From: Blastomussa wellsi
Lineage: Eukaryota; Cnidaria; Anthozoa; Scleractinia; Plerogyridae
Direction of reading: 5' to 3'
DNA length: 64,000 bases
NCBI GenBank assembly: GCA_947652115.1
Contig: OX393563.1
Span: 5,325,659 to 5,389,658, forward strand
Below, in pieces: positions 1 to 64,000 of this stretch. Position 1 is the first letter of the stretch. Every line of letters starts with the position of its first letter. The translations under genes were made by a program, and so were the position numbers. The notes under the pieces are model-generated. The model was not told the origin of the DNA and ran no database searches. It worked only from the letters and a program-made list of their open reading frames with translations.

Positions 1-1204
1 TTTACAAAACTGGTGTAAAACTCAGAAGTACTAAGTACTTCTTAAAAATACAGTAAAATCCCTCTAATAAGGAAGATTATTATATGGCAAGGAAAATCCG
101 AGCGATCTGATTGGTTCTTTCTTGGTCGGGATTTTGCTATACGGACCGTGATAATTTAAAATTTGCAACTATAAGTGCGGAAAGAAAACGTATATAAATA
201 CTCTAATTGAAAAAAAAATGTTTCAAAAATCGTGGTAGCTTGTTCTTTCGGAGTTGTTCGTAGTATCAAAACACGTTACGGCGGAAAACCTCTGAATTCA
301 AGTCACCGAAAGTGCGTCAGTTTTTAACAAGCATGCATGACCTCAGCGTCATATAATAAACTACTTACTAACCTAACTTGCTCGAGCCGTACTGGGGAAT
401 ATTGGCCCTTGGTCGGTCTTGTACGGACAGTACTTCCACAACCTCGGGCCAATATTCCGCAGTACGGCCCTCACGCCCGGTTAGTATTTTTCCAAGTTAA
501 CCTCATATAAAATGGCGTTCATCAAGTCTTGTGGACAAACCTTTCAATTACATTTAGAAACCAATAAGTTCTTTTGTATTGTAGCACCTAGCCTGCGTAG
601 CTCGCGGTTTATTTTGGTAGCGCGCTCGATAGAAATAAGCGGTGAAAGCCGCGAGGGGCCTGAGGGAGAGCGCAGTTCACTGTGCAGGCTATATAGCACC
701 TTAAAACTTCGCCATAAATTGAAACTCAAATTGATATTGCTATACATGTACAGTATTCCCCGGAAGAGATGTCCAGTGAAGAGAAGAAACCTCTGTATTT
801 GGGCAGTCACACTTGTGTATATTATGAGCTTGCAAGGGATTTGGCTAATTTTCTTTATCCAGAATAGCTTGTACTTGAATAGTCGAAATATTGCCCATAT
901 ATAGCCATGTGACATGTAAGTCAAGTAAAATTTCCCAAAATCAATTGCCGTGGTACTAGCCGTACATCTGCCAAAAAAATTGTCTTATAAACCTGAATTA
1001 TAATCTAATCTAATCTGAATTATACCTTAAAACGACATTTAAGTCGAGACCATTCTCAGTGGTACGTTTGATTAAATTGACTGTGAATACAACACCTGTC
1101 CTTTCACTACGTATTTAACAATAGAGTTCAACTTAGGTCTGACGCCAATTTTCTCAAAACGTTCTGTTTCTGCGCTCTTGTTGTATTTGAATGTTTATAA
1201 CTCA
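1..1204. other. Intergenic stretch, repeat-bearing
   Basis: No convincing gene is visible. The open frames at 512-924 overlap on opposite strands and have no domain or splice support. The stretch holds one clear palindromic repeat (387-467), and it may include the 3' flank of the minus-strand gene that ends at 1205. Confidence 0.5.
387..467. repeat. Palindromic repeat (MITE-like hairpin)
   Basis: The left arm at 387-408 (CCGTACTGGGGAATATTG and on) is mirrored by the right arm at 446-467, with few mismatches and a 37-base loop. The right-hand outer end continues as CAGTACGGCCCTC, and similar ends (CAGTACGGCCCTCGCGC) occur near 18855 and 46060. That marks a dispersed family rather than a local hairpin. 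Confidence 0.7.
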
Positions 1205-2185
1205 TTATAGCGGTGCTACTTGAGATTCAGCTGGCTCGTATGAATTTTGAGCAGCGGTGGACGGTAATGAAACGTTAAGCGGGCTACACTGATTCCTTGG
1301 TTTGTGGACCGCGATAAGGAAGATTAAAGCACTCAATAAAATTTCCATTATTCTCAAAGTTGTTTGTATGGCAAACCATGGCCAGGTTTTAGCATAGCTC
1401 TTCCCGGTAAAAACTCCAAACTCTCCAGCGCTTACATATAAATACACAGAAAAGTTACACAGACCGAAAATCGAGGCCGCGCTCATTAACAGAAACAAAC
1501 GCTTTAGGTTTCTCACATCGCGAAGGGAGCATTGGTCATTTGAAGAATGCGTTTGTAGCGTCGATTTGAGGTTTCGCCACATCCTTAAGCCTGCGATTAA
1601 ATAGCCGGCAAAGATGGCCAGCTCCCAAATGGCTAAGGCAACGTGGCAAACAAAAATAAGGACTTTAATTTTTGGATAAAACCACACAACAAAATCAGAC
1701 AAGATCAGGTATGTAATAATGGCCACAGTAACCGAAAGTAAGAAAGGCAGATTACGAAATTTCGGGGGTCCCAGATTAGTGTTGGTGGTTTCCAAGACGA
1801 TTAGAAGCATTATACTGAATGCTGAGGTCATACAGGCTGTAGCGATTCCCCAAAAAGTCAAAACAGCAAGGTTTTGAATTGTCGATGGAGATTCGCTTGA
1901 AGTATAAGGATCCCAGAAAAGAACGAGGGATCGCCCGAAGCCCGCAGCAATCATCGCATAGCTCATTAACCTGAGATGTAACTTCTGTGCCGAGAAATTG
2001 GCTTGGCGGAACCGATAAAGAGAAAAGGATGCGTACAAAGTTATTAGAGAAAACAGGCTTCCAAAGCCGTAAACATGGGCAAACCACATCCAACCCCACT
2101 CTTCAATGGCTACAGTCCATTCTGGGAAAGGTTCGGGCCAGACCTTCATCGCATTAAGAGCTGAATCACTCGCATCCGAGGCCAT
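1205..2185 (-). CDS. Seven-helix membrane protein, PRRT3/PRRT4-like
   Basis: An intact 326-residue frame without an intron. About seven hydrophobic segments are visible, around residues 35-60, 72-92, 104-131, 147-170, 174-200, 228-254 and 268-292. The N-terminal stretch has the aromatic run WGWMWFAHVYGFGSLF and the second helix ends in LFWDPY. Both resemble the C-terminal membrane domain of the vertebrate proline-rich transmembrane proteins PRRT3/PRRT4, for which cnidarians have many short homologues lacking the proline-rich N-terminus. Function in this group is not established; a plasma-membrane location is inferred. The start at 2185 gives MASDASDSALNAMK; a possible splice acceptor (CCAACCTACAG) lies just upstream, so a non-coding 5' exon is likely. 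The tail after residue 295 is hydrophilic. Assignment to PRRT is by recalled family resemblance only; a divergent seven-helix receptor is the alternative. Confidence 0.7.
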   Translation of the reverse strand: MASDASDSALNAMKVWPEPFPEWTVAIEEWGWMWFAHVYGFGSLFSLITLYASFSLYRFRQANFSAQKLHLRLMSYAMIAAGFGRSLVLFWDPYTSSESPSTIQNLAVLTFWGIATACMTSAFSIMLLIVLETTNTNLGPPKFRNLPFLLSVTVAIITYLILSDFVVWFYPKIKVLIFVCHVALAIWELAIFAGYLIAGLRMWRNLKSTLQTHSSNDQCSLRDVRNLKRLFLLMSAASIFGLCNFSVYLYVSAGEFGVFTGKSYAKTWPWFAIQTTLRIMEILLSALIFLIAVHKPRNQCSPLNVSLPSTAAQNSYEPAESQVAPL

Positions 2186-5100
2186 CTGTTCTTTCTGTAG
2201 GTTGGCATCTAATTTCCAAGAACGTTATTCTCAAGTCTTTTTACTGAGATTCGATCGCAAATCATGGTACTGTATTTCAAAAAGGAAGTATTTGGCTGTT
2301 GAAAAGTAATCGGCTCAAACTATTATCGTTCGTTCAACACTGCTGACGACTGAAGATTAGTAAAAGGTTCGTTGAAATATAAAGCCGCTCGCAATTACTT
2401 TGAGTCGGTATAAAATATGGTAATGAGATGTTGTTGAAATCTTTGTCAGTTTTTCAGAAGGCAAGGAAAAGAAGGACCGTAATTCCGCGGCAACAATTTC
2501 ATTGCATTAAGTTTTCTCACACGACGTCTGAGGCATCATAGTTTTCAGGATTTCATCCATGATTCAAAGTTTGTCAGTTATATTTATTTGTTCTCCAAAT
2601 CGATCATTTTCAATTGTGTTGTACACGGAAAAGTGATTAAAACCGCCTTTCAATTAAGAGGCGGGTTTTAGGCAAATAAAAATTACACCAAAAGATTTAG
2701 GCCATTCGCTTCGAAATGGCCTAGTTCGGTACTGTTTTTCGTCAATATAATCTAATGAGGATTTACATGCGGCCTTCAATTTTAATAAGCCAGTACACAA
2801 GACTAGTAGTTTTAAAATGCTGCTTTTTCATCGATCTCTGTATTTTTCAATTTGTTCAACCTTGATCATTTTATTGTAAAGATGCAATGTTTCCTGTATT
2901 TAATGGATTTCTAAGTAACCATTAAGAATTTCAATTTACGTGGAAATGAAATTGCATTTCAAACGCAACTGAAGAAAAGTTTTTGACATATCCAAACCAA
3001 ACTAGTGTTGAAATATTTGTTGCTGGCATGATCAACACAGCAGATAAGTAAAAAAAAGTAAATGTAAAATTAAAATACGGAACTATAGCAAATTGATTTT
3101 TTCATGCCTGTGTCGTTATATGGTTTATTTTATAAATCGGTATATTTAAGAATACGTGATCAGAATTTATGAGCTTTATATTTCAAAAAGCATACCAATT
3201 TCCACTTCGATTTCGACAATGAGTTTCGTATTTTTAGCTAAAATACATTATACAGAGCTTTCTTAATCAGTTGGTTAATGAAATCTATGCTGATCCCTCT
3301 GTGCTCCATAATTAACCTGACTACAGAAAAAAAACATGAGATTTTGTTTTCGGATGATCAGTCAGAAGAATTTCATTCCACCCTGTATATACTGAAGCAT
3401 ATTGAGTCATAATTTGTTTTGTGTTCGCATGCATATGAGCTGTTATGCAAACGTTAAATCTTCAGTTTTTATCTCTTAATTACAGTGAACCGGCAATACG
3501 TCAATTCTGTTTTAAATAAATAAATAAATAGTGTTATTGGTTGAGGTAGATTTAATAGTCAAAAGAATGGCGGCTTTCTGATTTCCGTTGTACACTCTTT
3601 TTTTATAAGAATATTGTTTTTTCCGGCCCAGGTTGAATATTCCTATGTTTCTGCCGAATTTAGGCTAAAAATATTCTTATGAATATTCTTAGATTATGAA
3701 TTTACAGTTTAGTTCATGTCTATAGTGTTGCATACCTTACATATGTATTACAATACCATTCATCGACTGGTCCCTTGCATTGGCCAATGGCTATAGTGTA
3801 GGTTTTTATCGTTTTATTGGCTAGTTGTTCTGTTTAGAGAAAGAAAATTGTATTGTATTTGCACATTTTCAACACAAAATTATATTCTTTACAAAATCTC
3901 AAAATTTCAGCCTCGATATTCTTATAAAATATCTTCTCATAATAAAAAAGAAAAAGTGTAATCTGCCTGCAGCGAGTAACTTGGAGTGATCAGTAAGCTG
4001 AAACCTGATTGATTCAGTTCCAACTCTGCTAATTGCTTCTCCAACTCGAACATCTTCTGTGACGTTTCTACTCAATCATGAATAATAAATAACAAATACT
4101 ACGTTTGGCAAGACAAAATGGGGCCAACTACAATTATATAAGCCGTCTGTAGACCTCCGTAGGTTCATCACACTCAGAGTACATTGTAGGTCAGGGTTCA
4201 CTTCTACTAATATACTAACGATTTTCTATATTCATATAAATTAACAAATGTTTTGCGAGTATTGTAAGGAAATTTTCATATGTCAAATATATCCATGATT
4301 TTTGTTACATGAAAAGACAACAACATAAAGGATTGGCCAAATGCCGACCTTTTTTACATAACTCTTTGTTTCCTTTTTCAAATTCATTCACTTTTACAAA
4401 CCATTAGCATTTTGGCTTCATTTTTTATTAATTTACGCTGTTTTATGACTTTTCTGCAAAATAGTGAAATCCAAAATGGCAGATCCAAGATGGCGGATCA
4501 AATGCCGTCATATGACGTCATAACCAAAAATGTGCCATCTTCTAGAGCAAGCTCAAGGCTTTCGAGGTGTGCAGAATGAAAACAAAGTTTTTGTTTAGCG
4601 GAACAATTGCTTAAGAATCATGAGATTCAATCAGATTCTGTTAGGCAAATAGTAGAACATTGTAAAGCGGCTGAGATATGAAGAGATAATTAATTGTTAT
4701 CAATACACGCGCCCAAATTGAAATCCGCCCTAGTGAAAACAGGCGCTGCCGCAAATGGCTCCAGGTGAGCCGATTTTGCATTATCGTCTCTGAAGCTGAT
4801 TGGTTCATGCTCCATCATTAGAGAAATTTAAACCAATCAGGTTACGCTAAGGCCTTTGACGAGGGAAAACCATTTAAGTGCGTACGAGCAAACAACAAGC
4901 TTTGAAGTTCAGGTTTCACGCTAAACGAATAAAAATGCAGACACAATATTTGTATTTAAACTTGAAGATAGACTAGAGGCCCGGGTTAGATTCCGGCAAG
5001 GTGGGTTGAGTTTGTTGTTGGTACTTTCACCGCTCCGAGGTGAAAACCAGCCGAGGCTGTTGTAACTTCCTCTATATAATTATTTATTCTATTTTAATTT

Positions 5101-5277
5101 CTTATGTATTTACACCTCTTTGGTGTTTTCTCCCTCATGGCAAACCATTATTTTTGGCTTTCTTTGATTTGAATGAATGAATGTATTTTTATACATGCAT
5201 TACCAAAGATCATGACTTCATATATTCGCGGTGACGTAAGCCCCTTTAAATTTCTGCGTTCGCCATGCCAAAAATTC
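2186..5277. other. Intergenic, AT-rich
   Basis: No coding region can be supported. It contains a short inverted repeat near 2640-2671 (AAACCGCCT and AGGCGGGTTT), a TGACGTCA-type site near 4510, and a copy of a dispersed repeat at about 4690-4990 that is described separately. Confidence 0.5.
4690..4990. repeat. Short copy of a dispersed element also at 25.66-26.70 kb
   Basis: The left part (CCCAAATTGAAATCCG near 4705) matches 25675 and on. The right part (AACCAATCAGGTTACG near 4830, then ACTTGAAGATAGACTAGAGGC near 4963) matches 26480-26690 in the same order. The long copies carry about 750 extra bases between the two blocks. This looks like an internally deleted, non-autonomous copy of an unidentified transposon. 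Confidence 0.6.
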
Positions 5278-5605
5278 ATGGTGCTTACCATTTAGCCAAA
5301 AAATCCGGAAATTTCGGTTTGAGGTCAAATGGAAAGGTAATTTTCCAGAAAATTCGTTCGGAAATTGTGGACAACCCCTAGAGGCCGTCCTCTTTTTTCG
5401 TTCGGAACGAAACGTCGGGAATTTCCTTACCATTTAAGAAATATTCAGTTTCCAGGCCCTTTGGAGCGAGCGAAACGCAACGTCTTGTGGTTACATGGAA
5501 AGCACAATCTCCTCCGTTTGGCCGCTAAATTCGAAAATCGCTTACCATTATGGAACGGTCTCAGCAACCGGATTAATTATTCCTACGAATGGTAAGCACC
5601 ACATG
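5278..5605. mobile_element. MITE with GGTGCTTACCATT termini
   Basis: Terminal inverted repeats GGTGCTTACCATT (5280-5292) and AATGGTAAGCACC (5588-5600) bound about 320 bases. Further copies of the CTTACCATT motif lie inside, near 5425 and 5540. No transposase frame fits. The short open frames on both strands here belong to this element and are not genes. Confidence 0.6.
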
Positions 5606-5905
5606 ATTCCATAAGACTCAAGAATAGCGAACCTTTGGTCAGTATATATGAGTACGTTCTGTTATGATACACAAGAACTGAGACTAAAACAAAAACAAGT
5701 CAATACTCGTTTAATACACTTAAAACAAAACAAATTTGACTTATAAAAACGTGTTTGAAGAACTTTACAAAATTAAGTTAGTTGACATCAAAATGAAAAT
5801 GGAATGTCGTAAGTTATTCAGGTTTACTTTTTCAACTCGTAACCTGAAGCAGGATTCAACTGAGGTCTCGCAGCAGTTTTTCCTAGTGATGCAGCTATCG
5901 CAACC

Positions 5906-6982
5906 TCAGGATTGTAGATTGTTGTTGCCATCGCTACTGCCACACGTCCTAAGTAAAAGGTTCTTTACAAATACTCGAAATTCCTTCATTTGAGTGAAGT
6001 AAATAATAAAATTGATTGCACTGGGGAAATATGCCGCGACTCCACCACCACCATAACGGACGACAAACTCTGTCGCAAACGCACGCTGTGGCTTAGCTAT
6101 TTGAGTGTACGTCAAATTACCTATGTAAAAGAGATAAGGAACGATAAAAGCGAACGTAAGAACAACGAGGAGAGATGTGCCCCTAATCTTCACTGCCATT
6201 AGCCTGGCCTTGAAGGAACTGCTTGCGCCAATGTCAGTTCTGTTTCCTCTTTTCCACACAATTTTGAGCAGGCATATGTTGACGTAAATTACAAATATAC
6301 CCGGGAGAACGTATTGAAGTGGGAAAACGATTAGTGTTATTTTAAATGGATAGACTGTATTCTCTTTGTAAACACAGATAACGGTAAAATGAGTGTCGTT
6401 AAGATCTATTCTTTTCCCGTCATATGTTGCAGCGCCTAACAACATGAATGTGATCCCTAAAACCCATGCAGTAAATATCATTTTACGCACTCTCGTTGTG
6501 CTAAACATTCGTGGGACCGTGCGAGTCGATAAGTGCTTCTCAAGACTTATCACCACAAAATTATTGATTGTGAGAGCAGGAAACACGAAGTTAAGATATC
6601 GTACTATCCTGCACGCCCAACCGCTTTGAAATACATCAAAAACAATTTGGATGCAAAAAAAAGGAAGCGACAGGGCACAGGAGAGAAGATCAGATAGAGC
6701 CAAGCTCCTTAGGTACAAGTTCAAATTCGTCACAAATCGACTTGTCTGGATTGGGTTTTTTGTTTTCCTTTGCCAAAGAAAGTAGAAGAGCAAACAGTTT
6801 CCAAGGAATCCCACGAGACCAACTGCTGAGAAAACTAAACACACCACAAGTTTTGCGGTGAAGCCAGCGGGCGTAAAGAGGTAGATAGCCTGATTCATTC
6901 CGTCTGTATGATTTTTCACATTTGCTGAATCATTTGCCGCAGATGTATTGGAAAACGGCCAAGGTGTTTCTTTGCTTTCCAT
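5906..6982 (-). CDS. Rhodopsin-like (class A) G protein-coupled receptor
   Basis: A single-exon, 358-residue coding region. A GN motif in helix 1 (GNCLLFYFLWQR), LALSDLL in helix 2, a cysteine before helix 3 (GWACRIV) and one in extracellular loop 2 (VICVYKEN), and a proline in helix 6 (FIVPYLFY) mark a class A receptor. Two signature motifs are altered: the DRY box at the end of helix 3 reads EKH, and the helix 7 NPxxY reads NFIIY. Such changes are common in cnidarian orphan receptors but could affect G-protein coupling. The extracellular N-terminus has three N-glycosylation sequons (NTS, NDS, NHT). I start at 6982 (MESKETPW) because a strong acceptor (TGTTCCTTTTCACAG) lies 17 bases upstream, so the in-frame ATG at 7030 is probably intronic. 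Ligand unknown. Confidence 0.85.
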   Translation of the reverse strand: MESKETPWPFSNTSAANDSANVKNHTDGMNQAIYLFTPAGFTAKLVVCLVFSAVGLVGFLGNCLLFYFLWQRKTKNPIQTSRFVTNLNLYLRSLALSDLLSCALSLPFFCIQIVFDVFQSGWACRIVRYLNFVFPALTINNFVVISLEKHLSTRTVPRMFSTTRVRKMIFTAWVLGITFMLLGAATYDGKRIDLNDTHFTVICVYKENTVYPFKITLIVFPLQYVLPGIFVIYVNICLLKIVWKRGNRTDIGASSSFKARLMAVKIRGTSLLVVLTFAFIVPYLFYIGNLTYTQIAKPQRAFATEFVVRYGGGGVAAYFPSAINFIIYFTQMKEFRVFVKNLLLRTCGSSDGNNNLQS

Positions 6983-7284
6983 GTCAACAAATGTCAATCT
7001 GTGAAAAGGAACAACAGGAAACATAAGCACTATTGTTAAAATTCTAATAGAGTATTTGACGTTTTAATACTTGTCCGGTTGTATTTGACCCATAAAACTA
7101 AGAAATGCTTCTTCCCTCCCAAGGAGGGGGGGGGGGGGGGGATGGGCGATACGAGGGGCTCAATTAAAAATTTCCCACGAGAATCCCGTCTCTTTCAAAT
7201 GGGGGTCCCCAAGGGTCCTCAGCGGAACGCTTTGCTCACGATCTTGTATAAGCTGCGATTATGCCTTCCCTCCCTACTTAAAGG

Positions 7285-7706
7285 ACCCGGGGGTACTCCT
7301 TGTAGTTTTTTGTGGGGGTGTGCCGCCCGGATCGTCAAATCCAGACCCTATTTCAGACCAATGGATGCCATTTTCCACACCCATTTCCAGTCCTGGTCTC
7401 AAAAATCCATACCCGTTTTCAGACCTGACCTTGAAAATATACATCCGTTTTACACCCGCTAGGTAAAATTTAGCTGGAATGATATATTTTATATATTTCT
7501 CTAGATCTCTTTCTCTGTAATCAGTTACTCGTCCCAATTACTGAATGTTTATAAGCTTTCGTAAATGTTCCCGTCAAAATCCATACCCAATTTCAGACCA
7601 TAAAAGCCAAAATCTATACCCGTTTTCAGACCAAAAACGGATCAAAAACCATACCCTTTGGGGCGGACATACCCATATACCTAATATAGGGGAGTACCCC
7701 CCGGGT
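7285..7706. mobile_element. MITE-like repeat with ACCCGGGGGTACTCC ends
   Basis: The left end ACCCGGGGGTACTCC (7285-7299) is the inverted copy of the right end at 7690-7706, with one extra G in the run. The interior carries several degenerate copies of ATCCATACCCGTTTTCAGACC-like text (near 7409, 7580 and 7613). It is a non-coding dispersed element just upstream of the GPCR. A 15-base G-run lies outside it at 7127-7141. Confidence 0.65.
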
Positions 7707-8227
7707 AAGAAGACGCCTTATCGCAAGTTACTGTTCGCACCGCGATAACTGCCAGTGATAAAAGTTTCTCCGATTTACCCGCAAAAGACACGTAATCACA
7801 ATACTGAACTTTGCATCAAAAGAGGAAAGTGCGAAATAAATCAAAATATTCCCCTCCCCGGCTAAAATCAGAGTGCATTAAAACGAATGCGCTTTATGCG
7901 TTGTGTTCTGCAGCAAGGAAGAGAACAAGACGTTCTTGTGTCATTCCGTATTTCCATACTTTATCTTCCATCTTCTGCGCATGCGTTTGGAGCAAATCAC
8001 TTTTTTTCTAGAAACTGTAGAAAGGATAGTACCACAAGAGGGTATGATGTTTTCTGAAACATCCAGCTTTTAATCCGTACTGACACACGGTTGATTATTC
8101 TCAGCATTAGTAATTCTGAAAATGGCGAAGCCATTTTAAAGTTCTGGTGAGCAAAAGTGCCGATTCACTGCTTCTACTGCTTCTATAAGCCGTCATATCA
8201 ATAAAGCAAAAAAGGAAAAAAACGTTA

Positions 8228-8309
8228 TCTAGAGAAGATTCGAACTAACAACCTCCCGATTTGTTATGTGACTCACATCAAGTGCCATATGGCTAGGCCA
8301 CGTCCCCGC
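8228..8309 (-). pseudogene. tRNA-like relic or SINE head
   Basis: Read on the minus strand, GTGGCCTAGCCATATGGC looks like a degenerate box A and AGTTCGAATC like box B, spaced as in a tRNA. The arms do not form a clean cloverleaf and the anticodon region seems rearranged, so this is a decayed tRNA (arginine-type resemblance) or SINE head rather than a working tRNA gene. Confidence 0.35.
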
Positions 8310-8890
8310 TATGCAGACAACTTATTCAGATAATCGCTTTTGAACTGTAATCATGACAGTAGGCTTAACTGAGTTCTTAGTTCGTCTAATTCTCTCCGAA
8401 GTGTTTCAACGATGGATTGAACGGAGTAACAAAGACAAGACTATATTCAGCTGTAAATCGAAATTCTGAAAGTTTATTATGTCGAGTATCCGACTGCACG
8501 CAAATGATATACAGTATATATATTTGCTCTACTTAGTACAAAGATAATTTGACGAATGAGGATTTATCGGTGACATCGGTTAAAACACAAATTTTTGGCA
8601 ACTTTGTTTGCCGTTTTATATACTCGTATCTTACAGTGTAATAATTATTCATTTTCCGAGTTTAGTAACCACTTTGATTGCTTTGTTTATTGCTCGCAGT
8701 CAGGCACAGAAAGTCTGCAGAGGTTTTCAAATGAGAATGGAACTAAAATGAACATGATGGAGATTCATGACGGCTAATAATTTGGTACGATCAAATGCCC
8801 ATTTCTTCACTTGTCAAGCCCTCTTACTTTTAAAATTAGGAAGGAAAATAATTCAAGCCTAGCTTGTGAAACCGGCTCAGAATGATCAAA

Positions 8891-9214
8891 TTAATTTTCA
8901 CTCTGTTGCTTGAACAAAAATAGTTTAGAAGCCACCACTCTTCCAGTTATACTATTTAAGTTAGTACTTTTAAGTAAAGAAACAAATTTTTCGTACCGGT
9001 TTTCTGAATTCACAGGGATCAAAGTCAAGACTTCCTGGCCTACGTGAAAAGAAAAAAATTATAATGTTAGAAGATTAAAAATTGAAACTGCTAACCACAA
9101 ATAAATCGACTTAAATATGAAATAAAAACTAATTAAACTTACCCAAACGGCAGCTTTTTCGAGAGAAGGGTGTGATATTCGATTCACGGCTGTCGATCCG
9201 ACTTACTTCAATGC
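8891..9214 (-). CDS. Candidate 3' end of an unidentified spliced gene
   Basis: Two exons can be joined on the minus strand with matching phases. The first, 9143-9214, is 72 bases, flanked by acceptor AAGTACCTTGCAG and donor GTAAGT. The last, 8891-9039, is 149 bases behind acceptor TTTTCTTTTCACGTAG and ends in TAA. Both junctions are phase 1, and the spliced frame is open throughout, giving about 72 residues that end FLFKQQSEN. I do not recognise the product and could not find upstream exons with confidence. The only support is splice-site quality and frame consistency. A chance arrangement or a relic remains possible. Confidence 0.3.
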
Positions 9215-10236
9215 CTGCAAGGTACTTGGTTCATTTCGCCTTTGGGTGCAGTTGGTACTGCAGACTTATTTAGAGTTTAGATTTCGAACTAATTGGCAGT
9301 TTATTGTAAAATTTGCCAGATCTTCAGCATGCGCGTTAAGTAGACGTGGGCTGCCCTCACAAAACTTTGTCCAAGCCGTCACAGAGGAAGGAAAGCTTTC
9401 TCGGAAAATGCTTACAAACAGCATTTCTCTTCGATCGGATGCATATGACGGTGAAATTTGAATATCTATAAAAGAAGCAAACCCGGAAAGGGATTTTGAA
9501 TAGCTCAATGATGGAGTTTTTATTTATATGGTCACTTCATCAAAAAACTCCGTAGCACAGATTAAAGGTAATGCCATGTCTCCATGCAGTTTAGAAATCT
9601 TCCACAGAACGGAGAAATTTTGGTAGTTTAATAACAGTTACTGTTTCACTAAAATGGGACTTACGATAAAACTCCTCATAATTCGAATTTTTCTATTACC
9701 TTTGTTTCAAAATTACACTCATATTGTTTTTTTGGAAACGAAAGCAGGTGGAAACGATGAAAAGCGTGTTGGGCTCTTTACTTTGGAGCTTTGTAAAGGG
9801 TGATCGTATGATATCCGCCAAACAGAAGCTTCGATCACCAATTGTACTGGGGAAGTTTGAACGATCTTAGCAATTAAAAGGCAGGTGATGAATAGAAGAA
9901 TTAGATTTTTTGGCCGTAATGGCCAAGTATTTTATAAAAATATCGCATACCAAACCAGTGAAAAGCACAGTCTACCAAAGCTCCGAACAGTTTTTGGAAT
10001 TAAAAATTGAAGTATTAAAAAATTTACCATCATTATTAAATAGTCACAATAGCCATAAATTTCCAGGAAGTCCTCGTTATCTGGACCAACCAAACAACAA
10101 ATAGCTTTATTTGCGCGACTGTAAATTTTACAATATCGCATAATCTTACAGTTAACTTAAAAGGAGAACGAAAAAAATACGCTGAACAGCTTACATTGAC
10201 AACAATTTCTCGAAAATCAAACAAAGACGATATAAG
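9215..10236. other. Intergenic
   Basis: I see no supported gene or named repeat here. The short open frames (for example 9246-9508 on both strands) mirror each other and carry no motif. Confidence 0.4.
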
Positions 10237-10239
10237 TAA

Positions 10240-10578
10240 GGCCCGGTTCATACGTCGCACTTCTGCCGTGTCGAATTCAGTTCAATTCAGTGCGGCAGAA
10301 TTGTGCGACTGTCGATTCAGACGTCGAACTTGTGTCGAACTTAATTCGAATTGATACTGCCGTGTATGTCGATGTTACAAAGGTTACGTATCCAATATGG
10401 CGGACCAAGATACTCAATTCGACGTTTGAATCGGTGTCGCATTTCTGTCGGATAATGCGACAAGATCAGTCTAACGTGCGGCAGAAATGCGGCAGCCGAT
10501 TCAGACGTCGAATTTCTGCCGAATTTAATTCTTTGAAATTAATTTGACACGGCAGAAATGCGACGTATGAACTAGGCC
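10240..10578. mobile_element. PIF/Harbinger-type MITE with TAA target duplication
   Basis: Terminal inverted repeats of about 33 bases begin GGCCCGGTTCATACGTCGCA on the left; the right end reads as the reverse complement with about three mismatches. The element is flanked by TAA at 10237-10239 and TAA at 10579-10581, the three-base target duplication typical of PIF/Harbinger elements. Internal direct repeats of GATTCAGACGTCGAA (10314 and 10498) are present and there is no transposase. Confidence 0.8.
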
Positions 10579-10879
10579 TAAGGAGTGGAGCCCAATTTGG
10601 TCAGTATTCATACGAGTAATTAACAAAATCGGACGACTGCGCAGCGGGAGTCCGATTTGATAAATTACGAGTAACTCAGCCAAATTGCAAAGTCTTCAAT
10701 ATTGCACTGGAATGCGTTACACTCCTAATGGCTTACTCCTCTCCCACTGCGTGCACATTTTGGCAAAGCTGTTGCATTAACCCTTTCATTCCAGCAAAGT
10801 AAACACCAAACAGCTTAACAACTTAGACTCCACACTAAGTGCATGGCTGGATAAAATCCCAGACACAGAGGTCCTGTAA

Positions 10880-11140
10880 CTAACCGGCATTCAAAGTGCC
10901 CACAGCCACTTACAGAAAGCACACGCGAAATGGGCTGGCTATTTTTCTCAGAATGCCAGATATTCGACTGCCCAAACAGCTGCTGCATGAAGAACTGTGT
11001 CAGAGCAAGCGCCCAGTTGCAAAAAATTCCACAAAGACCTACAATGGCATCAACGTCAACACTTGGGAGTCGCTTTCTCTGGACCATCCCACCAGGCAAA
11101 GGAAGATCATCACATGGAAAGGCCGTTTACACGACAGCAC
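10880..11140 (+). pseudogene. LINE ORF2 C-terminal fragment
   Basis: Frame-shifted pieces carry the pattern RMPDIRLPKQLLHEELCQSK followed by NTWESLSLDHPTRQR. This matches the C-terminal tail common in animal non-LTR retrotransposon proteins (RMPD.RLPKQ..YGEL..GKR, then W..LA.DR..WR). At least one frameshift lies near 10925. It is a decayed remnant just upstream of the larger LINE. Confidence 0.6.
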
Positions 11141-11199
11141 AATTTAAGCCGGACCCGTTCAAATAAAGGTCCGGACCTGACGAGTGTTGTAAGAAACGA

Positions 11200-13650
11200 A
11201 CAAGTTTTCGCAGGGCTATAAGCACCTAGCTCCCCAGAGAGTTCAACCTTGCCGTTGGTTGGGGGGCCTGCGTGCCTCTATGACCCTGAGAGCTGTGCTG
11301 GGGGGAAATTCGTCTCCTGGCAGGGCCACCCAAGCCAGACAGGTCAAAGGGTAGAGTCCAGACGAGGAGCACTCACTGAACCCCCAGGTTGGGGGTTTGA
11401 CTTGGGATAACAACCCGGTCCTGTAAAAACCAGCATGTTACAGAAACCAAACACACATATTCTGAAAACAAAACATGGTCGAGGAAGAGTCCTCTCTAGT
11501 AGAAACCATGGCACGAGCTGGTAAAGACTTGGGGAAGCCGGTGCGCCGACAACTCTTCTGACGACCAAAGCCAAGACCAGGATAGGGACCTGAAACATCA
11601 GAACCCTGTATGAGACCGGAAAAAGTGCATAAGTGTGTAGAGAGATGCATAGGTACAACTTGAAGATCGTAGGACTATGTGAGACAAGATGAACAGGAAC
11701 AGGACGGACAAGACTGAAAAATGCAGACACAATCATCTACTCTGGTCAGGAAGAAGGCCAACCACACATGCCTCGAGTAGCGCTGCTGATGACACCCGAG
11801 GCAATGCGAGCACTGCTGTCCTGGGAACCAGTATCACCAAGGATTATCACCGCAAGATTCAACTCGGAGGGCAAGAAAGTCACCATCGTCCAGTGCTACG
11901 CTCCTACAAACGCAGCAGCTATAGAGGAGAAAGAAGCATTCTATGAACAAATACAAGCAATAATGGACAAAGCACCAAAGAGAGACCTGAAGATCCTCAT
12001 GGGAGACCTGAATGCCAAAGTTGGATCAGACAGCACAGACAAAGAACTCATCATGGACAGACATGGTACTGGAGAACAAAATGAGAATTGTAAACTCTTC
12101 ACAGAGTTTTGTACCTTCAACGACCTTGTGATTGGAGGCACTCTATTTCCCCACAAGACATTCCTCAAGACCACATGGGTTTCCCCTGATGGCAAGTCCG
12201 AGAAACAGATCGACCACATCACTATCGGCAGAAAGTGGAGACGAAGCCTGCATGACGTCAGGGTGAAGCGCCGAGCGGACACAGCATCGGATCACCACCT
12301 GGTTATGGTAGTTCTCAAGACCTACAACGATCAGGTAGGAAGACCACCTCAAAAGTTCAACGTTCGCAGCCTGGAAGAGAAAGCAAAACCAGAAGAATTC
12401 AAGGTCGAGCTGAGAAACAAGTTCAGCATCCTTTCCCCACTACTAGAGGAAACAGTAGAAGAGCAATGGCAAAGTCTTCGAGAGGTCTGGACGACAACAT
12501 GCAAAATAGTCCTGAGGAAGAAAACAAGGAAACACAAAGAATGGCTAACAACGAAGACATGGACACTGATCGTAGACAGAAAATAGCTAAAAGACCAGAT
12601 CAACCAGACACAAGACCAGGAAGATAGGCAAAAAATACAGGCACGCCACTGGAAAATGAACCGGTAAGTGAAGAAGAGTGCGAGAAAAGACAAGAGAAAG
12701 TTCAGACGGCGGGGAGCTGGAGGAACCCTTCACTGTTCAAAACGGCATCCGTCAAGGTTGTTTACTCTCGCCGTCGATCTTTCTGATGGTGGTTGGCTGG
12801 GTCATGAGACAGTCTACAGCAAGCCGGAGGACAGGTATCAAGTGGACCTTTATGAAGCAGCTGGAGGACCTGGACTTCGCAGAAGACATCAGTCTTCTCT
12901 GCCATAAGCAGCGAGACGCACAAGATAAGCTATGTCATGTGGCAACAGAAGCTTAAAAGACTGGGCTCCAAATCAACGTCGGGAAGACTGAGGTCATGAG
13001 GGTGTACAACAAGCAGCAAGATCCAGTGCGACTCCACCAAGGAGACATCAAAGAAGTGGACAAGTTTGTTTACATGGGCAGTGTAGTCAGCAAAGATGAG
13101 GGAACAGATGAAGACATCAAGTGCCGAATAAACAATAACATCCTACGACCAATCTGGAGATCAAAAGCCCTCTTACTCCGCAACAAGATCCGGATCTTTA
13201 ACATTAACATGACGTCAGTCCTACTTTATGGCTCAGAAACGTGGCGTGTAACCAAGAACAACACCCACAAGCTACAGACATTCACCAAAAGATGTCTCAG
13301 AAACATCCCCAACATAAGGTGGCCAGAAGTTGTCTCCAATGAACAACTTTGGGACAGGACAAGCCACTCCCCAATTGAGATTGGCATCAAGAAAAGAAAA
13401 TGGGGACTTTACGCAAGCCTACATCCAACGTCACCAGGCAGGCTCTTGATCGGAACCCACAAGGAAAACGGAAAGTGGGTCGACCCAGACAGACTTGGCG
13501 CAGGAGTGCCGACGCTGAGGCGAAGGCCGCCGGAATTGACGTTGGCCGAGCTGAAGAGGACCAGCCAAAACCGTGTTCGCTGGAGGAGTGCTGTTGCTGC
13601 CCTTTGTTCCCCAAGGAATTAAGAGGCATAACCATAACCATAGGCACCTA
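11200..13650 (+). mobile_element. Decayed APE-type LINE, internally deleted (5' part single-copy)
   Basis: The 5' region (11220-11600) is untranslated leader-like. From about 11640 a broken frame reads LKIVGLCETR and on, then from 11768 a 272-residue frame contains endonuclease motifs: QCYAPTN, LMGDLNAKVG, and ASDHHLV near the end. The family resembles the elements often mis-annotated as craniofacial development protein 2. The N-terminal half of the reverse transcriptase is missing: the sequence jumps near 12660 to QNGIRQGCLLSP and LDFAEDISLL, where the catalytic YADD-type box reads FAED. The C-terminal tail (NPQGKRKVGRPRQTW) and a short CATAACCATAACCATA 3' end follow. It has several frameshifts and stops and is not functional. 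The tandem duplication breakpoint lies inside it at 12009. Confidence 0.8.
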
Positions 13651-14330
13651 AGGCCCAAGAAAACTTGACTGTTTCTTTACAGAGCTCATCGGATCCGGGC
13701 CATTTTTTATGGGTCCGGGCAAGTTTTTGCTGTCGTGTCAACGGCCTTAGCAGGATCGTAGCTAGGATGGGCGATAGGTGCATCCTCCCCCTCCCACGGG
13801 TAACGAAGGTTCGCCTAATCGGAGAGTGAGGGTGAAAATTTCCCGGGGGAGAATACCCCCGGTTCCCTAGGTTCGTGTGCCTCCTGCCTACGGCCCTGCT
13901 TTGAGGCCCGAAGCAAACGAAGCGTGCGCAAGCAAATATGGTAAGAAGCAGATCAAAAATAAAGAGTCGTGCAAAGTGTTGCAGTCTAAAAGAAAAAATA
14001 TCTTGCATAGTCAATAGGCCAAAAACAAAATTTACCCGAGACCAAAACGTCATCCAGTCGAACTTAAATTTACTTTGTAGCTTGCTCTCCAGCTTACTGA
14101 ATTTTGCGACTGTTAGCTGAAAAGGGCATGTTGATTTTGTTTGATCCATATTTGACCAACAAGTGATAAAATAGATAAGGGGATAACAGCATGATCACGT
14201 TCTCTGTCACGAGTGGCTAAAACTAAAATGGTATCAAATGCCCCGAGTGTAGGCCCCTACGCAGTGATACAATTTCACCCTGGGAGGGAGGATGGGCGCT
14301 GCCGGAATTGAGTGATGCATAATTATAACA
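13651..14330. other. Non-coding, repeat-derived; repeated at 37138-37842
   Basis: The minus-strand open frame here (13619-14149; 37133-37537 in B) has no recognisable domain and is interrupted differently in the two copies. It holds GC-rich text with a TCCCCCTCCCACGGG block and an inverted GGGGGAGAATACCCCC patch. I see no gene. Confidence 0.45.
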
Positions 14331-14810
14331 CCAGACTTTCCTCTAGAATGACTTATGTTTTGCCTAAAACCAAGTATATTTAATATTAGCTATCAAGGTG
14401 CTACGACCTGGAATGCTATATCTGATGACATTAAGCTGCTGTCACTTAAACAATTTCAAAATAAATTCAAATCAAGCTTCATTGCAAGCTATTAACCGAA
14501 CTATCTATACTTCTATATCCTCTCTTATCTTAGTTAAGCTGTTTATATACTTTTTCTTCCGGCTATTTCCGCTAAACTTTTAACCTAGTTTACTTTATTT
14601 TTGTCCGTGTGTGTATGCTTGTTGTATGTATTTATTTAAGTCCTATGTACCTGACCTTTAAAATCACTGATGTAAACACTAAGGATGGCTGCCCAGTTCC
14701 TCATTAGCCAATAGTGGTTATTTCGGGCAGCCATGTACTCATTTTATTTTATATTGTCTAGTTTTGTAAACCAAATTAATTTGAGGTACAATAAAGTTGT
14801 TGTTGTTGAA
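14330..14810 (+). pseudogene. CR1/L2-like LINE 3' end (copy A)
   Basis: A frame near 14354 reads KPSIFNISYQGATTWNAISD, then KQFQNKFKSSFIAS and a stop at about 14492. That is the usual C-terminus of CR1/L2-like reverse transcriptases (the FNIRYQG..WN pattern). One frameshift separates it from the upstream piece TRLSSRMTYVLPKTKY. The 3' untranslated part ends ACAATAAAG followed by TTGTTGTTG, a typical short-repeat LINE tail. Confidence 0.7.
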
Positions 14811-15255
14811 GAAAAGGTTTATGTGGAAAGGATTGGTGTAGGTCGTGTAGGCCAATTTTGATCTTATTCTCTCTCCGTAAAATTTAACGCTATAGACTTT
14901 AATATTTCTATAGGTCGATTGATTAAACTCCCTTTAAATAATCGGGCTTGTCGATCAAATGTGAAATTAAACCTTCAGTAACCTTCTGCTGAACCTTAAT
15001 ATCCGAATCTTGATTTTTGAACAAAAAGTCCGCAATTAAATGTCATTTGCAAGATAAAGCGAGCCAAAATACTCGTCAGTGATGAGTCAGTTTTCACTGA
15101 AACAGTTTCACAAAATATGTCGCAATCGTGCTAGCCTTGCATTAGCATTTTAGTCAGCTCTAACAGCAACATCAATAGCCGATCCGTGACATTATCTTAG
15201 TTACTTAATTACTTGACTTTTCTCTCTTATAACGGTACCTCTATATATAGATGAT

Positions 15256-15396
15256 ATTACACGGTGGCGAGAAAATATGAATTTTATGTTCGAGTGGCAA
15301 GAACAATATCTCATGAGTGAGCGCAGCGAACGAGTGCCGGAGATATTGTTCTTTCCACGAGAACATAAAATTCATATCTTTGAGCTAACGTGTAAT
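15256..15396. mobile_element. Long hairpin MITE (copy A)
   Basis: The whole 141 bases fold on themselves: ATTACACGGTGGCGAGAAAA at the left mirrors the right end (TTTGAGCTAACGTGTAAT), and GAATTTTATGTTCGAGTGG mirrors CCACGAGAACATAAAATTC. The loop carries GAGCGCAGCGAACGAGTGC. Non-coding. Confidence 0.75.
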
Positions 15397-16170
15397 TTTC
15401 TTTTTATTATGTAGACAAAAACACGTTGAGTAACACGTTCGTTTGGCAGCTTTGTACACAAACTGAATCGTGCAAGTCGGGAAATGACGCCATCGATATC
15501 CTCACTAGTGAAGATATGGAAAATACGCCACTACGGTCCCGGATGTAGCTTTGTATGAATTTTGTGGTGTAATTCCCAGTAAAACACTCACGTCTATATA
15601 ATAAAAGGAAATAGTGTTTAATATGCCTTATGTTTAAAAACCAAGACTTTCCTTCTACTGGCTATTTAATAAGTATTATCAGTCAAGCCTTTCCACATAA
15701 ACTTTGCTCATCCCTAGTGAGGTTCTCGCGTTCTTATAAAAACATCTCATTTACATCTGGACGCTGATATATATGGATAACGTCTGATTTCAATCGTCTA
15801 GTTTGCTTTAAACCGAAAGCTAAAAGACGATAAAACAATTTAGTTTCTTTATTTTGGTAAGCGATTTCGTCTCGTGAAACGCAATTTAATAATTTACTAA
15901 ATTAAACACGATTTCGCTGCTACTTTTGGATCCTGCTAGGAAAAATATCACATAATCATACACAAATGATTGAGTTGTACACAAAAGGTCTTTTTACCGT
16001 GGTTGTCATAAGTTTTTGCTCCAAAAATCATTAAAGTATTTTTGAAGGTGGTAATTGCTCTTGAAAATTCCCGGACAATCGCCTGAGCACTTGTCACCGA
16101 TTTTATTGTCTCAGCATGTATCCGTTTAGCACAAGTGGATTGCGAATGCTCATTTGCTGAATGTGTATAA

Positions 16171-16276
16171 CCAGGAACTGAACTGAAATTTGTTGGGCAT
16201 GCGCAATAGTGCTATAACTGAGGGAATTGCTTAACGGCAAGCCCAGAAATATTGCAGTAAACGCTGAAACGGATTG
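16171..16276 (+). repeat. 100-base motif flanking the BRICHOS gene, copy 1 (B: 43373-43478)
   Basis: Reads CCAGGAACTGAACTGAAATT, then TTGGGCATGCGCAATAG, then TATAACTGAGGGAATTGC. Related copies lie at 16341-16430 (same strand), 21202-21315 (same strand, just upstream of the BRICHOS promoter) and 24559-24618 (opposite strand). Confidence 0.65.
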
Positions 16277-16340
16277 TCACGTGTCAACCGGAAATGTTCA
16301 GCTCCACAGGTTACCAAACTTTCTTGGATAGCTATAGAGT

Positions 16341-16430
16341 GAATTCAGGCACTAGACTGAAATTTGTTGAGTATTGCTACTATAACTGAAGTGCTTAACG
16401 ACAAGCCGAGTAAAAGCTGCAACGGACATT
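16341..16430 (+). repeat. 100-base motif, copy 2 (B: 43543-43632)
   Basis: A shorter, more diverged copy of the same motif (ACTGAAATTTGTTGAGTATT, then TATAACTGAAGTGCTTAACG). It lies directly beside copy 1. Confidence 0.6.
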
Positions 16431-17077
16431 CACATGACAACCAAAATTTTTCAGCTTAATGGTGATCACATTTTCTTAGGTATGGAGCTCCGCGCAGCTG
16501 GGAACTGCCTGAACTTCAACTTTCAACCAATTCACTGCTTCCATCAACTAATGCAAAATAGCGGGAATTTTCCTGTGCGGCGTGATAGGGAGAAAATTAC
16601 TAAGAACTTTGGAGGGACCATGGATGGCACAAATTAACGGCAGTGTTTCATCACTCAGAAAGCACAAGTTTCTTTAACGTACCAGTGACTTTATTTATTT
16701 TATCTCTCAGTTAATTTTTAGTTTACACCAGTTATGATTTTTACCATTAGCATTATTGTACTACGAATGATTTTAACTGCAGAGCGTTTCGATCCAAAAA
16801 TCCTATTTTCGAAAAAATATTACATAGCGAACCTGTCTTGTTTGAAACTTTGGCTATTATTTCTCTTCTAAAAAAGAAAACTTTTCTCTACCAAAATGAA
16901 GTTTCTTTTACAGCATTATCTCAGTATGTTGCCTGAAGTACCTTGCTTTTTTTATCGGTACTAATTTTTATCGGTAACTGAGAGAAGTTTATTTTAAATC
17001 AACTACTTATTTCACAAGTTTCAATTCTACATATTATCGTCACTGGCGGATCTAATAAGATTTGGATTCCATTCCTT

Positions 17078-20000
17078 TCACTGTCGGTTTAAACCGTAGT
17101 AGCTGCAGCGACGAACCTTTATCCAACGGCAGCAACTCCAGCATCGACCCCAACGACAGCGATAATAACAATAGCGTACCCAATAATAACAACAAAAGTA
17201 AGAACGCTTCGAACCTGCAACAAAAGTATAAATCAAGCAAGTAAGGAAGGAATTATGCAAGTAAGCAAGTATATGATTCTTATATCCACGGTGTAAGACA
17301 AAACATAGCTATTGGCAGCACCGTTAGCCATGACATGACGCAATGCAAGGGAGTGATCAAAGAGTACGTGTCAGACCTTTTTTCTTCAGATCTGAAAGTG
17401 AAAATTTCAATTTCCAAAGCTATACAGTCGAAAATTGAACCGAGACTGACAAAGCCGCTTGTGTATTGACCCAAACCTTATATCTACTCATCGCCTATAT
17501 TAAATCAACCTCGTTCCCAGGGTCTCTCGCTCCGGGAGGGCGGGAAGATGAGAGAACCTGGGAACGAGGTTGATATTAAATAGGTTTCTAGCTTATTACT
17601 ATTAAGACTCGGCTTCAATTTGAAGGCAATTTACACTTAGGGACTTTCCAATAATACTACTGAATTTACACTGATTGACTTCAGTATTACTGAACGGTCC
17701 GGGTAATCGTTCAAAGTCAGCTTCCCTCTCTTGATGAAAAAAAAATATGGGGCCAAGATATCGGGGACCTTAACTGTTTTTGTCGGCCATTTCTTCTTGG
17801 GGAGCTGCTCAGCCTTTTGATTTCGGTAGCCTCGCAGCTCCTATAACCTCCAAATTTCAGTGACAGGGATAGTGTTGCAACCTTATCGTTTTGGGCTAGG
17901 GTCCATTGTTTGTTCTTTTGTCTCACCTGAAGGGTGGTCCCCAATCAGGTGAGACCTTGTAAGAGCTGCGAGGTGACCCTTCGATTTCGCGGCTTGTGGT
18001 TTTCTCAGTTAAACTATAGGAATATCTTTTGTTTTATCCTAAACAGACATTCGATGACATTGACCAATACTTTGTTCAACACTTACGTCTCGGCTCTACC
18101 CCCAGCTTCTCGATGCGATAAATGGGCAGCTCCTTACACAGGGAAGCCATTTCATCACTCAGGTCGGAGCGATCAGTGACAGTCGATACAGCCTTGTATT
18201 CGATGTCTGTCTCGTTCGTTGCTGGTGAGTCGCTTTTCTGTAAAGAATAACAAGAGCAAAGTGAAATAGAAGTAGGTCAGAAAAAAAGCCTTGTACATGC
18301 ATGAAGGGAGGCCTCAGATTTTTTGGGCATCAAGAGAATTTTGGGCAAGGGAACTTGGGAGAATTTTTTGGGCAAATGGTTCACCGGCCCCCCCTGGAAA
18401 AAAATTGCCCGTACACTTATGGGCCTTATATTTGGGAATAAACCTTGGACTTTCTCGTCGAAGTAATTTTGCTAATAAGAAAACGAGAAGGTGTCAAGTT
18501 CCTACAGTCATTTATTTGGGATTAACTCCAGTTTATCTGCTCACCATGTTTGGCTACCAAACGACATTAATATATTATTATACGTCTTTGTTAATTCAGA
18601 GAGCCAATAACTAAAATCAACCAACCAGATTGCTGTATTGCCGGTACAGTATTCTCTAAGTACTGTATATACTTTTTTTACGCGATGCCAAAACAGAGAA
18701 CTTTGCTCGTCCAGGCTCGCATTCAATGCCAAGTTTTTGATTCTCCTGGGACTCAAAATGGCCGCCCTGTGATTAAGGTCTACAAGATCGTGCACTGTCA
18801 TGAATGATCCCGTACGAACATTTTTGAAGATTTTCTTGTATTTTTACAATTTCTCAGTACGGCCCTCGCGCTTGGTTATAAAGATATATTTATTAAAATC
18901 ACTTTGATACTGAGTTACGTTGTAACCTAATGAAGATGTAGATGGTAAATTGAGAAAGACAATCATTTGAATCAGTGGCATGTACTAAAACTAGAAACAC
19001 CGGAATACCGGAACACCGGAACACCACAAAACACGGAACACCGGAACACCAGAAATACCATAAAATGCCAATAAACTTCTGGTGTTCCGGGGTGTTCCGG
19101 GGTTCCGGCGTTCTGGTATTCCGATAATCCTGGATTTAGCACATGCCACTTGAATTACCTGGTCGAGGGCTTTGACGAGGTCATCAGGGTTTGGCGCATT
19201 TTCTGTGGAGTCAATCAGAAAACAGGCTTCTGCAGCCGAAAGACGATGCATGGCCAAGTTCTGCAAACAAGAACAAAAAGGAAATTCTAGCTATTACAAA
19301 AACCGTGACTCATATTTCCAGTTCAGAAAAACAGAAAATAAAGCGAACTAGCAACTAGCACACTGATATAAATAGAAATTATGATAAATTCACTCGTTGG
19401 AATGTTCTTGATAAATCTCATACCGTCATTTAAGAATGCGGCACACAATATTTTTACCTTTTTGAAGTCGTAAATAATGTCGACTTCTCCCGCGTTCGAG
19501 GAATCGGTCTTTGGAATATGAACAGTCTCTGTTTGTTTCTCATTGTCCACTTCAATTTCCTCGTCAACATCTTTATCTCCATCATTAAGTTTGACCTTGT
19601 ACTTGGCCACGGTATCCTTCAAAGGCAAAGAGAAATTATATAATTTCTACTACAAATTAGCTAGTTTCGATGTTCCCGGCTAACATCACTTTCCAGGTGA
19701 AGATCTAGAGTACATGCATGGATGCAACATAAAAATATATAAATGATGTTTGGAGCATCAAAACGTCGAACTACTAATGATTTTTATATTTCTACCGACA
19801 TTTTTTAGCAAACATTTAAGGTGGCTCGAATGAATGTTTGAGTGACGATATGAATGCATAATGCATCGAAATTTACAATTGCACGGAGATTCGAGACAAT
19901 GGATAGTTATAATTAGAACCATAAGCGAACAGCCGGAAAATAAGCGCAATGTTTGACAAATTTGAGGCTACAAATTTGAGGCTACAAATTGACAGCCTTA

Positions 20001-21022
20001 GAATGTTTCAATGAAGTTTAAACGCCGGGATTATATTAAATATTAGTTAATCTACGTGAAGAATAATTTTTAAAAAATCATCTATCGCTTTTGAAATAGT
20101 GAACATTTTAACAAATGTAGTGTCAATTTTGATGAAAAGGCCAAATAACACTCTACTCCAGTTCATATTCAAGCCAGTGTTTTCAGAAATCGAATGGCAC
20201 GATTTTTCTAAGTTTTTTAATAACATCCAGGAATTAATACGTTTTTGTTGTATTTTAACACCTTAAAAGTTCGCCATAAATTTTCTCAAAATCGCTCTAA
20301 TAAAAAATTCTTCAAATTTTGCAGACCTCAAGAAAACTATGTCAGGTCAAAAAACCACTAAGGATTTTTCAAAATTATTTCTTGATGACAAGTAATTCAG
20401 TCTCGAATAAAGTAGGAAATGACGTCACTACGTTGCCATGGTAATTCCGATCTCGATAAAAGGTGCTTCATCTGAAACTTTGATTTTTCTCTAGTGCACT
20501 TGGAGCAATTGATGTTGTGCCAGATACTTTATGGCGGCACACTAGCTGCTAAAAGTTGAAAAGTATCATCACTCGAAAATCCGATCGAGCCACCCTAGAT
20601 AACGTCACACTTACCCTCTTGTTTTCACGTTTAGAAACGGTCGCTGCAGATGTGGCAGCAACAACGACGGCTAAACACAAAAGCAACACTTTGAACTCCT
20701 GGGGAAAGGAACAAATAAAATGAGTTAGAGATTGATCGCCGTTGCTGAAAAGTAAATTAACAGCGGCCTCTGGTTTCTTGTTGCCTGCGCAGGAGACCTT
20801 TTAGGCAGATACAAACCTTAATTCAAACGTTTCTATGCAGACCACGACGGACGGAAAACTTAGGCACTGTTAGCTTTCTACTCCGGACCTCTCTCTGTTA
20901 GGAGAGGCACGTACTTGGACCCACACGAAGTATAGATAAGACAATTTGATCAGGTTTGTACTACATAATGGCTATTCTCCACTTTCAAGGCAGATAAAGT
21001 TTTGTCAAATATAACTTACCAT
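17078..21022 (-). CDS. Secreted BRICHOS precursor with cationic 8-Cys C-terminal peptide (copy A)
   Basis: Six exons on the minus strand: 21020-21022 (only ATG, then GTAAGT), 20615-20698, 19458-19616, 19159-19260, 18087-18237 and 17078-17214. All have GT-AG borders; the phases are 0,0,0,0,1. The product is 211 residues. Residues 1-19 form a signal peptide (VLLLCLAVVVAATSA). An acidic linker follows, then a BRICHOS domain (about 73-157) with its conserved Asp in IYDFKK (D79) and two cysteines, C95 (EACFL) and C150 (SLCKELPIYRI). Then comes PRRSKR, a furin-type site, and a 41-residue tail (171-211) with 8 Cys, 9 Arg/Lys, 13 aromatic and no acidic residues; Cys spacing CC-x6-C-x3-C-x4-C-x2-CC-x7-C. 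This matches the arenicin/alvinellacin plan of annelid antimicrobial precursors, where BRICHOS chaperones the aggregation-prone peptide. The antimicrobial role is inferred. The last exon is visible only as an intron-spanning splice to a strong acceptor (ATACTTTTGTTGCAG). Confidence 0.85.
17081..17203 (-). other. Predicted mature peptide, copy A (41 residues)
   Basis: The segment after RSKR begins SYFCCYYWVRY and ends YYGLNRQ before TGA. It has eight cysteines, net charge about +9, and tryptophans at positions 8, 18, 22 and 27. It could form four disulfides. Aromatic and arginine residues alternate much as in membrane-active beta-hairpin peptides. Processing at RSKR is predicted, not shown. 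Confidence 0.7.
17506..17572. repeat. Hairpin repeat in last BRICHOS intron (B: about 44708-44774)
   Basis: CAACCTCGTTCCCAGG (17506-17521) is perfectly mirrored by CCTGGGAACGAGGTTG (17557-17572). In B the left arm has a CTTAGG change that breaks the pairing. It lies between BRICHOS exons 5 and 6. Confidence 0.75.
18994..19128. repeat. Inverted minisatellite in BRICHOS intron (B: 46195-46305)
   Basis: Tandem GGAACACC-type units on the left face inverted GGTGTTCC-type units on the right, with a spacer of about 40 bases. Copy A has two more units than copy B. It lies between exons 4 and 5 and could form a long hairpin in the transcript. Confidence 0.7.
19818..20596. mobile_element. Possible MITE in BRICHOS intron (B: 47003-47768)
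   Basis: Short inverted ends AAGGTGGCTCGA (19818) and TCGAGCCACCCT (20596) bound about 780 AT-rich bases with no coding capacity, between exons 2 and 3. The short termini make this a tentative call. Confidence 0.4.
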
Positions 21023-21114
21023 CTTTATCGTGTAACAGAAAAGCAACTGGTTCTTCTTTCTTCTTGGATGTAATTCCTTTCTCCACTGAGTATGGATAAA
21101 AATCCACGAGGGAG

Positions 21115-21124
21115 CCCTTTTTAT
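21115..21124 (-). promoter_or_regulatory. TATA-like box of BRICHOS gene, copy A
   Basis: On the minus strand ATAAAAAGGG lies about 100 bases upstream of the ATG. Transcription would start near 21085-21095 and give a 5' leader of about 65-70 bases ending exactly at the ATG/GTAAGT border. Position and sequence suit a core promoter; the exact start is inferred. Confidence 0.5.
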
Positions 21125-21201
21125 GTCATCTGAGGGCTGCCCAATGCTTCCGCATATTTAAGTTAATGGACATTCTACAAGTAAATTTAGTAGCTATATT
21201 T

Positions 21202-21315
21202 TGAATCCAGGAACTGGCCTGAAATTTGCTGTGTATGCGCAGTTACTGTAGTCATAACTGAAGGAAGTGCTAACTGGGAAGTTCATAAATGTTGTGGTAT
21301 AAGCTGAAACGACAG
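21202..21315 (+). repeat. 100-base motif upstream of the BRICHOS promoter, copy 3 (B: 48374-48487)
   Basis: GAATCCAGGAACTGGCCTGA, then TGTATGCGCAGTTACTGTAG, then CATAACTGAAGGAAGTGC. It sits about 80 bases upstream of the TATA-like box of the BRICHOS gene. Together with copies 1 and 2 it brackets the gene with direct repeats. Confidence 0.6.
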
Positions 21316-21924
21316 AAAAGTGTAAAAAGTCTGATGTACATCCCTGATAATTAAGAATGAGGAAACATTGGACAGGCCCGGAGGGAGGGGGTGTGTCCAA
21401 GCAAAACACAGTTTGACTCATCAACTACCAGTTTGACGTCACGTTTAATTCGCTTGGTTGGAATTCAAAATGGCGCCCAATTTGAAGTCGAAGGGGTTGA
21501 CAAAAATGCAGAATTTTCGATGGATATTCTCCTTCATTTCGTTAGGTTCGTTAATTTTGAAGTTTTTGTTGCTTTAGAGAATTTTTATTTGGTACTTTTA
21601 TCGGCCTGAACATCCAAGAGTTAGGCAAACCTTTCTGCCTTGAAGCAAAGTTGTCTAGCAAAGTTATTAGACGGTTGCCCTTTCGAGGGCGACTGCACAG
21701 CGAAGCAAAGCTATCTTGATTCAAGAACAGGAGGTTTGACAGAAGGCAAACTGTGGTTTGTCATATAGCGGAGTGCTCGCTCCTGAGTGGACTGAAGGAA
21801 CAGCTGTATTATTCACATGTTTCCATTTGCCGGCTCTGGGAAGTTTTTCTTTTTAGCTATTAATACATCTACTTTTTAGGTTTCTTACCATACGTTTGTT
21901 AACATAAATATTTGTTGTTTAATC

Positions 21925-23065
21925 AGCGGTGCTGATGCTTACCTAATGCGGGATATGAATTGCAACATGAATGAATTTTATGTGAGACCACAACTTGCGT
22001 CTGTTGTCAGACATTTGCTAATACTTTTTGTTCTTAGCAGCTGATTAACGATTTTACTCGTATCACCAAAATGACTTTTACTTTAATCGATTTGAACATA
22101 CTAATTCACTTGAAAGAGTGGTCTGTTTAGGTGTTTTTCATGTCGGCCGTGATCATACTCCTGTTTATGCGAATTTTTGAATGTAGCTGAAAATCACGCC
22201 CCAATGCCCACAAAGCGCGTTCGTCCAAGCAAATCATTGTGGATTATTCTTGAATAAAAGAAAGGGATGCATGAACTTGACTTATTGAAACTTAAAGCAA
22301 TGCGTTCTAAAAGTTTGCGCAATTGGGCTGATTTCAATAATACCAGACGATAGATTATGGTATACAAACTACAAAGGGACTTTTCAACAAAGAGTCTTCA
22401 ATAAACACAAAAATGATTGTCGAAACACTTGGAACACTATTAATATGAAGAAAATAATAACAAATGGTGTCTCTATCACAAGTTCAGTCGACTTGTCGGA
22501 CGCATTTAATGAACATTTCTCGTCCATAAGCCCTAAACTTACTGTAAAGATCCCATTACTTAACCACAATAGTAATTGTCTTGAAAGCTTCACTGACGTA
22601 CATTCAGACAAAAGCTAGGTTTCAATTCAGTCCCGCCAGCGGCACTGAAGTTCTTTCTCTCTTGAATGAATTTTGAAAATCTAAAGCAACAGGTCTCGAC
22701 AATATACCTGCCAGAATGTGCCGATCTTATTTGTATTCGCATTTGCAAGATTTTTAATTGTTCATTAAATCAAGGCGTATTTCCTGATGATTGGAAATGT
22801 GCTTAAGTTATTTCTCTGCTGAATCAAGGGAAATCGAGCGACACAGTAAATATCGCCCAAATTCAATAATTTCGGTCCATCAGCTAGATATATCTCTCTC
22901 TAGAAATGACATTACTTCGAAATGCCCATCGGGATTCTGTTCCATGCATTCAGCCATGACATCCCTATTAGAAGCTACAGACAGGAGACTTAACGCTAAT
23001 GCTTAAGTTTATTGTTACCTAAAGAAAGCTTGCGACACGGTTGACCACAAGATCTTACTACGTTA
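21925..23065 (+). pseudogene. Decayed CR1/L2-like LINE (endonuclease end to RT start), copy A
   Basis: Broken frames on the plus strand keep LINE landmarks in order: RDMNCNMNEF (endonuclease GDxN region), TLIDLNI, a GVFHVGRDHTPVY-like piece at the SDH position, then KRVRPSKSLW, DLSDAFNEHFSSISPKL, FPDDWKCA and ACDTVDHKILL. Many stops and frameshifts separate them. No active protein is possible. Confidence 0.7.
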
Positions 23066-34733: not shown

Positions 34734-35677
34734 TAATGGTGAGGGTAATTTGCAGAACGCTGAATGCTCACCACAGAAGGCCAAAGGTTAAATGCACTGT
34801 TTGCTTGTGGTTAGTTTCACTCGTGTTTGCTTGCAGTTTCATTCACATTTGCTTGTAGTTATTTTCACTTATGTTTTGATTGCAATTAGTTTTAACTGTT
34901 AGAAAGGGCCCGAAATACAATTCTATGTTGTCCTTCCCAACAATTAAAAGCTCACTGCAAGTTAACATACAGTAAGTGAAACTAACCACAAGCAAACACT
35001 TCATTGAACATTAGGCATTCTACAAATTACCCCTTAGTCAGTATAATTATATAAAAGGTAACAAAACTCACCTTGAACAATTAAATCATACTCAGAATGA
35101 GCAAGTGAAGTGTTGTCAAAAGTCACCAAACATGGTATTTGTCCATTTGATAGACGTGGTTTTACTCCCAGCAGAATTCCATCGTAAGAGTCATCAGTTG
35201 AATAGATCAACTTCAAAAGACCAAGAGAAACACCACATTCTGCTTTAAGAATTGGATGATTATCTCTGTACAATGTGATCTGCAAGTTAAGAGAAATAAC
35301 CATTCCTTATGTTTAATATTAACAAAAAATGAACAGAACATTGTGGAATTGGTAGCAAGTACTTATTTGCATGGAATGTGAAGACAGTTGTCACTATGCA
35401 AATGTAAGCTACACCCGATTATTTATTTGCCGTGTCAGCTGATGGAGAATTGATTTTTTTTCTTTTGTGGTTTTATCAGAAATATATATAAGAATAACTT
35501 GTTTGGTCAGTTCTTATTTAAATTCCAAGTCAAAAGTTGCTATGGTTTGTGAATTTGACTGTTAAAATGTAAACATGCCATTGTGAAGGCCATTGTTTTG
35601 TCCACTGTTCGAGATTCTAGTTTCCTATGAAAATTAAATATAACATCAGCTAAGTACATGTAAAGAAAACGTTTGAA

Positions 35678-37137
35678 TGAATGCCAAAGTGGGATCAGAC
35701 AACACAGACAAAGAACTCATCATGGACAGACATGGTACTGGAGAACAAAATGAGAATTGTAAACTCTTCACAGAGTTTTGTACCTTCAACGACCTTGTGA
35801 TTGGAGGCACTCTATTTCCCCACAAGACATTCCTCAAGACCACATGGGTTTCCCCTGATGGCAAGTCCGAGAAACAGATCGACCACATCACTATCGGCAG
35901 AAAGTGGAGACGAAGCCTGCATGACGTCAGGGTGAAGCGCCGAGCGGACGCAGCATCGGATCACCACCTGGTTATGGCAGTTCTCAAGACCTACAACGAC
36001 CAGGCAGGAAGACCGGCCACCTCACAAGTTCAACGTTCGCAGCCTGGAAGAGAAAGCAAAACCAGAAGAATTCAAGGTCGAGCTGAGAAACAAGTTCAGC
36101 ATCCTTTCCCCACTACTAGAGGAAACAGTAGAAGAGCAATAGCAAAGTCTTTGAGAGGTCTGGACGACAACATGCAAAATAGTCCTGAGGAAGAAAACAA
36201 GGAAACACAAAGAATGGCTAACAACGAAGACATGGACACTGATCGTAGACAGAAAACAGCTAAAAGACCAGATCAACCAGACACAAGACCAGGAAGATAA
36301 GAAGCCGGAGGACTGTAGGTATCAAGTCGACCTTTATGAAGCAGCTGGAGGACCTGGACTTCGCAGAAGACATCAGTCTTCTCTGCCATAAGCAGCGAGA
36401 CGCACAAGATAAGCTATGTCATGTGGCAACAGAAGCTTAAAAGACTGGGCTCCAAATCAACGTCGGGAAGACTGAGGTAATGAGGGTGTACAACAAGCAG
36501 CAAGATCCAGTGCGACTCCACCAAGGAGACATCAAAGAAGTGGACAAGTTTGTTTACATGGGCAGTGTAGTCAGCAAAGATGAGGGAGCAGATGAAGACA
36601 TCAAGTGCCGAATAAACAATAACATCCTACGACCAATCTGGAGATCAAAAGCCCTCTCACTCCGCAACAAGATCCGGATCTTTAACATTAACATGACGTC
36701 AGTCCTATACTTTATGGCTCAGAAACGTGGCGTGTAACCAAGAACAACACCCACAAGCTACAGACATTCACCAACAGATGTCTCAGAAACATCCCCAACA
36801 TAAGGTGGCCAAAGGTAGTCTCCAATGAACAACTTTGGACAGGACAAGCCACTCCCCAATTGAGATTGACATCAAGAAAAGAAAATGGGGACTTTACGCA
36901 AGCCTACATCCAACGTCACCAGGCAGGCTCTTGATTGGAACCCACAAGGAAAACGGAAAGTGGGTCGACCCAGACAGACTTGGCGCAGGAGTGCCGACGC
37001 TGAGGCGAAGGCCGCCGGAATTGACGTTGGCCGAGCTGAAGAGGACCAGCCAAAACCGTGTTCACTGGAGGAGTGCTGTTGCGGCCCTTTGTCCCCCAAG
37101 GAATTAAGAGGCATAACCATAACCATAGGCACCTAGG
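35678..37137 (+). pseudogene. 5'-cut LINE copy at the duplication junction (unit B)
   Basis: Begins abruptly in the endonuclease at NAKVGSDN and follows 12009-13650. Compared with A it has a four-base GGCC gain near 36015 that shifts the frame, a further 190-base deletion near 36300, and small indels near 36707 and 36838. The same FAEDISLL box and C-terminal NPQGKRKVGRPRQTW are present. Confidence 0.85.
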
Positions 37138-37842
37138 CCCGAGAAAACTTGACTGTTTCTTTACAGAGTTCATCGGATCCGGGCCATTTTTTATGGGTCC
37201 GGGCAGGTTTTTGCTGTCGTGTCAACGGCCTTAGCAGGATCGTAGCTAGGATGGGCGATAGGTGCATCCTCCCCCTCCCACGGGTAACAAAGGTTCGCCT
37301 AATCGGAGAGTGAGGGTGAAAATTTCCCGTGGGAGAATACCCCCGGTTCCCTAGGTTCGTGTGCCTCCTGCCTACGGCCCTGCTTTGAGACCCGGAGCAA
37401 ACGAAGCGTGCGCAAGCAAATATGTTAAGAAGCAGATCAAAAATAAAGAGACGTGCAAAGTGTTGCAGTCTAAAAGAAAAAATATCTTGCATAGTCAATA
37501 GGCCAAAAACAAAATTTACCCGAGACCAAAACGTCATCCAGTCGAACTTAAATTTACTCTGTTATGGATGTCCCATTGCGTAGCTTGCTCTCCAGCTTAC
37601 TGAATTTTGCGACTGTTAGCTGAAAAGGGCATGTTGATTTTATTTGATCCATATTTGACCAACAAGTGATAAAATAGATAAGGGGATAACAACATGATCA
37701 CGTTCTCTGTCACGAGTGGCTAAAACTAAAATAGTATCAAATGCCCCGGGTGTAGGCCCTTACGGAGTGATACAATTTCACCCTGGGAGGGAGGATGGGC
37801 GCTGCCGGAATTGAGTGATGCATAATTATAACACCAGACTTT

Positions 37843-38317
37843 CCTCTAGAATGACTTATGTTTTGCCTAAAACCAGGTATATTTAATATTAGATATCAAG
37901 GTGCTACGACCTGGAATGCTATATCTGATGACATTAAGCTGCTGTCACTTAAACAATTTAAAAATAAATTCAAATCAAGCTTCATTGCAAGCTATTAACC
38001 GAACTACCTATACTTCTATATCCTCTCTTATCTTAGTTAATTAAGCTGTTTATATACTTTTTCTTCCGGCTATTTCCGCTAAACTTTTAACCTAGTTTAC
38101 TTTATTTTTGTCCGTGTGTGTATGCGTGTTGTATGTATTTATTTAAGTCCTATGTACCTGACCTTTAAAATCACTGATGTAAACACTAAGGATGGCTGCT
38201 TAGTTCCTCATTAGCCAATAGTGGTTATTTCGGGCAGCCATGTACTCATTTTATTTTATATTGTCTAGTTTTGTAAACCTAATTAATTTGAGGTACAATA
38301 AAGTTGTTGTTGTTGAA
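37843..38317 (+). pseudogene. CR1/L2-like LINE 3' end (copy B)
   Basis: Duplicate of the fragment at 14330-14810, with the same frameshift, the same FNIR/FNIS-type terminus and the same TTG-repeat tail. It differs by a few substitutions and a four-base TTAA gain near 38040. Confidence 0.7.
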
Positions 38318-38756
38318 GAAAAGGTTTATGTGGAAAGGATTGGTGTAGGTCGTGTAGGCCAATTTTGATCTTACTCTCTCTCCGTAAAATTTAACGCTAT
38401 AGACTTTAATATTTCTATAGGTCGATTGATTAAACTCCCTTTAAATAATCGGGCTTGTCGATCAAATGTGAAATTAAACCTTCAGTAACCTTCTGCTGAA
38501 CCTTAATATCCGGATCTTGATTTTTGAACAAAAAGTCCGCAATTAAATGTCATTTGCAAGATAAAGCGAGCCAAAATACTCGTCAGTGATGAGTCAGTTT
38601 TCACTGAAACAGTTTCACAAAAAATGTCGCAATCGTGCTAGCCTTGCATTAGCATTTTAGTCAGCTCTAACAGCAACATCAATAGCCGATCCGTGACATT
38701 ATCTTAGTTACTTAATTACTTGACTTTTCTCTCTTATAACGGTACCTCTATATATA

Positions 38757-40275
38757 ACTGGATTTATGAAAACCAGGTCAAAGAATTAATGACCCCCATC
38801 TCACGTTGTATGGATGAACTGACTTGTTAGGCATGTTAATTAGGCGTAAAAATCGGGTCAAGAAGGGAGCGAGAAGAAAATCCATAATAATAATAGCAAT
38901 GTTAGTAATAATAGTAATAATAATGATAATAATAATATTAATAATCTGTCTTGATTTAGCAAAAAAGGGGCTTGAGGCAATAGAGGAAATGTATGAGATT
39001 TCGATCTATTTTGTTTGTTTTGCGAAGTAACCGTCGGTGACTATTGGCCACTCTTTGCATGAAATCTTACCCTTCATAATGTTCCCATGCCAAATTCGTG
39101 ATGTCTGGTACATTTTACTGTAGCCAACTCCCCCCCCCCCCTCCCTCCCGCACCCCACCCGTTATTTTTGGCCATTTTTACCCAGGCCCCAGCTCGATGA
39201 GTACATCGGTTTGAATTTTTGACACCGCGCGGTAGCTGATCTGTAGGTTTACCAATCCTGCCGTCTAAAGGAAGTTTGCCGGAGGACATCATTAAGTCCA
39301 ATGAAGGTGGAAGTCCAACGATTTGCAATCTAAGCGTCGGCTATTATCTTTCCTTAAACAAAGCTCTAACGGGTGAACTTGAACAACTCGTTACGACTTG
39401 TGCGAGGCGGGATAGTGAGGTGCTTGCTTTAGACGGCAAAAAGTCCTTCGCCACACCAAATAGGACTCCCTACGTATACCGGACTTGACGGGTGATTCGA
39501 AGGCGGCCATGCCGATATGTGGCTGGAACTATTCTGTGGCGAAAGTAAGTGTGAGTACGATTGATTCATGTTCATGCTTTTTTTATGGAGATTTTGCCGC
39601 TAGGTAGAAGTGCCAGATCGGTTTTCCGCTGATCTAAACGGCGATTTGTTCAGTTCGGAAGCGTAGTTTCCGGTCGCTGACCGACATGAACCATGTGCGG
39701 GTCACTAATCAAAGTACATTTCTCAGCTTTAATCCGGAGCTGCCTAAAAATCAAGCGAATCCTTGATGTTACACACTATTTCTCAGATCATTTGAGACCA
39801 TGCATGGCTTGCCGGGTCAACTCTTGCGCTGGAAATTTTGAAGTCTGTGATGCCATTAATTTTTATGTTGTAAATAATAATTTAATTGAATTAGTAGACT
39901 TCGTGATTTTGTTGTTATGCCCAAACTACAATCTTCTTGCTCCGAAAAGACATAGGTTAGATTAATTTGCGTTGATTTGAGTTCAGAATAGTGCCCATTG
40001 ACACCGTGAGTCCTTGCGAAAAGATGCCTTCAGAACTATAGTGTCATGTCAACTTTACCTAACCGAATTCTGTTGAATCAAGACAGAGTAACAATAACAG
40101 TACTTTCGGATAAGTGAGTCACCAAGGAGAATAGAAGCTGCCAATCCTTTTAAATTTTATAGCGTCGACATTGGAGAGAGTTTCTGGCGATAAAACAACC
40201 GCTTTTGGCGAGAAAATACAGCTTCGCAGGTGTTTCGCTCACAATTTCCTTTGACCCGGTTTACATAAATCCAGT
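38757..40275. mobile_element. Inverted-repeat element, copy 1 (1519 bp)
   Basis: Terminal repeats of about 27 bases (ACTGGATTTATG and CATAAATCCAGT ends, both followed inward by GTCAAAG). The interior has an ATAATAAT-rich block, a C-run near 39129 and a consensus GTAAGT donor-like site at 39545. No long open frame. Confidence 0.8.
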
Positions 40276-40280
40276 CATAA

Positions 40281-40774
40281 AATGCCATATTACAAGACCA
40301 ACTGACTCTAAAAGGGCTAAAGATTGCATATTTCCAGACCAGCTGACTAGAAAAAGTCTAAAATAGGCTTCTCCGGTTGCAATAGTTTTTTTTTTCAATG
40401 CATTCTGACAAAACTAGGCCTTGTGTCCGAAACACTGCATCAATTTAAATGCCATATTACAAGACCAACTGACTGTAAAGGGGCTAAAGATTGCATATTT
40501 CCAGACCAGCTGACTAGAAAAAGTCTAAAATAGGCTTCTCCGGTTGCAATAGTTTTTTTTTTCAATGCATTCTGACAAAACTAGGCCTTGTGTCCGAAAC
40601 ACTGCATCAATAAATGCCATATTACAAGACCAACTGACTGTAAAGGGGCTAAAGATTGCATATTTCCAGACCAGCTGACTAGAAAAAGTCTAAAATAGGC
40701 TTCTCCGGTTGCAATAGTTTTTTTTTTCAATGCATTCTGACAAAACTAGGCCTTGTGTCCGAAACACTGCATCA
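40281..40774. repeat. Three tandem repeats of about 165 bases
   Basis: Units 40281-40446, 40447-40611 and 40612-40774 each start AAATGCCATATTACAAGACC (the first one base later) and end GAAACACTGCATCA. They differ by only a few bases and lie only between the two inverted-repeat elements. Confidence 0.92.
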
Positions 40775-40778
40775 TATA

Positions 40779-42441
40779 ACTGGATTTATGAAAACCAGGT
40801 CAAAGAATTAATGACCCCCATCTCACGTTGTATGGATGAACTGACTTGTTAGGCATGTTAATTAGGCGTAAAAATCGGGTCAAGAAGGGAGCGAGAAGAA
40901 AATCCATAATAATAATAGCAATGTTAGTAATAATAGTAATAATAATGATAATAATAATATTAATAATCTGTCTTGATTTAGCAAAAAAGGGGCTTGAGGC
41001 AATAGAGGAAATGTATGAGATTTCGATCTATTTTGTTTGTTTTGCGAAGTAACCGTCGGTGACTATTGGCCACTCTTTGCATGAAATCTTACCCTTCATA
41101 ATGTTCCCATGCCAAATTCGTGATGTCTGGTACATTTTACTGTAGCCAACTCCCCCCCCCCTCCCTCCCGCACCCCACCCGTTATTTTTGGCCATTTTTA
41201 CCCAGGCCCCAGCTCGATGAGTACATCGGTTTGAATTTTTGACACCGCGCGGTAGCTGATCTGTAGGTTTACCAATCCTGCCGTCTAAAGGAAGTTTGCC
41301 GGAGGACATCATTAAGTCCAATGAAGGTGGAAGTCCAACGATTTGCAATCTAAGCGTCGGCTATTATCTTTCCTTAAACAAAGCTCTAACGGGTGAACTT
41401 GAACAACTCGTTACGACTTGTGCGAGGCGGGATAGTGAGGTGCTTGCTTTAGACGGCAAAAAGTCCTTCGCCACACCAAATAGGACTCCCTACGTATACC
41501 GGACTTGACGGGTGATTCGAAGGCGGCCATGCCGATATGTGGCTGGAACTATTCTGTGGCGAAAGACTTAGAAAAATTCTGCTCTAATTTTGGTAGTATT
41601 GTGTCCCGCGCAAAAAAATTTCGTTGCATCCGGGCGATTGCATTCAATTTCCTAGAAAATGGCTAGCTGTGTGGGAAAACCGAGGAATAGCGTGGAATTA
41701 CAGAGCCCTATTTAATGTGAGTACGATTGATTCATGTTCATGCTTTTTTTATGGAGATTTTGCCGCTAGGTAGAAGTGCCAGATCGGTTTTCCGCTGATC
41801 TAAACGGCGATTTGTTCAGTTCGGAAGCGTAGTTTCCGGTCGCTGACCGACATGAACCATGTGCGGGTCACTAATCAAAGTACATTTCTCAGCTTTAATC
41901 CGGAGCTGCCTAAAAATCAAGCGAATCCTTGATGTTACACACTATTCCTCAGATCATTTGAGACCATGCATGGCTTGCCGGGTCAACTCTTGCGCTGGAA
42001 ATTTTGAAGTCTGTGATGCCATTAATTTTTATGTTGTAAATAATAATTTAATTGAATTAGTAGACTTCGTGATTTTGTTGTTATGCCCAAACTACAATCT
42101 TCTTGCTCCGAAAAGACATAGGTTAGATTAATTTGCGTTGATTTGAGTTCAGAATAGTGCCCATTGACACCGTGAGTCCTTGCGAAAAGATGCCTTCAGA
42201 GCTATAGTGTCATGTCAACTTTACCTAACCGAATTCTGTTGAATCAAGACAGAGTAACAATAACAGTACTTTCGGATAAGTGAGTCACCAAGGAGAATAG
42301 AAGCTGCCAATCCTTTTAAATTTTATAGCGTCGACATTGGAGAGAGTTTCTGGCGATAAAACAACCGCTTTTGGCGAGAAAATACAGCTTCGCAGGTGTT
42401 TCGCTCACAATTTCCTTTGACCCGGTTTACATAAATCCAGT
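40779..42441. mobile_element. Inverted-repeat element, copy 2 (1663 bp)
   Basis: Matches copy 1 except for a few substitutions, a shorter C-run and a 150-base segment at 41566-41715, where copy 1 has only TAAG. A frame through this segment (MPICGWNYSVAKDLEKFC and on) stays open for about 45 codons; I do not recognise it. Confidence 0.8.
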
Positions 42442-42457
42442 CATATATATAGATGAT

Positions 42458-42598
42458 ATTACACGGTGGCGAGAAAATATGAATTTTATGTTCGAGTGGC
42501 AAGAACAATATCTCATGAGTGAGCGCAGCGAACGAGTGCCGGAGATATTGTTCTTTCCACGAGAACATAAAATTCATATCTTTGAGCTAACGTGTAAT
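42458..42598. mobile_element. Long hairpin MITE (copy B)
   Basis: Same element as 15256-15396. In unit B a 3.7 kb composite has landed in the TATATATA run 9 bases to its left. Confidence 0.75.
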
Positions 42599-44300
42599 TT
42601 TCTTTTTATTATGTAGACAAAAACACGTTGAGTAACACGTTCGTTTGGCAGCTTTGTACACAAACTGAATCGTGCAAGTCGGGAAATGACGCCATCGATA
42701 TCCTCACTAGTGAAGATATGGAAAATACGCCACTACGGTCCCGGATGTAGCTTTGTATGAATTTTGTGGTGTAATTCCCAGTAAAACACTCACGTCTATA
42801 TAATAAAAGGAAATAGTGTTTAATATGCCTTATGTTTAAAAACCAAGACTTTCCTTCTACTGGCTATTTAATAAGTATTATCAGTCAAGCCTTTCCACAT
42901 AAACTTTGCTCATCCCTAGTGAGGTTCTCGCGTTCTTATAAAAACATCTCATTTACATCTGGACGCTGATATATATGGATAACGTCTGATTTCAATCGTC
43001 TAGTTTGCTTTAAACCGAAAGCTAAAAGACGATAAAACAATTTAGTTTATTTATTTTGGTAAGCGATTTCGTCTCGTGAAACGCAATTTAATAATTTACT
43101 AAATTAAACACGATTTCGCTGCTACTTTTGGATCCTGCTAGGAAAAATATTACATAATCATACACAAATGATTGAGTTGTACACAAAAGGTCTTTTTACC
43201 GTGGTTGTTATAAGTTTTTGCTCCAAAAATCATTAAAGTATTTTTGAAGGTGGTAATTGCTCTTGAAAATTCCCGGACAATCGACTGAGCACTTGTCACT
43301 GATTTTATTGTCTCAGCATGTATCCGTTTAGCACAAGTGGATTGCGCATGCTCATTTGCTGAATGTGTGTATCCAGGAACTGAACTGAAATTTGTTGGGC
43401 ATGCGCAATAGTGCTATAACTGAGGGAATTGCTTAACGGCAAGCCCAGAAATATTGCAGTAAACGCTGAAACGGATTGTCACGTGTCAACCGGAAATGTT
43501 CAGCTCCACAGGTTACCAAACTTTCTTGGATAGCTATAGAGTGAATTCAGGCACTAGACTGAAATTTGTTGAGTATTGCTACTATAACTGAAGTGCTTAA
43601 CGACAAGCCGAGTAAAAGCTGCAACGGACATTCACATGACAACCAAAATTTTTCAGCTTAATGGTGATCACATTTCCTTAGGTATGGAGCTCCGCGCAGC
43701 TGGGAACTTCCTGAACTTCAACTTTCAACCAGTTCACTGCTTCCAGCAACTAATGCAAAATAGCGGGAATTTTCCTGTGCGGCGTGATAGGGAGAAAATT
43801 ACTAAGAACTTTGGAGGGACCATGGATGGCACAAATTAACGGCAGTGTTTCATCACTCAGAAAGCACAAGTTTCTTTAACGTACCAGTGACTTTATTTAT
43901 TTTATCTCTCAGTTAATTTTTAGTTTACACCAGTTATGATTTTTACCATTAGCATTATTGTACTACGAATGATTTTAACTGCAGAGCGTTTCGATCCAAA
44001 AATCCTATTTTCGAAAAAATATTACATAGCGAACCTGTCTTGTTTGAAACTTTGGCTATTATTTCTCTTCTAAAAAAGAAAACTTTTCTCTACCAAAATG
44101 AAGTTTCTTTTACAGCATTATCTCAGTATGTTGCCTGAAGTACCTTGCTTTTTTTATCGGTACTAATTTTTATCGGTAACTGAGAGAAGTTTATTTTAAA
44201 TCAACTACTTATTTCACAAGTTTCAATTCTACATATTATCGTCACTGGCGGATCTAATAAGATTTGGATTCCATTCCTTTCACTGTCGGTTTCAACCGTA

Positions 44301-47300
44301 CTAGCTGCAGCGACAAACGATTATCCAACGGCAGCAAAGGCAGCATCGACCCCAACTACAGCAATAATAACAATAGCGTACCCAATAATAACGACAAAAG
44401 TAAGAACGCTTCGAACCTGCAACAAAAGTATAAATCAAGCAAGTAAGGAAGGAATTATGCAAGTAAGCAAGTATATGATTCTTATATCCACGGTGTAAGA
44501 CAAAACATAGCTATTGGCAGCACCGTTAGCCATGACATGACGCAATGCAAGGGAGTGATCAAAGAGTACGTGTCAGACCTTTTTTTTCAGATCTGAAAGT
44601 GAAAATTTCAATTTCCAAAGCTATACAGTCGAAAATTGAACCGAGACTGACATAGCCGCTTGTGTATTGACCCAAGCCTTATATCTACTCATCGCCTATA
44701 TTAAATCAACCTCGTTCTTAGGGTCTCTCGCTCCGGGAGGGCGGGAAGATGAGAGAACCTGGGAACGAGGTTGATATTAAATAGGTTTCTAGCTTATTAC
44801 TATTAAGACTCGGCTTCAATTTGAAGGCAATTTACACTTAGGGACTTTCCAATAATATTACTGAATTTACACTGATTGACTTCAGTATTACTGAACGGCC
44901 CGGGTAATCGTTCAAAGTCAGCTTCCCTCTCTTGATGAAAAAAAAAATATGGGGCCAAGATATCGGGGACCTTAACTGTTTTTGTCGGCCATTTCTTCTC
45001 GGGGAGCTGCTCAGCCTTTTGATTTCGGTAGCCTCGCAGCTCCTATAACCTCTAAATTTCAGTGACAGGGATAGTGTTGCAACCTTATCGTTTTGGGCTA
45101 GGGTCCATTGTTTGTTCTTTTGTCTCACCTGAAGGGTGGTCCCCAATCAGGTGAGACCTTGTAAGAGCTGCGAGGTGACCCTTCGATTTCGCGGCTTGTG
45201 GTTTTCTCAGTTAAACTATAGGAATATCTTTTGTTTTATCCTAAACAGACATTCGATGACATTGACCAATACTTTGTTCAACACTTACGTCTCGGCTCTA
45301 CCCCCAGCTTCTCGATGCGATAAATGGGCAGCTCCTTACACAGGGAAGCCATTTCATCACTCAGGTCGGAGCGATCAGTGACAGTCGATACAGCCTTGTA
45401 TTCGATGTCTGTCTCGTTCGTTGCTGGTGAGTCGCTTTTCTGTAAAGAATAACAAGAGCAAAGTGAAATAGAAGTTGGTCAGAAAAAAAGCCTTGTACAT
45501 GCATGAAGGGAGGCCTCAGATTTTTTGGGCATCAAGAGAATTTTGGGCAAGGGAACTTGGGAGAATTTTTTGGGCAAATGGTTCACCGGCCCCCCTGGCA
45601 AAAAATTGCCCGTACACTTATGGGCCTTATATTTGGGAATAAACCTTGGACTTTGTCGTCGAAGTAATTTTGCTAATAAGAAAGCGAGAAGGTGTCAAGT
45701 TCCTACAGTCATTTATTTGGGATTAACTGCAGTTTATCTGCTCACCATGTTTGGCTACCAAACGACATTAATATATTATTATACGTCTTTGTTAATTCAG
45801 AGAGCCAATAACTAAAATTAACCAACCAGATTGCTGTATTGCCGGTACAGTATTCTCTAAGTACTGTATATACTTTTTTTACGCGATGCCAAAACAGAGA
45901 ACTTTGCTCGTCCAGTCTCGCATTCAATGCCAGGCTAGAAGTACAAATACAAGTTTTTGATTCTCCTGGGACTCAAAATGGCCGCCCTGTGATTAAGGTC
46001 ATGAATGATCCCGTACGAACATTTTTGAAGATTTTCTTGTATTTTTACAATTTCTCAGTACGGCCCTCGCGCTTGGTTAAAAAGATATATTTATTGAAAT
46101 CACTTTGATACTGAGTTACGTTGTAACCTAATGAAGATGTAGATGGTAAATTGAGAAAGACAATCATTTGAATCAGTGGCATGTACTAAAACTAGGAACA
46201 CCGGAACACCACAAAACACGGAACACCGGAACACCAGAAATACCATAAAATGCCAATAAACTTCTGGTGTTCCGGGGTGTTCCGGGGTTCCGGCGTTCTG
46301 GTATTGCGATACTCCTGGATTTAGCACATGCCACTTGAATTACCTGGTCGAGGGCTTTGGCGAGGTCATCAGGGTTTGGCGCATTTTCTGTGGAGTCAAT
46401 CAGAAAACAGGCTTCTGCAGCCGAAAGACGATGCATGGCCAAGTTCTGCAAACAAGAACAAAAAGGAAATGCTAGCTATTACAAAAACCGTGACTCATAT
46501 TTCCAGTTCAGAAAAACAGAAAATAAAGCGAACTAGCAACTAGCACACTGATATAAATAGAAATTATGATAAATTCACTCGTTGGAATGTTCTTGATAAA
46601 TCTCATACCGTCATTTAAGAATGCTGCACATAATATTTTTACCTTTTTGAAGTCGTAAACAATGTCGACTTCTCCCGCGTTCGAGGAATCGGTCTTTGGA
46701 ATATGAACAGTCTCTGTTTGTTTCTCATTGTCCACTTCAATTTCCTCGTCAACATCTTTATCTCCATCATTTAGTTTGACCTTGTACTTGGACACGGTAT
46801 CCTTCAAAGGCAAAGAGAAATTATATAATTTCTACTACAAATTAGCTAGTTTCGATGTTCCCGGCTGACATCACTTTCCAGGTGAAGATCTAGAGTACAT
46901 GCATGGATGCAACATAAAAATATATAAATGATGTTTGGAGCATCAAAACGTCGACCTACTAATGATTTTTATATTTCTACCGACATTTTTTAGCAAACAG
47001 TTAAGGTGGCTCGAATGAATGTTTGAGTGACGATATGAATGCATAATGCATCGAAATTTACTATTGCACGGAGATTCGAGACAATGGATAGTTATAATTA
47101 GAACCATAAGCGAACAGCCGGAAAATAAGCGCAATGTTTGACAAATTTGAGGCTACAAATTGACAGCCTTAGAATGTTTCAATGAAGTTTAAACGCCGGG
47201 ATTATATTAAATATTAGTTAATCTACGTGAAGAATAATGTTTAAAAAATTATCTATCGCTTTTGAAATAGTGAACATTTTAACAAATGTAGTGTCAATTT

Positions 47301-48194
47301 TGATGAAAAGGCCAAATAACACTCTACTCCAGTTCATATTCAAGCCAGTGTTTTCAGAAATCGAATGGCACGATTTTTCTAAGTTTTTTTAATAACATCC
47401 AGGAATTAATACGTTTTTGTTGTATTTTAACACCTTAAAAGTTCGCCATAAATTTTCTCAAAATCGCTCTAATAAAAAATTCTTCAAATTTTGCAGACCT
47501 CAAGAAAAGTATGTCAGGTCAAAAAACCAGTAAGGATTTTTCAAAATTATCCCTTGATGACAAGTAATTCAGTCTCGAATAAAGTAGGAAATGACGTCAC
47601 TACGTTGCCATGGTAATTCCGATCTCGATAAAAGGTGCTTCATCTGAAACTTTGATTTTTCTCTAGTGCACTTGGAGCAATTGATGTTGTGCCAGATACT
47701 TTATGGCGGCACACTAGCTGCTAAAAGTTGAAAAGTATCATCACTCGAAAATCCGATCGAGCCACCCTAGATAACGTCACACTTACCCTCTTGTTTTCAC
47801 GTTTAGAAACGGTCGCTGCAGATGTGGCAGCAACAACGACGGCTAAACACAAAAGCAACACTTTGAACTCCTGGGGGAAGGAACAAATAAAATGAGTTAG
47901 AGATTGATCGCCGTTGCTGAAAAGTAAATTAACAGCGGCCTCTGGTTTCTTATTGCCTGCGCAGGAGACCTTTTAGGCAGATACAAACCTTAATTCAAAC
48001 GTTTCTATGCAGACCACGACGGACGGAAAACTTAGGCACTGTTAGCTTTCTACTCCGGACCTCTCTCTGTTAGAAGAGGAACGTACTTGGACCCACACGA
48101 AGTATAGATAAGAAAAGTTGATCAGGTTTGTACTACATAATGGCTATTCTCCACTTTCAAGGCAGATAAAGTTTTGTCAAATATAACTTACCAT
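44301..48194 (-). CDS. Secreted BRICHOS precursor with cationic 10-Cys C-terminal peptide (copy B)
   Basis: Paralogue of the gene at 17078-21022 with identical exon structure: 48192-48194, 47787-47870, 46643-46801, 46344-46445, 45289-45439 and 44301-44416. The product is 204 residues. The prepro-part differs from A by only three residues (Ala to Ser near 32, Ile to Val in IVYDF, Val to Ala in PDDLAKA), and the BRICHOS Asp and Cys pair are kept. The tail after RSKR is only 34 residues because a TAC codon has become TAG. It has 10 Cys (C-x7-C-x2-CC-x4-CC-x-CC-x5-C-x-C), five Arg and no acidic residues. Against A, positions 5, 15, 17, 22, 23, 29 and 31 of the tail are changed; I see no silent change before the stop. 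Intact frame and splice sites suggest a working gene. The final exon is too short to stand out as an open frame, so it would be easy to miss. Confidence 0.83.
44304..44405 (-). other. Predicted mature peptide, copy B (34 residues)
   Basis: Begins SYFCRYYWVRYCYYCC and ends VCRCS before TAG. It has ten cysteines, enough for five disulfides, and net charge about +5. Three of the gained cysteines replace Arg or Trp of copy A (positions 15, 22 and 31), while A's Cys5 is Arg here. Confidence 0.68.
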
Positions 48195-48286
48195 CTTTAT
48201 CGTGTAACAGAAAAGCAACTGGTTCTTCTTTCTTCTTGGATGTAATTCCTTTCTCCACTGAGTATGGATAAAAATCCACGAGGGAG

Positions 48287-48296
48287 CCCTTTTTAT
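48287..48296 (-). promoter_or_regulatory. TATA-like box of BRICHOS gene, copy B
   Basis: The same ATAAAAAGGG as in copy A, at the same distance from the ATG. The flanking 5' leader is conserved, so both copies keep a core promoter. Confidence 0.5.
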
Positions 48297-49084
48297 GTCA
48301 TCTGAGGGCTGCCCAATGCTTCCGCATATTTAAGTTAATGGACATTCTACAAGTAAATTTAGTAGCTATATTGTGAATCCAGGAACTGGCCTGAAATTTG
48401 CTGTGTATGCGCAGTTACTGTAGTCATAACTGAAGGAAGTGCTAACTGGGAAGTTCATAAATGTTGTGGTATAAGCTGAAACGACAGAAAAGTGTAAAAA
48501 GTCTGATGTACATCCCTGATAATTAAGAATGAGGAAACATTGGACAGGCCCGGAGGGAGGGGGTGTGTCCAAGCAAAACACAGTTTGACTCATCAACTAC
48601 CAGTTTGACGTCACGTTTAATTCGCTTGGTTGGAATTCAAAATGGCGCCCAATTTGAAGTCGAAGGGGTTGACAAAAATGCAGAATTTTCGATGGATATT
48701 CTCCTTCATTTCGTTAGGTTCGTTAATTTTGAAGTTTTTGTTGCTTTAGAGAATTTTTATTTGGTACTTTTATCGGCCTGAACATCCAAGAGTTAGGCAA
48801 ACCTTTCTGCCTTGAAGCAAAGTTGTCTAGCAAAGTTATTAGACGGTTGCCCTTTCGAGGGCGACTGCACAGCGAAGCAAAGCTATCTTGATTCAAGAAC
48901 AGGAGGTTTGACAGAAGGCAAACTGTGGTTTGTCATATAGCGGAGTGCTCGCTCCTGAGTGGACTGAAGGAACAGCTGTATTATTCACATGTTTCCATTT
49001 GCCGGCTCTGGGAAGTTTTTCTTTTTAGCTATTAATACATCTACTTTTTAGGTTTCTTACCATACGTTTGTTAACATTTGTGGT

Positions 49085-50240
49085 TTAATCAGCGGTGCTG
49101 ATGCTTACCTAATGCGGGATATGAATTGCAACATGAATGAATTTTATGTGAGACCACAACTTGCGTCTGTTGTCAGACATTTGCTAATACTTTTTGTTCT
49201 TAGCAGCTGATTAACGATTTTACTCGTATCACCAAAATGACTTTTACTTTAATCGATTTGAACATACTAATTCACTTGGAAGAGTGGTCTGTTTAGGTGT
49301 TTTTCATGTCAGCCGTGATCATACTCCTGTTTATGCGAATTTTTGAATGTAGCTGAAAGTCACGCCCCAATGCCCACAAAGCGCGTTCGTCCAAGCAAAT
49401 CATTGTGGATTATTCTTGAATAAAAGAAAGGGATGCATGAACTTGACTTATTGAAACTTAAAGCAATGCGTTCTAAAAGTTTGCGCAATTGGGCTGATTT
49501 CAATAATACCAGACGATAGATTGAACAAGGCATGGTATACAAACTACAAAGGGACTTTTCAAGAGTCTTCAATAAACACAAAAATGATTGTCGAAAAACT
49601 TGGAACACTATTAATGTGAAGAAAATAATAACAAATGGCGTCTCTATCACTAGTTCAGCCGATTTGTCGGACGCATTTAATGAACATTTCTCGTCCATAA
49701 GCCCTAAACTTACTGTAAAGATCCCATTACTTAACAACAATAATAATTGTCTTGAAAGCTTCGCTGACGTACATTCAGACAAAAGCTAGGTTTCAATTCA
49801 GTCCCGCCAGCGGCACTGGAGTTCTTTCTCTCTTGAATGAATTTTGAAAATCTAAAGCAACAGGTCTCGACAATATACCTGCCAGAATGTGCCGATCTTA
49901 TTTGTATTCGCATTTGCAAGATTTTTAATTGTTCATTAAATCAAGGCGTATTTCCTGATGATTGGAAATGTGCTTAAGTTATTTCTCTGCTGAATCAAGG
50001 GAAATCGAGCGACACAGTAAATATCGCCCAAATTCAATAATTTCGGTCCATCAGCTAGATATATCTCTCTCTAGAAATGACATTACTTCGAAATGCCCAT
50101 CGGGATTCTGTTCCATGCATTTAGCCATGACATCCCTATTAGAAGCTACAGACAGGAGACTTAACGCTAATGCTGAAGTTTATTGTTACCTAAAGAAAGC
50201 TTGCGATACGGTTGACCACAAGATCTTGCTACGTTAAATT
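49085..50240 (+). pseudogene. Decayed CR1/L2-like LINE, copy B
   Basis: Duplicate of 21925-23065 with the same landmark order. A short extra piece near 49523 (TTGAACAAGGC) and absence of a small deletion seen in A lengthen one open frame here (49532-49789), but stops remain on both sides. Confidence 0.7.
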
Positions 50241-50387
50241 TACGTACGTAAAATAAAAAAGAATTGTATGGACGCCTTGCGTCTTCGGAAAAGTTGAATG
50301 TGGTTTAACTTTTTCCGCAGACGCGAGACGTTAATTTCACGCCCGTTAACGTACGGAAAATAACGCAACACTGGAAATCAACCTTGA

Positions 50388-50453
50388 GGTGGATTTCCAC
50401 TGTCGCGTATTTTTTTACGCACGTAAAAATATACGCGACAGTGGAAATCCACC
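50388..50453. mobile_element. Perfect hairpin MITE end, only in unit B
   Basis: GGTGGATTTCCACTGTCGCG (50388) is mirrored by the end at 50453, with a TTTTTTTACGCACGTAAAAAT centre. Unit A has only a shorter ACACTGGAAATCCACC remnant near 23215, so the arm was lost in A or gained in B. Confidence 0.65.
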
Positions 50454-51560
50454 ATTAAAGTGTAACTGTGATCAAATTTTTACACCTTGCTTTTTGAAGG
50501 GAAACGTGTACTATTTCATGTGAGATTAAAAATGCCGTTTTCAGTTTTCAAATATCTGTAGTAGTTACAGAGATATTCAAGTTTAAAAAATTTTGTAAAA
50601 TATGCAAATTAGGAGATTTCAAGTAAGAAAATAGGTCAGGTTTCTACTTAGACAGGTGAAATTTGGCACAGTAATAGTTCTTCAAGCGACACACTATGGT
50701 TGTAACTTAATATTGTTTCCATGACAACACACTCTTTTCCAGTCCCCTCGAATCTGTTTTCAGTATTTGAATGATTTTTAGCCCAGAAAAATTAAACCAG
50801 GCCAACGAACCTACCTAACACATAAATATGCTTGCGAAATCATGTAGATCCGGAGTCATCGAGAAATATCAAAATTGAAGGCCAAAAATGTTCAGAATAG
50901 CCTTTAACAATGGGGAGGTCTGGTACCCAGCATGTTGCCATGGTAACATAATTGTTAATCGCATATTGTACAACTCACCTAGTGGAGTCATGATGCAAAG
51001 AATCAAACATTTCTGGGTGAGATATTTTTACTTCATTTACTTGATAACCGTCATCACTTAGCTAATTTTCATTTTTAAAAACCTGAATATCTCTGTAACG
51101 AAAAAAGATATTTCAAAAAAAATTAAGCGGCAATTTTCTTCTCATGCAGACTACTGTTTAATGCTTTAAAATGGCTTAGTTTGGAGACATCCAAATTTCA
51201 TCATAGTAGCACGCCTTAGAGCCTATGGAATTCAGGGGAACGCTTACAACTGGGTTAAGTGATATCTAAAATGTCCGATGAATGGATCACTTTCAAGAGA
51301 CTGCTCCCTTTACAAATATAAACGACTTACCAAATTACTTATTACCTGGCTGTATCACGGCTGTAATCTGGCCTGTAATCAGCATTTCCTTCAGCAACTA
51401 AAGTACTACCCCCCATATGCATGTACTTAACTAACGTAAAGTGTGCGTTTTTTTTTTCGGGTTACGTAGCGAAAGTATAGGCGGCCATGTTTGAGTACTG
51501 ATGTAATCAAAATGGCGATTCATTTCATACATTAAAATTGGCTCATAATAATTACGCGAC

Positions 51561-51657
51561 AGTTCTTCTTTCTTCTTGTGGCAGAGGACTTGTAGCTTTC
51601 TCCACTGACTTTGGATACAAACCCAGGAGGGAATGTTTTTATGCCACCTCAGAGCTG
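51561..51657 (-). pseudogene. Relic of a BRICHOS-gene 5' exon and promoter (copy B)
   Basis: Same relic as 24349-24445, carried along in unit B with almost no change. Confidence 0.5.
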
Positions 51658-53423
51658 TGGTATGTTTATTTCCTCGTTGAATTTTGATATGACGGTGAGT
51701 TACAGTCCGTGATTTTTCTGTTGTTTCAGTTTTTACCGCAACAGTTATCAACTTCCCTTTTAGAACTTCCTTCAGTTTTGTTACTACTGCGCATTCCCAA
51801 CAAACTTCAGCCCAATTTCTGGATTCACAGTTTAGCTACCCAGGCTCTTAATAATTAGGTAAAAAAGTTCACCAAATTATGCGTTAAAATGTTAAAACTA
51901 GTCACATTAATTTTGAAAACAGCTCAGCCATCTTCGCAGATTCCCCTTTTATTGCAATGTAGAGCTGATTTGCATCCGCTAATAACTTTTAATATATCAG
52001 TTAATTATCGCTGAGCTCTAATCTCTCTGAAGCCTCCAAACCTACAACCAGACATTTAGTGGATTCGTATCCAGTTCAAAAGGCTCTGTAAATCACAATC
52101 CCCGTAGCGAATGAAAAATCCACTTGCGTAAGGATACACGAGGCTACGTTTCTTGGAAAACGACCGCCTTCATAAATAGATTTCTGAAGCAAAGACTGAT
52201 ATCCGTGAACCACCACAGTAAAGATTTTTAACTGTGTATAAACCAGTCACTCGTGTCTGATTATGCAGGATTTTTTCCAAGTTGGCCGTAAAAGGAGCGG
52301 CGAAATCATGTTTAAGTAAATTGTTTGATTGCGTTTCACGAGACTAACACGCTTACCAAAATCATCTTCTAGCTTTCGGTTTAATTTAAACTAAACGATT
52401 TAAATTACATTACATTACATATTAAACTGATAAATGAGATGAAAGCAGGAGAGAACCTCATTAGGGATTAGCGAGGTTCTCGCGTTGTTAAAAATCACCG
52501 CATCAACATCTAGTTCATCTGGACGCATTTTATTGCTGAAGAAGATTATTTTAACCGAGACGTCCTATTTTTAAACCATTTTATTCAGTAACAAGAAGTT
52601 TTTAAGTTATGTCTTATGTTTAAAAATTAAAACCCTACTTCTTCTGGCTGATATCTAAGTTTCGGTGGATGTTAATAAGATGTCGCCACGCGTTGAATTC
52701 TGGGTAGATCGACATGATTTCTGTGTTTGTATGAATTATTAATATACCGATTTAGCCAAACCTAAAAGCGGAGCTACGTATTTTTTGCTGGTTCTTAATA
52801 ATTTGTGAAATTGCCTTCATTAAAAGTACTAGCGTGTGCAACTGTACTCCACAGCCGAAATAATAAATATTGTTATCAATATACGCGGCCAAATTGAAAT
52901 CCGGCCTCGTTAAAACACACGCTCTGCGGGCCGCAAATGACTATAATCATTTCATCGGGCATTGTGGCGTATTTTGCGGGATAAACTGGTGAATTCAGCG
53001 GGTCCGCCGCGTGGACCAATCAGAAACAAGAAATTGAAGATGCCAGCCAATCAGAATTGAAAACCATGCAACTGCTCGCGCCATTGTCTTGCTCTCTAGC
53101 AACTCTTGAAGCTCCGTTTGACTCAGTTGAGGATTTTCCATCTGCTGTGCATGTTCTTGAGCGCTTTCAGGAAAAAACGGTTTAAATGCCTAACAATGAA
53201 GCAAATTCTCCCTCTGTTGTCAGCCAGATAAAGAGGAATTTATTTACGGAAACTCGTGGAAGAATCCAGGCAGCCGAACTGCAGTGAACGTAAGTTTGTT
53301 TTCATCGAGCGAAACTCATTCAATGCCAAACTGCCAGCTCAGTTTGCTGCACATTTAATTTTAACAACGCTTAATAGCTAATTCGGTGCTGTCTATATAA
53401 TTCTGTACTTTGTTCTAAGCGTT

Positions 53424-54665
53424 GGTAACAATATTTAATCAGGAAACTCTATCACAAATGTGGTTTTCATAGAGGTCCTATGACTAAAAAATAAATGTGT
53501 ACAAATAAAATATAATACATATTTCATAACAATTTAGAAATCACAAGAATTAAGGTTAAAAATTTAAAAAGCTAAAAGGAAGACAACAAATTTCTCTTAA
53601 AAATTACCAAGCTAGATGACTTTCTAATGAACGTGTCAAGACTGTTAAAATCATTTACAGCATGATATGCTAAGCGTTGTTTTCCCCAATTTCGTTTAAC
53701 TCTAGGGAGCCTTATGAGATCTTTGTTTCGCGTATTATGCGAATGCATGCCCGTTTGCCTAGACATAACTAAAGAATGATTAATTTGACCAGTGGTACAT
53801 TTATAAATGTAAACACATCTATGATATTTTCTGCGGTCTACTAGGTTCAACCATTTTAAGGTTTTTAATGCTTCAGTTGCCGAAGATAAAGGTGGCTTAT
53901 CTAAAATCAATTTCGCTGCTTTGTTCTGTAAAAGCTGGAGTTCTTTCATAAGTGTTGCATTGTTCTTATCTCCCCAGACGATATCTGCATAATCTAGGAT
54001 AGGTAACACTAAACTATTGTAGAATAGTAAGCGAGCCTGAAGAGGCAAATAATACTTGATTCTGCGAAGAAGACTAAGGTTCTTATTAATCTTAGCTGAG
54101 ATGTACTCTACATGATCAGCCCAAGTAAAATCAGATGACAACATTATTCCTAGATATTTAAAACTTGAGACGGAATCTATGTAAGACTCAAAAATATGCA
54201 AAGAAAGAGATGGAATACCAATAGTTTTTCTACTACTGCCTATAATCATAGACTTTGTTTTACTGAGATTTAGCGTCAGTTTGTTTCTATTTAGCCATTT
54301 AGCAACTTCCAGGAGATCTTCATTGAGAGCTTCCTCCAGCATACGTGGCTCCTTTGAAAAACAGTAGAGGACTGTATCGTCAGCATAGAGTGTCACTTGG
54401 GAATTCTTCACTACCAGAGGCAGATCATTTATATAAATTAGAAAAAACAGGGGGCCCAAAATGCTCCCCTGAGGCACCCCAAGGGGCACATGTAGAGGGT
54501 CAGACATAGCATTATCACTTGACGTGCGCTGTTTTCGGTTGCTCAGATAGGACTTGAACCAAAGTAGAGTACTAGCAGAGACACCAATCTGCGACAATTT
54601 GGATATCAGAATAGCGTGGTCCACGGTATCAAATGCTTTTGTCAGGTCTAGGAATACTGCCCCGC
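53424..54665 (-). mobile_element. Recent 5'-truncated CR1/L2-like LINE, only in unit B
   Basis: Unit A runs straight from AGCGTT to AAACATGATTG at this site (near 26207), while B has 1.24 kb between them. The insert is in minus orientation, is cut at its 5' end within the reverse transcriptase and keeps a 3' untranslated tail. I see no long target duplication. Confidence 0.85.
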
Positions 54666-54672
54666 AAAACAT
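53572..54672 (-). CDS. LINE reverse transcriptase, C-terminal part, uninterrupted
   Basis: A 366-residue uninterrupted frame with CR1/L2-type reverse transcriptase motifs: DLTKAFDTVDHAIL near residue 10, GVPQGSILGPLFFLIYINDL near 68-87, the catalytic YADDT near 98-102, and a thumb with FKYLGI. The C-terminus HNTRNKDLIRLPRVKR is typical of the clade. The N-terminal endonuclease and the first reverse transcriptase blocks are missing through 5' truncation. The apparent start ATG lies in the flanking host sequence, so there is no native start. The intact frame shows a young insertion; the product is unlikely to be made or active. Confidence 0.8.
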   Translation of the reverse strand: MFCGAVFLDLTKAFDTVDHAILISKLSQIGVSASTLLWFKSYLSNRKQRTSSDNAMSDPLHVPLGVPQGSILGPLFFLIYINDLPLVVKNSQVTLYADDTVLYCFSKEPRMLEEALNEDLLEVAKWLNRNKLTLNLSKTKSMIIGSSRKTIGIPSLSLHIFESYIDSVSSFKYLGIMLSSDFTWADHVEYISAKINKNLSLLRRIKYYLPLQARLLFYNSLVLPILDYADIVWGDKNNATLMKELQLLQNKAAKLILDKPPLSSATEALKTLKWLNLVDRRKYHRCVYIYKCTTGQINHSLVMSRQTGMHSHNTRNKDLIRLPRVKRNWGKQRLAYHAVNDFNSLDTFIRKSSSLVIFKRNLLSSF

Positions 54673-56693
54673 GATTGAATTTTGAGGTTTTCTGGCAAAG
54701 TTCGTAAATATCTTTAGCCTGATTTTCGAACAAAAATAAACGCCGACTAACTGCCAGCAGTGTTCAAGATATCACTTACTGTCTTTGATTGCTGTTCTCA
54801 ATGCCCTCTGAATTTATTATTATAGTAATAGAGTTGATGTTCTTGGGCGTAAATATGTTTTTGGCCGTCCTCAGAGCTCATTTTAGCCCTCGCAACATCA
54901 ACTCTTGTTATATTAACGGCACATAAGCTGATCGGTTCACGCGACATCATCCGATGAATTTCAACCAATCAGGTTACGTTTAGCCTTTTGACGCGGGAAA
55001 ACCGTTGAGGCGCTTACGAGCGAACTGCAAGGCTGAGCAAGCTTTAAAGTTGAGTTTCACGCTAACGAATAGTTTTCAGAGAAAAAAATCAGTCTAGTTG
55101 TTACAAATGGGAAAAATATCGACAAAAAAGTCGGATTTAGACTTGAAGAGAGGCTAGAAGCAAAAGCACAATCTGGAAGAAACAAAGAAAGCACTTGATT
55201 CCTACGGTCGAGCAAAATTAGCTCGGCTGAACTCCTGCTAGAATTTTACACCGAAAATCAAATGGAAAATGTAAGTTCGCTGACATCGTAGCTATATCCG
55301 CAAAGTTGTGCACCTCTTCAAAACATAGGCAGACAGACAGACAGACAGACATGTTTTATTTGGAGTCTTATAAAATTAATAGTATTTCGACTATGGATTC
55401 CAAATAAGTTATTAATTAATTAATTCCTAGAGTATTTACTTTTTGCCATCTTCCCCTTTCCTTTTTTCAAAGCTCCGGCTTTTACAGTTAACATTTTCAG
55501 CGCGAAGTAAGTTCTTACTTGTATTCTTGAAAATGACTTTTTGATGAATATTGTTTATTTGCGCCTGCGTAGTGTCATTTGCGGCCCGAGCGCGAAGCGA
55601 GGCGACGTCGTTCGTACGCGCCCGCGAGTCGTGCCGCTTGCCATTTTAACCATAAAAAATGAAAGGCATGGTTCTCCTGTTTGTTCTTTGTATGCGTGCT
55701 TGGTTCTCTTATTTCTATGGGTATGGGGCTCCGCTCTGCGGCCCCGAAGGCCGCCGGAGCTCCGCTATTACTATTATTATTATTGTTATTATAGAATGAA
55801 TTCGCGAAAGTCCACTTTTATATGCTGTCGAGTACCGTTTAATACTAATGAGAAAGGAATATACAGAATCACGTGTAATGAAATAAGCTGCTACATGCAT
55901 TAAAAATTCTAATATTTGTGTTGATGTGTGCATACCAGCGTGTAAGATTGGCAGTCAAGATGCCTTGTTTGCTATCAGCTATGGCCGAGTTTAGATCTTA
56001 CACGACATTCTTGTTGAATTGAACCTAAGCTTCAACCCTTGCTTTGGCATTTTTAATCTTTATCCTACAATCATTATGAGTCTCATTCTTGAGTTATTTG
56101 CCGAACCATTTCACGAAATTTATAGAGCTCAGTATGAAGACGCCATGTTGGTGCCCAGCTAGATTGGCACCAACATGGCAGCCGGAAATCAAAGAAAACA
56201 TCTGGCACTCGCTTTTGCTATGAAAGCGATTGTTCTTTCCTTACAATCTGGTGTAGAAACACTTAAACATATTTCCCAATACTTGAACTGTTTAAACTGT
56301 AAAAATATTGAGAAAAGACCTTTTCTTCAAGCACGACAACTCTGTCACGGCGCCTTCGTGATGCCACGTTCGGCGGAAATCTCGAAAATTCAACATGCTG
56401 CAAACATACTTTAGGTGGTAATAAAAATTTAGCATACCCAGCAAATTTTGTTTTTAAACTTTTATGACGCAACGTGAAAACCAACAATTCAGGGATTTCC
56501 TTAAAAATTGCCAAAATGTTCACATTCTCTCGTTTTTCCGCAGTGTCTTAATAAGTGGCTGTGAGGACATGGAATCTAACAAAGGGGGTCCAATCACATC
56601 AAACGTATTACAAGAGGGGACAAGCGGCTCTGTGGACAAGAAAGATGAACAGTACGTAGTCTCGCTTTGTTCCAGGCCCTTCAATCAAAGCAT

Positions 56694-59600
56694 TTATGAG
56701 AGAGACGGGTTAAAAAGATTTCCCTCCATTCCTATTTTGGCAGAGAGACGCCCGAGGGCAGACAAAGCCTCAAACCCAGTCTCCCCAGCAACTTGCTTGT
56801 CTCTGCCATCTGGCTGCAGGAATCTGTTCCCTGTTTGGTCAGTAGTAGGTTGTGAGTTGGATGCAGTTTCACGCGGGACGGTAATCGCGGGAGAACCCGT
56901 TAAGTGGTTACCAGAATACACAGGATGAAGGCTATTATCCTGATCGACTGGCTTTGGTACGATAAAGACATAATTCCCAGTAGTGTTTGTGTGAGAGGCG
57001 CTTGTCTTTGTACCTGGTTGAAAAAAAAGAATGCATAAGAACGATTATATGAGTTTCAACCGGGTTTACGAGTCGGCCCAAGTTATTTGTACAAAGTAAT
57101 ATCCCGTTTTTGTCCTTTTTATTTTCTGTGTTATACCTGCAAACTAGCTGGTGAGATTGTCCTCACAAAAGCTAAGTGTATATACACAATAAACTTGACT
57201 TGACTTGTAGACCTGGTTTTTCAGATGAAAAACATAATCATAATTTATTTCCGCCCTTGTTTAAAAGGATCATTCAAAGTCAACACGTATAAAAGAAATG
57301 CATTGTTAAGAACTGCTTCACGAGAACAACTGGTGACTAGGTTCTCCTAGATAGTGATCTGGCTGGAGTCAGGTTAAAGACCAAAATAATCGCTACAAGT
57401 TTTAGCACATAATAAAGTATCTACATGGTCTTGTTTTAAAAAGAATAACGTACCAGCAGGTGAGGTACTTCCATTATATGAAGCATGATGGTGCGCCTTT
57501 GCTTGATGCTCTCGAAGCCGCCTTGTATAACCAAAACGCCTGCCGCAATCGGAACACTGAAAGCGAAGAACAGGCGGAGGTCTTTTCGAAGGCTTCCTTG
57601 ACACTTCGGGAACGTTCGCCTTATCCGATGGCTTTATCGGCTTTTTCACCTTCCTCGATGACTTTTTCGGCTTGCTCGTCTTATTCGATGACTTTTTAGG
57701 CGTCTCTTCAGCGGACGACGAATGTTTCTTAGTAAAATGCGTTTCCAAATTTCGGTGATACGCGAAGATCCTCGGGCAGTGCTCACAGTGATACTCGCCT
57801 CGTTTAGCCCGAGTGTTCTTGCGCGTTGGTCCGTTAGCGCTCGCTCGCTCAACTGTCATTTTCACGCATCGCAGACGGTGTCTCTGGATACCACGTCTCG
57901 ACAGAAGTTCTTTGCCGCACAAGTCACATTTTTGTATTCTTTCTTCTTTTTTCTTGTGCGTGAGGATATGCCTCTGGTAATTGGAGCTTTGCAGGAAAGA
58001 TTTGGAGCACACGTGACACTTGTACCGTTTAAATCCTTCATGCATTAACACGTGTTGCTTGAAGGTCGATCGGTGAGTAAATTTCTTGTCGCATTGAGAA
58101 CAACTACATAGAGAAAGAAAAAGAATTGTTTGAGAACGCGGAAGTAAAGCGAGTATTTCCTGTACGTTTCAGTCCTTTTTCTGTAGTCCGCCCAACGGAA
58201 ACATTCCCAAATAGTTTAACGGCTACGGAAAATTTCCAAAATTTGACAACGTCCAACTAAACCCCAACCGACCGTCGTAGTCGCACAGAATGTCCGGACA
58301 ATTTTCTACGCCTTCCTATGCAAAACGTCAATGTTTGGTGTTGACAACACTTTATCCAGGAGTTCTGTAATAATATATGACGTATGACATCACTACAGTT
58401 CTGCCCTATGAAAATGATGACTTGTCGGACACAATTCATGTCCCTTTACGGGAAAAAGGTTATTTGCATTCCTGGCACTGTGTTGTTGTCCTGTTCAGAC
58501 ATAAACACTATTATTAGCCAGTAATAGTTAAACGGGCTGCTCTCCTGCACAGAAACACAAGAGCGTTTCTTTTGCCATAAAGATTGGTGGCAAAATGTTG
58601 CGGCGTTCTAGGCAAAACCCTGCCAACTTAAAGCGCGAGTGGCACATGGTATCAATAATGAAATTTGGGTTGTTAGGTCGGGTGGTAATGGTACGAAGGT
58701 AAGAAGGATGGAAGGAAAGGAGGAAATGCAGGAGAGAGGGAGGTGAGGGAAGAAAGGAGGAAGGGAGAAAGGAAGGAAGGAAGGGAACGACAGAAAAAGA
58801 GGAGGGGAGAGCAGAGAATGGAAAGGAAGGAAGGAAGGAAGGAAGGAAGGGAAAGACAGAAAAAGAGGCGGGGGAGGAGAGAATGGAAAGGAAGGAAGGG
58901 AGGGAGAGATGCAGCAGGAAAGGAACGAATGAAGGAAATCCTCGGACTTTTTTCTTGTTCAACACAAACCTTTCTTGACACAGTACGTTAAAATTCTACA
59001 GGTGTAAGTGTAAGCTGAGGAAAGGCATCAATGCTATAGAATATGTGACCTTTACTTCCACGTAACACTGAACCGTAACGAGACAGTGTCCTGTAGGAGG
59101 AATGTAGAGCATACCGATCACAACAAGCCCTCACCTGTGCGGTCTATACCCAGTGTGGACATTCTTGTGTTCATTCAAGTTGTGAGAGTAACTGAATGCC
59201 TTGCCACATGTATTGCACTGATAGGGCTTTTCTCCTGTGTGGTGGCGCACATGGTACTGATAATGGCCCAGCATGTAAAACGCCTTAGGACAGTAATCAC
59301 ATTTATAGGGCTTCTCACCTGCCGGCATGGCGGAAAGACAAAGAAATTACAAACGGACATACCTACGATTACCCTTCATGATTTGATCAGAAGGTAGCCA
59401 CAAATCTAGTCTGACTTATATCTTATAACAGAAAAAAAACGAAAAAGTAAATCATGGGAAGTGAGATACATGTATTAGCCTCCCATGCAGACGTCCCCAC
59501 GTGGGAGAGAAACGCGTGGCGACGCCCTAGGACGACTGCGTGGGAGGCTACAGAGATATGGGCTATATAAAGCTATGTGCAAAATGTTTATATGATGTTA

Positions 59601-61866
59601 ACTGTGAAACTAAAGTACAATCAATATGACACTACAATAAAAACTACATGCATGCATGGACGCAGCTAAAATGTAATTAGCTAAGCGTGAATGTGTTAGA
59701 TGCCTGGATAAACAGACCAGTCAATAGGCGACTGCCGGTCAATATGGCGCAATCCTGTACAAAACTGTGGAGACATGACTTTTTCCCGACATTTCTTTAC
59801 ACTTCGCCTCCCTCCTTGATGTTGTTTTCAACCGTAAATCATTTCTCAAGTATAGACAGGTGTATAAATGGGTACCGGCGAATTTACTGCTGGGGGTTAA
59901 CCCTGCGATAGACTAGCATGCCATCCAGAGGGGAGTAGAAATACCCCTAGTCGCTTCATGCTACAGAAACCGGAGATAAGCGCTGGACTGATGAGCCATT
60001 TAGGGCACAGCTTGTCATGACACTAACCTGTATGCTTTCTCATGTGGATTCTCAAGTTACTAAGTGATGTAATTTCACGGTGGCATACATGACATTGATA
60101 TTCCTTCTTTCCTGTTGAGCAAAAAGTGCACCATTTTATTTATGCAAGGACAGATATTTTCCAGTTCATTTTTCCCTGTCAAAATGAACACATTTTGGGA
60201 GAGCAGGACCAGGGAGGGGGGCTGGGGATGAGGAGTGGGGGGGGGGGGTGGAGGGCAGGGAAGGGAAGAAAGGGGGATTACAAATTGAAATGCTCATTGG
60301 GAAATGCATCTCTGAAAGCTAAACATTTTGCAAACATAAATTATATTAGCAGAAGTTAGTTCCCTTCCATCTCCCTCCACTTTGAATTCTGCCAGGAAGG
60401 CATGCCAGATCTATCACATTGAGTTTCCAATTAAGACTGCTGAAATTAATTGAGGTCCTGGGATATATCTTGGGTTCGACATTTATTCAAATTTCAGGGG
60501 TTTCAAAACAAGCCGGAGACTGCAGGAGTTCCACCAGTTACTTGAATATTATGCGGTCAGCTTGCGACAAAAAGCTCACTCACAACAGCTGTCTAATCTT
60601 CCAGTCGCTGACACCCACTTTAAAACATTTTGAAACCCCTGAATTTGGTCTTATACAAATGAATTTTATCAATTAATTGGTGTTTATGATTGGAGTTTAC
60701 AAGCCTAACAGTTCAATTTAACAATTTTTCTCCTTCACATTTGACAAACTGCAAACTTTAATTTGACAGCATTCACAAAGATTCAGTCTCAACGTTTTGA
60801 AAAGAGACAAAGTTGGTGACATTTTGATGTTGGCTGGAGTACATTTTGTAAATTTTGTGTTATTATCATTAAACGTAATGTAAAATCAGTAAATAATGAC
60901 TCGTTATTTACTAAATTCTAGTTGAGGCTTTAAAAGCTAATGGAAATACCCCTGAATTTAATAAATGCCAGGCCCTGAACAACTGCCGGATCTACAAGGC
61001 TGAGTTTTGAATAAACACCTGGGGTATCTAATCATGTAGAAGCTGATAGCAGCTTGCCTGTGTGAAGCCAGTTGTGATTTCCAAGTTTCCAAGTGTGTTG
61101 AATGACTTGGGACACAAGGGGCATTTGAATCTCTTGTCTCCAGTGTGTGTTGTTGTGTGCTTTTTTAAATCCCACTGGAATGGAAAGCACTTGCTGCAAA
61201 TGTTACACTTATAAGGTTTGAAGTCAGTGTGAAGAATCCAGTGTCGCTTTAGATGACTTGAGCTAGAAAAGTCTTTACCACATCGATCACAAGGCCAGCG
61301 AGTGCCTTTATCTGATTGGAATGGAACAACTGAACCTGCAAAAGAAAAGTAAAAATTTAATACACAAATTCCTACACTTGTGTAACCAAAATAAAATATG
61401 GAATTTATTTTCCCACATAACCTGGCAGAGCTCTTCAGGAGTTTCTAGTGGAGAAGTGACACCAACTGAAAACAAATTTTACGACAACTATCTGCTGGAT
61501 CTGCTGACCAGGCCCAGTTGTTTAAATGATAGTACATAGTGTTTTTGGTTGGTTGGAAATTTATCTTATATCATACTTATCTTAGAAGCATGGCTTGAAC
61601 AACTGGAGGCGGCATGGTTGAGTGGTTAGAGCATTGGACTGAAATCTGTAAGTCACGGGTTCAAGTCCTGTTCTGACTACCAGCTGGTGTTGTTCTCTGT
61701 AACCCTGAGTTTAACTCGTCGGCTAGCCTTGTAAATAGCCAACTGGTGTGCCTCCTGCCAGTTTGATTCTTAACCCTGTTTTGTTTATTTACAATATTTG
61801 TTCACACCGGCACTGAAAAGCCCCACTGGGGAGTGGCCAATTATTAAGTAATTATAATTATTATTC

Positions 61867-61940
<74 letters not shown>

Positions 61941-63711
61941 ATAATTTAATGTTATAATCTGGATGATGATGCCTTTTATAACTCCGTCTCGGAGCATAGG
62001 CCACAGATAAAGCGCCCCCACCCTCCTCTGTCTCTGGCCTTCTGTTCAATCTGATTCCAGGTGTAGCCTTTCAGCTGGATGGTCCTTTCTGTGTCTCTTT
62101 TCCAAGTGTTTCGTGGTCTTCCTCGCCGCCTACTTCCCTGAGGGTTCCAGCCCAATGCTTGCCGCGCTATGCAGGTGTTTGATCTCCTAAGTATATGCCC
62201 GGTTATAATCTGGGGGCAAGCGTTATTCATCCTTTGAATAACCAAGGCAAGCCTGGTAATCTACCAAGGCTTGGGGAAAGACAGACTCGACTGGATTAAT
62301 ACAGGTTGCTTACCTAAATCAAAATTGAAATCTTCTGGATGAAACTGGATTTCTGATGGAACTTTGCAAACACGCTCCAGGGTATCGCTTGTCTTATCCA
62401 CTCTGTTACCATCAGTGACGCTGTAACACAATCTTTCCTGTGTTTCCAAAACAAACCCTGATATATCAGACTCTTGAACAGTTGAGTCTGGGGGATCATT
62501 GATGTTACAGTCCACAAATGGAACATGCTCCTGTTGAGAAGAAAGATTAAAAGGTGCAGAATCAGGAGCCAAATTTGTGGAGCTGGGCGATGACCAGTGA
62601 TCATGGTCCACAACCTGACCAAGATGACCTGAAGAAGAACCCAAGCCTGCACCAGGTTCATTTGAAGATTCATCTCCTTGTGTTTGTAAGCTTGATGAAC
62701 TAGATTGTCGCTGAGCACCAGTAGCTTGTCTTACAGGGTTTCCTGCTGGGCTTCTGTCAAAATGTGTGATGTTTCTTTGTGGGAGCACTGCACTGGCTTG
62801 CTCCCTGTTTGCTGTACTCTGAGTGTGTTCTGGGCTGGGTGCATCTGTCATGAGAATTCAAGAACCAGCAATATTAATTACAAGAATCTAATGATTGCAG
62901 TAACTACATGACTAGTATGAAATAATCAATTGACGAAAAATATTAATAACATCAGGTGTTGATCATCAAAGTATAAATTCTACCAAACTGTTTTCAACAT
63001 GTATTCATGACAAATGCGTTTTGAAGAAGCTGCAAGCGCTATGCTCTGAGCAAGCCAATTAATAGTGATGCTTTGCCATTTGCATAACCAATAAAATGTA
63101 TCATCGGTTTCAACAACATCCTTGACTGGTGCACTGTAAGCCCATCGAAAGCTATGCAAAACTACAGATGAAACCATATTAGTGTAAATAATGGCAAGGG
63201 TAATTTGCAGAACGCTGAATGCTCACCACAGAAGACCAAAGGTTGAATGCACTGTTTGCTTGTGGTTAGTTTCACTCGTGTTTGCTTGCAGTTTCATTCA
63301 CATTTGCTTGTGGTTATTTTCACTTATGTTTTGATTGCAATTAGTTTTAACTGTTAGAAAGGGCCCGAAATACAATTCTATGTTGTCCTTCCCAACAATT
63401 AAAAGCTCACTGCAAGTTAACAAGCAAACACTTCATTGAACATTAGGCATTCTACAAATTACCCCTCAGTCAGTATAATTATATAAAAGGTAACAAAACT
63501 CACCTTGAACAATTAAATCATACTCAGAATGAGCAAGTGAAGTGTTGTCAAAAGTCACCAAACATGGTATTTGTCCATTTGATAGACGTGGTTTTACTCC
63601 CAGAAGAAGTCCATCGTAAGAGTCATCAGTTGAATAGATCAACTTCAAAAGACCAAGAGAAACACCACATTCTGCTTTAAGAATTGGATGATTATCTCTG
63701 TACAATGTGAT
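56694..63711 (-). CDS. C2H2 zinc-finger gene, copy B, continues past window end; carries a frameshift
   Basis: Exons: 63504-63711, 62314-62844, 61058-61335, 60028-60111, 59135-59318, 57454-58103 and 56694-57013. The layout is that of copy A. The one-finger exon is intact here (84 bases: CHVC, then LRIHMRKHTG) and the third finger has its proper His (LHTG). However, exon 61058-61335 is one base shorter than in A because CATAAAGAA became CTTGGAAA near 61083-61096, which shifts the frame and predicts a stop in the next exon. The non-finger exons differ from A by scattered substitutions only. The 5' end lies beyond 64000. This could be the ancestral locus with one recent lesion, a sequencing error, or a gene in early decay. 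I recognise no specific orthologue. Confidence 0.7.
58687..58927 (+). repeat. Purine-only tract, copy B
   Basis: Same tract as 30058-30276, with one more GGAA unit in the middle block. Confidence 0.8.
59476..59550. repeat. Hairpin MITE with TAGCCTCCC ends, copy B
   Basis: Same element as 30827-30901, with one arm substitution (TCCCATGCAG). Confidence 0.7.
61608..61951 (+). mobile_element. tRNA-derived SINE with TTA-repeat tail, copy B
   Basis: Same insertion as in A, with an expanded TTA tail. The open frames reading poly-Asn across the tail are artefacts. Confidence 0.75.
61952..62213 (-). mobile_element. Short LINE 3' fragment with 11-base target duplication, only in unit B
   Basis: TTATAATCTGG occurs at 61952-61962 and 62203-62213 and only once in A (near 33296). 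The 240-base insert, on the minus strand, encodes the LINE C-terminus ARQALGWNPQGSRRRGRPR followed by W..IEQKARDRGGW, and ends with a CATCATCATCC-type tail. It is a clean, recent, severely 5'-truncated insertion by the LINE type seen at 11200-13650. Confidence 0.88.
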
Positions 63712-64000
63712 CTGCAAGTTAAGAGAAATAACCATAACGAAAAATGAACAGAACATTGCGGAATTGGTAGCAAGTACTTATTTGCATGGAATGTGAAGAC
63801 AGTTGTCACTATGCAAATGTAAGCTACACCCGATTATTTATTTGCCGTGTCAGCTGATGGAGAATTGATTTTTTTCTTTTGTGGTTTTATCGGAAATATA
63901 TATAAGAATAACTTGTTTGGTCAGGTCTTATCTAAATTCCAAGTCAAAAGTTGCTATGGTTTGTGAATTTGACTGTTAAAATGTAAACATGCCATTGTGA

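Follow-up and report, generated by a model that had tools for sequence, protein, structure and literature searches.

We report here that, in two adjacent copies of a BRICHOS gene of the stony coral Blastomussa wellsi, the exon encoding the C-terminal peptide is nearly alone in its rapid change; this is the principal new result of our analysis of the window, the whole stretch of 64,000 nucleotides that was analysed. Both genes lie on the minus strand, copy A at positions 21022-17078 and copy B, which was absent from the preliminary description, at 48194-44301. The duplication that holds the gene is 24-28 kb long, head-to-tail and 1.2% divergent. Unit A (12009-35586) has its left breakpoint inside an ORF resembling a retroelement endonuclease, and the match of unit B (35678-64000) runs to the end of the window; the two units differ by insertions, for example an RVT_1 ORF (53572-54771) in a stretch of unit B that has no counterpart in unit A. 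An HMM scan of the six-frame ORFs of the window placed the exons of copies A and B alone above threshold, and a third BRICHOS gene copy was not found there.

Alignment of the two copies showed that 11 of the 137 bases of exon 6 differ, compared with 267 of 22,639 in the rest of the unit (Fisher P 1e-6); thus exon 6 changes about 7 times faster than the remainder of the duplicated unit. It ranks top of 22,095 windows for A/B differences, and other windows of the unit approach it with 10 and 9 differences. All 11 differences fall within 17091-17191 (minus strand), are the sole A/B differences across about 840 bp (17384 to 16544) and change the peptide; the absence of synonymous changes among them has a P value of 0.10 under neutrality.

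Gene structure and predicted precursor

Copy A, judged from its sequence, is a genuine coral gene. Splicing of the window sequence gave six exons in a single open frame of 211 codons plus stop, with GT-AG at all five introns, which bears out the six phase-consistent exons described earlier, including the junction 18087|17214. The coding part of exon 1 (21022-21020) is the ATG only, preceded by a 5' UTR and a TATA-like CATAAAAAG, and the region upstream of this exon is common to paralogues on C12. Exon 2 (20698-20615) carries a signal-peptide-like hydrophobic segment, which was read as MEFKVLLLCLAVVVAATSA, and was placed by reading and HMM match. By splicing and HMM, exon 3 (19616-19458) encodes the acidic linker and the first part of BRICHOS and terminates in IYDFKK, exon 4 (19260-19159) encodes the part of BRICHOS with the EACFL cysteine, and exon 5 (18237-18087) encodes the BRICHOS end (SLCKELPIY) and the first base of an Arg codon of the cleavage site, which is split by the phase-1 donor. 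Exon 6 (17214-17078) completes the RSKR site, so that the basic cleavage site expected after BRICHOS is present, and then encodes a 41-residue Cys-rich predicted mature peptide and the stop. The precursor is therefore ordered as hydrophobic N-terminus, acidic linker, BRICHOS domain, RSKR site and tail.

The BRICHOS assignment of the preliminary description was upheld by a Pfam profile search, in which PF04089 matched residues 73-157 of the copy A protein with 47.2 bits (E 2.7e-12) against a curated cut-off of 25 bits. The conserved Asp and Cys residues pointed out earlier were also recovered, since D79 and C95 are invariant and C150 is at least 90% conserved in a 30-row alignment. Bri2 resembles the copy A protein weakly in sequence (E 0.017). 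A FAM176 match (E 0.23) was below cut-off and was ignored.

The tail, which has the last exon to itself, shows the 8 Cys, 9 basic and 13 aromatic residues counted in the preliminary description, and acidic residues are absent from it. A composition filter with minima of 6 Cys, 6 basic and 8 aromatic residues and a maximum of 1 acidic residue, chosen after the tail had been seen, was passed by 30 of the 17,579 stop-free 41-residue stretches in the six frames of the window, and these lie in two places only, copy A exon 6 and its duplicate. Copy B, reconstructed by splicing and alignment to copy A (exons 48194-48192, 47870-47787, 46801-46643, 46445-46344, 45439-45289 and 44416-44301), has a tail of 34 residues with 10 Cys. 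In 1 kb of upstream sequence no three-unit heat-shock element was found, and two two-unit matches are present there. A GPCR gene lies nearby; its best match is from Oculina patagonica (74% identity).

The BRICHOS family in this and other coral genomes

A protein-query search of this genome detected BRICHOS loci at 19 or more places, each recognised by a match to exon 5. At 15 of them a credible tail exon was identified, a tally that leans to the expected form because candidate sixth exons were ranked higher for Cys and for a KR near their start; at 4 of the 19 no convincing one was found. Gene models were built for 13 loci, and all of them show exons 3 to 6 in the same order with a phase-1 junction; exon 2 could be placed in 10. 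Of these 13 models, 7 have R-x-K-R directly at the junction, and the other 6 have a different basic site there or close by. Tail dN was higher than prodomain dN in all eight paralogue pairs compared, which were hand-picked from the 13 models and share genes; the more distant C22 and C23 and the four loci without a convincing tail exon were left out. In the three pairs besides copies A and B that allow an estimate of tail dS, tail dN was lower than tail dS.

One protein search returned 30 coral homologues and another 225, of which the best 120 were inspected. They include sequences of Oculina, Porites, Pocillopora, Acropora, Montipora and Desmophyllum, and all species named among the matches listed are stony corals, in agreement with the anthozoan origin proposed before. 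Thirteen of the 30 homologues are on contigs of 922-1,721 nt that hold BRICHOS, site and tail together, which fits spliced transcripts. The preliminary description had suggested looking in other corals for BRICHOS followed by an RxKR site and a Cys-rich exon. Among 121 database relatives, 70 have an RxKR-type site and a tail after BRICHOS and 11 have other endings without such a site; a further 14 are truncated, and the BRICHOS end motif is missing from 26. The site-bearing tails, 70 in all, contain 0-10 Cys and have a median length of 34 aa, and 54 of them are net positive and 16 are not. Of 68 tails, 47 stop no more than two residues beyond their final Cys, and in 26 of the 47 the distance is one residue. 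The sample for the tree consisted of the 13 gene models and 35 chosen from the 121 database proteins. Copy A belongs to a large stony-coral BRICHOS family whose members share a conserved domain, often have a basic cleavage site and differ greatly in their tails.

The warning that automatic annotation may end the protein early fits the database models P0003, P0013, P0044, P0068 and P0072, which, judged from their protein ends alone, are without a tail and finish in ...RKC... or ...RK, as read-through of the exon-5 donor would give. Gene models that stop at exon 5 conceal peptides from proteome searches.

Function of the peptide and cause of its change

We consider it fairly likely that the gene encodes a secreted host-defence prepropeptide, in which a chaperone-guarded peptide is released by furin-type cleavage, damages membranes and diversifies through duplication and microbe-driven change of exon 6. 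BRICHOS, identified by HMM and by the fold of a homologue, would be the precursor's own chaperone for a cationic peptide that is sticky and rich in Cys and aromatic residues. A furin-like convertase would cut at the observed R-x-K-R, and the freed peptide might adopt a disulfide-bonded beta-hairpin or small beta-sheet, as modelled in a homologue, and may damage microbial membranes as its alvinellacin/arenicin-type relatives suggest. By analogy with these, the copy A tail is a probable antimicrobial peptide. The family would grow by gene duplication, and microbes would select for rapid change of the last exon with the signal, chaperone and cleavage parts near-fixed, a pattern seen in one near-identical pair. 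We infer selection as the driver of the exon-6 change, and the near-fixed BRICHOS and fast peptide exon of copies A and B fit an evolutionary contest with microbes.

The contrast between exon 6 and its surroundings could also have arisen from gene conversion or recombination of old exon-6 lineages, or from allelic haplotypes assembled in tandem, rather than from selected point changes, and we regard this as possible but rather unlikely. The exon-6 changes include a run of three adjacent bases (17138-17136) and a run of two (17118-17117), and the set is rich in transversions (3 of 11 are transitions, against 152 of 267 elsewhere in the unit, P 0.066); such runs together with few transitions make conversion from an unseen donor possible, whereas no donor is visible and a similar exon 6 stands at two places of the assembly, a count that is a lower bound. 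A divergence of 1.2% is also plausible between two haplotypes of one coral, but the units have a head-to-tail arrangement and are distinguished by insertions, among them the RVT_1 ORF. If ancient exon-6 lineages had been maintained separately, this would in itself point to balancing selection. That the last exon is a misread piece of intron, or the whole gene a pseudogene, is very improbable. Copy B does stop after 34 tail residues where the copy A frame is longer, yet it ends one residue past its last Cys, which is the commonest ending among the 68 tails. Exons 3 to 6 and their phase-1 junction recur in the 13 gene models, the short-contig homologues carry equivalent parts, and a spurious exon 6 was rejected because a comparable exon is found in paralogues and relatives.

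Cnidarian venoms typically contain secreted peptides rich in Cys, and the released peptide might belong to venom or nematocysts, or be cross-linked into capsules or mucus, and so act on animals or serve a structural role; its diversity would then mirror prey or competitors. One sister tail weakly matches the nematocyst outer wall antigen domain (2hm6, E 0.5), but the best match of sister tails is the antimicrobial alvinellacin, and the reported rise of coral BRICHOS under heat stress (PMC5299404; PMC8590396) and in settling larvae (PMC12960093) is no obvious venom pattern; we therefore hold this origin to be unlikely. Less probable still is that the function resides in BRICHOS, as a secreted chaperone induced by heat, with the tail as a dispensable client or leftover. 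Published coral work sees possible chaperones in these proteins (PMC5299404; PMC8590396), and the 14 cut-short proteins among the 121 lack the tail. However, five or more of the 14 have the ending that exon-5 donor read-through would produce. The cleavage site and a Cys-rich tail are also found repeatedly in paralogues and in other genera, and a tail without function should evolve at no more than the pace of introns, whereas exon 6 exceeds the rest of the unit about sevenfold.

Corals rely on their microbial partners. On the host-defence interpretation, stony corals may possess a germline arsenal in which a fixed cassette of signal, BRICHOS, R-x-K-R and phase-1 intron is joined to a fast-changing final exon, and what has been reported as a "BRICHOS chaperone" response to heat would be peptide release. 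We offer this only tentatively; if it is true, heat stress would directly reset which bacteria or algae a coral tolerates. Coral BRICHOS proteins as precursors of diverse Cys-rich peptides would give a direct, testable account that ties heat stress to microbiome control.

Comparison with known BRICHOS proteins

According to PMC5299404, 238 BRICHOS sequences are known from 15 coral species and are enriched among strongly heat-changed genes, the increase in Stylophora reaching 380-fold under +6 C combined with lowered pH; the paper does not settle what these proteins do. Two Montipora BRICHOS genes changed 5.94- and 5.40-fold in early heat stress (PMC8590396), and two BRICHOS proteins of Pocillopora settlers were predicted to be antimicrobial in 2026 (PMC12960093), so the antimicrobial idea is partly in print already. 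The proteins of Pocillopora, Stylophora, Balanophyllia and Montipora are described as coral BRICHOS proteins of a similar kind; they differ in being treated as chaperones or as single predicted peptides, and the available portions of PMC5299404, PMC12960093 and PMC8590396 make no mention of a separate, fast-changing effector exon.

The model of P0009, an Oculina homologue with a 6-Cys tail (mean pLDDT 65.6, pTM 0.49), predicts a BRICHOS fold and a terminal beta-hairpin (182-191/194-203, pLDDT about 77-79; last four residues 69). Foldseek returned no match at E <=0.001 for this model, and its top six matches are Bri2 and proSP-C (probability 1.00, E 1.8e-3 to 5.6e-2). Vertebrate Bri2/ITM2B and proSP-C thus share the predicted fold, but the released peptide differs, and that of proSP-C precedes BRICHOS (PMC9714404).

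The polychaete arenicin, capitellacin, nicomicin, HfBRI and AmBRI precursors likewise combine BRICHOS, a basic cleavage site and a C-terminal peptide, in a phylum other than the coral's. The copy A tail gave no PDB match to these peptides and only chance-level matches overall (best E 0.41). Its 8 Cys had been thought unusual, which does not hold: annelid HfBRI tails span 18-91 residues, HfBRI-75 and HfBRI-91 having 11 Cys and not being markedly cationic, some annelid BRICHOS peptides are helical (PMC10745061), and AmBRI-44a has four disulfides (PMC11767717).

In PDB searches, three tails from sister genes or homologues matched alvinellacin best (E 0.088, 0.072 and 1.3, none reaching 0.05), and neither of two shuffled tails with Cys fixed did so. 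The parallel with arenicin and alvinellacin precursors drawn in the preliminary description is upheld, together with the BRICHOS homology, exon structure and cleavage site given there. Preproalvinellacin also consists of signal peptide, linker, BRICHOS and C-terminal peptide, and its gene, from a tandem multigene family, has five introns and the peptide in the last exon (PMC5431198). The PDB chain of alvinellacin has 22 residues, whereas the copy A tail has 8 Cys in 41. The Alvinella peptide is monomorphic and its BRICHOS diversifies (PMC5431198); copies A and B depart from the alvinellacin gene family proper in that their BRICHOS exons hardly differ and the mature peptide is not conserved. 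Comparing Alvinella with coral would cleanly test the influence of symbiosis and infection on each half of such a gene.

Gene structure and relatives of the BRICHOS precursor

The preliminary description had proposed a phase-consistent gene of six exons on the minus strand at 21022-17078 (copy A), and this was borne out: the exons 21022-21020, 20698-20615, 19616-19458, 19260-19159, 18237-18087 and 17214-17078, spliced at GT-AG introns, give a single open frame of 211 codons. The HMM comparison it had called for matched residues 73-157 to PF04089 (BRICHOS) with 47.2 bits (cut-off 25 bits; E 2.7e-12). The acidic linker preceding the BRICHOS domain, the cleavage site and the 41-residue tail, which contains 8 Cys as well as 9 basic and 13 aromatic residues, are all as first read; for the signal peptide, a hydrophobic N-terminal stretch is present, judged by eye only. 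The cleavage site, RSKR, lies between BRICHOS and tail, the last intron splits its first Arg codon, and the tail is free of acidic residues. Among 17,579 stop-free 41-residue stretches in the six frames of the window, 30 passed a composition filter chosen after the tail had been seen, all of them at exon 6 (the last exon) or its duplicate.

Database search with the spliced protein retrieved 30 homologues, and search with a 22-row alignment retrieved 225, of which 120 were used further; the named species among the matches listed are stony corals throughout (Oculina, Porites, Pocillopora, Acropora, Montipora and Desmophyllum). The endings of 121 proteins, from the 30-hit list and the best 120 of the 225, were examined. 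An RxKR-type site and a tail follow BRICHOS in 70 of them. Another 11 end differently and have no site of this type, some of these endings being Cys-rich and others apparently misread; 14 proteins are truncated, and 26 are without the BRICHOS end motif. The 70 site-bearing tails have 0 to 10 Cys and a median length of 34, and are net positive in 54 cases. For 13 of the 30 homologues, BRICHOS, site and tail stand together on contigs of 922-1,721 nt; because those B. wellsi gene models in which exon 2 was located extend over at least about 2.3 kb, these contigs are most simply taken as spliced transcripts. Five homologues (P0003, P0013, P0044, P0068 and P0072) lack the tail and their ends match read-through of the exon-5 donor, in keeping with the earlier concern that annotation may end the protein early.

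The B. wellsi assembly (368 Mb, 124 contigs) contains at least 19 BRICHOS loci at which exon 5 is matched, both window copies counted, and one partial locus. By a ranking that favours exons of the expected form, a plausible tail exon was found at 15 of the 19, and all 15 have a phase-1 junction. Of the thirteen loci modelled, 7 have R-x-K-R directly at the junction, and 6 have a different basic site there or close by. The tails are short Cys/Arg/aromatic peptides at C4, C12a, C12c and C2, peptides with repeated VC motifs at C12d and C9, and longer Cys-rich domains at C10 and C20. In a tree of the prodomain (the part before the tail), calculated from the 13 models and 35 chosen from the 121 database proteins, the window copies pair up (support 100/100) among Oculina, Porites and other genes. 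Over about 90 bp of core promoter and 5' UTR, the window gene is 74-76% alike to two C12 paralogues (L031 and L034), a likeness which suggests that they share regulation.

Two other stretches, at 24350-24627 and 51562-51839, share 74-80% of their sequence with the BRICHOS gene's promoter and 5' UTR (TATA-like box, GTGGAGAAAG and AAGAAGAAAGAAGAAC), the two parts being oppositely oriented. No adjoining BRICHOS exons were found at either, and they are perhaps remains of another copy of the gene. Further BRICHOS-upstream-like stretches lie downstream of each gene copy (16171-16374 and 43368-43576). The window also holds a single-ORF rhodopsin-type GPCR at 5906-7063 (7tm_1, E 2.2e-14), whose nearest named relative is the Oculina patagonica 'adenosine receptor A3-like' (74%).

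Duplication and divergence of exon 6

Sequence matching within the window revealed two units arranged head to tail, unit A (12009-35586) and unit B (35678-64000), which differ at 278 of 22,776 aligned bases (1.2%). Unit B carries a second gene copy, copy B (48194-44301, minus strand), and C2H2 zinc-finger ORFs were duplicated together with the BRICHOS gene (28729-29523 and 32389-32802; copies at 57374-58168 and 61028-61444). The left start of unit A falls within an ORF resembling a retroelement endonuclease, and a reverse transcriptase ORF (RVT_1, 53572-54771, E 2.3e-25) lies in a stretch of unit B without counterpart in unit A. Local repeats, offset by roughly 2 kb and 167 bp, occupy 38752-42445, inside a unit B stretch absent from unit A. 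The copy B peptide has 34 residues with 10 Cys and stops one residue past its last Cys, the commonest ending of the family (26 of 68 tails); the last Cys is within 2 residues of the end in 47 of the 68.

Exon 6 differs between the copies at 11 of 137 bases, compared with 267 of 22,639 in the remainder of the unit (Fisher P 1.0e-6) and 79 of 7,780 in the local 7.8 kb (P 3.6e-7). This count is unsurpassed among 22,095 windows of 137 bases; another two contain 10 and 9 differences, the first of them (33306-33442) adjoining a TTA microsatellite and lying close to a 198-codon ORF. From 17384 to 16544 the 11 changes are the only differences, with 192 bases before and 546 after identical; the cleavage site is the same in both copies, and exons 1-5 show 4 differences in 499 bases. 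All 11 changes alter the peptide, within 9 codons, and 2 of them lead to stops. As the lack of synonymous changes (0 of 11) gives only P 0.10 taken alone, the case for a fast exon 6 rests on rate and place. Tail dN exceeded prodomain dN in all eight pairs compared, which have genes in common and are thus non-independent (copies A and B: 0.106 versus 0.009; C2 pair: 0.111 versus 0.070); tail dN was not above dS in the three pairs, A/B apart, where dS can be estimated.

Since exon 6 has changed at about 7 times the pace of the remaining unit, more than lack of constraint is needed, which would at most give the pace of introns. The simplest explanation is positive selection acting on the peptide. 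The main alternative is conversion from an unseen exon-6 lineage, which fits the changes at neighbouring bases and the low share of transitions (3 of 11 changes, versus 152 of 267 in the rest; P 0.066), but no donor was seen in the assembly by protein-query search, in which match counts are lower bounds. Should copies A and B be haplotypes of a single gene, the exon-6 contrast would equally hold between alleles.

Tail structure and proposed action

The tails were compared with 177,635 PDB sequences. Alvinellacin was the best match of the tails of C2b (E 0.088), C2a (E 0.072) and the Oculina protein P0009 (E 1.3), E-values that are individually not significant. The C2b tail further matched a nematocyst wall antigen (E 0.5), 7ald ('BRICHOS domain-containing protein', capitellacin; E 2.3) and the arenicin derivative NZ17074(N1) (E 2.6), and the C2a tail also matched polyphemusin-1 (E 0.59). 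Two shuffled tails with Cys fixed in place gave no such peptide matches among the PDB sequences, and the window tail gave none of alvinellacin type. The AlphaFold model of P0009 (mean pLDDT 65.6) has a BRICHOS-like core and a predicted terminal hairpin with strands at 182-191 and 194-203 (pLDDT about 77-79). With this model, the BRICHOS domains of Bri2 and proSP-C fill the top six Foldseek matches (probability 1.00, E 1.8e-3 to 5.6e-2). Beyond the gene, domain, site and tail, which are established, we propose a secreted precursor in which BRICHOS would keep a beta-prone, Cys-rich peptide soluble until release; a furin-like protease would free the peptide, which may then act on microbial membranes.

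Comparison with known BRICHOS precursors

By architecture, the window gene belongs to the BRICHOS-precursor peptides, here in stony corals. A published alignment comprises 238 BRICHOS sequences from 15 coral species; BRICHOS proteins were reported there as enriched among strongly heat-changed genes, with values of up to 380-fold when a 6 C rise (+6 C) was combined with lower pH, and no role was settled on (PMC5299404). Also reported are two BRICHOS genes in early heat stress of Montipora (fold-changes 5.94 and 5.40; PMC8590396) and two Pocillopora BRICHOS proteins named predicted antimicrobial peptides (PMC12960093). Cys-rich tails are already known from polychaetes: those of HfBRI-75/-91 have 11 Cys and are not markedly cationic (PMC10745061), and AmBRI-44a has four disulfides (PMC11767717). 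Among the open-access papers listed, none was seen to describe a rapidly changing effector exon for coral BRICHOS genes. The new twist lies in the pairing of a conserved cassette with a fast-changing exon for a putatively antimicrobial effector. The preproalvinellacin gene has five introns, the peptide in its last exon and a tandem family, and in Alvinella the peptide is monomorphic while BRICHOS diversifies (PMC5431198). The coral pair is the mirror image: in Alvinella the peptide is fixed and BRICHOS varies, whereas here it is the peptide that varies.
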